From positions 62,001-126,000 of the forward strand of contig NZ_BMMT01000009.1 in assembly GCF_014646075.1 (NCBI RefSeq): a stretch of 64,000 bases of DNA, read 5' to 3'. The translations under genes were made by a program, and so were the position numbers. The stretch's first letter is position 1, and each line of letters opens with the position of its first letter. Under the pieces are notes generated by a model, which was given only the letters and a program-made list of their open reading frames with translations, was not told the DNA's origin and did no database searches. This document shows, one piece after another, positions 1 to 64,000 of this stretch. The stretch comes from Saccharopolyspora thermophila. GTDB taxonomy: Bacteria > Actinomycetota > Actinomycetes > Mycobacteriales > Pseudonocardiaceae.

Positions 1-1338
1 GCCATCCGGCGCGACGTCGGACAACCGCGCGGCCAACATCGCCACCGGCCGGTCCACGGACAGGCTGATCTCGGCCACCGGACCGCCCAGGATCTCGCAG
101 CGCTCAGCCAGCGGTTCGGTGTCGAACACCATCGCCCCGCCGTCCTCCTCACGCTGGTCGTAGGGCAGGTCGGGGGGCGCGTTGTAGGAGCACCACTTGC
201 CGGCGAACTGACCCAGCGACAGCGGCGACTCCACCTCCAGCGGCCGTGAGGCGGGCTCGGTGCCGGGGCGGCCGATCAGGTTGTGGCCCAGCGGGCAGTG
301 GATCCGCTCCATGTGTGGTGAGGGCCAGCCCGGTTCGCCGACCCAGCGACCGGGCCGCTCGTCGTAGGCCGTCGACGGCGGCATGCTCTCCTGCATCCAG
401 ATGCACAGCATGGGTGCGTCCATGACGCCGTTGTCGACGTCCTTGAGCCAGTGGTCCCACCAGCGCACCAGTTCCTGCAGGAACCCGATCGCCGGGCCGG
501 GCTGACCCAGGTGCGGGTACTTGTGCGACCACGGGCCGATCAGGCCCCGCCGCGGCACCGTGAGGCGCTCCATGAGCCGGAACACCGCGTTCGAGTACCC
601 GTCGGCCCATCCGCTGGCGGCCAGCACCGGACAGGCGATGCTGCTGTAGTCCTCGCACACCGAGCCGTGCTCCCAGTAGGCGTCCCGGCGCTGGTGGTGC
701 AACCACTTCGCCAACCACAGGCCGCTGTCGCGCATTCGCTGGTGCCACTGCTCACGCCAGCTCTCCCCGACCAGCGCCGGATCCGGCGGACAGGCGTTGT
801 AGGCGAACATCGTCGAGGCCCACGACAGGTTGTCGCTGAGCAGGCACCCGCCCATGTAGTGCACGTCGTCGGCGTAGCGGTCGTCGCTGCAGCTCAGCGC
901 GGCGATCGCGGCGAGGCTCGGCGGGCGGCGGGCGGCGACCTGCAGGGCGTTGAACCCGCCCCAGGAGATGCCCATCATGCCGGTGCGCCCGGTGCACCAG
1001 GGCTGCGCGGCCAGCCAGGCCAACACCTCCTCGGCGTCCCGCAGCTCCTGCTCCAGGTACTCGTCGGCGAGGACGCCCTCCGAGTCACCGCTGCCGCGCA
1101 GGTCCACGCGGGCGCAGGCGTAGCCGTGGCCGGCCAGGTAGGGGTGGTGGATCGAGTCGCGCCGCGCGGTGAGGTCGCGCTTGCGGTACGGGATGAACTC
1201 CAGGATCGCCGGCACCGGTTCGGTGTCGGAGGACACCGAGCGCCAGATGCGCGCCGCCAGCCGGGTGCCGTCGCCGAGCGGTATCCAGACGTGCTCCTCT
1301 TCCTTGATCTCGTTCGGCAGCGCGGTCACGATCCGCAT
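1..1338 (-). CDS. CocE/NonD family alpha/beta hydrolase (C-terminus cut off)
   Basis: The first 446 codons of a serine hydrolase of the X-Pro dipeptidyl-peptidase/cocaine-esterase (CocE) family; the reading frame runs off the left edge, so the C-terminal jelly-roll domain is incomplete. The N-terminus opens with an ATG at 1338. A GISWGG nucleophile elbow is visible (Ser at about residue 125), preceded by the RVDLRGSGDSEG segment typical of the family. The family cleaves acyl, ester or peptide bonds; the actual substrate cannot be read from sequence. No signal peptide is evident, so it is probably cytoplasmic. It is divergent from the SDR gene at 1499, with about 160 bp between them. Confidence 0.88.
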   Translation of the reverse strand, partial: MRIVTALPNEIKEEEHVWIPLGDGTRLAARIWRSVSSDTEPVPAILEFIPYRKRDLTARRDSIHHPYLAGHGYACARVDLRGSGDSEGVLADEYLEQELRDAEEVLAWLAAQPWCTGRTGMMGISWGGFNALQVAARRPPSLAAIAALSCSDDRYADDVHYMGGCLLSDNLSWASTMFAYNACPPDPALVGESWREQWHQRMRDSGLWLAKWLHHQRRDAYWEHGSVCEDYSSIACPVLAASGWADGYSNAVFRLMERLTVPRRGLIGPWSHKYPHLGQPGPAIGFLQELVRWWDHWLKDVDNGVMDAPMLCIWMQESMPPSTAYDERPGRWVGEPGWPSPHMERIHCPLGHNLIGRPGTEPASRPLEVESPLSLGQFAGKWCSYNAPPDLPYDQREEDGGAMVFDTEPLAERCEILGGPVAEISLSVDRPVAMLAARLSDVAPDG

Positions 1339-1498
1339 CGGAATGACTCCAGACAGCAGCGGTCGCTCGTCATCGTCCACTGGGGACGAGCGCGGGGTGG
1401 GGCGGCGTGTGCACCCCTCTCACGTACCCGTTCCGATCGCCGCGTTAACCCGCCGCCACGACGGGTAGCCGGTGGACGTGCGGGAAGGAGGCCGGACG

Positions 1499-2365
1499 AT
1501 GGGGGACATGCCGAATACGGCCCCGGCGCAGCAGCAGGAAACGCCGGGCACGACCGGCCCGATGGAGCCGGCGCCGCGTGACGAGATGCGCGACTACGTC
1601 GGCGCCGGTCACCTGCAGGACAGAAAGGCACTGATCACCGGCGGTGACTCGGGCATCGGCCGGGCCGTGGCGGTGGCCTTCGCCAAGGAGGGCGCGGACG
1701 TTGCGATCGGCTACCTCGACGCCGCCGAGCAGGCCGACGCCGAGCACACCGCCGAGCTGGTGCGTGAGCAGGGCCGCGACTGCCACCTGTTCCGCGGCGA
1801 CGTCGCCGACGAGCAGTACTGCCGACGGCTGGTGGACGAGGCGGCCGAGCGGCTCGGCGGGCTGGACGTGCTGGTCAACCACGCGGGGACACAGGCGGCC
1901 AGCGACGATCTGACGGCCATCAGCACCGAGCAGTTCGACCGCACCTTCAGGGTCAACGTCTACGCGGTGTTCTGGCTGTGCCGGGCCGCGCTGCGCCACC
2001 TGCCCGAGAGCGGCGCGATCATCAACACCGGCTCGGTCAACGGGCTGCGCGGCAACAAGGACCTGATGGACTACGCGGCCAGCAAGGGCGCGGTGCACGT
2101 GCTCACCCAGTCGTTGGCGCAGTCGTTGGTGTCGCGCGGCATCCGGGTCAACTGCGTGGCGCCGGGGCCGGTGTGGACGCCGTTGATCCCCGCGACGCTG
2201 CCGGAGCAGAAGGTCGAGGGGTTCGGCGGGCAGGCCCCGATGCAGCGCATGGCGCATCCCGACGAGATCGCCCCGTCCTACGTGTTCTTCGCCTCGCAGC
2301 GGCTGTCCAGCTACTACACCGGTGAGGTGCTGGCCCCGGTGGGCGGCGAGACGCACCCGGGCTGA
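1499..2365 (+). CDS. SDR family oxidoreductase (general-stress type)
   Basis: A 288-residue short-chain dehydrogenase/reductase with a roughly 40-residue polar N-terminal extension, the layout of the YhdF/YghA-like stress SDRs. The cofactor motif TGGDSGIG is at residues 47-54 and the catalytic YAASK motif is near residue 195. The usual NNAG motif reads NHAG, a mild deviation. The ATG at 1499 is chosen over a GTG at 1472 because GGAAGGAGG lies 7 nt upstream of it. It probably reduces an aldehyde or ketone or oxidises a sugar alcohol with NAD(P)H; substrate unknown. It converges on the peptidase gene, with only three bases between the stop codons. Confidence 0.88.
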   Translation: MGDMPNTAPAQQQETPGTTGPMEPAPRDEMRDYVGAGHLQDRKALITGGDSGIGRAVAVAFAKEGADVAIGYLDAAEQADAEHTAELVREQGRDCHLFRGDVADEQYCRRLVDEAAERLGGLDVLVNHAGTQAASDDLTAISTEQFDRTFRVNVYAVFWLCRAALRHLPESGAIINTGSVNGLRGNKDLMDYAASKGAVHVLTQSLAQSLVSRGIRVNCVAPGPVWTPLIPATLPEQKVEGFGGQAPMQRMAHPDEIAPSYVFFASQRLSSYYTGEVLAPVGGETHPG

Positions 2366-2368
2366 GGA

Positions 2369-3787
2369 TCAGCCCGGCAGGCCGGGGCCCCGGCAGTCCA
2401 CGTCGCCGGCGGGAACGGTGCCGTCCACGAGGTAGGCGGCCACGGTGGTGTCGACGCAGGCGTTGCGCTGGCTGGCGAAGACGCCGTGCGAGTAGCTGTC
2501 GTGCAGCAGCACCATGCGGGAACCGGGCAGGTGCTGCTGCATCCGCCGAGCTCCCGGCAGCGGCGTGGTGGGATCGTGTTCGGCCTGCACCAGCAGGACC
2601 GGCGGCATCGCCGGGTGGCCGAGGCGCGCGGTCTCGCGGGGCCGCGGCCAGTAGCGGCAGGCCGCGGATTCCAGTCCGGTGAGGACCGGTTGCGGATCGG
2701 CGGCGCGCAGCGACCGCAGCGCGCCCAGCACCTCGGCGGTGCTCGGCCGCGGGCTGTCGGCGCATTTCACGATCCGCAGCGCGGCCTCGTAGTTGCGCGA
2801 TCCGACGTCGGTGCCGGGCAGTTCCGGGGTGAGCCCGGTGGTGTCGCCGGCGTGCAGGTACGCGCCGACGGCCCGCGCGAACGGCTCCCACCGCTCGGTG
2901 CGCGAGAGGGTCCGGTAGACGAGGTGGTCGAACTCGGCGGGGCCGAAGGTGCCACGTGCCGGGTGTTCGGCCAGTGCGGAGCGGGCCCGCAGGTAGTGCG
3001 CGCGCACGTCCTCGACCGTCGGACCGAGGCCGAACTCGGGGTGCGCGGCGATCCAGCGGAACAGCACCTCGCGCTGCGCCAGCATGGCGAAGCCCTGCCG
3101 TACGTCGAAGTCGTGCCAGTCGCCGGGGCTGACGACGCTGTCGAGAACCATCCGGCCCACCCGGTGCGGGAACTCGGCCGCGTAGGCGGCACCGAGGTAG
3201 CTGCCGTAGGAGACGCCGAGGAAGTTCAGCCGCGGTTGGCCGAGCGCCTGGCGGATGCGCTCGACGTCGCGCGCGGTGTTGACGGTGTTGATGTGGGTCA
3301 GCACCGCGCCGCTGCGCTGCCGGCAGTCGTCGGCGACGGCGCGCAGCCGGTCCAGGTGGGTGCGGTCGTCGGGCGGGACCGGGTCCGCGCCCGGGTGGTC
3401 GAACAGGCCGCCGAGCGGGCCGCAGTCGACCGGGGCGCTGCGGCCCACGCCGCGCGGGTCGAACCCGATGACGTCATAGGCGCGCTGCACCGGCTCGGGC
3501 AGCTTGGCGCGCTTGGCCACGGCGTAGTCGAAGCCGGACCCGCCAGGGCCACCGGGGTTCACCAGCAGCGCACCCCGGTACTCCGATGGCGTGCCGCTGG
3601 CCCGGATCCGCTTGACGGCCAGGGAGATCTGCCGTCCGCGCGGTTCGGAGTAGTCCAGCGGCACGGTGATCTCGGCGCAGTCCGCGGCGGGATCACCGGC
3701 GCACGGCACGAACAGCGGGGCGTGGACGGCGTTGATCAGCGGGGCGATGAGGAGGGCGGTCAGCCCGAGGCGGGCGGTTCTGATCAC
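2369..3787 (-). CDS. Secreted alpha/beta hydrolase, tripeptidyl aminopeptidase (SlpD/SlpE) family
   Basis: A 472-residue protein with an N-terminal hydrophobic export signal (about residues 1-25), then the mature region containing VNPGGPGGSG and the nucleophile elbow GVSYGS. A C-terminal TAP-like domain carries the acid and His of the triad (EHDPTTP and SYSHGVF). This is the Streptomyces SlpD/SlpE-type layout: extracellular exo-peptidases removing N-terminal tripeptides. The start is a GTG at 3787 with a weak GGAAG upstream. The gene is divergent from the metal-regulated operon beginning at 3888, and the Zur-like box at 3833-3855 lies in the shared promoter region, so zinc control of this gene is possible but unproven. 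Confidence 0.87.
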   Translation of the reverse strand: MIRTARLGLTALLIAPLINAVHAPLFVPCAGDPAADCAEITVPLDYSEPRGRQISLAVKRIRASGTPSEYRGALLVNPGGPGGSGFDYAVAKRAKLPEPVQRAYDVIGFDPRGVGRSAPVDCGPLGGLFDHPGADPVPPDDRTHLDRLRAVADDCRQRSGAVLTHINTVNTARDVERIRQALGQPRLNFLGVSYGSYLGAAYAAEFPHRVGRMVLDSVVSPGDWHDFDVRQGFAMLAQREVLFRWIAAHPEFGLGPTVEDVRAHYLRARSALAEHPARGTFGPAEFDHLVYRTLSRTERWEPFARAVGAYLHAGDTTGLTPELPGTDVGSRNYEAALRIVKCADSPRPSTAEVLGALRSLRAADPQPVLTGLESAACRYWPRPRETARLGHPAMPPVLLVQAEHDPTTPLPGARRMQQHLPGSRMVLLHDSYSHGVFASQRNACVDTTVAAYLVDGTVPAGDVDCRGPGLPG

Positions 3788-3832
3788 AGCGGGTCACTTC
3801 CGTGGTCACTCGACGCATGATTGCCAGCTTTC

Positions 3833-3855
3833 TTGAAAACGATTATCATCGCCAA
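3833..3855 (+). promoter_or_regulatory. Zur-like operator 1
   Basis: An A/T-rich imperfect palindrome in otherwise very GC-rich DNA. The core TGAAAACGATTATCA (3834-3848) is a dyad whose flanks read TGA...TCA, resembling actinobacterial Zur boxes (TGAAAA-type half sites). It lies about 33 bp upstream of the GTG start at 3888. The 13-base segment GAAAACGATTATC at 3835-3847 recurs exactly, on the opposite strand, at 19211-19223 upstream of a zinc metallochaperone gene. A near copy is at 10082-10104. Confidence 0.7.
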
Positions 3856-3887
3856 CTGTTGCGCACAACCGCCTGGAAGGAGTCCGC

Positions 3888-5156
3888 GTGGGCCACCTGC
3901 TGTTGGTGGAGAGCTGGGTCGGATCGATGAGCGCGCTGCTGCCCCGGGGGATCAGGGAGAGCGGCCACCGGTTCAGCTTCCTCACCCGCGATCTGCAGCA
4001 CTACTTGCGGTCGAAGCCGACGGCCGGGACGCACCCGTTGCTGGGCGCGGACAACCTGCTCACCTTCGAGACCAACGATGTGCCGGAGCTGCTGGACCAC
4101 CTGTCGGCGTTGCAGCCGGTGCTCGGCTTCGACGGCGTGCTGTCCTCCTGCGACTACTACCTCGCGACCGCTGCCCGCGCCGCCCAGCGCCTCGGGCTGC
4201 CGGGCGCGCCGCCCGAGGCGGTGGAGCGGGCATGCGCCAAGGACCGCACCCGCCTCGCGCTGCGCGAGGCGGGCGTGCCCGGCCCGGCCTTCGCCCTCGC
4301 CGAAACCGCGTCGGGGCTGGAGGAAGCCGCCGAGGCGCTGGGCTACCCGCTCGTGGTCAAGCCCGTCGATCTGTGCGCGGGCATGTTCGTGCGCGAAGTG
4401 GACGGTCCGGCCGCACTGCGCGAAGCCTACGCCGCGCTGCGGGACTTCCCGGTCAATGCGCGCGGCCAGCAGCGCAGTCCCGTGGTGCTGCTGGAAGAAC
4501 TGCTGACCGGACCGGAGGTGAGCGTGGAGACCGTGACGGCGGGCGGCCGCACCACGGTCGTCGGCGTCACCGACAAGAGCATCGCCGGCGCACCGTGGTT
4601 CGTCGAAACCGGGCACATGTTCCCGGCCGCGCTGGACCCCGGCACCGAGGCCGAGGTGACGCGCACCGCGGTCGCCGCGATCGAGGCACTGGGCCTGGAC
4701 CACGTCGTGGGCCACACCGAGATCAAGATCACCCCGGCCGGGCCACGGGTGGTCGAGGTCAACCCGCGACCGGCGGGCAACCAGATCACCGAACTGATCC
4801 GGCGGGTCACCGGCATCGACCTTGCGGCCGTCCACGCACAGCTCGCCCTGGGCGAGGAATTCGACCTGCAGCGGGTCAACACCGGCGCCGCCAGCGCGGC
4901 CATCGCCTTCCTGCTGCCACCCCGCGAGGGCGTGCTCGCCGAGGTGCGCGGCACCGAGCGGCTGCGCAGCGATCCGGCGGTGGTCGACTGGTCGGTCAAA
5001 CCCGCCGGGCACCGCACCGGCCCGGCCACCAGCAACAACAACTACCTCGGCCACGTCATGGTGACCAGCGACCGGCCCGGGGCGGCGCGTGCCCGCGCCG
5101 AGTCGATGATCGCCGGACTCGACGTGCGCTACGCCACCGCGGAGGCCGCCGCGTGA
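3888..5156 (+). CDS. ATP-grasp amino acid/peptide ligase, first gene of putative zincophore operon
   Basis: A 422-residue ATP-grasp enzyme. An N-terminal pre-grasp Rossmann-like domain is followed by the ATP-grasp core with a KPVD lysine strand and the metal-binding segment EVNPRPAGNQ near residues 287-296. Proteins of this layout join a carboxylate, usually of an amino acid, to an amine through an acyl-phosphate. The GTG at 3888 is preceded by GGAAGGA at 3875-3881. The stop overlaps the next start (GTGA), indicating translational coupling. With a cysteine-synthase-like enzyme and a dipeptide epimerase in the same operon, the likely job is ligation of a small peptide or pseudo-peptide chelator. 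A Zur-like box lies just upstream. Confidence 0.82.
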   Translation: MGHLLLVESWVGSMSALLPRGIRESGHRFSFLTRDLQHYLRSKPTAGTHPLLGADNLLTFETNDVPELLDHLSALQPVLGFDGVLSSCDYYLATAARAAQRLGLPGAPPEAVERACAKDRTRLALREAGVPGPAFALAETASGLEEAAEALGYPLVVKPVDLCAGMFVREVDGPAALREAYAALRDFPVNARGQQRSPVVLLEELLTGPEVSVETVTAGGRTTVVGVTDKSIAGAPWFVETGHMFPAALDPGTEAEVTRTAVAAIEALGLDHVVGHTEIKITPAGPRVVEVNPRPAGNQITELIRRVTGIDLAAVHAQLALGEEFDLQRVNTGAASAAIAFLLPPREGVLAEVRGTERLRSDPAVVDWSVKPAGHRTGPATSNNNYLGHVMVTSDRPGAARARAESMIAGLDVRYATAEAAA

Positions 5157-5959
5157 CCCCGCGGTCGGTCGAGGAGCTCACCCATCAGGTCCTCAGTGGA
5201 CAGCACGGGCAGGTGCGGGACGCCACGGTCAGCGTCGGTTTCCTCACCCAGCAGGGAGCCCGGCACGCCGACCGGCAGCGCGAGTACCGCAACCACGTGC
5301 TCAGCCTGCGGGTCGAGGACGAGGTGGGCTCGTGCGCGGTGGAACCCGGTGAGGTGACCGAGGACGTCGTCCTCGACTGCGTCGGCGCGCCCGTCGCGGA
5401 CCTGCTGCGCAGCCCGCTGCGGCCGGTCCGCGTCGCCGCGCTGGACGCGTACCTGCAGTGGCGGCGACCGCACCGCGACCACGCCGAGGCGGTGGTCGTC
5501 GGGCGCGGCAGCTCGCTGCAGAAGTCGTTGCACCGCGCCCGATGCGTGGTCGACCTGCTGCCCGTCGGGCCAGGCCGGCGGGTGCTGGTGGTGGGTGTGG
5601 TGAACTCCCTGCTGCACCAGCTGCGCGAACGCGGCAACCCCTACGTGGCCTGCGACTACAAGGGCGGCCGCACCGAGTGGGGCGAGCCGGTGGTCACCGA
5701 CGCGCTGGCGGCGCTCGACGACTGCGAGGCGGTCCTCGCCTCCGGGATGGTCGTCGGCAACGGCACCTTCCAGCCGCTGCTGGACCACTCCCGGGCGACC
5801 GGAACCCCGCTGGTGATGTTCGCCCAGACGGCCAGCGGAGTACTGCCGCACTTCCTCGGCAGCGGCGTCACCGCCGTCTCCGCCGAGCCCTACCCGTTCT
5901 TCTGGCTCGACGGCGGCCCCACCACGCTCTACCGCTACGCGCCGGGAGGGTGCCGCTGA
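5153..5959 (+). CDS. DUF4213/DUF364 family protein (putative heavy-metal chelation domain)
   Basis: A 268-residue protein whose N-terminal half looks like DUF4213 (enolase N-terminal-like) and whose C-terminal half looks like the Rossmann-like DUF364 domain, recognisable by RRVLVVGVV near residue 143 and [12 protein letters not shown] near residue 200. DUF364 is annotated in family databases as a putative heavy-metal chelation domain, but no catalytic function is established that I know of. The GTG start at 5153 overlaps the previous stop, and its own TGA overlaps the next ATG (TGATG at 5957). Position inside a Zur-box operon is consistent with handling of a metal or of the metal-chelator complex. 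I infer the domains by recognition, not by a search. Confidence 0.72.
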
Positions 5960-7014
5960 TGCCGGGAAACCGCGATCTGCTGGGGCTGGTGTGCGAAACC
6001 CCGCTAACCCGGATCAGCGCGCCGCTGCCGCAACCGCACCCGGGTTTCTGGGCGAAGCTGGAATGCCTCAGCGCGGGCGGGATGAAGGCCCGCGCGGCAG
6101 TGTCGATGCTCACCGGCGCCCGCCGCCGGGGCGAGCTGCGCCCGGGCGCGGCGGTGGTGGAGTCGACCAGCGGCACGCTCGGCATCGGGCTGGCCTTCGC
6201 CGGTCAGGCGCTGGGGCACCCGGTGGTGCTGGTGGTGGACAGCGAACTCGAACCCGCCATGCGGGCCCTGCTGCGGGCGCACGGCGCGCGCCTCGAGGTC
6301 GTCGACGAACCGCACCCGGTCGGCGGCTGGCAGCAGGCGCGGCTGGACCGGGTGCGGCAGCTGTGCCGCGAACTGCCGGACGCGTTCTGGCCCGACCAGT
6401 ACAACAACCCGGACAACCCGGCCGGCTACGAGTCGATGGGCGACGAGATCGCCCGGCAGATCGACCGGGTCGACGTGCTGGTGTGCAGCGTGGGGTCCGG
6501 CGGGCACAGTGCAGGCACCGCCCGCGCGATCCGCCGCCGCTGGCCGCAGGCCCGCCTGATCGGCGTGGACACCATCGGCTCGACCATCTTCGGCCAGCCC
6601 GCCCGGCCGCGGCTGATGCGCGGGCTGGGCAGCAGCATCCATCCCCGCAACGTCGCTTATGGACAGTTCGACGAGGTGCACTGGGTGGGGCCGGTGGAGG
6701 CGGTGCAGGCGTGCCGCACCCTGGCGCGCCGGGCGTTCGTCACCGGGGGCTGGAGCACCGGGGCGGTGGCGCTGGTGGCCGCCTGGGCGGCGCGCGTCGA
6801 TCCCGGCGCGCGGGTGGTGACGGTGTTCCCCGACGGCCCGCACCGCTACCTCGGCACGATCTTCGACGACGACTACTGCCGGGCGCGGGGGCTGCTGGAC
6901 CGGCCGATCGCGACCCGCCCCGTGGAGATCGCCGACCCGCGGGTGGCGGTGGACGGGTGGACGCGCTGCCAGGTCGTGGCGGACCCGCTGCTGGCGATGG
7001 AGGTTCCGGCGTGA
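5959..7014 (+). CDS. PLP-dependent cysteine-synthase-like beta-substituting enzyme
   Basis: A 351-residue fold-type II PLP enzyme related to CysK and SbnA. The Schiff-base lysine is K43 in the segment [10 protein letters not shown], the phosphate loop is GSGGHSAG near residue 180, and the GGWSTGA motif lies near residue 260. The substrate loop that reads TSGN(T/L)G in cysteine synthases reads TSGTLG here (residues 70-75), so the conserved Asn is replaced. The likely chemistry is beta-replacement on O-acetyl- or O-phospho-serine with an amine or amino acid, yielding a diaminopropionate-type building block, but the nucleophile is unknown. It overlaps both neighbours (ATGA/GTGA) in the putative zincophore operon. 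A separate SbnA-like paralogue is at 31053. Confidence 0.82.
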
Positions 7015-8024
7015 AGCTGGGGTGGACGGTGCAGCGGCTCACGCTCCGCGAACCGTTGCGGATCTCCCGTTCGGTCATGGCCGAACGGGACGCGGTGACG
7101 GTGGAGCTGGTGCACGACGGCGTGGTGGGCCGCGGCGAAGTGGTGACCAGCACCTACTACGGGTTGACGCGGGAGCGGATCGAGGCGGAGCTGTTGGCGG
7201 CGCGCGAGGTCGTCGAGGCGACGGCTGATCCGGGCGATCTGCGCCTGACCAGCGATGTTCCCGGGGTCACGGCAGCGCTCGACGCGGCCTGGCACGACCT
7301 CGTCGCCGCGTTGCGGGGGGTGCCGGTGTTCGAGCTGCTCGGCGCGGCCAGCTGGCAGCCGACACCGACGGCGTACACGATCGGCATCATGCCGGTCGAC
7401 TGCGCGGTGCGGGCCGCCCGGGACCTGATCGCCCGCGGGTTCAGCGTGCTCAAGGTGAAGCTCGGCGCGCACGACGACGAGATCGACCGGCTGCGGGCGA
7501 TCCGCGGTGCCGCCCCGCACGCCCGCCTGCTGCTGGATCCCAACGGGGCGTGGGAACCCGAGCAGGCGGAACGGATGCTCGTCGCCGCGGCCGAACTGGA
7601 CGTCGACGCCGTGGAACAACCCATCCGGCCCGGCACGCCCGCCGTGCTCGCCGAGGTGGCCGCCCGCTCCCCGGTGCCGGTCATCGCCGACGAGGACGCG
7701 GCCACAGTGGACGACGTACGCGCCCTGGGCCCGCGGGTGCACGGGGTGAACGTGAAACTGGCCAAGTGCGGCGGGATCCGGGCGGCGCGCGAGATCATCG
7801 CCGCCGCCCGGGCGAACGGGGTCGACGTGATGCTCGGCTGCCTGGTGGCCAGTTCGCTCGGCATCGCCCCGGCCGTGCACCTGACCCACGCGGCGCGCTG
7901 GGTCGACCTCGACGGGCACCTGCTGCTGGCGCGGGACCCGTGGACCGGCATCGGCGGCGCCGACGGCGTGCTGCGCCTCGAAGGGGACCGCGGTCTCGGC
8001 GTGCGTCCGGCGGTGCCGACATGA
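7011..8024 (+). CDS. Enolase-superfamily dipeptide epimerase
   Basis: A 337-residue muconate-lactonizing/mandelate-racemase subgroup enzyme. Residues visible: K148-V-K150 (KxK acid/base), metal ligands D176 (LDPNGAW), E202 (EQP) and D227 (ADED), and K249 on the opposite face. A C-terminal D299-L-D301 motif (WVDLDGH) is the DxD signature that holds the alpha-amino group of the substrate in L-Ala-D/L-Glu-type dipeptide epimerases. It should therefore invert a stereocentre in a dipeptide or dipeptide-like product. The GTG start overlaps the upstream TGA at 7012. Coming after the ATP-grasp and PLP genes, it probably sets the stereochemistry of the chelator, though murein peptide recycling is an alternative role for the family. 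Confidence 0.85.
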
Positions 8025-9304
8025 GGACCTGGCGGCTGATCCGCAGCTTCCCGCCGGCCCTGCAGCTGCTGCTGGTCAACCAGTTCGGCGTGAACACCGG
8101 TTTCTACCTGCTGGTGCCGTACCTGGCCGGGTACCTCGGCCACGCGCTGGGCGCCTCGGCGGCGGTGGTCGGACTGGTTCTCGGCGTGCGCACGCTGAGC
8201 CAGCAGGGGCTGTTCCTGCTCGGCGGCTCGGCCGCGGACCGGTGGGGCGCGCGGGGCGTCATCGTCGCCGGATGCGCGCTGCGCGCGGTGGGATTCGCGC
8301 TGTTCGCCTTCGGCACCTCGCTGCCGGTGCTACTGCTGGCGTCGGCGCTGAGCGGACTGGCCGGGGCGCTGTTCAACCCAGCGGTGCGCACCTACCTGGC
8401 GCAGGAGGCGGGGGATCGCCGAGCCGAGGCGTTCTCGCTGTTCAACGTCTTCGCCAACACCGGTGCCCTGCTCGGTCCGCTGCTGGGCAGCGCGCTGATC
8501 GCGGTGGGCTTCCAGATTTCCGCCCTGGTGGCCGCGGTGATCTTCGCGGTGCTGACCATCGCGCAGGTCGCGGTGCTGCCGGTGCGGCGCGTGCCGCGCC
8601 CGGCGAACTCGGTGTTCACCGACTGGCGTGTGGTGCTGGCCGACCGCCGGTTCCTGGCCTTCACCGCTGCGCTGACCGGGCTGTTCGCCCTGCACAACCA
8701 GCTGTACCTGGTGCTGCCGATGCAGGCCGAGCGGTTCACCGGCTCGCCCGGTGCGGTGGCGGCGGTGTTCGTGGTGGCCACGGTCGCGACCCTGGTGCTG
8801 CAGGTCCGCGTCACCGATGCGGTCAAGGACCGCTGGCGCCGCGGCCGGTCGATCGCCGTCGGACTGGCGGTGATGGGCGCCGGATTCGCGGCCACCGCCG
8901 CGGCCGCCGCGGTGGTCCCGGCCGCGCCCGCGGCGGACCCTCGGGACGCGGCGGTGCGGCTGCTGCCGGTGCTTCTCACGGCGTTCCTGCTGGCGCTGGG
9001 GGTGATGGTGGCGCAGCCGTTCGTCTACGAGCTGATCCCGTCGTTCGGCCGGGCGGAGCTGGCGGGCACCTACTTCGGCGTGTTCTACGTCGTCTCCGGG
9101 ATCACCGCGGCGGCGGGCAACGCGCTCATTGGCTGGCTGACCGACCTGGCGGGCCGGGAGTGGTCGTGGCTGCCCGCGACGCTGTGCGTGCTCATCGGCC
9201 TGTCCTCGGCGGCCGCCGTGCTGGTGCTGGACCGGCGCGGCGGCATCGTTTCCGGAACTGGAGGATTTCGGTGCGCCCCACCATCGTCAGCGCGAACTTC
9301 CTGA
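8021..9304 (+). CDS. MFS transporter, putative metallophore exporter
   Basis: A 427-residue major facilitator with about 12 hydrophobic segments and the loop 2-3 motif region reading GGSAADRWGARG (residues about 68-79). Such MFS pumps are usual exporters in metallophore clusters. The ATG at 8021 overlaps the preceding TGA, and the gene's last 34 bases overlap the methyltransferase start at 9271. The C-terminal tail after the last membrane segment is short and polar. The substrate is inferred only from operon context; a general drug pump cannot be excluded from sequence. Confidence 0.83.
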   Translation: MRTWRLIRSFPPALQLLLVNQFGVNTGFYLLVPYLAGYLGHALGASAAVVGLVLGVRTLSQQGLFLLGGSAADRWGARGVIVAGCALRAVGFALFAFGTSLPVLLLASALSGLAGALFNPAVRTYLAQEAGDRRAEAFSLFNVFANTGALLGPLLGSALIAVGFQISALVAAVIFAVLTIAQVAVLPVRRVPRPANSVFTDWRVVLADRRFLAFTAALTGLFALHNQLYLVLPMQAERFTGSPGAVAAVFVVATVATLVLQVRVTDAVKDRWRRGRSIAVGLAVMGAGFAATAAAAAVVPAAPAADPRDAAVRLLPVLLTAFLLALGVMVAQPFVYELIPSFGRAELAGTYFGVFYVVSGITAAAGNALIGWLTDLAGREWSWLPATLCVLIGLSSAAAVLVLDRRGGIVSGTGGFRCAPPSSARTS

Positions 9305-10065
9305 CCGACAACCCGGCCCTCTACGAGCAGCGGTTCCCGGACCCCGAGCACCTCGCGGCGCGCTTCGTCGACGACCTCGTGCGCCGCTTCGGCGGTGGCC
9401 GCGACCTGCTCGACGTGGGCTGCGGAACCGGGCGGGACGCGCGCCACTGGACCACGCGCGGCTACCGCGTCACCGGGCTGGACATCTCGCCGCAGATGGT
9501 CGAGCACGCCCACAAGCACTGCCCGGCGGGCAGGTTCGCGGTCGCCGACATGCGCACGTTCCGCCTGCCGCGGGAGTTCGACGTGATCACCTGCCTGGAC
9601 AGCGCCCTGCTGTACTGCCACACCAACCCGGAGCTGGACGCGTTCCTGCAGCGCTGCCACCGCCACCTGCGGCCGGGCGGCCTGCTGGTCGCCGAGATGC
9701 GCAACGGCGCGTTCTTCCTGGGCAACACCGAGCTGCTCGACGAGGTCCGCGAGCAGGAGGTGGTCTGGGACGGCGTGACGTACCGGTCCCGGACGCGGCT
9801 GTGGATCGACCACGCCAACCAGCTGCTGCGGCGGGAGCGCAGCTGGGACTGGCCCGGGCGGGACGAGCCGCTGGTGCAGCGCTCGGCGTGGCGGCTGCTG
9901 TTCCCGCAGGAGCTGCGCTGTTTCGCCGCCCGGCACGGCTTCGAGGTGCTGGCGATGTTCGACGAACCGGGGCCGCGGGCGCGGACGCCGTGGCACCCGG
10001 ACGCGGAGCTGTCCACCCGGCTCAGCGGCGACCGGCTGCACCTGGTGTTGCGGCGACCGGGCTGA
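9271..10065 (+). CDS. Class I SAM-dependent methyltransferase
   Basis: A 264-residue Rossmann methyltransferase with motif I LDVGCGTGRD near residues 47-56, an acidic loop GLDISPQM and the later LRPGGLLVAEMRNG segment. The GTG at 9271 is chosen because TGGAGG sits 6 nt upstream; this puts the start inside the MFS gene by 34 bp. It is the last gene of the first Zur-box operon. A role in N-, O- or C-methylation of the metallophore or its precursor is inferred from context; the acceptor cannot be predicted. The Zur-like box 2 follows 17 bp after its stop codon. Confidence 0.82.
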   Translation: MRPTIVSANFLTDNPALYEQRFPDPEHLAARFVDDLVRRFGGGRDLLDVGCGTGRDARHWTTRGYRVTGLDISPQMVEHAHKHCPAGRFAVADMRTFRLPREFDVITCLDSALLYCHTNPELDAFLQRCHRHLRPGGLLVAEMRNGAFFLGNTELLDEVREQEVVWDGVTYRSRTRLWIDHANQLLRRERSWDWPGRDEPLVQRSAWRLLFPQELRCFAARHGFEVLAMFDEPGPRARTPWHPDAELSTRLSGDRLHLVLRRPG

Positions 10066-10081
10066 CCCCTTGGCCGTCTTG

Positions 10082-10104
10082 TTGAAAACCAATATCATTA
10101 TCAA
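10082..10104 (+). promoter_or_regulatory. Zur-like operator 2
   Basis: An A/T-rich segment containing TGAAAACCAATATCA (10083-10097) and a following TTATCAA, 31 bp upstream of the ATG of the ABC substrate-binding protein. It matches operator 1 at 12 of the 15 core positions. This indicates that uptake genes and biosynthesis genes are separate transcription units under the same regulator. Confidence 0.68.
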
Positions 10105-10134
10105 CAAAGCTCGAAGGAACGGAGAAACCTCGGC

Positions 10135-11706
10135 ATGCCCCAGGACAACCGCCGCCACCCGCCCGCCCGCGCCGTGGACCGGCGTGGGTTCCTCGGCCTG
10201 ACCGCCGCGGCCGGAGCGGCCGCCGTGCTGTCCGGCTGCACCGGTGGTTCGGCGGGCGACGCCGCCGGGCGGCCCCGCACGGGCGGGCGGTTGCGCGCGG
10301 CCTTCTCCGGCGGGGGAGCGGCCGAGGTGCTCGACCCGCACGAGACCGACCTCTACGCCGAGATCGCCCGCGCCAAGGCGGTGTTCGACAAGCTCGCCGA
10401 CTACGGCTCGGACATGTCCCCGCAACCGCGGCTCGCCGAGCGCTGGGAGGCCGCCCCGGACCTGCGGACCTGGCGGATCACGCTGCGGCAGGCCGCCTTC
10501 CACGACGGCAGACCGGTGCGGGCCCGGGACGTGCTGTACAGCTACGCGCGCATCACGGCCCCGCGGAGCACCTTCCGCGCCAAGGCCAGCCTGTCGGTGA
10601 TCGACCTGCCGGCCAGCCGCGAGGTCGACGACCGCACCGTCGAGTTCCGGCTCACGCGGCCCTACGCGGAGTTCCCCAACGCCCTGGCCACGCTGGGCGC
10701 CTACATCGTCCCGGAGGGCACCACCACCTTCGACCGGCCGGTGGGATCGGGACCGTTCCGGTTCGTCTCCTTCACCCCGGGCCGCACCTTCCTGGCGGCC
10801 CGCAACCCCGACTACTGGGACGGCGCGCCGTACCTGGACGAGCTGGAGATCGTCGTCACCAACGACGAGGCGGCCCGGGTCAACGCACTGCTGGGCGGGC
10901 AGGTCGAGTACGCCCACGACCTCACCCCCACCAGCGCGCGCACCCACGAGCGCACCGGCCGGATACGGGTGCACCGGCTGCCGCTGAGCAACTTCCACGG
11001 CCTGGCGATGAAGACCGACCGGCCGCCGTTCGACCGGCCCGAGCTGCGCCAGGCGCTGTTCCACCTGGTCGACCGCGAGGAACTGGTCCGCTCGGTGCTG
11101 CAGGGCTCCGGCCAGGTCTGCAACGACCTCTACGGCAAAGGCTACCGCTACTACGCCGACGCGCTGCCGCAGCGCTCCCAGGACCTGGACCGGGCGCGGG
11201 CGCTGATCCGGCAGGCCGGGGCCGAGGGCATGACCATCGACCTGGACACCTCCGACGCCTCGACCGGGCTCGAGGAGGCCGCGCTGACCATCAGCGACCA
11301 GGCCCGGCAGGCGGGGCTGAAGCTGACCGTGCGGCTGGGCAACAAGGACACCTACTGGTCCGACATCAGCAGGAACGGCGTGCTCGCCGGGTACCGTTCC
11401 GGCGCGATGCCGTTGGAGTCGCACATCGCGCAGCGCCTGCTGTCCACCTCGACGACCAACAACACCAGGTGGCAGCGCCCGGAGTTCGACGCGCTGTACC
11501 ACGAGGCGCAGTCCACATCGGACGAAGCGCGCCGCGCGGAGCTGTACTTCCGGATGCAGGAGCAGCTGTACCGCGAGGGCGGCTTCCTGTGGTGGGGCGT
11601 GTCGGACTGGATCGTGGCCTCGGCGCCGACCGTGGGCGGCATCGACGACCGCGCCCCGGCCAACACCCTGGACTGGGCCCGTTTCGACAGGGTGTGGCTC
11701 GCGTGA
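10135..11706 (+). CDS. ABC transporter substrate-binding lipoprotein (SBP family 5, Nik/Opp/Dpp type)
   Basis: A 523-residue extracytoplasmic solute-binding protein of the family that includes NikA, OppA, DppA and CntA. The N-terminus has a twin-arginine-like DRRGFLG followed by a hydrophobic stretch and the lipobox VLSGC with the modified Cys at residue 35, so it is predicted to be Tat-exported and lipid-anchored. The family fold is supported by segments such as RAFPEE-like AERWEAAPD and GSGPFRFV. In Staphylococcus the related CntA binds a metal-staphylopine complex. With a Zur-like box in its promoter, I infer that it binds a zinc-loaded chelator. Its TGA overlaps the next GTG. Confidence 0.85.
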   Translation: MPQDNRRHPPARAVDRRGFLGLTAAAGAAAVLSGCTGGSAGDAAGRPRTGGRLRAAFSGGGAAEVLDPHETDLYAEIARAKAVFDKLADYGSDMSPQPRLAERWEAAPDLRTWRITLRQAAFHDGRPVRARDVLYSYARITAPRSTFRAKASLSVIDLPASREVDDRTVEFRLTRPYAEFPNALATLGAYIVPEGTTTFDRPVGSGPFRFVSFTPGRTFLAARNPDYWDGAPYLDELEIVVTNDEAARVNALLGGQVEYAHDLTPTSARTHERTGRIRVHRLPLSNFHGLAMKTDRPPFDRPELRQALFHLVDREELVRSVLQGSGQVCNDLYGKGYRYYADALPQRSQDLDRARALIRQAGAEGMTIDLDTSDASTGLEEAALTISDQARQAGLKLTVRLGNKDTYWSDISRNGVLAGYRSGAMPLESHIAQRLLSTSTTNNTRWQRPEFDALYHEAQSTSDEARRAELYFRMQEQLYREGGFLWWGVSDWIVASAPTVGGIDDRAPANTLDWARFDRVWLA

Positions 11707-12644
11707 TCCGCTACGCCACCCGTCGGGTACTGCTCGGCGTCGTGCAGGTCGGGTTGGTGATCGCGCTGGTGTTCGTCCTGACCGAGGCGCTGCCCGGTGA
11801 CGCGGCCGTGACGATCGCCGGGGACAACCCGGACCCGGCGGTCATCGCCCTGCTGCGCGCGCAGCTCGGCCTCGACCAACCGGCCTGGGTGCGGCTGGGC
11901 GAGTGGTTTTTCGGCGTGCTGCACGGTGACTTCGGCCGGTCGCTGGTGGGGTCGCGCCCGGTCGCGGAGATCATCGCCGCGGCGGCCGGCCCGACCCTGC
12001 TGCTGACCGCGCTCACCCTGGCCCTGCTGGTGCCGCTGTCGGTGCTGCTGGGCATGCTCGCCGCGCACCGCGAGGGAGGGTGCCTGGACCGCGTCATCAC
12101 CAGCAGCACGCTGGGCCTCTACTCGGCGCCGGAGTTCGCGATGGCCATCCTGGTGGTGACCGTGTTCGCCGTGCAGCTGGGGTGGTTCCCGCCCACCGCC
12201 GTCGGCAGCTCGTCCCTGCTGGCGCAGCCCGCCGTGCTGGTCCTGCCGGTGCTCGTGCTGCTGCTCCGGCCGATCTGCTCGCTGAGCAGGCTGGTGCGGG
12301 CCGGCGTGCTCGACGCCCAGCGCGCCGAGTACGTCCGGCACGTGCGCCGCCTCGGGCTCTCGCCCACCCGGGTCCGCTTCGCCCACGTGCTGCCCAACGC
12401 GGTCGCCCCGGCGGTCCAGCAGCTGGCGCGCACCTCGGACTGGCTGATCGGCGGGGTGATCGTGGTCGAGGCGATCTTCGCGATCCCCGGCATGGGCACC
12501 ACGCTCGTGGACGCCGTCGCGGCCCGCGACCTGCCGGTGATCCAGGGTCTGGCGGTGGTCTTCGCGACCACCACCGTGCTGGTCAACCTCGCCGCCGACA
12601 TCGCGGCCCGGGTGCTGGCCCCGGCCTCGGAGGTGGGCCGGTGA
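11703..12644 (+). CDS. ABC transporter permease (DppB/NikB type)
   Basis: A 313-residue inner-membrane permease with six predicted transmembrane helices. It has the long periplasmic loop after helix 1 and the EYVRHVRRLGLS coupling-helix (EAA) region near residue 205. The GTG start overlaps the substrate-binding protein's stop codon, and the stop overlaps the next permease start. It forms the translocation pore with the product of 12641-13435, for the ligand delivered by the upstream lipoprotein. Confidence 0.88.
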   Translation: MIRYATRRVLLGVVQVGLVIALVFVLTEALPGDAAVTIAGDNPDPAVIALLRAQLGLDQPAWVRLGEWFFGVLHGDFGRSLVGSRPVAEIIAAAAGPTLLLTALTLALLVPLSVLLGMLAAHREGGCLDRVITSSTLGLYSAPEFAMAILVVTVFAVQLGWFPPTAVGSSSLLAQPAVLVLPVLVLLLRPICSLSRLVRAGVLDAQRAEYVRHVRRLGLSPTRVRFAHVLPNAVAPAVQQLARTSDWLIGGVIVVEAIFAIPGMGTTLVDAVAARDLPVIQGLAVVFATTTVLVNLAADIAARVLAPASEVGR

Positions 12645-13435
12645 GCAGGTACGCCGTCCCCGCGGCGCTGGTGGCGGTTCCGCTGCTGCTGGCGCTGTTC
12701 GGGCCGCTGTTCGCCGCCGCCGACCCGGCCAGGGACGTGGCGTTCCAGCTCGGCGGCGGGCACTGGTTCGGCACCGATTTCGTCGGCCGGGACGTGTGGA
12801 ACGAGGTGCTGCTCGGCGGGCGGTCCCTCGTCGTGGCCGCCGCGACGGCCACGGCGTGCACCTACGTGCTGGCCGTTCCGCTCGGGCTGGTGGCCGGCAT
12901 GACCCGCAACCGGTTCCTCGACGAGGTGCTGATGCGACCGCTGGACCTGCTGCTGGCGATCCCGTCGATGCTGGTGCTGTTGCTGCTGGCGCCGATCGCG
13001 CCGGACTCCACCGGGGTGCTGGTCGCGATCGTGACGCTGATCAACGTGCCCGACGTGGTGCGCATCAGCCGGGCGTCCGCGCTGTCGCTGGGCAGCCGCC
13101 CGGCCGTGGAGGCGATGCGGTTGCAGGGCGAGTCGCGACTGCGCATCGGCGTGGGCTACGTGGCGCGGGCGATGCGCCGCACCCTGGCCGCCGACCTGGG
13201 TATCCGGTTCACCGGCGCGATCTACCTGGTCGCCTCGGCGAGCTTCCTGGGCGTCGGGATCTCCCCGCAGGCCAGCGACTGGGCGGCCATGGTCGACCGC
13301 AACCGCGCGGGCCTGTTCATCCAGCCGTGGGCGGTGGTGCTGCCCGCGGTCCTGATCGTGCTGCTGTCGGTCGGCGTGAACCTCGCGTTCGACCGCTGGT
13401 TGCGCGACCGATCCACCCTGGAGGCCCTCCGGTGA
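12641..13435 (+). CDS. ABC transporter permease (DppC/NikC type)
   Basis: A 264-residue second permease of the importer. The segment WFGTDFVGRDVWNEVLLGG is the characteristic start of DppC/NikC proteins, followed by five to six membrane segments and a coupling region VEAMRLQGESRLRIG near residue 150. It is slightly shorter than usual for the family because the cytoplasmic N-terminus is reduced. GTG start overlapping the upstream TGA; its TGA overlaps the ATPase start. It completes the membrane pore of the putative zincophore importer. Confidence 0.87.
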   Translation: MSRYAVPAALVAVPLLLALFGPLFAAADPARDVAFQLGGGHWFGTDFVGRDVWNEVLLGGRSLVVAAATATACTYVLAVPLGLVAGMTRNRFLDEVLMRPLDLLLAIPSMLVLLLLAPIAPDSTGVLVAIVTLINVPDVVRISRASALSLGSRPAVEAMRLQGESRLRIGVGYVARAMRRTLAADLGIRFTGAIYLVASASFLGVGISPQASDWAAMVDRNRAGLFIQPWAVVLPAVLIVLLSVGVNLAFDRWLRDRSTLEALR

Positions 13436-14982
13436 CCGTCGTCGACGTCCGCGACCTCAGCATCGCGGTGGGCGAGCGCGACATCGTGCGCTCGGTGTCG
13501 TTCACCCTGGCGGCCGGAGAGGTGACCGCGCTGGTCGGGGAGTCCGGCAGCGGCAAGACCACGACCGCCCTGGCCCTGCTCGGCGAACATCCCGCCGGGG
13601 CCCGCGTCAGCGGCCGGGTCGAGGTCGCCGGTGCTCCGGTGCCGCCCGCACCGGGCACCGTCGGCTACCTCCCGCAACACCCCTCCGCGGCCCTCAACCC
13701 GGTCCGCCGGATAGGCCCGGTGCTACACGAGATCGCCCACGCGCACGTCCGCGCGACGACGCGGCGGGAACGCCGGGAACGGACGCGGGCGCGGGTCCGG
13801 GAAGCGATGCGGCAGGCGCGACTGCCCGACGCCGAACGGCTGCTGCGCCGTTACCCGCACCAGCTCTCCGGTGGCCAGCAGCAGCGCATGGTGCTGGCGC
13901 ACGAACTGGCGGGCCGCCCGCGGGTGCTGATCGCCGACGAACCGACCACCGGCCAGGACGGGGTGACCCGCGGGCAGCTGGTCGCCGAACTGCGGGCGGT
14001 GGCGCAACGGGGTGTCGCGGTCCTGCTGCTCACCCACGACCTCGACCTGGTGCGGGCGCTGGCGAACCAGGTGCTGGTGATGCACAGCGGAGAGGTGCTG
14101 GAGTCCGGGACGTGCTCGGAGGTCCTGGGCGCACCGCGGCACTCCTACACCCGGCGCCTGGTCGAAGCCCAACCCGATCTCGTCGTGGCCGACCGCGCCG
14201 CCGACTCCCCGGGACGGCCGCTGATGTCGGTGCGCGGGCTCACCGCTCGTCACGGGCGGACGACGACGCTGCACGACATCAGCCTGGACATCCACCCCGG
14301 GGACCGCCTGGCGGTGCTCGGCCGGTCCGGCAGCGGCAAGACGACCCTGGCCCGCTGCCTCGCCGGGCTGCATCCGCACGGCGGGGAGATCCGGCTTGGT
14401 GACCAGGCCCTGGCACCCGGGCTGCGCCGCCGCTCCCGCGACCAGCTCGCGCGGGTGCAGTACGTGTTCCAGGACGCCAGGGCGTCGTTCAACGAGTTCG
14501 CACCGGTGCTCGACCAGGTCGCCCGCACCGCCGAAAGGCTCCGCGGCGCAAGCGCTTCCGAGGCGCGCGTCCGTGCCGCTGACGCGCTCGCCCGCCTCGG
14601 CGTCGCCGAGTCCAGCGCGGCCCGGCGGCCCCGCTCGCTGTCCGGTGGCGAACTGCAGCGGGCGGCCCTGGTGCGCGCGGTGCTGGCCGAACCGGACGTG
14701 CTGATCTGTGACGAGATCACCTCGGGGCTGGACGCGGTGACCCAGGCGGAGCTGCTGGACGTGCTGGCGAAGGTCCAGCAGGACACCGGCTGCGCCCTGG
14801 TGGTGATCACCCACGACCTCGGCGTGGTGGCCGAACTGGCCGACCGGGTGCTGGTACTGCACGCGGGCCGGGCCGTGGAGCAGGGGCCGACGGCCCGGCT
14901 GCTGGCCGACCCGCAACATGCGGTGACCGCGCAGCTCGTGGCGGCGGCGAAGGACCCCGCCGCGGCACGAACAGACCCGTGA
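13432..14982 (+). CDS. ABC transporter ATPase with two fused nucleotide-binding domains (Dpp/Nik D+F type)
   Basis: A 516-residue protein with two complete ABC ATPase domains in tandem. The first has Walker A GESGSGKTT (about 36-44), signature LSGGQQQR and Walker B VLIADEPTT. The second, from about residue 262, has Walker A GRSGSGKTT, signature LSGGELQR and VLICDEITSGLD. In most Opp/Nik systems these are two genes; the fusion supplies both motors of one importer. It is the final gene of the uptake operon and starts by GTGA overlap. Immediately downstream is a gap of about 110 bp before the convergent regulator gene. Confidence 0.88.
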   Translation: MTVVDVRDLSIAVGERDIVRSVSFTLAAGEVTALVGESGSGKTTTALALLGEHPAGARVSGRVEVAGAPVPPAPGTVGYLPQHPSAALNPVRRIGPVLHEIAHAHVRATTRRERRERTRARVREAMRQARLPDAERLLRRYPHQLSGGQQQRMVLAHELAGRPRVLIADEPTTGQDGVTRGQLVAELRAVAQRGVAVLLLTHDLDLVRALANQVLVMHSGEVLESGTCSEVLGAPRHSYTRRLVEAQPDLVVADRAADSPGRPLMSVRGLTARHGRTTTLHDISLDIHPGDRLAVLGRSGSGKTTLARCLAGLHPHGGEIRLGDQALAPGLRRRSRDQLARVQYVFQDARASFNEFAPVLDQVARTAERLRGASASEARVRAADALARLGVAESSAARRPRSLSGGELQRAALVRAVLAEPDVLICDEITSGLDAVTQAELLDVLAKVQQDTGCALVVITHDLGVVAELADRVLVLHAGRAVEQGPTARLLADPQHAVTAQLVAAAKDPAAARTDP

Positions 14983-15096
14983 GCGACGCCTGGACCGCGG
15001 GTTGGCGTCAGTAACCGACGCAGGCGCAGGCTCGGCCCCAAAGCGCGGGTCCCGCCGCGGGTTCCGCTCCGAGTCGGCACGCAGAACGGCCCTCCC

Positions 15097-15627
15097 TCAG
15101 ACGTACGGATCGGGTTCGATGTGGACCTGGTCGGCGCCGTCGAGCCGGTACCCGACACCGCGGACCGTGGTGATCAGGTTCAGATCGGGCCCGAGCTTGC
15201 TGCGGATGCGGCGCACGTGCACGTCGACCGTGCGGGTGCTCGGCGTGCTGTCGAGGTGCCAGACAGCGTTGAGCAGCGCGCCGCGCCGGTGCACCCGGCC
15301 CGGGTTCTGGCACAGGAACAGCAGCAGGTCGAACTCCAGCCGGGTCAGCTCCACGCGGCTGCCGTCGGCGCGCAGCACGTGCCGGGGCGCCACCAGGATC
15401 CGCAGCTTCGGTTCGGCCGGCGGCGACGGTACCGCCGCCAGCCGGGGGACCGTCTGAACCTCCACATCGGACTGCCGCGGAATCCGCGCCAGCGTGCGGA
15501 TCTGCTGCGCGAACTCCCGTTCCAGCTCGGCGAGGTCGCGCTGGGGCACGACGAACCGCGCGGTCACCTCGATCAGCGCGGTGCCGTCGGCCAGGTACGG
15601 CTCCTGGAATGCGGCTTCCAGCGTCAT
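15097..15627 (-). CDS. Winged-helix transcriptional regulator (OmpR/PhoB-type DNA-binding domain, no receiver)
   Basis: A 176-residue protein. The C-terminal 95 residues are an OmpR/PhoB winged helix: LTRLEFDLLLFLCQNPGRV, then the recognition helix region RTVDVHVRRIRSKL and the wing LITTVRGVGYRL. The N-terminal 75 residues are not a receiver domain; no phospho-acceptor Asp pattern is visible. Small stand-alone proteins of this type occur widely in actinomycetes. It lies 157 bp downstream of a short leader-peptide ORF (15785-15865) on the same strand. It converges with the metallophore uptake operon, so any role in that regulon is speculation. Confidence 0.8.
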   Translation of the reverse strand: MTLEAAFQEPYLADGTALIEVTARFVVPQRDLAELEREFAQQIRTLARIPRQSDVEVQTVPRLAAVPSPPAEPKLRILVAPRHVLRADGSRVELTRLEFDLLLFLCQNPGRVHRRGALLNAVWHLDSTPSTRTVDVHVRRIRSKLGPDLNLITTVRGVGYRLDGADQVHIEPDPYV

Positions 15628-15784
15628 GGCGGGAATCTCCGTCTCGTCTCGCGATACCGGTGCGCGACAACGCGGGGCACCGGCAGATGATCGGCGTTAC
15701 GGCCCGGGGCGGCGCCACCGGGCGCAGGAGGAGCCACCGGCGGCGGGGACCAGGACGAGGCAGGAGCGCGCCGGGGCGGGGAGG

Positions 15785-15865
15785 TCAACGGCGCGAACAG
15801 GCTGCGGAAGCGACCCACAGCAGGTCGATGTGCGCGCGCTGCACGAGCAGCGGTCCCAGCATCAT
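15785..15865 (-). CDS. Putative actinomycete leader peptide (RxHIDLLxVASAxC type), 26 aa
   Basis: A 26-codon ORF beginning ATG-ATG and ending TGA. It encodes the segment QRAHIDLLWVASAAC followed by SRR. This matches the short 'putative leader peptide' family found in actinomycete genomes upstream of sulfur, thiol and transport genes, whose hallmark is R-x-H-(I/V)-D-L-L-x-V-x-S-A-x-C near the C-terminus. No strong Shine-Dalgarno sequence is visible. The next gene on the same strand is the winged-helix regulator at 15627, so the peptide could act as a Cys-responsive attenuator for that gene. The rest of the 15628-15950 gap holds nothing else recognisable. Confidence 0.6.
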   Translation of the reverse strand: MMLGPLLVQRAHIDLLWVASAACSRR

Positions 15866-15950
15866 GGGGCCGATCGAAGCAGTCCCGGTGAATCCCGTCA
15901 AAAGCGTTCACCAGGTGGGAAATCTTGTCGGCGGCGGTGCGCGGCGCCGG

Positions 15951-16442
15951 TCAGCTTCGGCGCAGGCGGCGCCACCAGCGGAGTTTCTTCGGCGCAGCCG
16001 CCGCGGGACCGGGTTCCGCTCGGGACGGGGCGGTGGGCCGCGTGCGCTCCGCGCGCCACTGCGCCACCACGTCGTCGGCGTCGACCACCCCGATCACCAC
16101 CCTCGGCCCCGTGGGGGCGCGCAGGTGCTCGACGATGCGGCGGTTGAGGTCGGCGACCACGTCGCGGACCGCCTGCTCGGTGTGGAGGTCGCGCACGGTG
16201 TCCGGCAGCCGTTCGACCTCCTTGCGCAGCCGCAGTGGGGTCGGCAGCAGCGCCTCCCCGGACAGCCCCTCGCGGCGGAGGTAGTCCTTGAGCCACCACT
16301 GCTCCTCGACCGGCTGGCCGGCGCCGGGCAGCGGCTTGCCCGCGCCGGGAAGATTGTCGAACTCGCCGCGCTCCTGCGCTTCCCGGATCTGCCGATCGAC
16401 CCAGGACTCGAACGTCACACCGGGTGGTTTGCGCTCGGCCAT
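15951..16442 (-). CDS. DUF1992 (DnaJ-homologue subfamily C member 28-like) protein
   Basis: A 163-residue protein with the DUF1992 signature at its N-terminus: a short helical opening then RQIREAQERGEFDNLPGAGKPL and WWLKDYLRREG. The C-terminal half is variable and ends in a basic RRWWRRLRRS-like tail. The family is named after a J-protein relative but lacks the HPD J-domain here. Molecular role is unknown. The ATG at 16442 is the natural start. About 90 bp separate it from the DinB gene upstream. Confidence 0.8.
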   Translation of the reverse strand: MAERKPPGVTFESWVDRQIREAQERGEFDNLPGAGKPLPGAGQPVEEQWWLKDYLRREGLSGEALLPTPLRLRKEVERLPDTVRDLHTEQAVRDVVADLNRRIVEHLRAPTGPRVVIGVVDADDVVAQWRAERTRPTAPSRAEPGPAAAAPKKLRWWRRLRRS

Positions 16443-16532
16443 GCCGCGAATGTCCTCCCGTCCGGGCCCCTCGGCGCAGGTCGGTCCAGGTGCGTGGGGC
16501 TCGCCGCAGCCCGCCCCGCCGCCACCATTGTG

Positions 16533-17057
16533 TCAGGCGGCGCGTTCGACGATGCCGCGGACGAAGGCCGCCTGCCCCGCGTGCTGGAGGTCGTCGGAGA
16601 TCACGCTGACCAGGCGCACGCCCAGCGACACCGGCGGGTCCCACGCGGTGTCCACGATTCGCGGCAGGTCGTCGTCGGTCAGACCGCGCACGTAGTCGAC
16701 GGTCCGTTCGTACACCGCGTCGTGGTAGCCGGTCAGCAGGTTGCCGTCGACGCGGACCTCGGCGACCTCGTCGGGGCCGTGCCCGAAACCGGTGTCCTCG
16801 TATGGCAGCGGCAGCCCGAACCGGCCGCACCAGTCCTGCTCGGTCCAGATCTGCTCGGTCCCGGCGACATCGGCCACGTGGTCGTCCTGCACCCGGGTCA
16901 GGTGCCACACCAACCACGCGATCGAGTTGGCCTCAGAGTCGAGCCGGAAGGCGAGCTGGTCGACATCCAGCCCGCGGACCGCCCCGTGCACCACCTCACG
17001 GATCCGGCCGAACGCGTCGGCGAGCACCTCCGCGCTGGACGTGGGGGCGCTGGACAT
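16533..17057 (-). CDS. DinB/DUF664 family protein (mycothiol-transferase-like fold)
   Basis: A 174-residue four-helix-bundle protein of the DinB/YfiT superfamily. Putative metal-binding histidines are in VWHLTRVQDDH (about residues 50-60) and DDLQHAGQ near residue 155, the usual H...H...H layout. In actinobacteria many relatives transfer mycothiol or act as metal-dependent hydrolases; the substrate is not predictable. The ATG at 17057 is chosen because GGAGG lies 6 nt upstream, in preference to an ATG at 17096. Confidence 0.78.
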   Translation of the reverse strand: MSSAPTSSAEVLADAFGRIREVVHGAVRGLDVDQLAFRLDSEANSIAWLVWHLTRVQDDHVADVAGTEQIWTEQDWCGRFGLPLPYEDTGFGHGPDEVAEVRVDGNLLTGYHDAVYERTVDYVRGLTDDDLPRIVDTAWDPPVSLGVRLVSVISDDLQHAGQAAFVRGIVERAA

Positions 17058-17144
17058 GGGACACCTCCGTAAGGTCGCGAACCGGTACCGCGCCACGGTA
17101 CGGCCGCGGCGCGCGGCCGGCAGTCAGGCGGCGTCAGCGGCCGC

Positions 17145-17999
17145 TCAGGAAGCACCCTGGTCGACCAGCACGCCCAGCCCGGCGACCGCACGGCTCTCCC
17201 GCGCCTTCTCCTCGGACACCGGCCGTTCCGGGCGCCACGCCGAGGTGAACACCAGGCCCGGCTCGACCATCCGGTAACCGGTGAACAGCCGCCGCACCTG
17301 CTCGGGGTCGCGCAGGTGCAGCGGGTGGGTGCTCGACTGGTAGAGCTCGATGGCCTGCGTCACCTCACCGGGCCAGTACTCGGGGGTCAGGCTGTGCGAC
17401 AGCGCCAGGTAGCTGCCCGGGGCGCAGGCCGCGCGGTAGGCGCCGATGATGCTGACCGGGTCGTCGGAGTCCGGGATGAACGGGAACACCGAAATCATCA
17501 GCACCGCGACCGGGCGGGTGAGGTCCAGCAGCCGGCGGGTGTCGGCGTGACCCAGCACCAGGTCGGGGTGGCGCAGGTCGGCGTGGATGATGGTGGCCCG
17601 GTCGTTGCCGGCCAGCATCCGCTGGGACTGGGCGACCGCGACCGGTTCGTGGTCGACGTAGACGACCCGTGCCCGCGGGTTGAGGCCCTGGGCGATCTCG
17701 TGCACGTTGCCGACGGTCGGGATTCCCGAACCGAGGTCGAGGAACTGGTCAATGCCCGCCTCGGTGACCAGGTACCGCACCACGCGCTGCAGGAACGCGC
17801 GGTTCTCCAGCGCGAAGGTGCGGGTTTCCGGCAGCACGGCCAGCACCCGCTCCGCGGCGTCGCGGTCCACCGCGAAGTTGTGCGCCCCGCCCAGGTAGTA
17901 GTCGTACATGCGGGCGGGGTTGGCCCTGGTGCGGTCGACCCCGGCCAGGCTCGCGAACGACCCCGCCTGCTCAGGATCCTGCCCCGGATGGCGCTGCAT
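17145..17999 (-). CDS. SAM-dependent methyltransferase, DUF574 family
   Basis: A 284-residue protein of the actinomycete DUF574 methyltransferase family. The N-terminal hallmark RANPARMYDYYLGGAHNF is present, followed by the SAM-binding DLGSGIPTVGNVHE segment near residue 93. The start is the ATG at 17999, preceded by GGGAGG at 5 nt spacing. This family is strongly expanded in Streptomyces and relatives, where most members have no assigned substrate. A second member begins at 63742. Confidence 0.85.
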   Translation of the reverse strand: MQRHPGQDPEQAGSFASLAGVDRTRANPARMYDYYLGGAHNFAVDRDAAERVLAVLPETRTFALENRAFLQRVVRYLVTEAGIDQFLDLGSGIPTVGNVHEIAQGLNPRARVVYVDHEPVAVAQSQRMLAGNDRATIIHADLRHPDLVLGHADTRRLLDLTRPVAVLMISVFPFIPDSDDPVSIIGAYRAACAPGSYLALSHSLTPEYWPGEVTQAIELYQSSTHPLHLRDPEQVRRLFTGYRMVEPGLVFTSAWRPERPVSEEKARESRAVAGLGVLVDQGAS

Positions 18000-18070
18000 G
18001 GCGTCCTCCCGTATGCCGTCGGTGATCACCTGCAGGCTGCCCGCTGCGGGGCCGCGGTGACAACCAGGGA

Positions 18071-19087
18071 TCAGCCGCGGGTGTACTTCACCACGTCGAG
18101 CATGCAGTGCTCGTCGTCCGGATCGGGCTCGCCGAGGCAGTCCGCCAGGCGCGCGCGCACCCCGTCAGCGTCCAGGCCGGAGCCGATGACCACCAGCTGG
18201 GTCCGCCGCGGCTCGTCGCGCGCCCACCGCGAGCGGTGGAACCGCAGGAAGTCACCGACGGTGTGCAGGGCGAACTTGTGGCCGTGCCCGGGTGCGGCGA
18301 AGTGCACCTGGCCCTTCATCCGGTAGATCCCGGCCGGGCGGTCGTCGAGGAACCGCATCAGCGCCCGCGGGTTCACCGGCTGCTCGGCGCTGAACGACAC
18401 GCTCTGGTACGCCGCGTGCAGGTGGTCGCCGCAGTCGTCGTCGGCCAGCAGGTCGTCGAAGGACAGCTGGCCCGCGGTGTCCCGCCGGCGGCGCAGCGAC
18501 TCCCGGTCGAACAGCAGCGCCGGGTCCACCCGGCCGTGCGTGGTGGGCAGCACCGGGGTGCCGCCGCTGATGCCGCGCACCAGCTCCAGCATCCGGTCGG
18601 GGTCGGCCGCGCGGTCGATCTTGTTCAGCAGCACCAGGTCGGCGAACCGCAGGTGCTGGTCGATCTCCGGGTGGCGGTGCCGGGTGCGCTCGAACTCCGC
18701 GGCGTCGACCACCTCGACCAGCCCGCCGTAGCTGATCCGCCGGTTGGTGCTGTTGAGCAGCAACCGGACCATGCCGCGCGGGTCGGCCAGCCCGCTGGAC
18801 TCGATGACGATCACGTCGATCCGGCTGCTGGGGCGGGTCAGCCGGGCCAGCAGGTTGTCCAGGCCGCGGGCGTCGACCGCGCAGCACAGGCACCCGTTGC
18901 CCAGCGACACCGAGGCGTCGACCTGGCCGGCCACACTGAGCGCGTCGATGTTGATCTGGCCGAAGTCGTTGACCACCACGCCGATGCGCGCGCCCTGCGG
19001 GTTGCGCAGCAGGTGGTTGAGCAGGCTGGTCTTGCCGGCGCCGAGGAACCCCGCGAGGACGATCACGGGAATCGGCGGCTGCGCCAC
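18071..19087 (-). CDS. CobW/ZNG1-type GTP-dependent zinc metallochaperone (COG0523)
   Basis: A 338-residue G3E-family GTPase. It has Walker A GFLGAGKT (residues 13-20), the metal-binding GCLCC motif (65-69) and the NKID guanine-specificity motif near residue 157, plus a C-terminal CobW domain with histidine-containing loops (APGHGHKF). Family members induced by zinc starvation deliver zinc to client enzymes. GTG at 19087 is preferred over ATG at 19126 because AAAGGCAG lies upstream of it. A Zur-like box sits 124 bp upstream, inside the end of the ribonuclease Z gene, which supports a zinc rather than cobalamin role. Confidence 0.87.
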   Translation of the reverse strand: MAQPPIPVIVLAGFLGAGKTSLLNHLLRNPQGARIGVVVNDFGQINIDALSVAGQVDASVSLGNGCLCCAVDARGLDNLLARLTRPSSRIDVIVIESSGLADPRGMVRLLLNSTNRRISYGGLVEVVDAAEFERTRHRHPEIDQHLRFADLVLLNKIDRAADPDRMLELVRGISGGTPVLPTTHGRVDPALLFDRESLRRRRDTAGQLSFDDLLADDDCGDHLHAAYQSVSFSAEQPVNPRALMRFLDDRPAGIYRMKGQVHFAAPGHGHKFALHTVGDFLRFHRSRWARDEPRRTQLVVIGSGLDADGVRARLADCLGEPDPDDEHCMLDVVKYTRG

Positions 19088-19199
19088 GGGAACTGCCTTT
19101 CGGTCTCGGGGAACGCTCGGGAGCATAGCGAGCCGCTCGGGGGCGGTGGCCGCCCCGAGCCCGCCCGCTCAGCCCGTCGCGCCCGGTGATCGCGGACCA

Positions 19200-20135
19200 T
19201 CAATGGTATCGATAATCGTTTTCGGTTCGAGGTGGGACGGGCACCACGGTCAGGTCGGCGGCGACGACCAACTGCCCGGAGAAGATCGCCGCCGCTTCGT
19301 CGTGGAACCGGCGCGGATCGGTGTAGCGCTGCGAGAAGTGCGTCAGCACCAGGCACCGCACCCCGCTCTCGGCGGCCACCCGCGCCGCCTGCGCGGCGGT
19401 GAGGTGCCGGTACTCGTCGGCCAGCCGAGCGTCCTCCTCGAGGAACGTCGACTCGACCACCAGCAGGTCGGCCCCCTCGGCGATGGCGAACAACCCGTCG
19501 CACAGCCGGGTGTCCATGGCGAAGCCGAACCGCTGCCCCGGCCGGTGCTCGCTGACCTCCGACACGGTCACCAGGCGCCCGTTCACGCGCAGCGCGCCCT
19601 CCCGCTGCAACCGCCCCACGTCGGGGCCGGAGATGCCGAGGGCGGCCAGCCGGTCGGGCAGCAGTCGGCGGCCGTCCGGCTCGACCAGCCGGTATCCGAA
19701 GGTCTCGATCCGGTGGTCCAGTTCCACCGCGTGCAGCGTGCCGAACGGGCCGGTGGCGATCGGGCCGCTCCGCTTGATCGGCCGCTCCCGCAGCTCGGCC
19801 ACCTCCTCGAACGCCGTGGCGTACCGCAGGCGCTGGAAGAACCGCTGCCCGGCGGCCGGGAAGTGTGCCTGGACCGGGTGCGGGACCCGGTCCAGCGAGA
19901 GCCGCTGTACCACGCCCGGCACGCCCAGGCAGTGGTCGCCGTGGAAGTGGGTCAGGCACAGGTGGTCGATGTCGTGCGCGCTGACCCGCGCGTGAATCAT
20001 CTGCCGCTGGGTGCCCTCGCCGGGATCGAACAGGAAACCGGTGCCGTCCCAACGCAGCAGGTAACCGTTGTGGTTGCGGGTGCGGGTCGGCGCCTGGCTC
20101 GCCGTCCCCAGCACCACCAGTTCACGATTCGCCAC
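19200..20135 (-). CDS. rnz: Ribonuclease Z (tRNA 3'-processing endonuclease)
   Basis: A 311-residue metallo-beta-lactamase-fold tRNase Z. The zinc-binding HFHGDH motif is at residues 63-68, and later zinc ligands are recognisable in AMDTR (D), ESTF and LTHFSQRY. N-terminal LVVLGTASQ and [10 protein letters not shown] are typical of bacterial RNase Z. The GTG at 20135 matches the usual protein start better than an ATG at 20198. It removes the 3' trailer from tRNA precursors in the cytoplasm. The last codons (E-N-D-Y-R) coincide with the Zur-like box that precedes the CobW-type gene. Confidence 0.88.
19211..19223 (-). promoter_or_regulatory. Zur-like operator 3, embedded in the 3' end of rnz
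   Basis: Read on the minus strand this is GAAAACGATTATC, identical over 13 bases to operator 1 (3835-3847). The flanks also continue the palindrome partially (CG...CG). It is 124 bp upstream of the GTG of the CobW/ZNG1-type gene. It overlaps the last codons of the upstream ribonuclease Z gene, so it is both coding and, probably, regulatory. Confidence 0.65.
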
Positions 20136-20225
20136 GCGCGGAACTCTAGAGACCGCGCGGCTCGTCTCGCCCGGCACCGTGTGGCCAACCGCAGGCACGT
20201 CCGCCCCCCGAGGACGCCAGTGGCA

Positions 20226-21884
20226 CTACTCCTCGGGTGCCTGCGGGCGACCGGAGCGCACCTCGGTCTCGGTGGAGACCGCTTCGCGCCGGGCCTGTTC
20301 GGCGCGGCCGCGGTCCAGCGCCTCGGTCTCCTCGCGGGGGTCGGGCCGCAGCAGGCTGCCGGGCACCGACCGGCCAGCCGCGCCCAGCTGGTTCATCTTC
20401 TTCGGCACGGGAGTGCCCTGGTAGGGCAGCGGCACCGGATGGCCGTGCTCGTCCACCGGCCCCAGCGGCTGGTGGGTCTCGATGAACTCGCCGTGCGGCA
20501 GCCGCCGGATGATGCCGGTCTCCACCCCGTGCTCGAGCACCTCGCGGTCGGCGCGCTGCAACCCCAGGCAGATCCGGTAGGTCACGTAGTAGGCGATCGG
20601 CGGGACCAGCAGCACCCCGAGCCGCCCGGCCCAGGTCGTCATGTTCAGCGACAGCCCGAACACGAAGGCGATGATGTCGTTGACGCCGGAGAGCAGCACC
20701 ACCATGAAGAAGGCGATCGCCATCGCGCCCAGCGCGGTGCGCACGGGCACGTCCCGCGGCCGCTGCAGCAGGTTGTGGTGGGCCTCGTCGCCGCTGAGCT
20801 TGCGCTCCAGGAGCGGGTAGGCCAGCGCGATGGTGAACACCAGGGTGAGCCCGAGGACCAGTGGGAAGAACGGCGCGGGGATGGTGTACGAACCCAGGTA
20901 GACCTCCCACGGCGGCCACAGTCGGCCCATCCCGTCGGTCCACATCATGTACCAGTCGGGCTGGGAGGCCGACGAGACCATCGCCGCCAGGTACGGGCCG
21001 AAGTTCCAGATGGGGTTGATCTGGAAGATGCCGCTCATGATGGCCAGCACGCCGGTCACGACGAAGAACAGCCCGGTGCTCTTGACCGCGAACGACGGCA
21101 TGATCCGCACACCATCCACATTGGACTCGGTGCGGCCGACACCGGGGTACTGGGTGTGCTTCTGGTACCACACGATGGCCAGGTGCACCGCGACGAGGCC
21201 GAGGATCAGGCCGGGCAGCACGAACACGTGGAACAGGTAGAAGCGCGGGATGATCTCGTCGCCCGGGAACTCCGCGCCGAACAGCAGCCAGTGCAGCCAG
21301 GTGCCGATGACCGGGATGGACAGCAGGATCCCGGAGGCGATCCGCAGGCCGGTCCCGGACAGCAGGTCGTCGGGCAGCGAGTAGCCGACGAAGCCCTCGA
21401 ACATGCCGAGGATGAACAGCAGGATCCCGATGGTCCAGTTGACCTCGCGGGGGCGGCGGAACGCGCCGGTGAAGAAGATCCGGAACATGTGCGCCACGAT
21501 CGCCGTCATGAAGATCAGCGCCGCCCAGTGGTGGATCTGCCGGGCGAACAGCCCGCCCCGGACCTCGAAGGAGATGTCCAGGGTGCTCTCGAACGCCCGC
21601 GACATCTCCACCCCGCGCAGGTTGGTGAAGACGCCGTCGTAGGTCACCTCGGCCATCGACGGGTCGAAGAAGTAGGCGAGATAGGTGCCGCTGACCAGCA
21701 GCACGACGAAGCTGTAGAGCGCCAGTTCGCCCAGCAGGAACGACCAGTTCGACGGGAAGACCTTGTTCAGCTGCCGACGCATCCCCGACGCCATGCGGAA
21801 CCGCACGTCCACCTCGTTCGCCTGGTGACGGAGGCTCCGCAGCAGCCTGCTCTCGGGCCTGGTCGGTCGCGTCAACCTGCTCAT
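20226..21884 (-). CDS. Cytochrome b subunit of bc1 complex (QcrB-like), orphan copy
   Basis: A 552-residue integral membrane protein homologous to actinobacterial QcrB. Haem-ligating histidine pairs are visible at H118/H132 (RQIHHWAAL...AHMFRIF) and H219/H234 (FYLFHVF...VHLAIVW). The quinol-site region is PEEW-like WPPWEVY near residue 340. A long polar C-terminal tail (from about residue 480) is typical of actinobacteria. It would oxidise menaquinol in the respiratory chain. No qcrA, qcrC or ctaE gene is adjacent, which is unusual because the canonical gene sits in a qcrCAB cluster. It is therefore probably a second, stand-alone paralogue. Confidence 0.87.
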
Positions 21885-22215
21885 GTCGGCTCCCCGGCAC
21901 CGCGTCCAGGAACGTCGGCGGGCTGCAGCCGGTTGGTTCGCGGCAGCCGCCGCGTGGCTGGGCGAATCGACATCGCGCCACCGAGCCTACTGCCTCACCA
22001 GGCGCCCGGCAGCTGTGGCGCCGGTCAGGCTCATCGAGGTCACCGGTGCCGAGGCCCTGGGGCGCGGCGCCGACGACAGGCCCGCGTGCCGCCGCAGGTG
22101 CGGCCAGCGGCCCCGCGGGGTACAACGAGGGGCGTCATCCACATTCCACGCGGACAACGGCGTGCCCGGCACGCCTGCGCAGCTGCCCGTCCTGGACACC
22201 GCAGGAGGTGGTGCT
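21885..22215. other. Intergenic region between divergent cytochrome b and monooxygenase genes
   Basis: A 331-bp divergent promoter region. I see no convincing small gene, RNA or repeat in it. An open frame continues upstream of the monooxygenase start, but lacks a ribosome site and family similarity. Confidence 0.5.
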
Positions 22216-23412
22216 GTGAGAATCGTGTGCATCGGAGGCGGACCCGCAGGTTTGTACTTCGCCATCTCGGCGAAGCTGCGCGACGCCGGGCACGACATCA
22301 CCGTGATCGAACGGGACCCGCCGGGGGCGACCTACGGGTGGGGCGTCGTGTACTGGGACGACCTGCTGGACGCGCTCTACCGCAACGACCGGGAGAGCGC
22401 GCAGCGGATCCGGGCCGCCTCGTCGCTCTGGCAGGAGCAGATCGTCACGATGCGCGGGACCGAAGCGGCCTACCTCGGCGGCTACGGCTACAGCGTCAAC
22501 CGGGCGCCGATGCTGGAGATCCTCTCCGAACGCGCCCGCAGTCTCGGCGTCAAGGTCGAGCACGAGCGCGCCGTGGAGGAGTTGTCCGAGGTCGCCGACG
22601 CCGACCTCGTGGTGGTCGCCGACGGCGCCAACAGCAAGATCCGGCAGCACCACCACGAGGAGTTCGGCACCGAGACCACCCAGGGCGGCAACCCCTACAT
22701 CTGGCTCGGCACCGACCACGTTTTCGACATGTTCACCTTCGACTTCGAGGAGACGCCGCAGGGCTGGGTCTGGTGTCACGCCTACCCGTCGAGTTCGGGC
22801 ATCAGCACCTTCATCGTGGAGTGCCAGGAGAAGACGTGGCGGGCGCTGGGCCTGGACCGGCTCGGCTCCGACGAGAGCATGCGCCTGCTGGAGGAGATCT
22901 TCGCGCGCACGCTGCGGGGCGGTTCGCTGATCAGCCAGTCCCGGGGGAAGCCCGCGTCCTGGCAGCGGTTCACGCAGGTCTACAACCAGACCTGGCGGTA
23001 CGGCAACGCGGTGCTCATCGGTGACGCCGCGCACACCACGCACTTCACCATCGGGTCCGGCACGCGGCTGGCCATGATCGACGCGATCATGCTCGCGCAG
23101 ATGCTGTTCGAGTACGACTCCCCGACGAAGGCGCTCAAGGAGTTCGACGAACAGGGGCACAGCGCGCTGCGCACGGCGCAGGCCGCGGCCCGCACCAGCA
23201 TGGCGTGGTTCGAAAACCTCGATTACTACACCGACCGCAACGCGGTGGAGTTCTGCTACGCCATGGCCGGCCGACACGGGGGGCAGCCGCCCTGGCAGTA
23301 CCAGTGGCACCTGATCGCGCAGAACACAGCGGTGCGCAAGGTGCTTCGCCTGCTCAGCACCGGGCGGCGGTTCTACCTCGCCCGGCGCCGCGGCGAGCCG
23401 CTGCGGCGCTGA
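22216..23412 (+). CDS. FAD-dependent aromatic monooxygenase (salicylyl-CoA 5-hydroxylase-like)
   Basis: A 398-residue group A flavoprotein monooxygenase. The N-terminal dinucleotide-binding motif is GGGPAGLYFA (about 7-16), and the second FAD motif is GDAAHTTHFTIGSGT near residue 275. The SGT ending and the overall length resemble the N-terminal half of salicylyl-CoA 5-hydroxylase and 2-aminobenzoyl-CoA monooxygenase. The probable reaction is NAD(P)H-dependent hydroxylation of an aromatic (perhaps CoA-bound) substrate. GTG at 22216 follows AGGAGG by 7 nt. No further ring-cleavage genes are nearby, so the pathway cannot be assigned. Confidence 0.8.
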   Translation: MRIVCIGGGPAGLYFAISAKLRDAGHDITVIERDPPGATYGWGVVYWDDLLDALYRNDRESAQRIRAASSLWQEQIVTMRGTEAAYLGGYGYSVNRAPMLEILSERARSLGVKVEHERAVEELSEVADADLVVVADGANSKIRQHHHEEFGTETTQGGNPYIWLGTDHVFDMFTFDFEETPQGWVWCHAYPSSSGISTFIVECQEKTWRALGLDRLGSDESMRLLEEIFARTLRGGSLISQSRGKPASWQRFTQVYNQTWRYGNAVLIGDAAHTTHFTIGSGTRLAMIDAIMLAQMLFEYDSPTKALKEFDEQGHSALRTAQAAARTSMAWFENLDYYTDRNAVEFCYAMAGRHGGQPPWQYQWHLIAQNTAVRKVLRLLSTGRRFYLARRRGEPLRR

Positions 23413-23432
23413 CCGGCCGGAGGCCGCGGACG

Positions 23433-23464
23433 GGGCGCGCGCGGAACCGCTTCCGCGCGCGCCC
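23433..23464. terminator. Bidirectional hairpin terminator
   Basis: A perfect 14-bp inverted repeat (23433-23446 and 23451-23464) with a four-base CCGC loop lies between the convergent monooxygenase and ABC exporter genes. The last bases overlap the region just before the ABC stop codon. There is no T-tract, as is common in actinomycete terminators. Confidence 0.75.
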
Positions 23465-23466
23465 GG

Positions 23467-25320
23467 TCATGTCGCGATCTGCCCGTTGGGCTGCACCGGC
23501 GCGGCCGGGCGTGCGTCCGGGTGGTGCAGCCGGTAGAGGTGGGCGTAGCCGTTGTCGTTGGCGAGCAGTTCCTCGTGCGTACCGGCCTCGGTGATGACGC
23601 CCCGGTCCAGGTACACGATCTGCTGCGCGTCGCGGACGGTCATCAGGTTGTGCGAGATGACGATCGTGGTGCGCCCGGCCATCAGGCGGCGCAACGGCGC
23701 GAGGATCCGCTCGGCGGCGTCGGCGTCGAGGCTGGTCGTCGGCTCGTCCAGGAGCAGGATCGGCGCGTCGCGGATCATGGCGCGGGCGATGGCGATGCGC
23801 TGCCGCTGCCCGCCCGACAGCAACCGGCCGCGCTGCCCGACGCGGGTGTCGTAGCCGTCGGGCAGGGCCAGGATGAACTCGTGCGCGTCGGCCGCCTCGG
23901 CGGCGCGCACCATCTGTTCGTGGGTGGCGCCGGGCCGCCCGGCCAGGATGTTGTCCGCGACGGTGCCGTCCAGCAGCAGGGTCTCCTGCAGCACGATCGC
24001 GATGTTGGCGCGTAGTTCGTCGAGGTCGAGCTCCCGCAGGTCGTGGCCGTCCAGCAGGATTCGGCCGCGTGTCGGGTCGTAGAAGCGCAGCAGCAGCTTG
24101 GTCAGCGTGGACTTCCCGGCGCCGCTGGCTCCGACCACGGCGGTGGTTTCCCCGGGCAGCGCCTGGAAGGTCACGCCGTGCAGCACGTCGGCCGTGGTGC
24201 CCGGATAGCGGAAGTCGACCTGCTCGACCTGCAGGTGCCCGGTCGTGCGCCCCAGCGGCACCGGGTTCGCGGGGCTGCGCACCAGCGGTCGCTGGTCGAG
24301 CAGGTCGATGATGCGTTCGGCGCTGGCCGCCGCGGCGAAGATCGTGTTGGTCAGCTGGCCGAGGTTGCGTACCGGGCTGTAGAGCTGTGACAGGTAGACC
24401 AGGAACGCCAGCAGCCCGCCCAGGGTGATCCGGCCCGCGGACAGCTCCAGGATGCCCACGCCGAGGATCGCCATCACCCCGAGGACCTCCATCAGGTCCA
24501 CCATGGGGGAGAACAACGCGCCGATGCGGGTGGAGGCCAGGTTGGCGCCCACGCTGCCGCGGCTCTGCCGGACGAAGCGGTCGACCTCGGCGCCTTCCCG
24601 GCCGTATGCCTGGATCAGCGGGGCGTTGCCGAGGCTCTCCTCGGCGACGGTGCTGATCGATCCGCTGCGGCCCCGCACCTCGCGGGAGGCCAGCTTGATG
24701 CGCCGGGCGAAGAACCGGGCGATCGTCCAGAACAGCGGCACCGCGACCAGCGACACCAGCGCCAGGCGCCAGTCGAGGAAGAACAGGACCCCGGTGAACA
24801 GCACGATCTTCACCAGCGACGAGAACGTCTCGGTCACCCCGGACAGCACCAGGCTCTCGATGGCGCCCACGTCACCGGTGAGCCGGGACAGCGTGTCGCC
24901 GATCCGGCGGCGGTCGAAGAAGCTGATCGACAGCGTGTGCAGGTGCCGGAACACCCGCGTGCGCAACCGGTGCAGGAAGTTCTCGCCGATCCAGGCCGCC
25001 AGGTACTGGCCGCCGAAATCGATCGCCCCGCCGACCAGCGTGATCACCGCGTAGGCCGCCGCCACCGCGGGGAAGGCAGCGAAGTTGCGGGGCGTGAGCA
25101 CGTCGTCGATGAGGACCTTGAACAGCCAGATCGCCGCGGTGTCCAGCAGCGGCGAGATCAGCACCAGCAACAGGCTGAGCATCAGCCAGCCGCGGAACGG
25201 TCGGGCGTCCGGCCAGAAGCGGCGGAACACCTCCCGCACCCGCACCACCGGTGCGTGCTCGACCAGACCTTCGGTGTCCCCTTCGGCCGGCCGCAGCAAC
25301 CAGTTCACCAAGCCGGACAC
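23467..25320 (-). CDS. ABC exporter, fused membrane and ATPase domains
   Basis: A 617-residue half-transporter of the MsbA/LmrA class. Residues about 40-330 form a six-helix ABC transmembrane domain type 1, and about 365-600 form the ATPase, with Walker A GASGAGKS, signature LSGGQRQR and Walker B ILLLDEPTTSLD. There is no N-terminal C39 peptidase domain. GTG start at 25320 with GGAGG 7 nt upstream. It probably works as a homodimeric exporter. The preceding gene on the same strand, 88 bp upstream across a strong hairpin, encodes a Trp/Gly repeat peptide, which is the obvious candidate cargo. Lipid or drug export cannot be excluded. Confidence 0.87.
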   Translation of the reverse strand: MSGLVNWLLRPAEGDTEGLVEHAPVVRVREVFRRFWPDARPFRGWLMLSLLLVLISPLLDTAAIWLFKVLIDDVLTPRNFAAFPAVAAAYAVITLVGGAIDFGGQYLAAWIGENFLHRLRTRVFRHLHTLSISFFDRRRIGDTLSRLTGDVGAIESLVLSGVTETFSSLVKIVLFTGVLFFLDWRLALVSLVAVPLFWTIARFFARRIKLASREVRGRSGSISTVAEESLGNAPLIQAYGREGAEVDRFVRQSRGSVGANLASTRIGALFSPMVDLMEVLGVMAILGVGILELSAGRITLGGLLAFLVYLSQLYSPVRNLGQLTNTIFAAAASAERIIDLLDQRPLVRSPANPVPLGRTTGHLQVEQVDFRYPGTTADVLHGVTFQALPGETTAVVGASGAGKSTLTKLLLRFYDPTRGRILLDGHDLRELDLDELRANIAIVLQETLLLDGTVADNILAGRPGATHEQMVRAAEAADAHEFILALPDGYDTRVGQRGRLLSGGQRQRIAIARAMIRDAPILLLDEPTTSLDADAAERILAPLRRLMAGRTTIVISHNLMTVRDAQQIVYLDRGVITEAGTHEELLANDNGYAHLYRLHHPDARPAAPVQPNGQIAT

Positions 25321-25342
25321 GCTCCCACCTCCGTACGCACGG

Positions 25343-25377
25343 GCGTAGCTCCCACCCTGGACGAGTGGGAGCTACGC
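25343..25377 (-). terminator. Strong hairpin between peptide gene and ABC exporter
   Basis: A perfect 13-bp inverted repeat (25343-25355 with 25365-25377, arm GCGTAGCTCCCAC) enclosing a 9-base loop, between the stop of the 55-residue peptide and the ABC exporter start. It lacks a T-run. It could be a partial terminator or an mRNA stabiliser, giving more peptide than exporter mRNA, a common arrangement in precursor/exporter operons. Confidence 0.6.
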
Positions 25378-25408
25378 GTCGAAAGGATCAGCAGAACGTC
25401 AGGGCGCA

Positions 25409-25576
25409 CTAGCAGCCCCAACCGCCCCACCAGCCACCCCAGCACCATCTGCCCCAGTGGCCCCAGTTACCCCAGCAGCCGCGGCCCCAGCGGCCCCAGC
25501 CGCCCCAACGGCCCCAACGGCCCCAGTGGTCGTCCTTGTCCCTCCAATTGGACCTGAAGACGTCCTTGATTCGCAT
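25409..25576 (-). CDS. 55-residue Trp/Gly repeat peptide, putative exported or modified peptide
   Basis: ATG at 25576 to TAG at 25409, a 55-codon ORF with an in-frame TGA just upstream of the ATG. The first 17 residues are charged (MRIKDVFRSNWRDKDDH); the remainder is a Trp/Gly array. Trp recurs every three residues at 18, 21, 24, 27 and 30 (W-G-R/G units), then at 35, 38, 41 and 44. In total there are 14 Trp, 15 Gly, 8 Arg, 2 His and 3 Cys (34, 45, 55, the last being C-terminal). No signal peptide and only a weak ribosome site (GGAATGG) are visible. It resembles a leader-plus-core peptide precursor. No maturase is encoded beside it; the ABC exporter follows. I do not recognise a named family. 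Confidence 0.62.
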   Translation of the reverse strand: MRIKDVFRSNWRDKDDHWGRWGRWGGWGRWGRGCWGNWGHWGRWCWGGWWGGWGC

Positions 25577-26169
25577 AATCGATCACCATTCCGTGTTCGA
25601 TCACGTCGCGAGCCGGAATTACCGTGCCATCCGGCGCGCGCTTGCAGTCGGCGTGAGAACCTGCCTGTTCACATGCCACTCCGAAGCGCGCGATCCGCTC
25701 CCTGGATCGCTTGTTCGGTGGGAGCTGCGCGGCATGTGCCCGGTGGCCGGAATTGGCGGGTGCCGTACACGGCTGCCCGCTACCTCACGCCGGGCCACAT
25801 CCGGCGAGTCGGTCTTCCCCAGTAACCGTGCCTATGGCTGCTGACCGTAGGCCGCTCGTCAGTCCTTGCTGTGACCGGTTCTCACACTAAGGGGTCGCCG
25901 AAGGCAGGACAAGCTGACCGCCAGCGCGTTCCGATGGATTTTTTCGGCTTTTTCGGACGGTCGTGGAGCTCTGGCGGAAAACCGGGCACAAAGTCCCTGT
26001 CGCGCCCGGCGAATTCGCGTTTCGTGCGGTGTGTAGCGGGGTATGAGCGCAGATCCTCTTTATGCTGGTGCCCGCGCTTTCACCGTGTCGAAAAGGTCGT
26101 TGAAAAATTGCGGGAACAGGCGTCGCGGAGAAGAACTTCCACCGCCGCGCAGCGGTCCACAGTGCTCGG
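25577..26169. other. 593-bp intergenic region of lower GC
   Basis: This stretch is clearly less GC-rich than its surroundings, with T-rich patches such as GATTTTTTCGG near 25936 and TCTTTATGCT near 26056. It probably holds the promoter of the Trp/Gly peptide operon. I see no gene with a convincing ribosome site and codon bias, and no tRNA-like fold. Confidence 0.45.
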
Positions 26170-26355
26170 TCAGTTCCCCGCGAACAGGTGCTGGAAGAAC
26201 GTCGTGAGTGAATTGCCCACGGTGCTGATCGCGGTGACCAGCAGATCGAAACCGGACCGCACCACCTCCGCCGCACCGACCGGATCCCGCACCAGCAGCG
26301 CGCCCAGGACGACCACCACGAGCGCCACCGCCACCAGCACGCCCTTGCGGTTCAT
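26170..26355 (-). CDS. Small membrane protein, 61 aa
   Basis: A 61-residue protein with one strong transmembrane helix (about residues 5-21, GVLVAVALVVVVLGALLV) right after the basic N-terminus MNRK. An amphipathic C-terminal segment follows. GGAGG lies 8 nt upstream of the ATG, which supports real translation. Small single-pass proteins of this type are common in Pseudonocardiaceae and are uncharacterised. Function unknown. Confidence 0.68.
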   Translation of the reverse strand: MNRKGVLVAVALVVVVLGALLVRDPVGAAEVVRSGFDLLVTAISTVGNSLTTFFQHLFAGN

Positions 26356-26447
26356 GAGATCAGCCTCCGTCGTTCGGCCACCCCTCCGTTCGATCTCGAC
26401 GAGACCCTACCGGGCGGCACCGCGCACGCCCCGCCGGGCGCACCCGA

Positions 26448-27251
26448 TCAGGGGCGGCGGCGCGTCGCGGGCCGGGTGAGCCGCTGTCCGATTCGGACGC
26501 TGGTCTGCTGCAGCAACTCCACCCACTGCGCCGGGTCGTGGTCATACTGCTCGGACTGCCACCCCACGCTGAGGCTGCCGTAGGGCTCCTCGCGCAGGAA
26601 CACCGGCACGGCCAGCGTCGCCACACCGACGTCGTACTCCCCGACGGTGTAGGCCCACCCGGCCCGCCGGATCTCGGCGAACTGCTCCTCGAGCACTGCC
26701 AGGTCGGTCACCGTGCGGTCGGTGAACCGGGCCAGCGGCCGGTCGGTGAACACCCGCGACCGCAGGTCCTCGGGCAGGAACGCGTAGAACGACTTGCTGG
26801 TGGCGCCCGCGTGCGCCGGGTAGAGCTCGTTGGTCAGCGGGTAGTCGCGCAGGCGGCCGTCGGCGCCTTCGGCGACGACCACGCCGCGCATGTGGGCGCT
26901 GTCCGGCAGCGCCAGCAGCGCGCTGTGCCCGGTCTCCTCGGCGACCTCGGCCAGCAGCGGGCGCACCAGCAGGTCCAGCGTCCCGGCCTGCTCCCACATC
27001 CGCCCGAGGTGCAGCGCCGCCGGGCCGATCCGGTAGCGGCGGTTCGCCTCGTTGCGCACCAGGAAACCGCGGTGCGCCAGGGTCGCCAGCAGCCGCTGCG
27101 CGATCGAGGTGTGCAGGCCGAACTCGCGCGCCACCTTGGTCACGCCCCACTCCGGGTGGGCGCGGTCGAACGCCAGCAGCACCCGCAGGGCCCGGTCCGC
27201 CGTCTGCGGCAGGCCGGCCGGGGTGCTGGGGTCGGTCTCGAACGCCGGCAT
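26448..27251 (-). CDS. IclR family transcriptional regulator
   Basis: A 267-residue regulator: N-terminal winged helix (about 15-75; TADRALRVLLAF and SIAQRLLATLAHRGF) and a C-terminal IclR effector-binding domain (about 90-260). ATG at 27251 is the sensible start; a longer open frame upstream lacks similarity. It is divergent from the DUF1177 gene. A perfect 5-5-5 palindrome immediately 5' of its ATG (27256-27270) is its likely operator, so it may control itself and the DUF1177/enoyl-CoA hydratase genes. Confidence 0.87.
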   Translation of the reverse strand: MPAFETDPSTPAGLPQTADRALRVLLAFDRAHPEWGVTKVAREFGLHTSIAQRLLATLAHRGFLVRNEANRRYRIGPAALHLGRMWEQAGTLDLLVRPLLAEVAEETGHSALLALPDSAHMRGVVVAEGADGRLRDYPLTNELYPAHAGATSKSFYAFLPEDLRSRVFTDRPLARFTDRTVTDLAVLEEQFAEIRRAGWAYTVGEYDVGVATLAVPVFLREEPYGSLSVGWQSEQYDHDPAQWVELLQQTSVRIGQRLTRPATRRRP

Positions 27252-27255
27252 GACC

Positions 27256-27270
27256 CTATTGTGCGAATAG
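27256..27270. promoter_or_regulatory. Palindromic operator candidate for the IclR regulator
   Basis: CTATT-GTGCG-AATAG, a perfect inverted repeat with a 5-base spacer, five bases from the iclR-type start codon and in the shared divergent promoter region. Its low GC content stands out from the surroundings. Confidence 0.55.
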
Positions 27271-27417
27271 CGGGATGTGCTTGTCCGGCTGTTCGGTGAC
27301 CTCGCACGGTGGTGGCACGGCGGTCGCCGAGGGTGTTTCGTGCTGACCGCCCCGCCAACGCACGACCGCGAGCGCGGGCCGCCGTGGCTCACGGTCCTCG
27401 CCTCGAAAGGGCTCCGG

Positions 27418-28371
27418 ATGCTCAAGCATGTCCTGGATGTGGTCGACCTCCTCGACGACCCTGGGGTCACCGGCGCCGCCGTGGTGGCCTACCTCGACGG
27501 GGTGGCCGGGGAGTCCGGGTCGGCGACCACCCGCACGGTGCACGGCGCGCGGGGTTCGACCGACTTCGTGCAGGTCCGCGTGCCGGGCGCGCGGGGGCGA
27601 ACCGCGGGCGGCAGCGCTCCCACTCTCGGTGTGGTGGGGCGGCTGGGCGGGGTCGGCGCCCGCCCGGAGGTGACCGGGTTCGTCTCGGACGGTGACGGCG
27701 CGGCGGCGGCCATCGCGGTCGCGGCGAAGCTGCTGTCGATGCGCGCCCGCGGCGACGTGCTGCCCGGCGACGTGGTGATCACCACGCACGTGTGCCCGCA
27801 CGCACCGACCCGGCCGCACGACCCGGTGCCGTTCATGGACTCCCCGGTCGACATGGCCACCATGAACGCCCACGAGGTCACCGACGAGATGGACGCGGTG
27901 TTGTCGATCGACGCCACCAAGGGCAACCGCATCATCAACCACCGGGGGCTGGCGCTGTCGCCGACGGTCCGGCAGGGCTGGGTACTGCGGGTGTCCGACC
28001 GGTTGGGGGCGCTGCTGGAGATCGTGACCGGTCGGCCGCTGGTGACCTACCCGGTGACCACCCAGGACATCACCCCGTACGGCAACGGCGTCTATCACCT
28101 CAACTCGATCCTGCAGCCGGCCACCGCCACCGCCGCCCCGGTCGTGGGGTTGGCGATCGTGGCCGCGTCGGCCGTGCCCGGCTGCGCCACCGGCGCCAGC
28201 CACGAGACCGACATCGCCGACGCCGCCCGCTACGCCGTCGAGGTCGCCAAGGAGTTCGGCGCGGGCCGGCTGGCCTTCCATGACCAGGCCGAGTTCGACC
28301 AGCTGGTGGCCCGCTACGGCCCGCTGACCCACCTGCAGACGATGGGCGCCCTCCCGCCGGCGGATGGCTGA
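27418..28371 (+). CDS. DUF1177 family protein
   Basis: A 317-residue protein matching the DUF1177 layout: start MLKHVLDVVDLLDDP, a central TTHVCPHAPTRPHDP segment rich in His, and the MDSPVDMATMNAHEV block near residue 165. The conserved His and Asp residues look like metal ligands, and relatives often neighbour peptide transporters, but no activity is established that I know of. ATG at 27418 is preceded by AAAGGG. The gene ends at a perfect hairpin terminator and is likely controlled by the divergent IclR regulator. Confidence 0.72.
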   Translation: MLKHVLDVVDLLDDPGVTGAAVVAYLDGVAGESGSATTRTVHGARGSTDFVQVRVPGARGRTAGGSAPTLGVVGRLGGVGARPEVTGFVSDGDGAAAAIAVAAKLLSMRARGDVLPGDVVITTHVCPHAPTRPHDPVPFMDSPVDMATMNAHEVTDEMDAVLSIDATKGNRIINHRGLALSPTVRQGWVLRVSDRLGALLEIVTGRPLVTYPVTTQDITPYGNGVYHLNSILQPATATAAPVVGLAIVAASAVPGCATGASHETDIADAARYAVEVAKEFGAGRLAFHDQAEFDQLVARYGPLTHLQTMGALPPADG

Positions 28372-28373
28372 TC

Positions 28374-28405
28374 CACCCGCCGCGCGGGTGTCCGCGCGGC
28401 GGGTG
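28374..28405 (+). terminator. Hairpin terminator after DUF1177 gene
   Basis: Perfect 14-bp stem (28374-28387 with 28392-28405; arm CACCCGCCGCGCGG) and a GTGT loop, starting three bases after the stop codon. No T-tract. Confidence 0.78.
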
Positions 28406-28433
28406 ATGTGCCAGGCTCAGGACGACGGACAGT

Positions 28434-28477
28434 CGAGCCCAGTGCCCAAGCGAGCCCAGTGCCAGTCGAGCCCAGTG
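28434..28477 (+). repeat. Three tandem CGAGCCCAGTG repeats upstream of enoyl-CoA hydratase
   Basis: The 11-mer CGAGCCCAGTG occurs at 28434-28444, 28451-28461 and 28467-28477, with spacings of 17 and 16 bp. The last copy abuts the GGAG ribosome site of the hydratase gene. It may be a regulator-binding array or a slippage product. Confidence 0.6.
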
Positions 28478-28485
28478 GAGCGACG

Positions 28486-29265
28486 ATGAGCAGCCAGCAG
28501 TTTCAGCACGTGCTGATCGAGCAGGACGGCCCGACCGTCCGGATCACGATGAACCGCCCCAACCGGCGGAACTCGCTGTCCGCGGACCACCTCGCGGAGC
28601 TGCGCCGCGCCTTCGAGGAGGCCGGTGAGGGCAAGGCAACCGGGATCGTGCTCGCCGGAGCGGGCCCGGTGTTCAGCTCCGGCCACGACTTCGGCGACAT
28701 GGCCGACCGCGACCTGGCCGGGATGCGGGAGCTGCTGCGGCTGTGCGAGTCGCTGATGCGCACCATCCACGCCGTGCCGCAGGTGGTGGTCGCGCGGGTG
28801 CACGGGCTCGCGGTGGCGGCCGGCTGTCAGCTGGTGGCCACCTGCGACCTGGCGGTCGCCGCGGAGTCGGCCGGGTTCGCGCTGCCCGGCGGGAAGGGCG
28901 GCTGGTTCTGCCACACCCCGGCGGTGCCGGTGGCCCGGTCGATCGGCCGCAAACGGCTGATGGAGATGGCGCTGACCGGGGACGTGGTCGACGCCGCGAC
29001 CGCGGAGCGGTGGGGCCTGGTCAACCGGGTGGTGCCGGACGCCGAGCTCGACGCCGCGGTGGACGACCTGCTGGCCCGCGCCACCCGCGGCAGCCGCGAC
29101 GCCAAGGCGGTGGGCAAGCAGACCATCTACGCCCAGCTGGACCGCCCGGAGGCCGACGCATACGCGATCGCCACCGAGGTGATGGCCGCGACCTCGCAGA
29201 CCGCCGACGCGAAGGAGCGCATGCGGGCGTTCCTGGAGAAGCGCGCCCCCGCCTTCGGCGGCTGA
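28486..29265 (+). CDS. Enoyl-CoA hydratase/isomerase family protein
   Basis: A 259-residue crotonase-fold enzyme. The oxyanion-hole segments are SSGHDFGDM (about 63-71) and VHGLAVAAGCQL near residue 108. At the position of the second glutamate of classical hydratases the sequence reads PGGKGGWFCHTP, so this is not a textbook enoyl-CoA hydratase; it may be an isomerase- or EchA-type paralogue. ATG at 28486 with GGAG 5 nt upstream, directly after the triple repeat. Role in fatty acid or aromatic acid breakdown is likely, but no partner beta-oxidation genes are present. Confidence 0.82.
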   Translation: MSSQQFQHVLIEQDGPTVRITMNRPNRRNSLSADHLAELRRAFEEAGEGKATGIVLAGAGPVFSSGHDFGDMADRDLAGMRELLRLCESLMRTIHAVPQVVVARVHGLAVAAGCQLVATCDLAVAAESAGFALPGGKGGWFCHTPAVPVARSIGRKRLMEMALTGDVVDAATAERWGLVNRVVPDAELDAAVDDLLARATRGSRDAKAVGKQTIYAQLDRPEADAYAIATEVMAATSQTADAKERMRAFLEKRAPAFGG

Positions 29266-29622
29266 GCGTGACTTTGGCCTCTGGGCGATCACCGCAGGTG
29301 GCGGCACGATGACCTGCGCATACGGCGCATACGGTGAGGCGCTGCTGTTCGATGAGGTTGTGGTGCCGGTGTTCGCTTCAGCTCGGGAGAGGCGCCGTCG
29401 GGGCTCACGGCGTTGGCTTGACGGTGGGTGGCTGCCGCGCCTGCCGCGTCGCGTCCGCCGCCTGCTGGCTCTCGGCTGACCCCGCCGACGACGCCGTCGT
29501 ACGGCACCGCGTGCTCGGCGTTGTGCGTGGCCTGCTGGGCGCCGTCGGTGCACAACCACCAGCCGTGGCGCGGGACGGGCGTTTGAGTGGTGGCTGGCGC
29601 GGGCCGCTGCGAGGCTGGGCGC
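29266..29622. other. 357-bp intergenic region
   Basis: Contains a short direct repeat GCATACGGC/GCATACGG near 29317. No gene, RNA or terminator can be supported; open frames on both strands lack ribosome sites and family resemblance. Confidence 0.4.
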
Positions 29623-30708
29623 GTGGCGGAGCAGGGAGAGCCCCCGGGCCGCGTGGACGCGCGCACGCTGCGCCGGTGGCGCCGGTGGCTCGCGCACGAA
29701 CGCGAGGAAGCCGCGGTCTACCGGGAACTGGCCGCTCGCCGTGACGGTGAGGAGCGGGAGATCCTGCTGGGCCTGGCCGAGGCGGAGGAGCGGCACGCCG
29801 CCCACTGGGCGGACATGCTCGGCGACAAGGTCGGACCGGTTCGCCGCGGCCGCGTCCGGATGCGGTTGCTGGTGTTGCTGGCCCGCCGGTTCGGGTCGGT
29901 GTTCGTGCTGGCGCTGGCGCAGCGGGCGGAGAGCCGATCGCCGTACCGCTTCGACCGCGACGCGTCTCCGGCGATGGCCGCCGACGAGCGGATCCATGAG
30001 GAGGTCGTGCGCGCACTCGCCGCGCGCGGCCGGGCGCGCGTGTCGGGCACCTTCCGGGCGGCGGTGTTCGGCGCCAACGACGGCCTGGTCAGCAACCTGG
30101 CGCTGGTGCTCGGCGTCGTCGGCGGCAACGTGCCCGCCATGACGGTGCTGCTGACCGGGCTGGCCGGGCTGCTGGCCGGGGCGCTGTCGATGGGGGCGGG
30201 GGAGTACATCTCGGTGCGGTCGCAGCGCGAGCTGCTGGCGGCCGCCCGGCCGAACCCGGAAACCCGCGCCGTGGTGCCCTACCTCGACGTCGACGCCAAC
30301 GAACTCGCCCTGGTCTACCGCGCCCGCGGCATGTCCGGGCAGGAGGCGCAGCGCCGCGCCGACGCCCTGCTGCGGGACCCGAAACCGCCGGTGCCGCGCG
30401 GCGAACCAGCCGCCGACGAGCACGAGGTCGTCGGCACCGGGGCGAAGGCGGCGCTGTCCAGCTTCGTGTTCTTCGGCTCGGGCGCGCTGATCCCGGTGCT
30501 GCCGTTCGCCGTCGGCCTCACCGGGTGGCCCGCCGTGGTGATCGCGGTCGGGCTCGTCAGCCTCGCGCTCATGGTCACCGGCGCGACCGTGGGCGTGTTG
30601 TCGGGTGCCGCACCGCTGCCCCGCGCCCTGCGCCAACTGGCCATCGGGGTGGGGGCCGCGGCCGTGACCTACGCGCTCGGCCTGGTCTTCGGCGCGACCG
30701 TCGGTTAG
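29623..30708 (+). CDS. VIT1/CCC1 family iron/manganese transporter with ferritin-like N-terminal domain
   Basis: A 361-residue protein. The first about 130 residues form a ferritin-like (rubrerythrin-type) helix bundle with Glu/His clusters: AHEREEAAVYRELA and AEAEERHAAHWADML. The remainder is a CCC1/VIT1 transporter with about five membrane segments, including GANDGLVSNLALVLGV and SMGAGEYISVRSQRE, both family hallmarks. It should export ferrous iron or manganese from the cytosol and help detoxify iron. GTG at 29623 with GAGG 8 nt upstream. It stands just before the iron-box siderophore cluster, so both sides of iron homeostasis are adjacent here, though no iron box is seen in front of this gene. 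Confidence 0.85.
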   Translation: MAEQGEPPGRVDARTLRRWRRWLAHEREEAAVYRELAARRDGEEREILLGLAEAEERHAAHWADMLGDKVGPVRRGRVRMRLLVLLARRFGSVFVLALAQRAESRSPYRFDRDASPAMAADERIHEEVVRALAARGRARVSGTFRAAVFGANDGLVSNLALVLGVVGGNVPAMTVLLTGLAGLLAGALSMGAGEYISVRSQRELLAAARPNPETRAVVPYLDVDANELALVYRARGMSGQEAQRRADALLRDPKPPVPRGEPAADEHEVVGTGAKAALSSFVFFGSGALIPVLPFAVGLTGWPAVVIAVGLVSLALMVTGATVGVLSGAAPLPRALRQLAIGVGAAAVTYALGLVFGATVG

Positions 30709-30978
30709 CCGAACCGCGGGTAACGCCGCATGCGCACCGCGTCGTCAACCGCGCCGTACCCGCAGCCGCATCGCGCCGGAGTGCGCGGAATTCGCGCCGG
30801 AGCGGTTCGGCTGTGCACTGTGGACAGTAGGGCGATCGGCCCAGCGGGGTTGCTCCGTGCTCCCTGTCGGCTGCCGACATGGGGACGGTCGTCCTGGCCC
30901 GTGCCCACCAGGCGCCGCTGCACTGTTCGGGGCAACTTCGCCACGAGGGTGTGATCGTCCTCTCCTCGATCTCTTCTA

Positions 30979-30997
30979 TTAAGTTAGCCTTACCTTT
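30979..30997 (+). promoter_or_regulatory. IdeR/DmdR1-type iron box
   Basis: TTAAGTTAGCCTTACCTTT matches the DtxR/IdeR consensus TTAGGTTAGSCTAACCTAA at 15 of 19 positions. It lies 55 bp upstream of the GTG of the sbnA-like gene and is the most A/T-rich spot in the 30709-31052 gap, which otherwise contains no supported gene. It predicts repression of the siderophore operon by ferrous-iron-loaded IdeR/DmdR1. Confidence 0.82.
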
Positions 30998-31052
30998 GCT
31001 AGCGTTCCGTGCCGTTGCCCCGCCCGTTCCGGTCGCCGAGCTGAGGAGAAAC

Positions 31053-32042
31053 GTGGCCGTCGCCGACACCGTGACCGAATCCATCGCCGAGTCGGTTTTC
31101 CAGTGCGTCGGGAACACCCCCGTGGTCGCGCTGAACCGGCTGTTCCCCGACCCCGACGTCGAGGTGCTCGCCAAGCTGGAACTGATGAACCCCGGCGGCA
31201 GCATGAAGGACCGCTCCGCCCGCTACATCGTCGAATGCGGACTGCAGGAGGGCACCATCCGGCCCGGCAGTCACCTCGTGGAGAGCAGCTCCGGCAACTT
31301 CGGCATCGCCCTGGCCATCGCCGCCCGCATCCACGGGCTGCGGTTCACCTGCGTGCTCGACCCCAAGACCGCCGCGTCCAACGTCGCGATCCTGCGGCAA
31401 CTGGGCGCTTCGATCGAGGTGGTGACCGAACCCGACGCCTTCGGTGGCTACCTGCACAGCCGCATCCGCCGGGTGCGGGAGATCGTGGCCGCCGACCCCG
31501 GCGCGGTCTGGATCAACCAGTACGCCAACGACCGGAACTGGCAGGCCCACTACCACGGCACCGGCGCCGAACTGGCGGCGCAGCTCGTCCGGCCCCCGGC
31601 CTACCTGTTCGGCGCGGTGAGCACCACCGGCAGCCTGCTGGGCTGCGCCCGCCGGTTGCGGGAGACCTTCCCGGACCTGCGGGTCGTCGCGGTCGACGCG
31701 GTCGGCTCGGTGATCTTCGGCGCGCCCGCCGGGCCGCGGGAGATCCCCGGTATCGGGGCCAGCCGGGTGCCCGAACTGCTGCGGGCCGCCGAGATCGACG
31801 ACGTGCTCTACGTCGACGACGTCGAGGCCGCCGAGGGCTGCCGGGACCTGCTGGCCGCGGAGGGCATCCTCGCCGGCGGCTCCACCGGCGCCGTCGTTGC
31901 CGCCGTCCGCCGGGCGCTGCCCGGACTGCCCCGACCGTGCCGCGTGGTGGCCGTGTTCCCCGACCGCGGCGACCGCTACCTCGACCTCGTCTACGACGAC
32001 GACTGGCTCGCCGCCGCCCGCCAGCGGCGCGCCGCCCGATGA
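31053..32042 (+). CDS. sbnA: SbnA-like N-(2-amino-2-carboxyethyl)-L-glutamate synthase
   Basis: A 329-residue PLP enzyme of the cysteine-synthase fold. The Schiff-base lysine is K52 in NPGGSMKDRSA, and the substrate loop is SSGNFG (79-84). The phosphate-binding region reads AVSTTGSLLG and the C-terminal motif is GGSTGAV. In staphyloferrin B biosynthesis SbnA condenses O-phospho-L-serine with L-glutamate. The assignment rests on the SbnA-type fold plus the perfectly conserved order of the following seven genes. GTG at 31053 follows GAGGAG. It begins the operon behind an iron box. No SbnI-type serine kinase is present in the window, so phosphoserine would come from central metabolism. Confidence 0.85.
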   Translation: MAVADTVTESIAESVFQCVGNTPVVALNRLFPDPDVEVLAKLELMNPGGSMKDRSARYIVECGLQEGTIRPGSHLVESSSGNFGIALAIAARIHGLRFTCVLDPKTAASNVAILRQLGASIEVVTEPDAFGGYLHSRIRRVREIVAADPGAVWINQYANDRNWQAHYHGTGAELAAQLVRPPAYLFGAVSTTGSLLGCARRLRETFPDLRVVAVDAVGSVIFGAPAGPREIPGIGASRVPELLRAAEIDDVLYVDDVEAAEGCRDLLAAEGILAGGSTGAVVAAVRRALPGLPRPCRVVAVFPDRGDRYLDLVYDDDWLAAARQRRAAR

Positions 32043-32054
32043 CAAGGAGATCTG

Positions 32055-33074
32055 GTGTCCACTGAGCACTCCCCGAAGCTGCTGTACCTCAGCCGCGGCG
32101 ACATCGCCGCGGTCGGCGGCGCTCATTCCGAGCTGTACGTGCAGGCGCTGCGCGACGGCCTGATCGCGCACGCCGAGGGCAGGACCGTGCAGCCACTCAA
32201 GCCCTACCTGCGCGCCGCCGGTGAGGGCGGGCACATCGCCGACCGCATCATCGCGATGCCCGCGCACGTCGGCGAGCCCGGGCTGTCCGGGATCAAGTGG
32301 ATCGGCAGCAAGCACGACAACCCCACGCGCCGCGGCCTGGAGCGCGCCAGCGCGCTGATCGTGCTCAACGACCCGTCCAGCAACTACCCGGTGGCGGTCC
32401 TGGAGGGCAGCCTGATCAGCGCCTGGCGCACCGCCGGGGTGACCTGCCTGGCCGCCCGGCACCTGGCGCGCCAGGGCTTCACCGACGTCGCGCTGGTCGG
32501 CTGCGGGCTGATCGGCCGGACGCAGGTCGAGGCCCTGCTGCAGCAGTTCGGGCACATCGAGGTGGCGCACCTCTACGACCAGCGGCCGGAAGCCGCGCAC
32601 GCGCTGGCCGAGCGGATCACCCGGGAACATCCGGCGGTCAAGGCACGGGTCGCCGACAGTGCCGAGGACGCGGTGCGCGCCGGTGACCTCGTCGTGCCGT
32701 GCACCGTGACCAGCGAGCCCTACATCCCGCTGGCCTGGATCAAGCGCGGCGCGCTGGTGTGCAACGTGTCCATCATGGACGTGCACAAGGACGTGTTCCT
32801 CGGCGCGGACAAGGTCGTGGTCGACGACTGGGAGCAGAGCAACCGGGAGAAGAAGATCATCAACCAGCTGGTGCTGGAGGGCGCGTTCTCCCGCGAGCAG
32901 CTGCACGCCGAGCTGGGCGAGGTGCTGGCCGGGACCCGGCCCGGCCGCGAGAACGACGACGAGATCATCCTGCTCAACCCGATGGGCATGGCGGTGGAGG
33001 ACATCGCCTGCGCGGGCGCGGTCTACGAGCGGGCCCGGAGCCAGGGCGTGGGCACCTGGCTGGACCTGTACTGA
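32055..33074 (+). CDS. sbnB: SbnB-like N-(2-amino-2-carboxyethyl)-L-glutamate dehydrogenase
   Basis: A 339-residue member of the ornithine cyclodeaminase/mu-crystallin family. The Rossmann NAD-binding motif GCGLIGRTQVE is near residue 154, and the substrate region KWIGSKHDNP near residue 80. In the staphyloferrin B route SbnB oxidatively cleaves the SbnA product to L-2,3-diaminopropionate and 2-oxoglutarate, both used in the siderophore. GTG start with AAGGAG 8 nt upstream; 12 bp after sbnA. Order and neighbours support the sbnB call over a true ornithine cyclodeaminase. Confidence 0.86.
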   Translation: MSTEHSPKLLYLSRGDIAAVGGAHSELYVQALRDGLIAHAEGRTVQPLKPYLRAAGEGGHIADRIIAMPAHVGEPGLSGIKWIGSKHDNPTRRGLERASALIVLNDPSSNYPVAVLEGSLISAWRTAGVTCLAARHLARQGFTDVALVGCGLIGRTQVEALLQQFGHIEVAHLYDQRPEAAHALAERITREHPAVKARVADSAEDAVRAGDLVVPCTVTSEPYIPLAWIKRGALVCNVSIMDVHKDVFLGADKVVVDDWEQSNREKKIINQLVLEGAFSREQLHAELGEVLAGTRPGRENDDEIILLNPMGMAVEDIACAGAVYERARSQGVGTWLDLY

Positions 33075-33084
33075 GCGGGTGACG

Positions 33085-34812
33085 ATGCGCGAGGACGCGA
33101 CCGAACTGGTCCTGCGGGACCTCGTCGACGCGCTGTTGCAGGAGGACGTGGCCGGGTTCGGCGCGCGGGCCGAAACGGACTGCCCCGCCGAGCTGGCCGG
33201 TGAACCCCTGCGCGACGGCGAGTCCTGGTGCCGGGTGAAGCTGGACACCGGGTGGGTGGCCTGCCGGGTCCGCCCCGGCGGCGCGCTGCAGCGCCACCGG
33301 TTCGCCGGGGGCGCCGTCTGGCGCGGCGGTGACGGTGCCGCACCCCGACAGATCCCGCCCGAGGAACTGCTCCGGCTGGTCGGCGGCGGGTTCCCGGGTG
33401 CGGCTGCGGTGGCCGAGGACCTGCGGGCGTCGGTCGAGCACGCCGCCACGCTGCTGGCGCAGCGGGCGGAGCTCGACCTCGCCCCGCGGCCCGGGCAGCT
33501 GCTGGCGGGTGAGCGGTTGGCGGCCACCCGCAACCGGCCGTTTCACCCGACGGCGCGGGCGGCGTCCGGCTGGACCGCCACCGACGTCGCGCGCCACGGC
33601 CCGATGCGCGCCGCACCGCTTGGCCTGGACTGGGTGGGGGTGCGGCCCGAACGGCTCCGCCACGGCAGCGACCCGGACTCGCACCGCATCCCCGACCTGG
33701 TGCTGGACCACAGGCAGCGGCAGCTGCTCGACGACCTGCTGGGCAACGCGGATTCGGCGGACCTGGTGCCGGTCCCGGTGCACCCGTGGCAGTTCGACCA
33801 CGTGCTGCCCACCGAGTTCGCCGAGGAACTGGCGCTCGGCGTGGTGGTGCCGCTGGTGCGCGGCCTGGGCCGGTTCCACCCCACGGCGTCGGTCCGCACG
33901 CTGACCACGTCCCCGGAGTCCGCGCGCCACGTCAAGCTGCCGCTCGGTGTCGCCACGCTGGGTGCCGCCCGGCTGCTGCCGCCGCGCTACCTGGCCAACG
34001 CCGAACGGGCGCAGGCGTGCATGCGGGAGCTGCTGGAGCGCGATCCGCTGCTGGCACACCGGGTTGCGCTGTGCGACGAGCGGACCTGGTGCGGCTGGCA
34101 CGATCCGGACGACGAGTTCGGCGACCGGCCCGGGCAGCTGGCCGCGCAGGTCCGCCGGTACCCCGCGCTGGACGGGCTGGTGCTGCCGATGGCCGCGTTC
34201 GCCGCGCACGAGTGGCACGTGCTCGCGCCGCTGGTGCCGGACCCGGTCGGGTTCTTCCGCGACCTGGCGGGCGCGTTCTGCGAGCTGGGCTTCGGGTTCC
34301 TGCGCTGGGGCGTGCTGCCGGAGCTGCACGGGCAGAACGTGGTCGTCGTGCTGCGCGGCGGCCGGGTGGACCGGTTCGTCCTGCGCGACCACGACACGCT
34401 GCGGCTGTACCCGGAGTGGATGGCGGCGGCGGGCACCCCGGACCCGGAGTACGCGATCAGGCCGGGCGCGCCGCAGTCGTTGCGGCTGGACTCGGCGGAA
34501 GCGCTGGTCGGCTACCTACAGACGCTGGGTTTCCAGGTCAACCTCTACGGGATCGCCGACGCGCTGTGCCGCCACTTCGGGCTGGCCGAGGAGGCGTTGT
34601 GGACGGAACTGCGCGCGGCCGTGGTCGACTGCCTGAAGCGGCTCGACCCGCCCTCGGCGGTGAGGTCCGTGCTGCGCGCCCAGCTGCTCGACGCCGAGAC
34701 CTGGCCGAGCCGGTCGGTGCTCGGTCCGCTGCTGCGCCAGGGCCGCTCCAGCGGCGTGAGCATGCCCGCCGGAACCGGTTCGGTGCCCAACCCGTTGCGG
34801 GCGGTGCGCTGA
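33085..34812 (+). CDS. sbnC: NIS siderophore synthetase, SbnC-like (IucA/IucC family)
   Basis: A 575-residue IucA/IucC-family synthetase. Family landmarks are NRPFHPTARA near residue 152, VPVHPWQFDH near residue 231, SVRTLT, and the C-terminal FhuF-like/ferric reductase-like region with GVLPELHGQN and RDHDTLRLYP. In staphyloferrin B assembly SbnC performs the last condensation, adding 2-oxoglutarate. Which of the three NIS synthetases here does which step is inferred only from gene order. The start could be GTG 33079 or ATG 33085; a GCGGG stretch favours the ATG. Stop overlaps the MFS start (TGATG). Confidence 0.83.
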   Translation: MREDATELVLRDLVDALLQEDVAGFGARAETDCPAELAGEPLRDGESWCRVKLDTGWVACRVRPGGALQRHRFAGGAVWRGGDGAAPRQIPPEELLRLVGGGFPGAAAVAEDLRASVEHAATLLAQRAELDLAPRPGQLLAGERLAATRNRPFHPTARAASGWTATDVARHGPMRAAPLGLDWVGVRPERLRHGSDPDSHRIPDLVLDHRQRQLLDDLLGNADSADLVPVPVHPWQFDHVLPTEFAEELALGVVVPLVRGLGRFHPTASVRTLTTSPESARHVKLPLGVATLGAARLLPPRYLANAERAQACMRELLERDPLLAHRVALCDERTWCGWHDPDDEFGDRPGQLAAQVRRYPALDGLVLPMAAFAAHEWHVLAPLVPDPVGFFRDLAGAFCELGFGFLRWGVLPELHGQNVVVVLRGGRVDRFVLRDHDTLRLYPEWMAAAGTPDPEYAIRPGAPQSLRLDSAEALVGYLQTLGFQVNLYGIADALCRHFGLAEEALWTELRAAVVDCLKRLDPPSAVRSVLRAQLLDAETWPSRSVLGPLLRQGRSSGVSMPAGTGSVPNPLRAVR

Positions 34813-36023
34813 TGCGGCGGGGACGGACCTTCGCCGTGCTGTGCCTCGGCCAGTTCGCGGCGACCGCGGGGCTGACCATCGTGGTGCCGCTGCTGCCGTT
34901 CTACCTCGCGCAGCTGGGCACCCCGGCCGCGGAAATCCCGTGGTGGACCGGTGTTTCGCTGGCCACCCCGGCGGTGGCCCAACTGGTCACCGGCCCACTG
35001 TGGGGACTCATCGGCGACCGCTACGGCCGCAAGGCGATGGTCGTGCGGGCGCACCTCGGCCTCGGCATCGCGATCGCCCTGATGGCGGTGGCCGGCACGC
35101 CCGGCGAGTTCCTCGCCTGCCGCCTGCTGCAGGGTGCCTGCGGTGGCGTGGTCAGCGCCACCGTTGCGTACGCGAATTCCGCGGTGCGGGCCGACCGGCG
35201 GGGCCGCGCGCTCGGCAGCCTGTTCGGGGCCACCGCCGCCGGTTCGCTGCTCGGCCCGCTCGTCGGCGGGCTGCTCGCCGGGCGGCTCGGCTTCCCCCCG
35301 CTGTTCCTCGCGGTCGCCGGCCTGCTCGTGGTGTCCAGCGCGCTCGCGGCGGTGCTGCTGGTCGAACCCTCCGGCCGTGCGCCACACCGGCAACCGGTCC
35401 GCGAGGTGGCCGCGGCGCTGTTGCGCACCGGCGAGACCCGCGCGATGCTGCTGGCCGGGCTGGCCGCGCAGGCCGCCATCTACGCCCTGGTGGTGGTCTT
35501 CGCGCCGCAGGTTGACCGGATCACCGGTTCGGTGGCGGCCGCGACCACGTGGGTCGGCGTGCTGCAGGCGGTGACCTGGGCGGCGTCGTGGGCGGGCAGT
35601 CCGTGGTGGGGGCGCCGCAACGACGTCCGACCCGCGCAGCGCGGGTTCGCCGTGGCCGCCACCGGATGCGGGCTCGCGGTGGCCGCGCAGGCGATGGTCC
35701 CGGTGGAACTGCTGTTGCCGCTGCGCGCCGTGCAGGGCTTCTGCTTCGCCGCGCTGGTGCAGTCGGTGCTGCACGTGACGGCGCGCCGGGTACCCACCCA
35801 GGGCTGCGGCACGGCTTTCGGATTCACCACCGGCCTGCTCGACCTCGGGCAGGTGGTGGGGCCGTTGCTGGGCGCGGCCGCGGCGGTACTGCTGCCGCCG
35901 ACCGCCGTGTTCGGGTTGATCGGCGCGCTGCTGGGCGGGGCCGCGATGCTGGCCGCGGTCAGCCACCGCCGCGGCGCGGAACCCGTCGAACTGCCAGCGA
36001 CGAGCGAGAAGGTGTTGCGGTGA
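34812..36023 (+). CDS. sbnD: MFS siderophore exporter, SbnD-like
   Basis: A 403-residue major facilitator with 12 predicted membrane segments. The motif A region GLIGDRYGRKAM lies between helices 2 and 3, and the TetA/Bmr-like drug-export signature GPLVGGLLAG is in helix 5. It occupies the same slot as the staphyloferrin B exporter SbnD between sbnC and sbnE. ATG at 34812 overlaps the sbnC stop, and its own TGA overlaps the sbnE GTG. It probably exports the finished siderophore across the cytoplasmic membrane. Confidence 0.84.
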   Translation: MRRGRTFAVLCLGQFAATAGLTIVVPLLPFYLAQLGTPAAEIPWWTGVSLATPAVAQLVTGPLWGLIGDRYGRKAMVVRAHLGLGIAIALMAVAGTPGEFLACRLLQGACGGVVSATVAYANSAVRADRRGRALGSLFGATAAGSLLGPLVGGLLAGRLGFPPLFLAVAGLLVVSSALAAVLLVEPSGRAPHRQPVREVAAALLRTGETRAMLLAGLAAQAAIYALVVVFAPQVDRITGSVAAATTWVGVLQAVTWAASWAGSPWWGRRNDVRPAQRGFAVAATGCGLAVAAQAMVPVELLLPLRAVQGFCFAALVQSVLHVTARRVPTQGCGTAFGFTTGLLDLGQVVGPLLGAAAAVLLPPTAVFGLIGALLGGAAMLAAVSHRRGAEPVELPATSEKVLR

Positions 36024-37645
36024 ACGAAGTTCTGGCCCGCGCCGCCGCACGGCAGCGGCTGCTGAACGCGCTGGTGCGGGAGACCGGCGGACAGCTCGCG
36101 GTGTCCGGCGGCTGGGCGCGCATCCCGCTGCCGAGCATCGGGGAATCGCTGGTGGTCGCGGTGGTGTACCACTCCGACTTCGGCCACCACGCCTATGGCG
36201 AGCAGCTGTACCGCGAGGGCCCGCGCGGCCGCCGACCCGTCGGGCACGAGGAGTTCGTGGCCCTGGTGGCCGACGAGCTCGCCGCCCGAGGCGGCGGCGC
36301 CAAGGAGGCGTTCTGCGACCAGGTGGCCAACAGCGTGGCGCGGTCCGCACGTTACCTCGGCCACCGGCGCGCGGCGCGGCCGACGCGGCCACACGAGATC
36401 ACCCGCTGCGCCGAGCAGTCGTTGCTGCTGGGCCACCCCTTCCACCCGACGCCCAAGAGCGCCGAGGGCTTCGCCGACCACGAACTGGCCCGCTACGCGC
36501 CGGAACTCGGCGCCGCCTTCCAACTGCACTACCTGGCCGTCGCGCCGGAGATCGTGCTGCAGGAGCGCGTCGCCGACGGGGCGTGGATCCCCGCCGAAGT
36601 CGAGGAGAAGGCACGCATTGAGCTGCGCACCGACCAGCACGACCACCTCCTGCTGCCAATGCACCCGTGGCAGGCCGGCTACCTGGCCCGCAAGCCGGCG
36701 TTCGCCGACCTCGTGGAACGCGGCCAGGCGGTGCCGCTGGGGCCGGTGGGCGCGCAGGTGTACGCGACGTCCTCGGTGCGCACCACGTGCGACCCCGGCT
36801 TCGAGACGAGCTGGAAGCTGCCGCTGCACGTGCGGATCACCAACTTCGTCCGGAACAACCCGGTGGAGCACGTGCGCCGGGCTGCCGACGCCAGCCGGGT
36901 GGTGGCCGCCGCCGCGCGGCGATGGCGGCACGACGGGTTCGAGGTGCTGCTGGAAACCGGGTACCGCACCATCGATCCGGCGGTCGTCGGGGACCTGGCC
37001 GCGGACCTGTCCGTGCTGTTCCGCCGCAACCCCGGCCCCGGCACGGCCCCGCGGGTGCTGGCCGCGCTGCTGGAGGACCGCCTGGACGGCCGCGCCCCGG
37101 CACTACTGGACCTGGTGGCCGAGGCGGGCCCGCTGTCGTTCGACCACGTCGCCGAGTGGTTGCGGCGCTACCTGCGGATCTCCCTCGGCCCGCTGCTGGC
37201 GGTCTTCACCGAGGACGGCATCAGCTTCGAGGCGCACGTGCAGAACTCCCTGCTACACACCGAAGGCGGCTGGCCGGTCCGGTTCTACGTCCGGGACATG
37301 GAGGGCACGAGCGTCAGCCGCGAGCGGGCCGAGGTCGGCGCGCTCGACGACAACAGCCCGCTGCTCTACAGCGACGCCGAGTCCTGGATGCGGCTGCGCT
37401 ACCACGTGCTGACCAACCACGTGGGCCACCTGGTGCACGTCCTGGGCCGCTACACCGGGATCGGGGAACGGCGACTGTGGGCGGTGGTCGGCGAGTTCCT
37501 GCGCACCTGCCCCGGCCGCTACGCCGCCGAACTGCTGGCCTCGCCGACGCTGCCGGCGAAGGCGAACCTGCTTAGCCGCTTCGCCGAGCGCGGCGAGCGT
37601 CCCCTCTACGTCGACGTCCGCAACCCGCTCGTGGAGACCCGATGA
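36020..37645 (+). CDS. sbnE: NIS siderophore synthetase, SbnE-like (IucA/IucC family)
   Basis: A 541-residue IucA/IucC-family synthetase. The ATP-site segment GHPFHPTPKSAEGF is near residues 139-152, followed by LPMHPWQAGY near residue 214 and the C-terminal FEAHVQNSLL and RDMEGTS motifs. SbnE in S. aureus starts assembly by joining citrate to L-diaminopropionate (type A). At 541 residues it is a little shorter than staphylococcal SbnE. GTG start overlaps the sbnD stop. Its start and position support the call; the substrate order is inferred. Confidence 0.84.
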   Translation: MNEVLARAAARQRLLNALVRETGGQLAVSGGWARIPLPSIGESLVVAVVYHSDFGHHAYGEQLYREGPRGRRPVGHEEFVALVADELAARGGGAKEAFCDQVANSVARSARYLGHRRAARPTRPHEITRCAEQSLLLGHPFHPTPKSAEGFADHELARYAPELGAAFQLHYLAVAPEIVLQERVADGAWIPAEVEEKARIELRTDQHDHLLLPMHPWQAGYLARKPAFADLVERGQAVPLGPVGAQVYATSSVRTTCDPGFETSWKLPLHVRITNFVRNNPVEHVRRAADASRVVAAAARRWRHDGFEVLLETGYRTIDPAVVGDLAADLSVLFRRNPGPGTAPRVLAALLEDRLDGRAPALLDLVAEAGPLSFDHVAEWLRRYLRISLGPLLAVFTEDGISFEAHVQNSLLHTEGGWPVRFYVRDMEGTSVSRERAEVGALDDNSPLLYSDAESWMRLRYHVLTNHVGHLVHVLGRYTGIGERRLWAVVGEFLRTCPGRYAAELLASPTLPAKANLLSRFAERGERPLYVDVRNPLVETR

Positions 37646-37716
37646 ACAACGCTGTTGACGCCTGCTCATCGGGGCCGACCGCGTGCGGGTCTCCCGCCCA
37701 CAACCGAGGAGTGCCG

Positions 37717-39474
37717 ATGACCCTGGACCTCGTGCCCGCCGCGCTCACCGCGCCGGGGTGGCACACCGTGCGGCGCCGGGTGTTCCGGCAGCTGGTGTCC
37801 TCCCTGGTGTACGAGGGCGCGCTGAAGACCCGGCAGGACGGCGAGCAGTACGTCGTCGACGGCGTGGACGCCGCCGGCGCACCCGTCCGCTACAGCTTCC
37901 GCGCGGTGCGCCGCTTCGGCTTCGGGCGAGTCAGCGTCGTCTCGGACGTGCTGCGCGACGGCGTGCAGGCGGAGTCGGTCACCGACTTCCTCGCCGAGGT
38001 GCGCGGATCGCTGGACGCCGATCCGGCCCTGCTGCCCGGCTTTGCCCGGGAGCTGGAGGAAACCCTGTTCAAGGACGCGCTGTCCGAACACGTCCGCCGC
38101 GAGCTGGCGGTGGATCTGTCCACAGCGGACCACGACGTGCTGGAGTCGGCCATCACCGACGGCCACCGCTACCACCCGACCTACAAGTCACGGCTGGGCT
38201 TCGACGCCGCCGACAACCTCGCCTACGGCCCGGAGTTCGCCCGCCCGGTTCGCCCGGTCTGGTTGGCCGCGCACCGCGACATCACCGAGGTGACCGCGTC
38301 CGCGACCGTCGCCGGCAGCTACGTGGACGACCAGCTCGGCGAAGCCGCGCAGGATTTCCGCCGGCGCGTCGAGCAGGCCGGGGCCGACCCGCAGGACTAC
38401 GCCCTGGTGCCGGTGCACCCGTGGCAGTGGCGGCAGCGGATCGCCCGGGCCTTCGCCGACCAGCTGCGGCGTCGACAGCTGATCGTGCTGGGGGAGGACC
38501 CGCACTCCTTCCTCGCCCAGCAGTCCATCCGCACCCTGGCCTGCCAGGACGACCCGCACCGGCCGTACCTGAAGCTGTCGATGTCGATCGTGAACACCTC
38601 CACCAGCCGGGGCCTCGCCGCACACACCGTGCACAACGCACCGCTGATCAGCGACTGGCTGCACGGTCTGGTCGCCGAGGACGCGTTCCTCCGTGACGAG
38701 GTGCGCCCGATCGTGCTGCGCGAACAGCTCGGCATCGCGGTGAACCCGCCCGGCGGGCTGCTGCAGGAGGACACCTACGGTGCCTTGGCCTGCATCTGGC
38801 GGGAAAGCCTGCACCGGTACCTCGAACCCGGGGAGCGTGCCGTGCCGTTCACCGGCCTGACCGCCTGCCAGGTCGACGGCACCCCGCTGATCGACCCGTG
38901 GGTGCGCGAGATGGGTGCCGCTGAGTGGGTCCGGCGGGTGGCGCGGGTCAGCGCGGTGCCGCTGGTGCACCTGCTGTGCCGCCACGGGGTGGCGTTGGAG
39001 ACGCACGCGCAGAACGCGCTGCTGGTGCACCGCGACGGGGTGCCGACCAGGGTGGCGTTGAAGGACTTCCACGACGGCGTGCGGTTCAGCCGCCGCCACC
39101 TCGCCGCACCACAGCGCTGCCCGCGGCTGGCGGGAACGCCCGCGCACCACCAGAACCGCAACTCGTTCGTCGAGACCGACGACCTGGGGCTGGTCACCGA
39201 CTTCCTGCTGGACGCGTTCCTGTTCGTCAACCTCGGCGAGCTCGGCATCTTCCTCGCCGACCACTACGACCTGGCGGAGCGGGACTTCTGGCGGCTGGTG
39301 CGCGAGGAGCTCCGCGCCTACCAGGCGCGGTTCCCGGAGCTGGCGGCGCGGTTCGCGCTGTTCGACGTGTTCACCCCGACCGTGGAGGTGGAGAAGCTGA
39401 CCACCCGCCGCCTGCTGCCGGACACCGAACTACGCCTGCACACCGTGCCGAACCCGCTTGCGGAGGTGGACTGA
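37717..39474 (+). CDS. sbnF: NIS siderophore synthetase, SbnF-like (IucA/IucC family)
   Basis: A 585-residue synthetase with DGHRYHPTYKSRLGFD near residues 148-163, LVPVHPWQW near residue 230, KLSMSIVNTSTSRGL near residue 287 and HAQNALL/LKDFHDG in the C-terminal half. In S. aureus SbnF joins the second diaminopropionate to the decarboxylated citryl intermediate. ATG at 37717 is preferred because CGAGGAG lies upstream; an ATG at 37642 overlaps the sbnE stop but would add 25 residues with no family resemblance. Its stop overlaps the sbnG start (TGATG). Confidence 0.85.
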   Translation: MTLDLVPAALTAPGWHTVRRRVFRQLVSSLVYEGALKTRQDGEQYVVDGVDAAGAPVRYSFRAVRRFGFGRVSVVSDVLRDGVQAESVTDFLAEVRGSLDADPALLPGFARELEETLFKDALSEHVRRELAVDLSTADHDVLESAITDGHRYHPTYKSRLGFDAADNLAYGPEFARPVRPVWLAAHRDITEVTASATVAGSYVDDQLGEAAQDFRRRVEQAGADPQDYALVPVHPWQWRQRIARAFADQLRRRQLIVLGEDPHSFLAQQSIRTLACQDDPHRPYLKLSMSIVNTSTSRGLAAHTVHNAPLISDWLHGLVAEDAFLRDEVRPIVLREQLGIAVNPPGGLLQEDTYGALACIWRESLHRYLEPGERAVPFTGLTACQVDGTPLIDPWVREMGAAEWVRRVARVSAVPLVHLLCRHGVALETHAQNALLVHRDGVPTRVALKDFHDGVRFSRRHLAAPQRCPRLAGTPAHHQNRNSFVETDDLGLVTDFLLDAFLFVNLGELGIFLADHYDLAERDFWRLVREELRAYQARFPELAARFALFDVFTPTVEVEKLTTRRLLPDTELRLHTVPNPLAEVD

Positions 39475-40238
39475 TGCTGCGCCGCAACGCCGTGCGCGAC
39501 GCCCTGGCCGACGGCGGCGAGGTCTACGGGCTGTTCTGCTCGATCCCCGCGCCGACGCTGGTGGAGATGATCGGCTGCGCCGGTTACGACTTCGTCATCC
39601 TCGACACCGAGCACGCGCTTGTCGACCCGCAGCAGCTGGAGAACCTGATCCGCGCCGCCGAGGCCGTCGACCTGGTGCCCTTCGTGCGGGTCCCCGAGGG
39701 CGACGCGAATGCGATCCTGCGTGCCCTGGACGCGGGGGCGATGGGCATCGTCGTGCCGCACGTCCGCAACCGGTCCGATGTGGACGCCGCGATCCGGGCG
39801 GCCCGCTACGCCCCGGAGGGCATGCGCAGCCTCAACGGCGGGCGGGTGCCCGGCTTCGGCCGCATCGAGCTCACCGAGTACATCCGCCGCGCCAACGAGG
39901 AGATCATGCTCGTCGCGATGATCGAGGACGCCGAGGGCGTGGACGAGCTGCCCGCCATCCTCGCCGGCGGTGGAGTGGACCTGGTGCTGGAGGGTGCGGC
40001 CGACCTGTCACAGTCCTACGGCGTGCCGTGGCAGACCCGGCACCCCACGGTGCGGGACGCCCTGCGCCGGGTCCACGCCGAATGCGCCCGCCGCTCGGTG
40101 CCGTTCTGCGCGATCCCGCGCACCCGCGACGACCACGAGCGCTGGCGGGCCGAAGGGGTCCGTGCGTTCGTGCTCGGCGAGGAACGCGGACTGGCCGCCC
40201 GCGCGCTGCGCGCCCACCTGGAGGACCACCGTGGATGA
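39474..40238 (+). CDS. sbnG: SbnG-like citrate synthase (HpcH/HpaI aldolase fold)
   Basis: A 254-residue metal-dependent class II aldolase-fold enzyme. The segments FVILDTEHALV (about 40-50), GAMGIVVPHV near residue 86 and IEDAEGVDEL near residue 145 are family hallmarks, with Glu/Asp ligands for the divalent metal. SbnG makes citrate from oxaloacetate and acetyl-CoA specifically for the siderophore, independent of the TCA-cycle enzyme. ATG overlaps the sbnF stop; the last bases overlap the sbnH GTG. A generic 2-keto-3-deoxy acid aldolase is the alternative, but the position between sbnF and sbnH argues for sbnG. Confidence 0.84.
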   Translation: MLRRNAVRDALADGGEVYGLFCSIPAPTLVEMIGCAGYDFVILDTEHALVDPQQLENLIRAAEAVDLVPFVRVPEGDANAILRALDAGAMGIVVPHVRNRSDVDAAIRAARYAPEGMRSLNGGRVPGFGRIELTEYIRRANEEIMLVAMIEDAEGVDELPAILAGGGVDLVLEGAADLSQSYGVPWQTRHPTVRDALRRVHAECARRSVPFCAIPRTRDDHERWRAEGVRAFVLGEERGLAARALRAHLEDHRG

Positions 40239-41427
40239 GAAGCTGAGCAAACTCGTGCAGGACCGCGTCGGTGGTGCCCAACCGGTCTGCCTGTTCGCCT
40301 ACGACCTGGACCGGCTCACCGAGCACGTCCGCACCGTGGTCGCGTCGCTGCCGCCGCGCTGCCGGATGTTCTACGCGATGAAGGCCAACAGCGGCGAGCG
40401 GCTGCTGCGAGCCCTGGCGCCGCTGGTCGCCGGGTTCGAGGTCGCCTCCGGCGGGGAGCTGGCCAAGGCGCGGGCGGTGGGCGGCCAGATCCCGGTGATC
40501 TTCGGCGGACCAGCCAAGACGCCCGCGGAGATCGAGCAGGCGCTGCGGCAGGACGTCACCCGCCTGCACGCGGAGAGCGTGCTGGAACTACACCGCATCT
40601 CCGAGGTCGCCACCCGGCTCGGCCGCATCGCCGAGGTGCTGCTGCGGGTCAACCTCGCCGGTCCGTTCCCGACCGCGACGCTGGCGATGGCCGGGCGCCC
40701 CACCCAGTTCGGCATCGCCGAGGAGCTCCTGCCCGAGGCGGTCGACACCGCCCGCCGTCTGCCCGGGATCCGCCTGGCCGGGTTTCATCTGCACTCGCTG
40801 TCAAACAACCTGTCCGCACCTGCCCACCTGGAGCTGCTGGACTTCTACCGGCGCACCGTGCGGCAGTGGGAGCGCGAGTTCCGGCTGGAGGTGGAGGTCC
40901 TCAACGCAGGGGGCGGCATCGGCGTGAACTACGCCGACCTGGACGAGCAGTTCGACTGGGCGCACTTCGCCCGCGGCCTGCCCGCGGTCGTCGACGCCTT
41001 CCCCGAGCACTGCCGCGAGATCGACTTCGAGTGCGGCCGCTACCTGGTCGCCGACTGCGGCCGCTACGTGGTGGAGGTCCTCGACATCAAGCGCAACCAC
41101 GGTGTGGACTTCGTGCTCGTGCGCGGCGGGACCCACCACTTCCGGCTCCCGGTGTCGTGGCAGCACAGCCACCCCTTCACCGTCGTGCCGGTGGAGGACT
41201 GGCCGTCGAGCGCGCCGCGCCCGGAACTGCGGGACGCGGCGGTGACCGTGGTCGGGGAGCTGTGCACGCCCAAGGACGTCCTGGCGCGGGAGGCGCCGGT
41301 GTCCCGGGTGCGGGCCGGTGACGTGCTGGTGTTCAGCCACGCCGGGGCCTACGGCTGGGAGATCTCGCACCACGACTTTCTCAGCCATCCCCATCCGGAG
41401 CACGTCTACTACGGCGACAGTGCGTGA
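40231..41427 (+). CDS. sbnH: SbnH-like PLP-dependent citryl-diaminopropionate decarboxylase
   Basis: A 398-residue fold-type III (alanine racemase-like barrel) decarboxylase. The PLP lysine is K51 in FYAMKANSG; the phosphate loop is LNAGGGIGVNY near residue 228 and the second-subunit cysteine motif is ELCTPKD near residue 347. In staphyloferrin B biosynthesis SbnH decarboxylates the citryl-diaminopropionate intermediate to the ethylenediamine derivative. GTG at 40231 follows GGAGGA at 5 nt and overlaps the sbnG end. It is the last gene of the colinear sbnA-H block; no receptor or ABC uptake genes follow. Confidence 0.86.
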   Translation: MDEKLSKLVQDRVGGAQPVCLFAYDLDRLTEHVRTVVASLPPRCRMFYAMKANSGERLLRALAPLVAGFEVASGGELAKARAVGGQIPVIFGGPAKTPAEIEQALRQDVTRLHAESVLELHRISEVATRLGRIAEVLLRVNLAGPFPTATLAMAGRPTQFGIAEELLPEAVDTARRLPGIRLAGFHLHSLSNNLSAPAHLELLDFYRRTVRQWEREFRLEVEVLNAGGGIGVNYADLDEQFDWAHFARGLPAVVDAFPEHCREIDFECGRYLVADCGRYVVEVLDIKRNHGVDFVLVRGGTHHFRLPVSWQHSHPFTVVPVEDWPSSAPRPELRDAAVTVVGELCTPKDVLAREAPVSRVRAGDVLVFSHAGAYGWEISHHDFLSHPHPEHVYYGDSA

Positions 41428-41539
41428 GGCAACGGACGCCCTGCACACCGTCTGCCGCCGGTTGCGGACAGGTTGACAACTTTCCTCGCGGTGCCGTCTG
41501 GTCGAGACTCGGGACCGACTGAGAGCGAGGAGAACACGC

Positions 41540-42925
41540 ATGGCGGAGCTGGCTGATCTCCCGGCGGTGGAGCTGGTGGCAGCGTACCGGGCAGGTGAGG
41601 CGTCGCCGGTCGAGGCCGTCGAATCCGTGCTGGCGCGCGTGGCGCGGGTCGAGCCGAAGGTGTGCGCGCTCTACGCGCTCGACCCGGACGGCGCACGGGC
41701 GGCGGCCCGCGAGTCCGAGCAGCGATGGCGGCGCGGGGAACCGGCCGGGCCGCTCGACGGCATCCCGGTCACCCTCAAGGAGAACATCGCCACCCGGGGT
41801 ACCCCGGTGCCACTGGGCACGGCGGCCACCGAACTGATTCCGGCCCGGGAGGACGCGCCCGCCGCCGCGCGGCTGCGGGAGAGCGGCGCGGTGCTGTTCG
41901 CCAAGACCACGATGCCCGACTACGGGATGCTGTCCTCCGGCGCGTCGAGCTTCCACCACCTCTCCCGCAACCCGTGGGACCTCACCCGCACCCCGGGCGG
42001 CTCCAGCGCCGGGGCGGGCGCCGCGGCCGCCGCCGGGTACGGGCCGCTGCACGTGGGCACCGACATCGGCGGGTCGATCCGGTTGCCCGCCGGGTGGTGC
42101 GGGGTGGTCGGCCTCAAGCCCAGCTTCGGCCGCATCCCGGTGGACCCGCCCTACCCGGGCCGGGTCGTTGGCCCGATGACCCGCGCGGTCGCTGACGCCG
42201 CGCTGTTGGCGTCCGTGTTGTCCGCGCCGGACGTCCGCGACCACACCAGCCTGCCGCCGGCCGACCTGGACTGGGGCGACCTCGATCGGCCGGTGCGCGG
42301 CCTGCGGATCGCGCTGCTGCTGGACCATCGGGTCGGCCTGCCCGTCGAGCCGGTGGTCACGGCCGCGGTCACCGCCGCGGCGCAGTTGCTGGAGTCCGCC
42401 GGGGCCGTCGTGGAGCCGGTCGATGCGTTCCTGAGCCGCGAGATGCTCGACGGCATGGACCGGTTCTGGCGATTCCGGTCCTTCACCGACATCTCGGCGT
42501 TGCCGCCGGAGCGTCGCGCGAAGGTGCTGCCGGGCATCGCGCAGTGGGCCACCAGCGCCCGCGACTTCACCGCGGCCGATATCTTCCACGGCTTCAGCCA
42601 GATGGACGCGATCTCGGTGGCGGCCAACCGCGTGGTCCGCGACTTCGACTACGTGCTGTCCCCGGTGGCGCCGATCCCGGCCTTCCCAGCCGAGCAGGCA
42701 TACCCCACCGACGACCCGATGCGCCCGCTGGAGCACATCGCCTTCACGCTGCCGTACAACATGTCGGGGCAACCGGCTGTCTCGGTCAACTGCGGCTGGA
42801 CCCCGGACGGCCTGCCGATCGGCCTGCAGATCGCGGGCCGCCGCTTCGACGACGTCGGTGTCCTCCGCCTGGCGCGCGCCTACGAGGGCCTGCGCGGCCC
42901 CCAACGCCCCTGGCCCACCCCGTGA
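41540..42925 (+). CDS. Amidase signature family hydrolase
   Basis: A 461-residue amidase-signature enzyme with the Ser-cisSer-Lys triad visible: K80 (TLKENIAT), cis-Ser in TPGGSSAG (155/156) and nucleophile S179 (GTDIGGSIR). It hydrolyses a carboxamide; the substrate is unknown. AGCGAGGAG lies about 7 nt upstream of the ATG. It follows the siderophore block by 112 bp and may have its own promoter (a TTGACA is at 41473), so I do not count it as part of siderophore synthesis. Confidence 0.85.
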   Translation: MAELADLPAVELVAAYRAGEASPVEAVESVLARVARVEPKVCALYALDPDGARAAARESEQRWRRGEPAGPLDGIPVTLKENIATRGTPVPLGTAATELIPAREDAPAAARLRESGAVLFAKTTMPDYGMLSSGASSFHHLSRNPWDLTRTPGGSSAGAGAAAAAGYGPLHVGTDIGGSIRLPAGWCGVVGLKPSFGRIPVDPPYPGRVVGPMTRAVADAALLASVLSAPDVRDHTSLPPADLDWGDLDRPVRGLRIALLLDHRVGLPVEPVVTAAVTAAAQLLESAGAVVEPVDAFLSREMLDGMDRFWRFRSFTDISALPPERRAKVLPGIAQWATSARDFTAADIFHGFSQMDAISVAANRVVRDFDYVLSPVAPIPAFPAEQAYPTDDPMRPLEHIAFTLPYNMSGQPAVSVNCGWTPDGLPIGLQIAGRRFDDVGVLRLARAYEGLRGPQRPWPTP

Positions 42926-42982
42926 CGTCAGCAGGAGCCACCGGAGCGCGCGGATCGGTGACCCGCCGGGCACGGCCCCTGG

Positions 42983-43942
42983 TCAGGCGGTGAGCAGCTC
43001 GGTGAAGCGGGCGAGGTCGACGTTCCCGCCGGAGATCACCACGCCCACCCGGGGCGGTGCGCTGATGCGCCCGGTGAGCAGCGCGGCGACACCCACCGCC
43101 GCGCTGGGCTCGATGACGATCTTCAGCCGCTCGAACACCAGCCGCATCGCCGCGCGGATCTCCTCGTCGGTGACCAGCACGACCTCGTCGACCAGGCGCC
43201 GGTTGACCTCGAAGGTCAGCTCGCCCGGCGCGGGCACGGCCAGGCCGTCGGCGATGGTCCGCGACACCGGGGTCGTCACCCGCTCACCGGCGGCGAACGA
43301 GCGCCGGGTGTCGTCCGCGGTGTCCGGTTCGACGCCGATGACGCGGATGTTCGGGTCGAGCCCCTTGGCGACCGTGGCGCACCCCGCGATCAGCCCGCCG
43401 CCGCCGACCGGCGTCACGAGCGCGTCCAGCGCACCGACCTCGTCCAGCAGCTCCAGCGCGGCGGTGCCCTGCCCGGCCATCACGTGCGGGTGGTCGTAGG
43501 GCGGGATGAGCGTCAGACCTCGTTCGGCGGCGAGCTGCTCACCGAGCGCGACGCGGTCCTGGCTGTAGCGGTCGTAGGTGACGACCTCCGCGCCGTAACC
43601 GCGGGTGGCGGCCAGCTTGGCGGCCGGGGCGTCCTCGGGCATCAGGATCACCGCGGTGGCGCCCAGCAGTCGGCAGGCCAGCGCGACGGCCTGCGCGTGG
43701 TTGCCGGAGGAGTACGCGGCCACGCCCCGACCGAGCTGCTCCGCACCGAGCCGGGAGATGGCGTTGTAGGCGCCGCGGAACTTGAAGGCGCCCATGCGCT
43801 GGAAGTTCTCGCACTTGAGGAAGACCTCGGCGCCGACGAGGTTGTTGAGCGTGGTGGAGGTGAGCACCGGGGTGCGGTGTGCGACGCCGTCCAGCCGCTT
43901 GGCCGCGTCCCGCACGTCGTCCAAGGTCACGATCTCGCTCAC
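42983..43942 (-). CDS. Threonine/serine dehydratase-type PLP enzyme
   Basis: A 319-residue fold-type II enzyme without a regulatory ACT domain, like catabolic threonine ammonia-lyases and serine racemase/hydroxyaspartate dehydratases. PLP lysine K54 is in GAFKFRGAYNA; the phosphate loop reads VGGGGLIAG near residue 178 and the substrate loop SSGNHAQA near residue 82. It deaminates L-Thr or L-Ser (or a beta-hydroxy amino acid) to an oxo acid. GTG at 43942 follows AGAAGGGG. It runs convergent to the amidase gene. Confidence 0.85.
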   Translation of the reverse strand: MSEIVTLDDVRDAAKRLDGVAHRTPVLTSTTLNNLVGAEVFLKCENFQRMGAFKFRGAYNAISRLGAEQLGRGVAAYSSGNHAQAVALACRLLGATAVILMPEDAPAAKLAATRGYGAEVVTYDRYSQDRVALGEQLAAERGLTLIPPYDHPHVMAGQGTAALELLDEVGALDALVTPVGGGGLIAGCATVAKGLDPNIRVIGVEPDTADDTRRSFAAGERVTTPVSRTIADGLAVPAPGELTFEVNRRLVDEVVLVTDEEIRAAMRLVFERLKIVIEPSAAVGVAALLTGRISAPPRVGVVISGGNVDLARFTELLTA

Positions 43943-43985
43943 GGTGCCCCTTCTGCTCGGCGGTCGGCATCGATCATAGGCGTGA

Positions 43986-44630
43986 TCACCAGGTGCGCGG
44001 GTCCGCGCCCCAGCGCGCGGGGACCCCGGCCGTGGCCAGGTCAATGGTCTGCTCGACCAGCTCCAGCAGCCGCGCCAGCTCGCGGCTGCCGTCGGCGCAG
44101 GTGGTCTGCAGCCCGATGCGCAGCGCCGCGTAGACGATGCCGACCAGGACGCGGGGCCGTAGGTCGCGCACCGGGTCGACGCCCTGCCGCCGGGCGATCT
44201 CGGTGGTCAGCAGTTCCTCGTTCAGCGCCGCCCGCCGCAGGTTGCCCGCCAGCAGCGCGGGCGTGTTGCTGATCAGGTGCTGGATGCGCAGGAACCGCGG
44301 GACGCCTTCGCGGGAGGCGGACTCCCGCACCGCGTCCAGCACTGCCTGGCGCAGGGCGACCAGCGGTGGTTCGTCGGCGGGCCGCGCGGCCAGCTCCCGG
44401 CAGACCAGCTCGTCGAACTCGGTGCCCTTGGCCAGCGCAACGTCCTCCTTGCCGTCGAAGTAGCGGAAGAAGGTCCGCGGCGAGATCTCCACGGCGGTGG
44501 CGATCTCGTCGATGGTGGTCTCGTCGTAGCCCTGGCTGAGGAACAGGTCCAGCCCCGCGTCGATCAGGGCGGACCGGGTGCGCTGCTTCTTCCGGGCCCG
44601 CAGGCCACCCTGGTCGGTCGGGGCGCTCAT
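43986..44630 (-). CDS. TetR family transcriptional regulator
   Basis: A 214-residue TetR repressor. The N-terminal helix-turn-helix is at about residues 15-62 (TTIDEIATAVEISPRTFFRYF), with a divergent ligand-binding C-terminus. The ATG at 44630 lies 116 bp from the divergent oxidoreductase gene, and an inverted repeat in between (44675-44698) is the probable operator. It may sense an electrophile or the oxidoreductase substrate. Confidence 0.85.
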   Translation of the reverse strand: MSAPTDQGGLRARKKQRTRSALIDAGLDLFLSQGYDETTIDEIATAVEISPRTFFRYFDGKEDVALAKGTEFDELVCRELAARPADEPPLVALRQAVLDAVRESASREGVPRFLRIQHLISNTPALLAGNLRRAALNEELLTTEIARRQGVDPVRDLRPRVLVGIVYAALRIGLQTTCADGSRELARLLELVEQTIDLATAGVPARWGADPRTW

Positions 44631-44674
44631 GCCCCCATTCTGCCATCAGGGCAGCGACCGACTAAAGTCATCGA

Positions 44675-44698
44675 GTGTCAACTGGCATTAAATGACAC
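44675..44698. promoter_or_regulatory. Candidate TetR operator in front of the oxidoreductase gene
   Basis: GTGTCA (44675-44680) and TGACAC (44693-44698) form inverted arms with a 12-base A/T-rich spacer, between the divergent TetR and oxidoreductase genes. Confidence 0.5.
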
Positions 44699-44745
44699 GT
44701 TTGCTGGACGGTCGGTGCCAGCCGCACCCCGTGAAGGGAGCACAG

Positions 44746-45750
44746 ATGACCAAGGGGCTGGAGATCCGCCTCGCGTCCCGCCCGAAGGGCTGGCCGACGC
44801 CGGAGAACTTCGACATCGTCGAGGTCGAGACCCCGCGGCCCGGCGAGGGCGAGCTGCTGGTGCGCAACCTCATGATGAGTGTCGATCCCTACATGCGCGG
44901 CCGGATGAACGCCGGCAGGTCCTACGTGCCGCCGTTCGAGGTCGGCAAGGCGCTGCAGGGGCGCGCGGTGGGTGAGGTGGTCGCCTCCAACGCCGAGGGC
45001 TTCCAGCCCGGCGACCACGTGGTGCACCAGTTCGGCTGGCGCGACCACGCGGTGGTTCGGCCCGAGCACGCCGTCAAGGTCGACCCGCAGGCCGCGCCGC
45101 TGGGCGCCTACCTCTACGTTCTCGGCATGCCCGGGCTCACCGCCTACGTCGGCCTCGTCGAGGTCGCCGAGCTGAAGGAGGGCGACGTCGTGTTCGTCTC
45201 CGCCGCGGCGGGCGCGGTGGGCCTGCTGGCCGGGCAGATCGCCAGGCTGCGCGGCGCGTCGCGGGTGATCGGCAGCGCCGGGTCGGCGGAGAAGGTCCGC
45301 TACCTCGTCGAGGAGGCCGGATTCGACGCCGCGTTCAACTACCACGACGGCCCGGTGGCCGAGCAGCTCGCGGCGGCCGCGCCCAATGGCATCGACGTCT
45401 ACTTCGACAACGTCGGAGGAGAGCACCTGGAGGCCGCGATCGGCGCGCTCAACGACTTCGGCCGCGTCGCCGAGTGCGGCATGATCTCCCAGTACAACGC
45501 CACCGAGCCGCAGCCCGGCCCGCGCAACATGTTCATGCTGGTCACCAAGCGGCTGAAGCTGCAGGGCTTCATCGTCACCGACCACCCGCACCGGCAGGAC
45601 CAGTTCCTCGCCGAGGTCGGCGGCTGGCTGCGCGAGGGCAGGATCACCTACCGCGAGACCGTGGTCGAGGGCCTGCGCAACGCCCCGGAGGCGTTCCTGG
45701 GCATGCTGCGCGGCGAGAACACCGGCAAGATGCTGGTCAGGATCGCCTGA
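44746..45750 (+). CDS. NADP-dependent oxidoreductase (MDR family, alkenal/curcumin reductase-like)
   Basis: A 334-residue zinc-free medium-chain reductase of the leukotriene B4 dehydrogenase/CurA type. The family marker MMSVDPYMRGRMN is at about residues 43-55, and the NADPH site is SAAAGAVGLLAGQIA near residue 150, then the DNVGGEHLEAAI block near 220. It likely reduces alpha,beta-unsaturated carbonyls and so may protect against reactive aldehydes. ATG at 44746 follows GAAGGGAG. It is divergent from, and probably repressed by, the TetR regulator. Confidence 0.87.
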   Translation: MTKGLEIRLASRPKGWPTPENFDIVEVETPRPGEGELLVRNLMMSVDPYMRGRMNAGRSYVPPFEVGKALQGRAVGEVVASNAEGFQPGDHVVHQFGWRDHAVVRPEHAVKVDPQAAPLGAYLYVLGMPGLTAYVGLVEVAELKEGDVVFVSAAAGAVGLLAGQIARLRGASRVIGSAGSAEKVRYLVEEAGFDAAFNYHDGPVAEQLAAAAPNGIDVYFDNVGGEHLEAAIGALNDFGRVAECGMISQYNATEPQPGPRNMFMLVTKRLKLQGFIVTDHPHRQDQFLAEVGGWLREGRITYRETVVEGLRNAPEAFLGMLRGENTGKMLVRIA

Positions 45751-45776
45751 GCCGTCGTCCGTCGGTCGACGTGGGT

Positions 45777-46628
45777 CTACCGCGCGTGGTCCGAAGTGGA
45801 GGGAGGCTGCTCGGCTGGGTGGGAGTCCAGCCATTCGGCCCAGGTGGTCCGGCCGCGGCGACCGCCCGGGCAGGTCAGCTCGGTGGCGACGCGCCGCAGC
45901 CGTCGCGGGGCGGGCAGGCCGATCACCCGCTGGCGGCGGCCGCGGGCCCGCTGCCAGGACCGCACCGCGTCACCGAGGGTCAGCACCTCCGGTCCGCCGA
46001 AGTCGTCGAGCCGACCCCCGGCCCCGCCGCGGACGTGCTCGGCGAGGTACTCGGCGAAGTCTCGGGCGTCCACGGGCTGGGTGGGCAGTCCGGTGGGCAG
46101 CGGCAGCACCGGCAGCCGCGCGGCGCGGGTGAGCATCCGGTCCAGCAGCCAGTGAAACTGGGTGGCGCGCGCGATGGACCACGGCACGTCGGCCACGCTC
46201 ACCAGTTCCTCGGCGGTGTGCTTGAGCCGCAGGTAGGGCAGGGCGGGCCGGTCGACGCCGACGATCGAGACGTACAGGAAGTGCTGGACCTGGGCGGCGG
46301 TGGCGGCTTCCAGCAGCCGGCTGGTGCCGTCGACGTCGACGTCGGGCGGGCTGCGCCGGAAGTCGACCGGGTGCGGGAAGCCGCGCTGCGCGACCGGGGA
46401 CCAGGTGGCCGCGTGCACCACGGTGTGTGCGTCGGCGACCAGCTCGGCAACCCCCTCGCCGGTGGTGAGGTCGCCGCGCACCCATTCCACCTCGGGGTCG
46501 GTCCCGGGGCGGCGGGTGAGGATGCGCACCCGGTGGGTGGGTGTGAGCAGGCGCACGAGCTCGCGGCCCAGGTGTCCGGTTCCCCCGGTGATCGCGACTG
46601 CGCCCGTCGTGGCGTTCCCGGCGTCCAT
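45777..46628 (-). CDS. NmrA-like NAD(P)-binding protein
   Basis: A 283-residue atypical short-chain reductase of the NmrA/YtfG type: cofactor motif TGGTGHLGRELVRLL (about 14-28), THAT-type segment VVHAATWSP near residue 70 and a YVSIVGVDRP strand near 118. The usual YxxxK pair is imperfect (YLRLKHTAEE), as in the NmrA-like subgroup, where enzymes can be redox sensors or quinone reductases. ATG at 46628 is preferred over 46664 on spacing from GGGGG. Confidence 0.8.
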   Translation of the reverse strand: MDAGNATTGAVAITGGTGHLGRELVRLLTPTHRVRILTRRPGTDPEVEWVRGDLTTGEGVAELVADAHTVVHAATWSPVAQRGFPHPVDFRRSPPDVDVDGTSRLLEAATAAQVQHFLYVSIVGVDRPALPYLRLKHTAEELVSVADVPWSIARATQFHWLLDRMLTRAARLPVLPLPTGLPTQPVDARDFAEYLAEHVRGGAGGRLDDFGGPEVLTLGDAVRSWQRARGRRQRVIGLPAPRRLRRVATELTCPGGRRGRTTWAEWLDSHPAEQPPSTSDHAR

Positions 46629-46693
46629 GGCGGCACCCCCGGCGTCCGTCTCGGCCGACCTCACTGTCGCACCGGGGCTCGGCCGCTGCCGGT

Positions 46694-47314
46694 TCAGCGG
46701 CCGAGCAGCGGACCGGTCAGGTCATCCAGGACACCGCCGAGGCCCGGCAGCAGGCTCGGCTCCGGCTCGAAGCGGCCGGGCGGCGTGGATTCCGACGGCG
46801 GTGCGATCCCGCTCGAGTCGTCCTCGGGTGGCGTCGACTCGTCCGGCGGCGTCGGCTTGCCCGGCTGCCTCGCGTCGCTGGGCGGTGTCGGTTCGCCGGG
46901 CGCCGCCGTCGGCGGGGCGGTCTCCTGCAGGGCCGACGGCTCGATGGTGGGCGTGGTCGTCGTGGTGTCCGGCTCGTCGGACTCGGTCGTGGGTTCCGGC
47001 CGGGCCGGCGTGGTGGTGGCCGGGGCCGGGGCTTGGCTGGCGAGCAGCTGCGGCGGCGGGGTCGGCGCGCCCAGGTCCGGCACGGTCGGGACGACCTCCG
47101 GGGCCAGCAGCTGCGCGGCGGGCGCGGCAGCGGCCCGCGGCGCAGGGGCGGGGCTGTCGTCGCCGTAGTCGGCGCTGCTGACCGCGATCACGGTGAGGAA
47201 AACCGCGACGGCGTACCCGACCACGCGCGGCGGGGTACCGGGCCGCCACGTCCTGGGCTCCACCCGGCGGTGGCGCCCACGAGTGCGGGCTCGCGGCAAC
47301 GATGACGGACGCAC
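46694..47314 (-). CDS. Membrane-anchored Pro/Thr-rich hypothetical protein
   Basis: A 206-residue protein: basic N-terminal 30 residues, one hydrophobic segment (about 32-48, VVGYAVAVFLTVIAVSS), then about 150 low-complexity residues rich in Pro, Thr, Ala and Glu, and a hydrophobic LLPGLGGVLDDLTGPLLG tail. It looks like a type II membrane protein with a surface-exposed spacer. I do not recognise a family and assign no function. Confidence 0.62.
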   Translation of the reverse strand: MRPSSLPRARTRGRHRRVEPRTWRPGTPPRVVGYAVAVFLTVIAVSSADYGDDSPAPAPRAAAAPAAQLLAPEVVPTVPDLGAPTPPPQLLASQAPAPATTTPARPEPTTESDEPDTTTTTPTIEPSALQETAPPTAAPGEPTPPSDARQPGKPTPPDESTPPEDDSSGIAPPSESTPPGRFEPEPSLLPGLGGVLDDLTGPLLGR

Positions 47315-47445
47315 CTGAAGTCACCCCACTGTCCGGACAGGTCTGTTCGCAGCAAAGCCGTCACTCGAATGGGTGACGGCGACAAGCGAACCCTACGACA
47401 CCGCCGCGGCCGCGCGCCACCCCCGCCGATGTCCCGCACACAAGA

Positions 47446-48420
47446 TCATCGCTGGTCGGCGGGGGTGTCGGCGACGACGCGGAATCCGATGTTGCCGCTG
47501 GAGCTGTCCGGGGTGTTGCTGGTGCGCGCAGCGACCCGGTAGCGGTTGCAGTACGAGGCGTGGCACAGATACGAGCCGCCGCGCATCACCTTCGCGCTGC
47601 CGTCGGCCGGTCCGGTGGGATCGGTCACCAGCGACGAACCGTGCTCGGTGCCCCACCAGTCCGAGCACCACTCCCACACGTTTCCCGCGACGTTGTACAG
47701 GCCGAACCCGTTGGGCTCGAAGGCGTCCACCGGCGCCGTACCGCGGTAGCCGTCCTCCGCGGTGTTCTTCACCGGGAACTGCCCCTGCCAGATGTTGCAG
47801 CGGTGCTGCCCGCCCGGGGTCAGCTCGTCGCCCCACGGGAAGCGCCGACCGGACAGCCCGCCGCGCGCGGCGTACTCCCACTCGGCCTCCGTCGGCAACC
47901 GGGTGCCCGACCAGCGGCAGTAGGCGACGGCGTCGTGCCAGGACACGTGCACCACCGGATGATCGGCGCGGTCCGCCACAGTGGACCCTGGTCCCTCGGG
48001 GGCGCGCCAGCAGGCCCCCTCCACCCCGCACCACCACGGCGTCTGCTGCGGGCGCGGGGAAACCTTCCGCAGCGCCCTCGGCAGGAACCCGGCGAAGACG
48101 TACGACCAGCCGAACCGCTCGGCGTCGGTGACGTAACCGGTGGCGGCCACGAACTCGCCGAACTGCGCGTTGGTCACCGTGTGCACCGCGATGCGGAACG
48201 GGGACAGCGCCACCGGACGCACCGGGCCCTCGCCGTCGGCGGGGAACCCGTCGGTGTCCTCGGTGCCCATCTGGAACGTCCCACCCGGCAGGTCCGCGAA
48301 CACCGCCGCGACCGCGGTCGGCGCGGGCGCGGGTTCCGGCGCGGGGGAGCTCGGCGCGGCCCCGCCGAGGGCGCCTCGGGTCGGGCCGCAGCATCCTGAG
48401 TGCTCGATCACGGCCTCCAC
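47446..48420 (-). CDS. Formylglycine-generating enzyme (copper-dependent FGE/SUMF1 family)
   Basis: A 324-residue FGE. The catalytic cysteine pair C286/C291 is present in RGGSYLCHASYCNRYR, so it belongs to the active copper-oxidase class and not to the Cys-less sulfatase-modifying paralogues. Other landmarks are LPTEAEWEYAARGG, FPWGDEL and NVWEWCSDWW. FGE converts Cys in CxPxR of type I sulfatases to formylglycine in the cytoplasm. The GTG at 48420 is the likely start, with a Cys-Cys-Gly-Pro segment close to the N-terminus. No sulfatase gene is nearby. Confidence 0.9.
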   Translation of the reverse strand: MEAVIEHSGCCGPTRGALGGAAPSSPAPEPAPAPTAVAAVFADLPGGTFQMGTEDTDGFPADGEGPVRPVALSPFRIAVHTVTNAQFGEFVAATGYVTDAERFGWSYVFAGFLPRALRKVSPRPQQTPWWCGVEGACWRAPEGPGSTVADRADHPVVHVSWHDAVAYCRWSGTRLPTEAEWEYAARGGLSGRRFPWGDELTPGGQHRCNIWQGQFPVKNTAEDGYRGTAPVDAFEPNGFGLYNVAGNVWEWCSDWWGTEHGSSLVTDPTGPADGSAKVMRGGSYLCHASYCNRYRVAARTSNTPDSSSGNIGFRVVADTPADQR

Positions 48421-48580
48421 CGTAAGCGGTGCCGCGCGAGCCGCCCGCAGCCGTGTTCGAGTCGGTATGCCGACCCTCGGCAGCGGGTGACCCGATCCGA
48501 GAAGTGTCCGGAGTGGACGTTCAGAGTGCGGGCGTTGATGGCCAGCATCGCCGAGCGGGGCCTGCTGGGTCGGTAGCAGA

Positions 48581-48613
48581 GCGCCGGCCCCGCCGGGGTG
48601 GCGAGGCCGGCGC
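48581..48613 (-). terminator. Hairpin terminator of small membrane protein gene
   Basis: Nine-bp outer stem GCGCCGGCC (48581-48589) with GGCCGGCGC (48605-48613) and a complementary inner part, 16 bp past the stop codon at 48629. Confidence 0.7.
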
Positions 48614-48628
48614 CCGACCGAAAGCGCC

Positions 48629-48790
48629 TCAGCGGTGGCCGAACAGCCGGATGTCCCGCTTCAGCTGCGCCGCCAGATCCCGCACCCGGCGGTCCAGCGG
48701 CCCATTGTCGTCCAGCACGTCGGTGAACATCACAGCACCCAGGATCAACACCAACAACATGGCCACAACGACGACGAACACGTTCCTCAC
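48629..48790 (-). CDS. Small membrane protein, 53 aa
   Basis: A single-helix protein: start VRNVFVVVVAMLLVLILGAVMF gives one transmembrane segment, followed by a charged helix DRRVRDLAAQLKRDIRLFGHR. GTG at 48790 is chosen because GAGGGCAGAAGG lies upstream; starts further 5' (48808, 48907) lack ribosome sites. A strong hairpin terminator follows. Function unknown. Confidence 0.6.
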   Translation of the reverse strand: MRNVFVVVVAMLLVLILGAVMFTDVLDDNGPLDRRVRDLAAQLKRDIRLFGHR

Positions 48791-48997
48791 CCCTTCTGCC
48801 CTCACCATCGGTGGCGATCGGTTTTCGTTACCGGTGGACGCGTTACCGGTGGGACGCGTTGCGGTGCCGAACGTGACGCGCGTTGCACCACCGGCGGGGA
48901 CCAGCACCGCCCGCCAGCGGTGGCAGTAGGATCACCGCCGAGCACGTCCGGCCGAACGGGCGGTCCCCGCAGGACCCGCGAAGACTAGCCTGGAGAG

Positions 48998-49381
48998 ATG
49001 GCGACCAACCGACCCAATCCTGCGCAGTGGGTCTGGTACGCCTTCGGCGGCAAGCTGCCGGACCGGTGCGCCGAGTGGGTGCTGCACGACGTCACCTGCC
49101 GCACGTGGGTGCTGCGGCACCTGGTGCGCGCCCTGATCCAGCTCGCGCCGTTCTGCCTGCTGGTCCTGCTGCCCGGTCCGCTGTGGATCAGGCTGACCTC
49201 GATCCTGCTCGGCCTGCTGGTCGGCCTGTTCTACTCGCTGTGCTACATGGGCGAGACGGCCGAGCACCGTGCGATCAAGCACGGGTTCCCGGCGGGCATG
49301 GCCCGCGAGACGCGGGAACTGCGGCGCGACGTCCGCCGTGCCGCCAAGCACGGCATCGGCTACCGGCCCTGGTGGGAGTGA
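48998..49381 (+). CDS. DUF5313 family membrane protein
   Basis: A 127-residue protein opening with RPNPAQWVWYAFGGKLPDR, the hallmark of DUF5313 in mycobacteria and Pseudonocardiales. Two hydrophobic segments (about 45-60 and 65-85) are followed by a basic C-terminal tail. Role unknown. It overlaps nothing and is followed after 4 bp by the DAO-type oxidase, suggesting co-transcription. Confidence 0.78.
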   Translation: MATNRPNPAQWVWYAFGGKLPDRCAEWVLHDVTCRTWVLRHLVRALIQLAPFCLLVLLPGPLWIRLTSILLGLLVGLFYSLCYMGETAEHRAIKHGFPAGMARETRELRRDVRRAAKHGIGYRPWWE

Positions 49382-49385
49382 CCGG

Positions 49386-50774
49386 ATGGACATCGACGCG
49401 GCGTTGGCCGACGCCGACATCGCGGTGCTGTGGCTGGACCGCGCCGACCGGCCACCGCCCCGCGCACCGCTGGCGCGGGACCGGCGAGCCGATCTCGCGG
49501 TCGTCGGCGGCGGGTTCACCGGCCTGTGGGCGGCGATCCTCGCCAAGCAGCGGAATCCGCACCTTGACGTCGTGCTCCTGGAGGCGGACCTGCTCGGGGC
49601 GGGCGGCAGCGGACGCAACGGTGGCTTCCTCTCCGAGTCGCTGACGCACGGCCTGGCCCACGGGGTGGTGCGCTGGCCCGGGGAACTCGCGCGGTTGGTC
49701 GCGCTCGGGCGCCAGAATCTGCAGGAGATCGGGGAGTTCGTCCGTGCCGAGGGCATCGACGCGGACCTGCGGCTGTGCGGCAGGACCAGCGTGGCCACCC
49801 GGCCGCACGAGGTCGGCGAGCTCAGCGACGAGGCGGAGCTGTACCGCGAACACGGCATGGCCGCCCGGTTCCTGGGCGCGGGCGGGATGCGCGCGGACGT
49901 GGCGTCGCCGACCTACCGGGCCGGGCTCCGGTTGCCCGACGCCGGTGGACTGGTCGACCCGGCCCGGCTGCTGTGGGGTTTGGCGGCCGCCGCGGAACGA
50001 CTCGGGGTGCGGCTGCACGAGAACACCCCGGTGCGCGGGCTGCGCCGAGACCGGACCGGCGTCCGGCTGCGCACTCCACACGGGACGGTGCGGGCAGCGG
50101 GCGTGGTGCTGGGCACCAGCGCCTTCCCGGCCCCGCTGCGCTCGATCCGCAGGTACGTGCTGCCGATCTGGGATTACGTGCTGGTCACCGAGCCGCTCTC
50201 GGAGCAGCAGTGGGCGTCGTTGCGGTGGCGGGACCGGCAGGGCATCACCGACAGCGGCAACCACTTCCACTACTACCGGCCCACCCCGGACGGCCGGATT
50301 TTGTGGGGCGGGCACGAGCCGGTGTATCACTTCGGCGGCCGCACCGCTGCGGAGCTCGCCCGCTGCGACCGCGCGCACCGACGACTGGCGCGGCACTTCT
50401 TCGCCACCTTCCCGCAGCTGGAGGGGGTGCGGTTCACACACCGATGGGGCGGCCCGATCGACTCGACGACCCGGTTCACGCCGCTGTTCGGCTGCGACCG
50501 GGCGGTGGCCTACGCCGTCGGCTACACCGGCCTGGGCGTGGCGGCGTCCCGGTTCGGCGCGAACACCGTGCTGGACCTGCTGTGGGGCGAGGACACCGAA
50601 CGCACCCGACTGGCGATGGTGCGCGACCGGCCGGTGCCGTTCCCGCCGGAACCGCTGCGCTGGCCGCTGGTCCGCTACACCACCCGAGCCCTGGCCAGAG
50701 CCGACGAGGACGGCGGTCGCCGCGGCCGCTGGCTGAGCCTGCTGGACCGGCGCGGACTCGGTCTCGGCTCCTGA
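49386..50774 (+). CDS. FAD-dependent oxidoreductase (DAO family)
   Basis: A 462-residue D-amino acid oxidase/glycine oxidase-superfamily flavoprotein. The FAD-binding motif is ADLAVVGGGFTGLWAA (about 35-50), followed by GSGRNGGF near residue 78, typical of gamma-glutamylputrescine oxidase-like proteins, and GYTGLGVAASRFGANT near residue 380. It oxidises an amine or amino acid, producing H2O2; substrate unknown. Its start is 4 bp after the DUF5313 stop. It converges on the ferritin-like gene of the MNIO operon with 44 bp between stops. Confidence 0.84.
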   Translation: MDIDAALADADIAVLWLDRADRPPPRAPLARDRRADLAVVGGGFTGLWAAILAKQRNPHLDVVLLEADLLGAGGSGRNGGFLSESLTHGLAHGVVRWPGELARLVALGRQNLQEIGEFVRAEGIDADLRLCGRTSVATRPHEVGELSDEAELYREHGMAARFLGAGGMRADVASPTYRAGLRLPDAGGLVDPARLLWGLAAAAERLGVRLHENTPVRGLRRDRTGVRLRTPHGTVRAAGVVLGTSAFPAPLRSIRRYVLPIWDYVLVTEPLSEQQWASLRWRDRQGITDSGNHFHYYRPTPDGRILWGGHEPVYHFGGRTAAELARCDRAHRRLARHFFATFPQLEGVRFTHRWGGPIDSTTRFTPLFGCDRAVAYAVGYTGLGVAASRFGANTVLDLLWGEDTERTRLAMVRDRPVPFPPEPLRWPLVRYTTRALARADEDGGRRGRWLSLLDRRGLGLGS

Positions 50775-50818
50775 CGCGCGGCGGGGTCCCCGGACGCGCC
50801 GGGAACCTGACATCGCCG

Positions 50819-52165
50819 TCAGCGGAGTTCGAGGTCCATGAGCAGGTTGATCTGGCGCTGCACGCCGTCATCACCGCCGAGCTCGGGGAAGTGCTTCACC
50901 GCCTGCTCACACAGCTCCACCAGGTGCTGCTTCTTGGTCTGCCTGCCGCTCGGGAACTCGTAGTACTCGAACGACGGTCCGGCGTGCGGGATGGGACCCG
51001 GTTGCCGCGATTCGGTGTGGAGCGGCGTGCGGACCAGCCGGTCGGCGATGGGGTAGAGCACGCCCTGCATGATCGCGATGCTGTTGCGCTCGAGCCCGTA
51101 GCGGCGGCTGTACAGCACGTCCCGCTCGGTGCCGGGCAGCTTGCCCCAGCGCAGGTCGTTGGTGGGCGTGTTGAACAGTTTGTCGAGGATGCAGAGCAGG
51201 TAACAGTACGCGGCGTTGAACAGTTGCATCAGTGCGTGGACCGACTGGTTCTCCAGTGGGCCGCCCGGTGCGAAGTCGGCGATCCGAGGGTCGTCGATGA
51301 CCGGCCAGACGGCGTGCGGGTCGTCGATGGTGAAGTCGTAGCCCTCCTCGGCGTTGCCCGCGCCGATGCCCTCGATGTGCTTTTTGATTCGTAGGAACTT
51401 CTCGTAGTGGGTGAACTCCTCGTACCCCGGCCTGGGGTTCTCCGGGTCTGTCGGTGCCGTCGTGTGGTGGTTCTCGCTGCCTTCGCCCTGCTCGATAATG
51501 GTGCGGAGGGCGGCCTGGACGTCCTTGAAATTCTTGATCAGGATGGGGTGGCCGGCCCCGAACTGGTTCCAGAACCCCCGGCGGTACTGGTACTCCACGT
51601 TCGTCTCGAGCCAGTTGATCTGGTTTTGCAGCCGCGTGAAGCCCCGTTCGATCTTCCGGTAGAACGCGCCGAGGCTGGTGTACTGCTCGAGGTCGTCCGG
51701 CTGGGCGCGGAACACGTCCGCCTCCTCGAGCTTGTCCGGCTTTTCGATCTCGATGAAGGTGTCGACGTGCTCGGTCGACAGGCGCCGCAGGTGCAAATCC
51801 AGCGGTGGCGTCCGGTGCAGCATCCGCGACGGGAACTCCGGCAGGAAGGCCCGATCGTAGAAGTCGATGTCGGCGCCGTAGCCGATGGCGATCATCATGT
51901 TGCGGACCAGGCACAGGTGCAGCATCTCCTCGATGGCCACCCCGATCAGGGTGCGCAGCGCGCCCTGCTGCGGTGCCCACTGCGAGTAGCCCCGTGTCCG
52001 GATGGAGTAGGCGGAGTACAGGTACGGCGGGATGGTGGACATCTCGACCTGTGCGGCCACCTTGAGGTGCTTGGCCAGGTCGTCCAGGTTGTCGATCTCC
52101 TTGGTCGGGTCGAGCGCGCAGACGGGAACGGTGGGCTGTACTGCCCTGACTTCGGTGGTGGTCAT
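50819..52165 (-). CDS. Ferritin-like di-iron protein (VioB/RebD-type ferritin-like domain) in MNIO operon
   Basis: A 448-residue protein with an N-terminal ferritin-like domain of the kind found in VioB, RebD and StaD. E41 lies in AQVEMSTIPPYL, and E79/E80 and H83 in GVAIEEMLHLCLVRNMM, a plausible di-iron site. The large C-terminal part has no obvious haem motif. In VioB/RebD the domain oxidatively couples imino acids, but stand-alone homologues are uncharacterised. The ATG overlaps the DUF2063 stop (ATGA), so it is translationally coupled as the last gene of the operon. Its role in metal storage or in oxidation of the Cys/His-rich partner is open. Confidence 0.78.
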   Translation of the reverse strand: MTTTEVRAVQPTVPVCALDPTKEIDNLDDLAKHLKVAAQVEMSTIPPYLYSAYSIRTRGYSQWAPQQGALRTLIGVAIEEMLHLCLVRNMMIAIGYGADIDFYDRAFLPEFPSRMLHRTPPLDLHLRRLSTEHVDTFIEIEKPDKLEEADVFRAQPDDLEQYTSLGAFYRKIERGFTRLQNQINWLETNVEYQYRRGFWNQFGAGHPILIKNFKDVQAALRTIIEQGEGSENHHTTAPTDPENPRPGYEEFTHYEKFLRIKKHIEGIGAGNAEEGYDFTIDDPHAVWPVIDDPRIADFAPGGPLENQSVHALMQLFNAAYCYLLCILDKLFNTPTNDLRWGKLPGTERDVLYSRRYGLERNSIAIMQGVLYPIADRLVRTPLHTESRQPGPIPHAGPSFEYYEFPSGRQTKKQHLVELCEQAVKHFPELGGDDGVQRQINLLMDLELR

Positions 52166-52995
52166 CGCAGGCCGCTTTCTACGAGGGTGTGGTGCGTGGT
52201 GTCCGGCGGTGCGCCCCCGGCATCCGGTCGGTCGATCGCGGTGAACAACCGCGCCCGGACCCAGTCCCGCAACCAGGCCCGGCCCGTCTTCGGGTCCACG
52301 TCGCCCAGCGCGGTGCCGACCGGTGTCCCGCTCGCCAGGGCGCGCAGCGCCCGGAACGCCCCGGGCCCGACCTCGCGGGTGACGACGTGGCCGTCGCGCC
52401 GGGCTACGGCCAGCAGGCTCGGCCGCGGCGCGGGGATCGGCGGGTCCTCGCCACGGTGCACGGCGAGGGTGTACTCGTGGACCGGGAACCGGGCCGGGAT
52501 GAGACCCAGCCCCGGTGCCGGTCGCAGCACGAGGTCCGGCCGCATCGGGTCGTCGGGCACCTCGACACCACCGCAGCCGTCGTCGGGGGCGTCGAGTGCG
52601 TCGTTGACGGCGCGCTCGAACCGCAGCAGGTCGATCACCAGGTCCGGCCAGGACTCCCCGCCGGTGTCGGGCTGGGTGGCCTCGACGTGCTCGGCGAAAC
52701 CGTCGGCCAGCCGGAACAGGGTGCGGGAGCGGGACGGCCGCGCGTCCAGGAAGTCCAGCGCGAACCGGTCGAACAGCTCCCGGCCCAGCAGGTGGCACGC
52801 CGCCGGGTGGAAGCCGCGCATCGCCTCCACCAACCGCAACCGGTAACCCCGCCAGTACACGGCCAGCCGCTCCCGGGCGCTCAGCCGCGCCGAGGCGGTC
52901 ACCACCTGCTCGACGTCGGCGGGCAGGCCGTCGGGGTCCAGCATCGCCCGCTGCATCCAGCGCTGGAGCTCGGCGAGCCCGAGCGGGTCAGGCAT
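52162..52995 (-). CDS. DUF2063 family protein, MNIO partner (BufC/MbnC-like)
   Basis: A 277-residue protein with the DUF2063 N-terminal domain: [32 protein letters not shown] and [10 protein letters not shown]. This is the putative substrate-recognition partner of DUF692 enzymes. In methanobactin and bufferin loci the DUF692 enzyme works as a complex with such a partner (MbnC, BufC). Start ATG at 52995 overlaps the DUF692 end by 8 bp. C-terminal half (about 150-277) may be a winged-helix-like segment. Together with the next gene it forms a BC-type modifying pair. Confidence 0.8.
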
Positions 52996-53851
52996 CGTCG
53001 CCTCCCAGGGCCTCGGCGGCGACGCGGCGGGCCTTGGCCAGCTCCGCTTCGAGCACCGGGAACTCCGGGATCCGGTCGTCCCACTCCAGCAGCGTCGGCA
53101 CTCCGCCGGTGAGCCGGACGGCCTCCCGGTACAGCTCCCACACCGGGTCGGCCACGGGCGCGTCGTGGGTGTCGATGATGTGCGTGCCGTGGTCGGTGTG
53201 CCCGGCCAGGTGCAGCTGCACGACGCGGTCGTGCGGCAGCGCCCGCAGGTACTCCAGCGGGTCGAAGTCGTGGTTGCGGGCGGAGACGTGAACGTTGTTG
53301 ACGTCCAGCAGCAACCCGCAGTCGGCGTCCTCGGCGAGCCGCGCGAGGAACTCCCACTCGGTCATGGTCGCCCCGGTGAACTGCACGTAGGTGCTGGGGT
53401 TCTCCAGCACGAGCCGGCGCCCCAGGACGTCCTGCGCGGCCCGCACCCGCCGCACCACGTGGGTCAGCGCCTCCTCGGTCAGCGGCAGCGGCAGCAGTTC
53501 GTGGGTGTTGATGCCGAGCACCCCGGTCCAGCACACGTGGTCGGACACCCACCGGGCCCCGGTTGCCTCGGCCAACCGGCGCAGCCGCTCGAGGTAGTCC
53601 AGATCGAGCGGGTCGGTGCTGCCGATGGACATCGACACCCCGTGCAGCACGACGGGGTAGCGGTCCGCGACCTCCTCCAGCGCCCACCGCCGGTGCCCGT
53701 GCGGGTCGAGGTGGTTCTCCGAGATGGCCTCGAAGAAGTCGACCGCCGGGCGCTCGCGCCGGATGTGCTCCAGGTGCGGGGTGCGCAAGCCCACCCCGAA
53801 GGCCAGGCGCCCGAGATCGCCCGGCCGGGCGGCCGGGGGATGGGACGTCAC
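52988..53851 (-). CDS. DUF692 multinuclear iron-dependent oxidase (MNIO)
   Basis: A 287-residue TIM-barrel DUF692 protein. All expected metal ligands are visible: H70 (LHGVSMSIG), D104/H105 (SDHVCW), E150 (LENPST), D183, N186 and H188 (LDVNNVHVS), H214/H218 (LHLAGH), D227/H229 (DTHDAP) and E256 (LLEWDD). Members (MbnB, BufB, TglH) oxidise cysteine residues in ribosomal peptides to oxazolone/thioamide, oxazole or excised products. GTG at 53851 overlaps the stop of the Cys-rich gene and has CAGGAGG 4 nt upstream, which strongly suggests that the upstream Cys-rich protein is the substrate. Confidence 0.88.
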
Positions 53852-54429
53852 GCGTCCTCCTGCGTGCGGTTCTCGGCGGGGTGCGGCGGGATGTCCTCGT
53901 CCCGCATCACGTCGTAGCGCGGCAGCATGTCGTCGGGGATGCCCTCGCCCGGCGACGGGCCGAAGGCGAGGTTGGCCTCGTGCATGCGGGCCTCGAACAG
54001 CCGCCGGGCCTGCTTCCACACGCTCTTGCCCTTGAGCGGTCCGGCGGAGAAGACGCGGCTGACGTTGACCGGGCTGGCGCAGCTGCCGTTGAACCGGCAC
54101 GCCTGGGCACCCGGGTAGAACTGCTGGTAGTCGCCGCCGTGGTAGCCGCACCCGCCCTGGCCGCGGCAGTGCCCCTCGCCGTGGCAGACGTGCTCCACCG
54201 TCGCACAGGTGCCGGTCCCCGCCATGTAGGCGTTCCCGTCGGCGTCCAGGCCCTTGCAGGCGCTCAGGCCCATGCAGATGTGCAGTTCCATCGCTTCGGC
54301 CGGAGCGCCGCGGTCCCGCCCGTGTCGCCGCCCGCGGTCGCGGACCTCGGCGGCGTACTCGGCCGACAACCACGGTGTGGCCTCGTCCTGTTGCCGGTGC
54401 CCGTCGTGTTGGTGGCCCGAACCGGTCAT
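53848..54429 (-). CDS. Cys/His-rich 193-residue protein, putative MNIO substrate
   Basis: A 193-residue protein with no signal peptide. Eight cysteines at 52, 58, 75, 82, 88, 94, 111 and 117 are clustered in the middle third, repeatedly as CX5C (52/58, 82/88, 88/94, 111/117). Histidines are interleaved, e.g. [10 protein letters not shown] (79-88) and GCGYHG (93-98). GEGHC resembles the EGKC repeat of bufferin precursors. The His-rich N-terminus (GHQHDGH) may bind metal. A conserved-looking C-terminal third ([22 protein letters not shown]) is unlike a typical follower. ATG at 54429 with GAGG 6 nt upstream; the next gene starts within its stop. Function unknown; it could also be a metal-storage or Fe-S protein. 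Confidence 0.72.
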
Positions 54430-54995
54430 GCCGCACCTCGCCCGCTTCCGGAGATCCCGACTGCTGCGGCGCCGGCCCCGCGGCGCCACATTCCTGCGTA
54501 CCGAGGTCGCCGGTGCGCCACTACGGCGGATTGCCGGTTTCCCTCGACCGGGCCACCGGTTCCCCTCCATCGAGCAGTGGAAACGGAGAGCCGTTCGCGA
54601 AATCCGTTGTCCCGCCCGGGTTCGGCGCAGACGTCGCTCTCCTCGGTGCGAGCCGAACGCGTCACCCGTGGCGACTCCGTGCTGGGGGTTGCTGTGCGTG
54701 CCGGCCGGCAGCGGCGCACCCGGGCGCCGACCCCGAGCGTGCCCGACGCACCGGCGCTTCGCCTGCTCGGGGGAATTCCGGCGACCCCGCTTCGAGCCGC
54801 TGGCCGCATTGTCCCTCGCCAGCGGCGTGCCGCGCGGTCGACCGCGGCCAACCGGGAACTCTGGGTAACCGATTGATCATTGCGCGTGGTCCCCGCTGGT
54901 CATACCTTCGGTGGACGGGCCGACCGGCTCGTCATCGCGGCTCTCCGGAGACCGTCGCCCGAGGGCAGCAGTGACCGAAGGGGTGCAGCGCAGCC
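54430..54995. other. 566-bp divergent intergenic region
   Basis: Lies between the MNIO operon and the pyrimidine catabolic operon, which diverge. Two related GGGGAACCGG and GGGAAACCGG stretches (minus strand, around 54540-54570) resemble sigma-factor -35 elements but no matching -10 is evident. No gene or RNA is supported; the open frames here are short or lack ribosome sites. Confidence 0.4.
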
Positions 54996-55838
54996 ATGCC
55001 CAACATCGTCCGTGCCGCGCTGGTCCAGGCGAAGTGGACCGGCGACACCGCCTCGATGGTCGACCAGCACGAGGCGCACGCCCGCGCCGCCGCCGCGCAG
55101 GGCGCCCGGATCATCGGGTTCCAGGAGGTCTTCAACGCGCCGTACTTCTGCCAGGTGCAGGACCCGGAGCACCACAGGTGGGCCGAACCGGTGCCCGACG
55201 GGCCGACCACGCGGCGGATGTGCGCGCTGGCGCGGGAACTCGGCATGGTCCTCGTCGTGCCGCTCTACGAGATCGACGGCCCCGGCTTCTACTACAACAC
55301 CGCCGCGGTGATCGACGCCGACGGCAGCTACCTCGGCAAGTACCGCAAGCACCACCTGCCGCACCTGCCGGGATTCTGGGAGAAGTTCTACTTCCGGCCC
55401 GGCAACCTCGGCTGGCCGGTGTTCGACACCGCGGTCGGGCGCATCGGCGTCTACATCTGCTACGACCGGCACTTCCCGGAGGGATGGCGCGCCCTCGGGC
55501 TGGCCGGAGCCCAGCTGGTCTACAACCCGTCGGCGACCAGCCGCGGCCTGTCGGCCTACCTGTGGCAGCTCGAGCAACCCGCCGCGGCGGTCGCCAACGA
55601 GTACTTCGTCGCCGCCATCAACCGGGTCGGCGTCGAGGAGTACGGCGACAACGACTTCTACGGAACCAGCTACTTCGTCGACCCCTACGGGCGGTTCGTC
55701 GGCGAACCCGCCAGCACCACCGACGAGGAGCTGCTGGTGCGCGATCTGGACTTCGACCTGATCGACGAGGTCCGCCGTACCTGGGCGTTCTACCGCGACC
55801 GCCGCCCGGACGCCTACCAGCCGCTGGTCCAGCCGTGA
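54996..55838 (+). CDS. Nitrilase-superfamily N-carbamoyl-beta-alanine amidohydrolase (beta-ureidopropionase-like)
   Basis: A 280-residue carbon-nitrogen hydrolase with the Glu-Lys-Cys triad visible: E44 (FQEVFNAP), K118 (KYRKHHLPHL) and C155 (YICYDRHFPE). The N-terminal FNAPYFC segment and length match N-carbamoyl-beta-alanine/N-carbamoylputrescine amidases. With a dihydropyrimidinase and a beta-alanine-type aminotransferase in the same operon, the role is step 3 of reductive pyrimidine catabolism, releasing beta-alanine, CO2 and ammonia. It is the first gene of the operon; 10 bp separate it from the aminotransferase. Confidence 0.86.
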   Translation: MPNIVRAALVQAKWTGDTASMVDQHEAHARAAAAQGARIIGFQEVFNAPYFCQVQDPEHHRWAEPVPDGPTTRRMCALARELGMVLVVPLYEIDGPGFYYNTAAVIDADGSYLGKYRKHHLPHLPGFWEKFYFRPGNLGWPVFDTAVGRIGVYICYDRHFPEGWRALGLAGAQLVYNPSATSRGLSAYLWQLEQPAAAVANEYFVAAINRVGVEEYGDNDFYGTSYFVDPYGRFVGEPASTTDEELLVRDLDFDLIDEVRRTWAFYRDRRPDAYQPLVQP

Positions 55839-55848
55839 GGGAGGGGCG

Positions 55849-57147
55849 ATGACGAGCACGCACGCCGAACTGACCAAGCGGCACCGCGCCGTGCTGCCGG
55901 ACTGGCTCACGCTCTACTACGACCAGCCGATCGACCTCGCCCGTGGCGAGGGGCGGCACGTCTGGGACGCCGAGGGAAACCGCTACCTGGACTTCTTCGG
56001 CGGCATCCTGACCACGCTGACCGCGCACGCGCTGCCGGAGGTCACCGCCGCCGTCCGCGAGCAGGCGGGCAGGGTGCTGCACACCTCGACGCTGTACCTC
56101 AACCGCCCCATGATCGAGCTGGCCGAACGCATCGCCGAGCTGTCCGGCATCAACGACCCGCGGGTCTTCTTCACCACCAGCGGCACCGAGGCCAACGACA
56201 CCGCGCTGCTGCTGGCGACCGCGCACCGCCGCTCCAACCAGGTCCTCGCGCTGCGCAACAGCTACCACGGCAGGTCGTTCTCCGCGCTGGCCGTCACCGG
56301 CAACCGCGGCTGGTCGCCGACCAGCCTCTCCCCGGTGCAGACCGCCTTCGTGCACGGCACCCGCCGTCGTGGCACGCCGCTGGCCGACCTGCCCGACGAG
56401 CGGTTCGCCGAGGCGTGCGTGGCCGACCTGGAGGACGTGCTGGGTCAGCTGCACGGCAACGTGGCCTGCCTGATCGCCGAGCCGATCCAGGGCGTCGGCG
56501 GGTCCTCGGTGGTGCCCGACGGCCTGCTGGCCCGCTTCAAGGAGGTCCTCGACCGGCACGGCATCCTGTGGATCAGCGACGAGGTGCAGACCGGGTGGGG
56601 CCGCACCGGCGAGCACTTCTGGGGCTGGCAGGCGCACGCCGGCAGCGGCCCGCCGGACGTGGTCACCTTCGCCAAGGGCCTCGGCAACGGCCTGTCCATC
56701 GGCGGGGTCGTGGCCCGCGCCGAGGTGATGAACAGCGTCGGCACCAACTCGATCTCCACCTTCGGTGGCAGCCCGATCACCGCCGCCGGCGCGCTGGCCA
56801 ACCTCGACCACCTGCTGCGGCACAACCTGCAGGGCAACGCCGCGCGCGTCGGCGCGGTCCTGCGCCGCCAGCTCGAGGGCGCACCGGACCGCGCACCCGC
56901 GGTGGTCGACGTGCGCGGCAAGGGCCTGATGATCGGGATCGAACTGGCGCACCCGGACGGAACACCCGCACCGGACCTCGCCACCGAGGTGCTGGAGGAG
57001 ACCCGGCGCGGCGGCGTGCTCATCGGCAGGGGTGGGCTGGACGGCAACGTCCTGCGCATCGCCCCGCCGCTGAGCCTCACCGAGGACGAGGCCCACGAGG
57101 GCGCCGCGGTGGTGCTGGCGGCGCTGGAGGGAGTGGGGCGGCGATGA
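55849..57147 (+). CDS. Class III aminotransferase, probable beta-alanine:pyruvate/glyoxylate type
   Basis: A 432-residue PLP fold-type I class III transaminase: FFTTSGTEAND near residue 104, DEVQTGWGRTG near residue 244, and the PLP lysine in VTFAKGLGNG near residue 275. The sequence resembles AGXT2/3-amino-2-methylpropionate transaminases. It probably converts beta-alanine (or 3-aminoisobutyrate) to the semialdehyde at the end of the pyrimidine pathway. GAGGGAGGGG precedes the ATG. Its TGA overlaps the next ATG. Confidence 0.86.
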   Translation: MTSTHAELTKRHRAVLPDWLTLYYDQPIDLARGEGRHVWDAEGNRYLDFFGGILTTLTAHALPEVTAAVREQAGRVLHTSTLYLNRPMIELAERIAELSGINDPRVFFTTSGTEANDTALLLATAHRRSNQVLALRNSYHGRSFSALAVTGNRGWSPTSLSPVQTAFVHGTRRRGTPLADLPDERFAEACVADLEDVLGQLHGNVACLIAEPIQGVGGSSVVPDGLLARFKEVLDRHGILWISDEVQTGWGRTGEHFWGWQAHAGSGPPDVVTFAKGLGNGLSIGGVVARAEVMNSVGTNSISTFGGSPITAAGALANLDHLLRHNLQGNAARVGAVLRRQLEGAPDRAPAVVDVRGKGLMIGIELAHPDGTPAPDLATEVLEETRRGGVLIGRGGLDGNVLRIAPPLSLTEDEAHEGAAVVLAALEGVGRR

Positions 57148-58544
57148 GCCGGAAGATCATCCGCGGTGGCCTGGTGATCACCGCGACCGAGGAGCTCCGC
57201 GCCGACGTGCTCGTCGACGGCGAGCGGGTGGCCGCCGTGGCCGCGCCGGAGATCGCCGAGCAGTGGGTGTCCACAGCGGACGCGGTGCTCGACGCCGACG
57301 GCCACTACGTGATCCCCGGCGGCGTCGACGTGCACACCCACATGCAGATGCCCTTCGGCGGCACCCATTCGTCGGACACCTTCGAGACCGGCACCCGCGC
57401 CGCCGCCTGGGGCGGCACCACCACGATCGTTGACTTCGCGATCCAGCCGGTCGGCGGCTCGCCGCGCGAGGGCCTGGACGCCTGGCACGCCAAGGCCGAC
57501 GGGCGGTGCGCCATCGACTATGCCTTCCACATGATCCTCTCCGACGTCGGCGACGAGGCGCTCAAGGAGATGGACACACTGGTCGCCGAGGGGATCACCA
57601 GCTTCAAGCTGTTCATGGCCTATCCCGGCGTGTTCTACAGCGACGATGGGCAGATTTTGCGCGCCATGCAGCAGGCCGCCGACAACGGCGCGCTGGTCAT
57701 GATGCACGCCGAGAACGGCATCGCCATCGACGTCCTGGTACGGCAGGCGCTGGCCGCCGGGCGCACCGACCCGCGCCACCACGCGCAGGTCCGGCACCCG
57801 CTGCTGGAGGCCGAGGCCACCCACCGCGCGATCCAGCTGTCCAGAGTGGCCGGTGCCCCGCTGTACGTCGTGCACGTCTCGGCCACCGAGGCGGTCGCCG
57901 AGATCGCCCGGGCCCGCGACGGCGGGCTCAGCGTCTTCGGCGAGACCTGCCCGCAGTATCTGTTCCTGACCGCCGACGAGCTGGCCCGGCCCGGGTTCGA
58001 GGGCGCCAAGTACGTCTGCTCCACGCCGCTGCGGCCCGCCGACCACCAGCAGAACCTGTGGCGGGCGTTGCGCACCGACGACCTTTCGGTGGTCTCCACC
58101 GACCACTGCCCGTTCTGCTTCACGGACCAGAAGGAACTCGGTCGCGGCGACTTCTCCAGGATTCCCAACGGCATCCCGGGCGTGGAGAACCGCATCGACC
58201 TGCTGCACCAGGCCGTGGTGGAGGGCCGCATCAGCCGCCGCCGCTGGGTGGAACTGGCCTGCACCACCCCGGCGCGGATGTTCGGGCTACACCCCCGCAA
58301 GGGCACCATCGCCCCCGGCAGCGATGCCGACATCGTGATCTACGATCCGCGCGCCGAGCACGTGCTGTCCGCCGAGACGCATTACATGAACGTCGACTAC
58401 AACGCCTACGAGGGCCGCCGCGTCACCGGTGCGGTGCGCACCGTGCTGTCCCGGGGCGACGTGATCGTCGACGCCGGCACCTACCAGGGCCGCGCCGGGC
58501 ACGGCGCGTTCCTGCGCCGCGACACCTGCCAGTACCTGGTCTGA
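57144..58544 (+). CDS. hydA: Dihydropyrimidinase (D-hydantoinase)
   Basis: A 466-residue amidohydrolase-superfamily enzyme of the cyclic amidase group. Zn ligands are in DVHTHMQMP (about 60-68), the carboxylated lysine in TSFKLFMAY near residue 152, His residues in VVHVSA and the Asp in STDHCPF. It hydrolyses dihydrouracil or hydantoins to N-carbamoyl amino acids. ATG overlaps the aminotransferase stop codon; 29 bp upstream of the luciferase-like gene. It is the second step of the reductive pathway. Confidence 0.9.
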   Translation: MSRKIIRGGLVITATEELRADVLVDGERVAAVAAPEIAEQWVSTADAVLDADGHYVIPGGVDVHTHMQMPFGGTHSSDTFETGTRAAAWGGTTTIVDFAIQPVGGSPREGLDAWHAKADGRCAIDYAFHMILSDVGDEALKEMDTLVAEGITSFKLFMAYPGVFYSDDGQILRAMQQAADNGALVMMHAENGIAIDVLVRQALAAGRTDPRHHAQVRHPLLEAEATHRAIQLSRVAGAPLYVVHVSATEAVAEIARARDGGLSVFGETCPQYLFLTADELARPGFEGAKYVCSTPLRPADHQQNLWRALRTDDLSVVSTDHCPFCFTDQKELGRGDFSRIPNGIPGVENRIDLLHQAVVEGRISRRRWVELACTTPARMFGLHPRKGTIAPGSDADIVIYDPRAEHVLSAETHYMNVDYNAYEGRRVTGAVRTVLSRGDVIVDAGTYQGRAGHGAFLRRDTCQYLV

Positions 58545-58573
58545 CGGACCGAACCCACGGAAGGGGCCGTGAC

Positions 58574-59569
58574 ATGGATCTTGGTCTCGTGCTGCAGACC
58601 GACCCACCGGCGTCGCTGGTCGTGGACCGGATGCGTCGCGCCGAGCAGCTCGGCTTCAGCCACGGGTGGACCTTCGACTCCTGCGTGCTGTGGCAGGAGC
58701 CGTTCGTCATCCACAGCCAGATCCTGGCCGCCACCGAGCGGCTGCGGGTCGGCCCGATGGTGACCAACCCGGCCACCCGCGACTGGACGGTCACCGCGTC
58801 GACCTTCGCCACGCTCAACGACATGTTCGGGCCGCGCACCGTGTGCGGCATTGGCCGGGGCGACTCGGCGGTGCGGGTGACCGGCGGGCGACCCACCACG
58901 CTGGCCACCCTGGAGCAGGCCATGCACGTGATCAAGGAGCTGGCCGAGGGCCGCGAGGTGCAGCTGCACGGCACACCGGTGCGGTTGCCGTGGGTGCGCG
59001 GCGGCAGCCTGCCGATCTGGATGGGCGCCTACGGCCCCAAGGCGCTGGAGCTGGTGGGGCGGCAGGCCGACGGTTTCATCCTGCAGCTGGCCGACCCGTT
59101 CCTGACGCGCTGGATGGTCGACCACGTCCGCCGGGCCGCCGCGGACGCCGGGCGTGACCCGTCGTCGATCGCGGTGTGCGTGGCCGCGCCCGCCTACGTC
59201 GGCGAGGACCTCGACCACGCCCGCGAGCAGTGCCGCTGGTTCGGCGGCATGGTCGGCAACCACGTCGCCGACCTGGTCGAGCGCTACGGCACGGCCGGGG
59301 CGGTACCCACCGCGCTCACCGACTACATCAAGGACCGGAAGGGCTACGACTACGCGCACCACGGCCGTCCGGGCAGCCGCAGCACCGACTTCGTGCCCGA
59401 CGAGATCGTGGACCGCTTCTGCCTCCTCGGCCCGGTCGCGGCGCACCTGGACCGGCTGGCCGAGCTCCGCGAAACCGGGGTGGACCAGTTCGCCGTCTAC
59501 GCGATGCACGACGCGATCGACTCCACTGTGGAGACCTACGGCGAACAGATCATCCCGGTCGTGTCCTGA
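58574..59569 (+). CDS. Luciferase-like F420/flavin-dependent oxidoreductase (TIGR03842-type)
   Basis: A 331-residue luciferase-like monooxygenase-fold protein: MDLGLVLQTDPP start, VGPMVTNPATRDW near residue 56, IGRGDSAVRVTG near residue 94 and WMGAYGPKALEL near residue 150. This corresponds to a subgroup (TIGR03842) that is repeatedly found next to dihydropyrimidinase genes. There is no dihydropyrimidine dehydrogenase gene in the operon, so this protein could supply the uracil/thymine reduction step using F420H2 or FMN. That is inference; no activity can be read from sequence. Confidence 0.8.
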   Translation: MDLGLVLQTDPPASLVVDRMRRAEQLGFSHGWTFDSCVLWQEPFVIHSQILAATERLRVGPMVTNPATRDWTVTASTFATLNDMFGPRTVCGIGRGDSAVRVTGGRPTTLATLEQAMHVIKELAEGREVQLHGTPVRLPWVRGGSLPIWMGAYGPKALELVGRQADGFILQLADPFLTRWMVDHVRRAAADAGRDPSSIAVCVAAPAYVGEDLDHAREQCRWFGGMVGNHVADLVERYGTAGAVPTALTDYIKDRKGYDYAHHGRPGSRSTDFVPDEIVDRFCLLGPVAAHLDRLAELRETGVDQFAVYAMHDAIDSTVETYGEQIIPVVS

Positions 59570-59721
59570 CCGGCGGGTGGCGCCGCGCTGCCACCGACCA
59601 CCTGCGGGCAGCGGCCCGGGCGTTGCCCGCACCGCTGGCTGCGGGTCACACCGGGGTTGCTTTGTAGAGTTCCGCGGGAACTCGCAGGCCCCGGTCGGCG
59701 GGGTGGAACGGAAGGCACGCC

Positions 59722-61056
59722 ATGCGGCAGGGACTCGGCGCGAAGCTCGGCATCGGCTGGCGGGTGCACGGGGACGGCAGCACTCCGCGCCCCGGTGAGA
59801 CGGTGGCCCCGGACGAACGGTTGTCCTGGGGGCGCACCATCGGCCTGGGGGCGCAGCACGTCGTCGCCATGTTCGGCGCCACCTTCGTCTTCCCGGTGCT
59901 GATGGGCCTGGACCCGAACCTGGCGATCATGGTTTCGGGCGCGGCGACGATCCTGTTCCTGCTGATCGTGCAGGGCAGAATTCCCAGCTACCTGGGCAGC
60001 AGCGCGTCCTTCGTGGGTGCGGTGGCGGTGATCCGGGCCGGGGGCGGGGACTCCTCGGCGGTCACCGGCGCGATCCTGGTCTGCGCCCTCGTGCTGGCCG
60101 CCTTCGGACTGGTCATCCACGTCGTCGGGGCCCAGGCGGTGCACCGGCTGCTGCCGCCGGCCGTCTCCGGTGCGGTGGTGATGCTGATCGGCTTCAACCT
60201 TGCCCCGGTGGTGGCCGAGACCTACTGGCCGCAGGACCAGTGGATCGCGTTGATCACCATGGTGGTGGTGCTGGGCTGCAGTGTGCTGCTGCGCGGTTTC
60301 TGGTCGCGCATCGCGGTGTTGCTCGGCCTGGTCGCGGGCTACGCGCTGTCGTGGCTGTTCGACCGGGGTTTCGGGCCGATCACGGCGCCGGACGGCAGCG
60401 GCCAGGTCAGCACGCACCCGCGTGTCGACCTCAGCGCCGTGGCGGACGCCAGCTGGTTCGGCCTACCCAGCCTGCACGCCCCCTCGTTCGACGCCGCGGC
60501 GATCATCGTGGTGCTGCCCGCGGTGATCGCGCTGATCGCGGAGAACACCGGGCACGTCAAGGCGGTGGAGGAGATGACCGGCACCCGCCTGGACGGCAGC
60601 CTGGGCCGGGCCATCTTCGCCGACGGCTTCGCCAGCGCCCTGTCCAGCGCGGTCGGCGGCCCGCCCACCACCACGTACGCGGAGAACATCGGCGTGATGG
60701 CCGCGACCCGGGTGTACTCCACGGCGGCCTACTGGGTGGCGGCGATCGTGGCGATCCTGTTCGGACTGTGTCCGAAGTTCGGGGCGGTGGTCGCGGCGAC
60801 GCCCGGCGGCGTGCTGGGCGGCATCACGGTGGTGCTGTACGGCATGATCGGGCTGCTGGGCGCGAAGATCTGGGTGGAGAACCGGGTGGACTTCGGCGAT
60901 CCGGTCAACCTGCTGCCGCTGGCCGCCGGGCTGGTGGTCGGTATCGGGGGAGTGTCGCTGCAGATCACCCCGCGGTTCTCGCTCAGCGGCATCGCGCTGG
61001 GCACCCTGGTGACGCTGCTCGGCTACCACCTCCTGCGGGTGCTGGTGCGCCGCTGA
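59722..61056 (+). CDS. NCS2 family uracil/xanthine permease
   Basis: A 444-residue nucleobase-cation symporter of the UraA/UapA type with 14 predicted membrane segments. Landmarks are GAQHVVAMFGATFVFPVL (about 42-59), SSASFVGAVAVI near residue 100, IALIAENTGHVKAV near residue 275, and GGPPTTTYAENIGVMA near residue 315, which are typical of the family's substrate site. It probably imports uracil to feed the upstream catabolic genes. The ATG has GGAAGG at 8 nt. A gap of 152 bp from the LLM gene allows a separate promoter. Confidence 0.87.
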   Translation: MRQGLGAKLGIGWRVHGDGSTPRPGETVAPDERLSWGRTIGLGAQHVVAMFGATFVFPVLMGLDPNLAIMVSGAATILFLLIVQGRIPSYLGSSASFVGAVAVIRAGGGDSSAVTGAILVCALVLAAFGLVIHVVGAQAVHRLLPPAVSGAVVMLIGFNLAPVVAETYWPQDQWIALITMVVVLGCSVLLRGFWSRIAVLLGLVAGYALSWLFDRGFGPITAPDGSGQVSTHPRVDLSAVADASWFGLPSLHAPSFDAAAIIVVLPAVIALIAENTGHVKAVEEMTGTRLDGSLGRAIFADGFASALSSAVGGPPTTTYAENIGVMAATRVYSTAAYWVAAIVAILFGLCPKFGAVVAATPGGVLGGITVVLYGMIGLLGAKIWVENRVDFGDPVNLLPLAAGLVVGIGGVSLQITPRFSLSGIALGTLVTLLGYHLLRVLVRR

Positions 61057-61125
61057 TCGTCAGTGCGACCGGACCGGGCAGGGCTTACGTTCGGCAGCGG
61101 AGGGCCCGGTGTCGAGGAGGCCGCC

Positions 61126-61508
61126 ATGCTGCGTCCGGTCCACTTCGAGATCCACGTCTCCGACGTGGAGCGTGCCCGTGCGTTCTACGCCACCGTGTTC
61201 GGGTGGCGGTTCCAGCAATGGGAGGACAACCCGTACTGGCTGGTCTTCACCGGCACCGGTCCGGGCATCGACGGCGGCATGCGTCTGCGTTCCGGCCCGG
61301 AACCCACCGACGACACCCCGATCACCGGCTTCGCCACCACGATGGAGGTGGCCGATATGGACTCATGATGCTGTCGATCGTGCAGGACGCCGGCGGCCGG
61401 GTGACGATGCCCAGGACGGCGCTGACCGGCATGGGCTGGGTCGCCTACTGCCGTGACACCGAGGGCAACGTGTTCGGCATGTTCCAGGCCGACGACATGG
61501 CCACGTAG
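61126..61508 (+). pseudogene. VOC (glyoxalase/bleomycin-resistance) family protein, frameshifted
   Basis: The first 80 codons read MLRPVHFEIHVSDVERARAF... of a VOC metalloenzyme domain and then hit TGA at 61366. The family's C-terminal half continues in the -1 frame (from about 61365, IVQDAGGRVTMPRTALTG...GNVFGMFQADD) to a TAG at 61506. One missing base near 61363-61366 (between GAC-TC and ATGATG) restores a normal about 127-residue protein. It may be a genuine pseudogene, an assembly error, or a case of restart at the ATGATG. ATG at 61126 with GAGGAGG at 5 nt. Confidence 0.8.
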
Positions 61509-61527
61509 CCGCGGGCCGCTCCCGGGT

Positions 61528-62184
61528 TCAGCGCCGGGCGTTGGGCCGGTTCATGACGATGTCCTCGGGGGTGACGGGGCGGCCCGGCAGCGGGGTGCCC
61601 GGGCGGGCCTGCAGGCCGTCGAGCACCAGCGTCAGGTAGCGGGCGGGCGCGTCGCGGCGGACGTCCTCGGGGGCGGCGTGGATGTTCTGCAGCAGCATCG
61701 ACAGGATGATCCCGATGTCGCCGCTGCTGACGTCCGGCCACAGCGATCCGTTCTCCTGCGCGGCGCGCACCAGGCCGTCCATGATCTCCAGCAGCTCGTC
61801 GCGGCACCGCTGCAGTTCGGGGTCGTCGCCGAGGACGCTGCGGGCCCGCTCCGAGAGCATCGACAACCGGACCACGGTGTGCAGGTCGGTGCCGCTGAGC
61901 AGGACCTCGGTCAGCGCCTGCCAGGGGTCGGGCTCGCTGTCCACGATCTCGCGGGCCTTGTCGAGGACCCGTTGGAAGGCGTCCTGGCCGACGGCGCGGA
62001 TCAGCGAGTCGCGGTCCGGGAAGCGCCGGTAGAGCGTGCCGATGCCGACTCCGGCGATGCGGGCGATCTCCTCCATGGGCACATCGGTGCCGCGGTCGGT
62101 GAACGCCGTGCGGGCCGCGGTGATGATCCGGTCGCGGTTGCGGCGGGCGTCCGCCCGCAGTCGCGGGGTCGCGTCGGTGGTCAT
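61528..62184 (-). CDS. TetR family transcriptional regulator
   Basis: A 218-residue TetR regulator with the helix-turn-helix at about residues 20-62 (PMEEIARIAGVGIGTLYRRF), the SbtR-like variant typical of actinomycetes, and a divergent effector domain. ATG at 62184. It is divergent from the P450/ferredoxin pair; an 8-bp inverted repeat near the P450 promoter (62261-62288) is a probable operator, so it likely represses the P450. Confidence 0.87.
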   Translation of the reverse strand: MTTDATPRLRADARRNRDRIITAARTAFTDRGTDVPMEEIARIAGVGIGTLYRRFPDRDSLIRAVGQDAFQRVLDKAREIVDSEPDPWQALTEVLLSGTDLHTVVRLSMLSERARSVLGDDPELQRCRDELLEIMDGLVRAAQENGSLWPDVSSGDIGIILSMLLQNIHAAPEDVRRDAPARYLTLVLDGLQARPGTPLPGRPVTPEDIVMNRPNARR

Positions 62185-62260
62185 GGTCCTCGCTGGTGTC
62201 GTGCGGTGGGCTGGTGGGCGGATTGTCGCATGTCTCCCGGCGGGAGAAAGGTCGACGGAA

Positions 62261-62288
62261 TTCTTCCGGTTCGCTATAAACGGAAGAA
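62261..62288. promoter_or_regulatory. Inverted repeat operator upstream of P450 gene
   Basis: Arms TTCTTCCG (62261-62268) and CGGAAGAA (62281-62288), perfect 8-bp complement with a 12-base spacer containing a TATAAA-like -10 element. Lies 41 bp before the P450 ATG. Confidence 0.6.
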
Positions 62289-62328
62289 GTTCATCCAGTT
62301 GTCCGCTCGGTGATCAGGGAGTCACGTG

Positions 62329-63531
62329 ATGTCCGAAGCCACCACCGGCACCTTCCCGAAGGTGCGCGCCTGCCCGTACGAGGTGCCCGCCGAGTACACC
62401 CGCCGCCGCGCCGAGGAGCCCGTCTCGAAGGTCCCGATGCTCGGCGGCGGCACCGCCTGGCTGGTCACCCGCCACGAGGACGTCCGCCGGGTACTTACCG
62501 ACCCGCGGTTCAGCGCCGACCGCCGCAACCCCGGCTTCCCGCAGCTCGCCCCGGGGGCGCGCAACGTCGTCCCCACGGTGGCACCGTCGATGATCACGAT
62601 GGACGCCCCCGAGCACACCGCCGCGCGCCGCGCGGTGCTCGGCGAGTTCACCGTCCGCCGGATCGCCGACCTGCGCCCGCGCGTCCAGCAGATCGTCGAC
62701 GACTGCATCGACGCGATGATCGACGGGCCGCGCCCCACCGACCTGGTGCGGGCGCTGTCCCTGCCGGTCCCGTCGCTGGTGATCTGCGAGCTGCTCGGCG
62801 TGCCCTACGCCGACCACGAGTTCTTCCAGCGGCGCAGCAGCGCGCTGCTGCGCCGCACCACGCCGGCGGACGAGCGCCTGCGGCTGATCACCGAGATCCG
62901 GTCCTACCTGGACGAGCTGGTCACGGCCAAGGAACGCGACACCACCGATGACCTGCTCGGCAGGCAGATCCGCAAGCGGCGCGAGGACGGCGACTACGAC
63001 CACGACGCGGTGGTCAGCCTGGCGGTTTTGCTGCTGATCGCCGGGCACGAGACGACGGCCAACATGATCTCGCTGGGCACCCTGGCGCTGCTGGAGAACC
63101 CCGAGCAGCTGGCGCGGATCGTCGCTGACCCAAGCCAAACCCCGGCCGCGGTGGAGGAGCTGCTGCGCTACTTCACCATCGTCGAGGCCGCGACGGCGCG
63201 GGTGGCGACCGCCGACGTCGAGATCGGCGGGCAGCTGATCCGGGAGGGCGAGGGCGTGCTGGCCGTCGGGATCGCCGCCAACCGGGATCCGGAGGTCTTC
63301 GACCGGCCCGACGAACTGGACCTGGCCCGCGGCGACCGGCGGCACGTGGCCTTCGGGTTCGGGCCGCACCAGTGCCTCGGGCAGAACCTCGCCCGGATGG
63401 AGCTGCAGGTCGTCTTCGACACGCTGTTCCGGCGGCTGCCCGGCCTGCGGTTGGCCGCTGCCGTCGAGGACATCCCGTTCAAGACCGACGCCAACATCTA
63501 CGGCGCCTACGAACTGCCGGTCACCTGGTGA
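62329..63531 (+). CDS. Cytochrome P450 (CYP105/CYP107-like)
   Basis: A 400-residue soluble bacterial P450. The I-helix oxygen motif is LLIAGHETTAN near residue 240, the ExxR motif is EELLR near residue 278, and the haem-thiolate loop is FGFGPHQCLGQNLARMEL near residue 343. It needs a ferredoxin partner, and one follows 11 bp downstream. Likely a xenobiotic or secondary-metabolite hydroxylase. ATG at 62329 with GGGAG 7 nt upstream is preferred over the GTG at 62326. Confidence 0.9.
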   Translation: MSEATTGTFPKVRACPYEVPAEYTRRRAEEPVSKVPMLGGGTAWLVTRHEDVRRVLTDPRFSADRRNPGFPQLAPGARNVVPTVAPSMITMDAPEHTAARRAVLGEFTVRRIADLRPRVQQIVDDCIDAMIDGPRPTDLVRALSLPVPSLVICELLGVPYADHEFFQRRSSALLRRTTPADERLRLITEIRSYLDELVTAKERDTTDDLLGRQIRKRREDGDYDHDAVVSLAVLLLIAGHETTANMISLGTLALLENPEQLARIVADPSQTPAAVEELLRYFTIVEAATARVATADVEIGGQLIREGEGVLAVGIAANRDPEVFDRPDELDLARGDRRHVAFGFGPHQCLGQNLARMELQVVFDTLFRRLPGLRLAAAVEDIPFKTDANIYGAYELPVTW

Positions 63532-63542
63532 GAGGAGCGGAC

Positions 63543-63740
63543 GTGCGGATCGAAGCGGACCTGGAGCGCTGCGTCGGAGCCGGGCAGTGTGTACTGACCG
63601 CCCCGGCGCTGTTCGACCAGGACGACGCGGACGGGCGTGTCGTCCTGCGGTCGCCGGAGGTGACCGGCGCACACGAGGTGGCGGCCCGCGAAGCGGTGCA
63701 GGTGTGCCCGTCGGGAGCGCTGTCGCTGGTCGCCGAATGA
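63543..63740 (+). CDS. 3Fe-4S ferredoxin, redox partner of P450
   Basis: A 65-residue ferredoxin with the Cys pattern CVGAGQC (about 10-16) and VCPSGA (near 54-59), typical of the [3Fe-4S] ferredoxins paired with actinomycete P450s. The fourth cysteine of a 4Fe-4S site is missing, as expected for this type. GTG at 63543 with GAGAGGAG upstream, 11 bp after the P450 stop, so co-transcribed. It passes electrons from a ferredoxin reductase to the P450. Confidence 0.88.
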   Translation: MRIEADLERCVGAGQCVLTAPALFDQDDADGRVVLRSPEVTGAHEVAAREAVQVCPSGALSLVAE

Positions 63741-63741
63741 C

Positions 63742-64000
63742 GTGGGGGCGAAACCGTGGTGGGCGCAGGGCGTCGACGTCAGCAGGCCCAGTTCAGCCCG
63801 GGTGTACGACGTGCACCTCGGGGGTTCACACAACTTCCAGGTCGACCGGGAGCTGGCCGAGAAGGCCGCCGAGCTGATGCCGTCGCTGCCGGCCGTGCTG
63901 CGGGCCAACCGGTCCTTCCTGCGCCGGGTGGTGCACCACCTGGCCGAGCTGGGCGTGCGGCAGTTCCTCGACCTCGGTTCGGGCATCCCGACGGTCGGCA
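63742..64000 (+). CDS. SAM-dependent methyltransferase, DUF574 family (N-terminal part)
   Basis: The first 86 codons of a second DUF574 methyltransferase; the frame runs off the right edge. The hallmark reads SSARVYDVHLGGSHNFQVDR, and DLGSGIPTVG of the SAM-binding motif is reached at the window end. GTG at 63742 begins one base after the ferredoxin stop. It resembles the gene at 17145 but differs in the hallmark (VYDVHLGGSHN vs MYDYYLGGAHN). Confidence 0.82.
   Translation, partial: MGAKPWWAQGVDVSRPSSARVYDVHLGGSHNFQVDRELAEKAAELMPSLPAVLRANRSFLRRVVHHLAELGVRQFLDLGSGIPTVG

What the first reader, a model, noticed from the sequence alone, without database searches (positions are those of the whole stretch)
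3833..14982. Zur-box locus that looks like a new zinc metallophore biosynthesis and uptake system
Two consecutive operons have similar A/T-rich Zur-like boxes (3833-3855, 10082-10104). The first encodes an ATP-grasp ligase, DUF4213/DUF364 protein, cysteine-synthase-like PLP enzyme, dipeptide epimerase, MFS pump and methyltransferase, all start/stop coupled. The second encodes a Nik/Opp-type ABC importer, the transporter class of the staphylopine importer Cnt. Seen: gene content and boxes. Known: DUF364 is annotated as putative heavy-metal chelation; DxD enolases epimerise dipeptides. Inferred: a diaminopropionate-type amino acid is ligated, epimerised and methylated to a small chelator that is secreted and reimported with Zn. 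No NRPS or NIS enzyme is present, so this would be a different route. Zur-controlled [S,S]-EDDS in Amycolatopsis japonica is a precedent for actinomycete zincophores; I cannot recall its gene content well enough to exclude a relationship.
Basis: partly seen in the sequence, partly recalled or inferred. Interest (0 to 1): 0.9.

Follow-up and report, generated by a model that had tools for sequence, protein, structure and literature searches.

The report
Zinc-switched metallophore genes of actinomycetes
A conserved set of ten or eleven genes, seen in dozens of actinomycetes and apparently switched on by zinc shortage, looks set to build, export and re-import a small zinc-catching molecule with enzymes unlike those of the usual metal-scavenger pathways.

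Summary
Ten coupled genes (3888-14982) lie behind two Zur-like boxes. Related but weaker sites (9-10 of 14) precede a znuA gene, a COG0523 GTPase in this window, and the ArsP/TIGR03943 pair beside a Fur-family gene in the same genome. All ten genes are present and collinear in 70 of 80 related loci; the box is conserved in 67 of 77 readable upstream regions (background 80 of 20,000). An eleventh gene, a GNAT acetyltransferase, lies at the cluster in 52 of 80 loci. Here it has moved to another contig but keeps a 13/14 box, as do unlinked copies in four related genomes. Best explanation: a Zur-repressed zincophore pathway. An SbnA-like PLP enzyme and DUF364 form the core; an L-amino-acid ligase, dipeptide epimerase, methyltransferase and GNAT tailor the product; an MFS pump exports it; an Opp/Nik-type ABC system re-imports it. 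None of the ten proteins has opine-dehydrogenase, NRPS or NIS domains, nor the decarboxylase or lyase that EDDS/EDHA should need. Minimal relatives keep DUF364, PLP and pump, most with the importer, suggesting a two-enzyme core, but they lack the box. Product, metal and reactions are untested. Verdict: new variant of a known kind.

The parts
3834..3855 (+). Zur-like box 1 (TGAAAACGATTATCATCGCCAA), ending 32 bp before the ATP-grasp start
   Evidence: conserved in 67 of 77 related upstream regions
3888..5156 (+). ATP-grasp L-amino-acid ligase (ATP-grasp_4 + LAL_C2)
   Evidence: nearest solved structures are L-amino-acid ligases BL00235 (3vot) and BacD
5153..5959 (+). DUF364 protein, predicted fold as in 3l5o (enolase-N-like plus Rossmann-like domains)
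5959..7014 (+). SbnA-like PLP enzyme (beta-replacement family)
   Evidence: PALP; TIGR03945 264 bits, under its 350 cut-off; best PDB SbnA 5d84-87
7011..8024 (+). Enolase-superfamily enzyme, probably a dipeptide epimerase
   Evidence: MR_MLE_N/C; nearest solved 4gfi and 3iji (muconate-cycloisomerase-type names), then epimerases 3rit and 1jpd; catalytic motifs invariant in 77 of 77
8021..9304 (+). MFS transporter, presumed exporter
   Evidence: MFS_1; MdtH model 152 bits, under cut-off 469
9271..10065 (+). SAM methyltransferase, possibly an N-methyltransferase
   Evidence: Methyltransf_25; nearest solved are N,N-dimethyltransferase 3bxo and CalS10 6uk5
10083..10104 (+). Zur-like box 2 (TGAAAACCAATATCATTATCAA) before the importer operon
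   Evidence: a site of 11 or more here also in 3 of 74 relatives (L004, L005, L009)
10135..11706 (+). Family-5 solute-binding lipoprotein of the importer
   Evidence: SBP_bac_5; nearest solved AgaA 6hlx
11703..12644 (+). Opp/Nik-type permease 1
   Evidence: Opp2B 220 bits, under cut-off 350
12641..13435 (+). Opp/Nik-type permease 2
   Evidence: Opp2C 125 bits, under cut-off 300
13432..14982 (+). Double ATPase of the importer
   Evidence: two ABC_tran stretches; best NCBIfam model NikD 326.9 vs 318.7 bits, but that sum counts two stretches of a fused protein
2369..3787 (-). Probable additional member: TAP-like alpha/beta hydrolase, divergent from the operon across box 1
   Evidence: PF00561/PF08386; homologue in 22 of 80 loci, in 21 of these 22 divergent and within 600 bp of the ligase
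18071..19126 (-). Probable fellow member of the Zur regulon: COG0523/CobW GTPase
   Evidence: PF02492/PF07683; ZigA model 123 bits, under cut-off 600
19210..19224 (-). Zur-like box (CGAAAACGATTATCG, 10 of 14) before the COG0523 gene

Best explanation
The locus is a Zur-repressed system that makes, exports and re-imports a small peptide or aminocarboxylate zinc metallophore. Under zinc starvation Zur leaves the boxes. The SbnA-like PLP enzyme adds an amino compound to the aminoacrylate from an activated serine (probably O-phosphoserine), giving a 2,3-diaminopropionate-type chelating unit. DUF364 performs the second core step, in its pocket between two domains. The ATP-grasp ligase couples this unit to a further amino acid, the enolase-superfamily enzyme inverts a centre of the resulting dipeptide, and the methyltransferase and the GNAT (encoded elsewhere here) cap amines. 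The MFS pump secretes the product, and the Opp/Nik-type ABC importer recovers the zinc complex. Shown computationally: gene content, linkage, box conservation, and the box retained by the displaced GNAT. Inferred: every reaction, the metal and the product.
For: Boxes are specific and related sites lie at zinc genes of the same genome: with up to 2 mismatches the motif hits 10 distinct places, reversed control 0; among them window boxes 1 and 2, the GNAT gene, the ArsP_1/TIGR03943 pair and the COG0523 gene. A weaker site precedes one of two znuA genes. TIGR03943 (over cut-off) lies between ArsP_1 and a Fur-family gene, with uppS on the other side. Box conserved in 67 of 77 upstream regions. Ten genes collinear in 70 of 80 loci. 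GNAT at the cluster in 52 of 80 loci: 39 directly after the ATPase gene, 12 on the opposite strand upstream of the ligase, 1 in a broken cluster; displaced here but with a 13/14 box. Prediction test: 28 loci showed no GNAT; 11 of the 28 genomes have one elsewhere, and the best copy in 8 of those 11 has a site scoring 10 or more (13, 13, 13, 13, 12, 11, 11, 10) against 36 of 2,000 background windows. PLP is SbnA-like; the equivalents of SbnA R132 and Y152 (R128, Y148) are invariant in 80 of 80. Ligase, epimerase and methyltransferase kinship. Exporter plus Opp/Nik importer in one unit.
Against: No expression, Zur-binding or metabolite data. By my 14-point score the sites at the zinc genes are weaker than box 1 (12): znuA 9, ArsP 10, COG0523 10; the other znuA-family gene 6 and the one L28 gene 8, i.e. 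no site. Which of the four Fur-family genes is Zur is not settled: the one beside TIGR03943 scores best with Fur/PerR models (77 bits) and 36 bits with the enterobacterial Zur model, all below cut-offs. Type-B relatives have no site within 260 bp upstream of DUF364 in 6 of 6 loci examined. The second box is rare: 3 of 74 relatives plus the window. In 17 of 28 genomes no GNAT was found anywhere, and 3 of the 11 best displaced copies score under 10 (one with only 70 bp to read). The PLP enzyme is below the SbnA equivalog cut-off, and SbnA's Ser185 is Gly in 80 of 80 (also in 8 of 8 usable SbnB-linked relatives). 10 of 77 upstream regions score under 10.
Confidence: 0.72

Rival explanations
1. 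It is an aminopolycarboxylate metallophore pathway of the EDDS/EDHA type under another gene arrangement, so the product is EDDS-like and the kind is already known.
For: EDDS is Zur-controlled, made without NRPS or NIS in an actinomycete (passages of PMC6103462, PMC9252823, PMC4993170) and has aspartate as a precursor. EDHA comes from an 11-kb cluster in Streptomyces (passage of PMC8914351). An SbnA-like enzyme would fit a first step shared with them (inference).
Against: EDDS and EDHA carry an ethylenediamine bridge, so a decarboxylation should be needed; none of the ten proteins hits a decarboxylase or an argininosuccinate-lyase family in Pfam. An aminopolycarboxylate cluster in Nocardia was reported with an iron (DmdR1) site and a MATE exporter (passage of PMC10920908), unlike this one. 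The aes and EDHA gene lists were not seen.
Confidence: 0.12
2. A Zur-controlled metallophore whose main cargo is another metal (Ni, Co, Cu) or several metals, as staphylopine has.
For: The importer belongs to the Nik/Opp class (the NikD score over cut-off counts two stretches of a fused protein); family-5 binding proteins such as NikA take metal-chelator complexes (recalled).
Against: Related sites lie at zinc genes of the same genome, and the iron-type site lies instead before the NIS cluster.
Confidence: 0.16
3. A small secreted dipeptide antimetabolite (bacilysin-like) or protease inhibitor, made when zinc is short; the importer takes up peptides as nutrients.
For: The ligase is closest to BL00235 and BacD, the alanine-anticapsin ligase; an MFS transporter and a probable dipeptide epimerase are present.
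Against: The importer belongs to the same conserved set (70 of 80 loci); the box looks zinc-type. A divergent, TAP-like hydrolase in 21 of 80 loci fits either reading.
Confidence: 0.08
4. Cell-wall peptide recycling (L-Ala-D/L-Glu epimerase plus peptide importer) that happens to be zinc-regulated.
For: The epimerase resembles L-Ala-D/L-Glu epimerases such as 1jpd.
Against: It is below the equivalog cut-offs for L-Ala-D/L-Glu epimerase (148 vs 343 bits); PLP enzyme, DUF364, GNAT and an exporter have no evident place in murein recycling; minimal relatives lack the epimerase but keep PLP, DUF364 and pump.
Confidence: 0.03

Closest known systems
Staphylopine/pseudopaline (opine-like zincophores, Cnt)
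   Same: Small non-NRPS, non-NIS chelator logic; export and import in one locus; Opp/Nik-class ABC import (CntD and CntF models 313 bits each for the fused ATPase, under cut-offs of 380 and 385); zinc regulation.
   Different: No staphylopine dehydrogenase or nicotianamine-synthase family among the ten proteins; has ATP-grasp ligase, probable dipeptide epimerase, PLP enzyme and DUF364 instead.
[S,S]-EDDS (aes, Amycolatopsis japonica) and EDHA aminopolycarboxylate metallophores
   Same: Actinomycete, Zur-controlled (EDDS), neither NRPS nor NIS.
   Different: No decarboxylase or lyase here for an ethylenediamine bridge; peptide ligase, epimerase, methyltransferase and GNAT present; aes sequences not compared.
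Staphyloferrin B (SbnA/SbnB, NIS)
   Same: The PLP enzyme is nearest to SbnA among solved proteins and 39% identical to the SbnA of the NIS cluster in the same window.
   Different: No SbnB or IucA/IucC in the cluster; PLP under the SbnA cut-off (264 vs 350 bits) while the window's other SbnA scores 417; the NIS cluster has an iron-type site.
Coelibactin (NRPS zincophore of Streptomyces)
   Same: Zur-controlled actinomycete metallophore (PMC6103462 passage).
   Different: No NRPS domain here.
L-amino-acid ligases BL00235/BacD
   Same: ATP-grasp plus LAL_C2 domain composition of the window protein; sequence kinship.
   Different: Sits in a zinc-boxed transport cluster; BacD equivalog model far below cut-off (61 vs 850 bits).

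Membership tests
Zur regulon | Zur-type operator upstream, related to sites at zinc genes of the same genome | tested here: met
   the zinc-gene sites score only 9-10 of 14, and naming the motif Zur's also rests on a recalled actinomycete consensus
Zur regulon | A Zur protein identified in the genome | tested here: inconclusive
   four Fur-family genes; the one beside TIGR03943 is below all NCBIfam cut-offs, best with Fur/PerR models; its place near uppS resembles mycobacterial furB (recalled)
Zur regulon | Zinc-dependent Zur binding and derepression | not testable with these tools
   needs EMSA and expression data
Opine-like zincophores | Opine dehydrogenase (PF10100) and nicotianamine-synthase-like enzyme | tested here: not met
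   neither among the ten proteins; genome-wide search for PF10100 found none, but its control rang nowhere, so that part is inconclusive
Opine-like zincophores | Opp/Nik-class ABC importer and an exporter in the cluster | tested here: met
   direction of the MFS transporter is presumed
NRPS metallophores | NRPS adenylation/condensation domains | tested here: not met
NIS siderophores | IucA/IucC synthetase in the cluster | tested here: not met
   the window's own IucA/IucC proteins lie in a separate cluster
EDDS/EDHA aminopolycarboxylates | Enzymes for the ethylenediamine bridge (a decarboxylase; a lyase or equivalent) | tested here: not met
   the requirement is inferred from the product structure, not from a gene list
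EDDS/EDHA aminopolycarboxylates | Orthology to the aes or EDHA genes | not testable with these tools
   gene sequences not obtained; the EDHA paper is not held and the passages read gave no gene list
SbnA (TIGR03945) diaminopropionate synthase | Score over the equivalog cut-off | tested here: not met
   264.4 vs 349.95 bits
SbnA (TIGR03945) diaminopropionate synthase | SbnB partner in the cluster | tested here: not met
   none among ten; SbnB-family genes over cut-off lie elsewhere in the genome, contig C6 and window 32055-33074
L-amino-acid ligase | ATP-grasp plus LAL_C2 over gathering scores | tested here: met
Dipeptide epimerase (enolase superfamily) | KxK and second Lys, D/E/D metal ligands, C-terminal DxD (roles recalled) | tested here: met
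   K148, K150, K249, D176, E202, D227, D299 and D301 invariant in 77 of 77; equivalog models below cut-off, so the substrate is open
DUF364 (PF04016) | Over gathering; two-domain fold of 3l5o | tested here: met

The most novel reading that the evidence does not exclude
DUF364 and an SbnA-like PLP enzyme form a previously unrecognised two-enzyme core for non-NRPS, non-NIS, non-opine metal chelators, with DUF364 in the place that SbnB, nicotianamine synthase or opine dehydrogenase fill elsewhere. Evolution has built on this core several systems, many zinc-boxed, that differ in importer and tailoring. The window's version is the most elaborate seen here: it makes an epimerised, N-modified dipeptide-like zincophore, and its GNAT gene, and perhaps a divergent secreted hydrolase, join the pathway through the same operator even when the GNAT sits elsewhere in the genome.
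Probability: 0.5. Interest if true: 0.88.

Novelty: new variant of a known kind. Interest (0 to 1): 0.75.

Why it matters
If true, it adds a biosynthetic route to the short list of bacterial zincophores, gives the orphan DUF364 family its first defined pathway, and supplies a genome-mining handle: DUF364 beside an SbnA-like enzyme, pump and importer, or a lone GNAT under a Zur-like box. The scan found 301 places encoding a relative of the DUF364 protein in a collection of 84,980 species genomes (it uses exact peptide patterns, so more may exist; only the best 80 were examined here). The passages I saw in 11 opened papers do not describe it. A chelator of this class could also be useful as a metallo-enzyme inhibitor or biodegradable complexing agent (inference).

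Tried and rejected
Considered and rejected. (1) Iron control: the best iron-type site in the window (TTAAGTTAGCCTTACCTTT, 30979-30997, 15 of 19 against a recalled consensus) is before the NIS cluster. (2) Opine-like, NRPS, NIS: no such domains among the ten proteins. (3) SbnB acting in the cluster: none there; two SbnB-family genes over cut-off lie elsewhere in the genome, so action in trans is not excluded. (4) Using Ser185 of SbnA as a discriminator: 8 of 8 usable SbnB-linked relatives have Gly too, while the window's own SbnA has Ser. (5) Zur-like boxes at SbnA/SbnB loci of the family as a sign of an aes-like cluster: the best score in the 12 loci held, each about 4 kb, was 8 to 10, none convincing. 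(6) Palindrome pattern GANANNGNNNNCNNTNTC: 0 hits in the window.

Led nowhere. No solved homologue of the GNAT. Paper searches: zincophore with ATP-grasp, Zur and gene cluster (0 papers); SbnA with Zur, zinc and ethylenediamine (1, unrelated by its listing); Zur regulon with ATP-grasp, cysteine synthase, MFS (2, unrelated by their listing); aspergillomarasmine (1 listed, not opened); dipeptide epimerase, ATP-grasp, metallophore (4 listed, not opened); DUF364 and its names (7 listed, 1 opened). Long lists were seen only in part: 20 of 101, 40 of 171, 10 of 3,554, 15 of 47.

Full report
What is there. Window 3888-14982 encodes ten genes on the plus strand in two coupled blocks: ATP-grasp ligase, DUF364, PLP enzyme, enolase-superfamily epimerase, MFS transporter, methyltransferase; then solute-binding lipoprotein, two permeases and one protein with two ATPase domains. 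Each block is preceded by an A/T-rich box in otherwise G+C-rich DNA (3834-3855, 10083-10104). Pfam assigns every protein. The host is very probably a Saccharopolyspora or close relative: the best named homologues of DUF364 and PLP are Saccharopolyspora proteins at about 79-87% identity.

Are the boxes zinc boxes? In the own genome a looser motif with up to two mismatches hits 10 distinct places, reversed control 0. Besides the two window boxes these include a GNAT gene (see below); the promoter of an ArsP_1 permease followed by a TIGR03943 subunit (over cut-off), a pair I recall as zinc-linked (B. subtilis YcgR/YcgQ), with a Fur-family gene next to it and uppS on the other side (the furB-uppS neighbourhood of mycobacterial zur is recalled); and window 19210 in front of a COG0523 GTPase. 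One of two znuA-family genes has TTGACAACGGTTTCCGTTACCATT upstream, resembling box variants of Lentzea and Saccharothrix relatives by eye. On my 14-point score these zinc-gene sites reach only 10 (ArsP), 10 (COG0523) and 9 (znuA), against 12 for box 1 and 11 for box 2; the other znuA-family gene (6) and the one L28 gene found (8) have none. The Fur-family neighbour is not clearly Zur by family models. The window also supplies a contrast: its staphyloferrin-B-like NIS cluster (SbnA 417 bits and SbnB 385 bits, both over cut-off; three IucA/IucC proteins) has the window's best iron-type site and no Zur-like box at its start.

Conservation. A scan of 84,980 species genomes with the DUF364 profile confirmed 301 relatives; the best 80 became loci. 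All ten genes are present, collinear and co-oriented in 70 of 80; 3 more lack only the methyltransferase, and the other 7 are broken or cut. Of 77 loci with readable upstream sequence, 67 have a site scoring 10 or more of 14, against 80 of 20,000 windows elsewhere in the same loci and 13 of 3,850 shuffled upstream sequences; of the ten lower-scoring ones, nine have their best site at the usual place, -52 to -65. The second box, before the importer, appears in only 3 of 74 relatives. The system is patchy: 6 of 396 genomes drawn from the phylum (the own one included) and 132 of 297 genomes of the family (23 of 46 genera) have a DUF364 relative at E<=1e-30, the latter mixing several architectures.

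An eleventh gene, perhaps a twelfth. The GNAT gene behind the box on contig 23 has homologues in 52 of 80 loci: 39 directly after the ATPase gene (38 on the same strand), 12 on the opposite strand upstream of the ligase, 1 inside a broken cluster. In the window's genome it is unlinked but keeps a 13/14 box at -106. I tested the implied prediction. Of the 28 genomes whose locus showed no GNAT (some loci are cut by contig ends), 11 have one elsewhere (14 copies). The best copy per genome has box scores 13, 13, 13, 13, 12, 11, 11, 10, 9, 6 and 6 (one of the 6s had only 70 bp of upstream sequence); the three second copies have 6-7; background at 10 or more is 36 of 2,000. In 17 of 28 no GNAT was found. 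A gene that leaves the cluster yet keeps the same operator is strong evidence of a shared pathway. A TAP-like hydrolase upstream (2369-3787) recurs in 22 of 80 loci, in 21 of them divergent and within 600 bp of the ligase; in five Streptomyces-type loci (L046, L051, L068, L069, L082) the GNAT follows it in the same divergent direction. It may act on the secreted product.

Relatives that point to the core. Fourteen loci picked from the more distant DUF364 matches were read, 2 from the phylum search and 12 from the family search. Type B (L131, L132, L138, L140; L129 and L130 without a neighbouring importer) has DUF364, PLP and MFS, in 4 of 6 with the Opp importer, and no match to the ligase, epimerase or methyltransferase (other added genes were not searched for in full). 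Type C (L099, L100, L134, L135, L137, L139) has DUF364, a more distant PLP enzyme and FecBCD-type importers, in 5 of 6 with a GHMP kinase (confirmed by Pfam in L099); 5 of 6 have a site scoring 11-13. L136 mixes a C-type pair with the Opp importer and has a 12/14 site before the SBP gene. L133 is a full type A with a 10/14 site. The part common to all is DUF364 plus PLP, hence the proposal of a two-enzyme core; a GHMP kinase beside it would fit phosphorylation of the amino-acid substrate (inference). Against a uniform zinc story, type B shows no site within 260 bp upstream of DUF364 (6 of 6).

Known or new. Zincophores as such are known. This cluster is not opine-like, NRPS or NIS by domain content. 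The nearest precedent in regulation and host is EDDS, described as Zur-controlled and outside NRPS and NIS (passages of PMC6103462 and PMC4993170), and antiSMASH 7 has a rule for aminopolycarboxylic acid metallophores (passage of PMC10320115). EDDS and EDHA should need a decarboxylase, absent from the ten; but the aes and EDHA gene lists were not available, so a partial relation stays open. Ten literature searches in the held open-access library listed no paper that I recognised as describing this cluster; four of the lists were seen only in part and subscription papers are largely not held. I therefore file it as a new variant of a known kind, with the bolder two-enzyme reading given as the novel case.

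Noticed in passing
window 30879-41427: Staphyloferrin-B-like NIS siderophore cluster: SbnA, SbnB, three IucA/IucC synthetases and an Orn/DAP-type decarboxylase, with an iron-type site at 30979-30997.
   Followed up: partly
window 18071-19224: COG0523/CobW GTPase behind a Zur-like site, next to a gene I read as ribonuclease Z-like (by eye, not scanned); probably another zinc-starvation gene.
   Followed up: partly
window 2369-3787: TAP-like alpha/beta hydrolase divergent from the operon across box 1, with homologues in 22 of 80 related loci, 21 of them in the same divergent place; could act on the metallophore.
   Followed up: partly
L099, L100, L134, L135, L137, L139: Cousin clusters of DUF364, PLP enzyme and usually a GHMP kinase with FecBCD-type importers, most with a Zur-like site; possibly another metallophore family.
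   Followed up: partly
L131, L132, L138, L140: Minimal DUF364-PLP-MFS-Opp importer operons without a Zur-like site nearby; what controls them is unknown.
   Followed up: partly
window 29587-30708: VIT1-family membrane protein just before the NIS cluster.
   Followed up: no
G000 contig C6:63687-64667: A second SbnB-family gene over cut-off (431 bits) with an SbnA-like match nearby (L108), so the genome seems to have more than one diaminopropionate unit.
   Followed up: no
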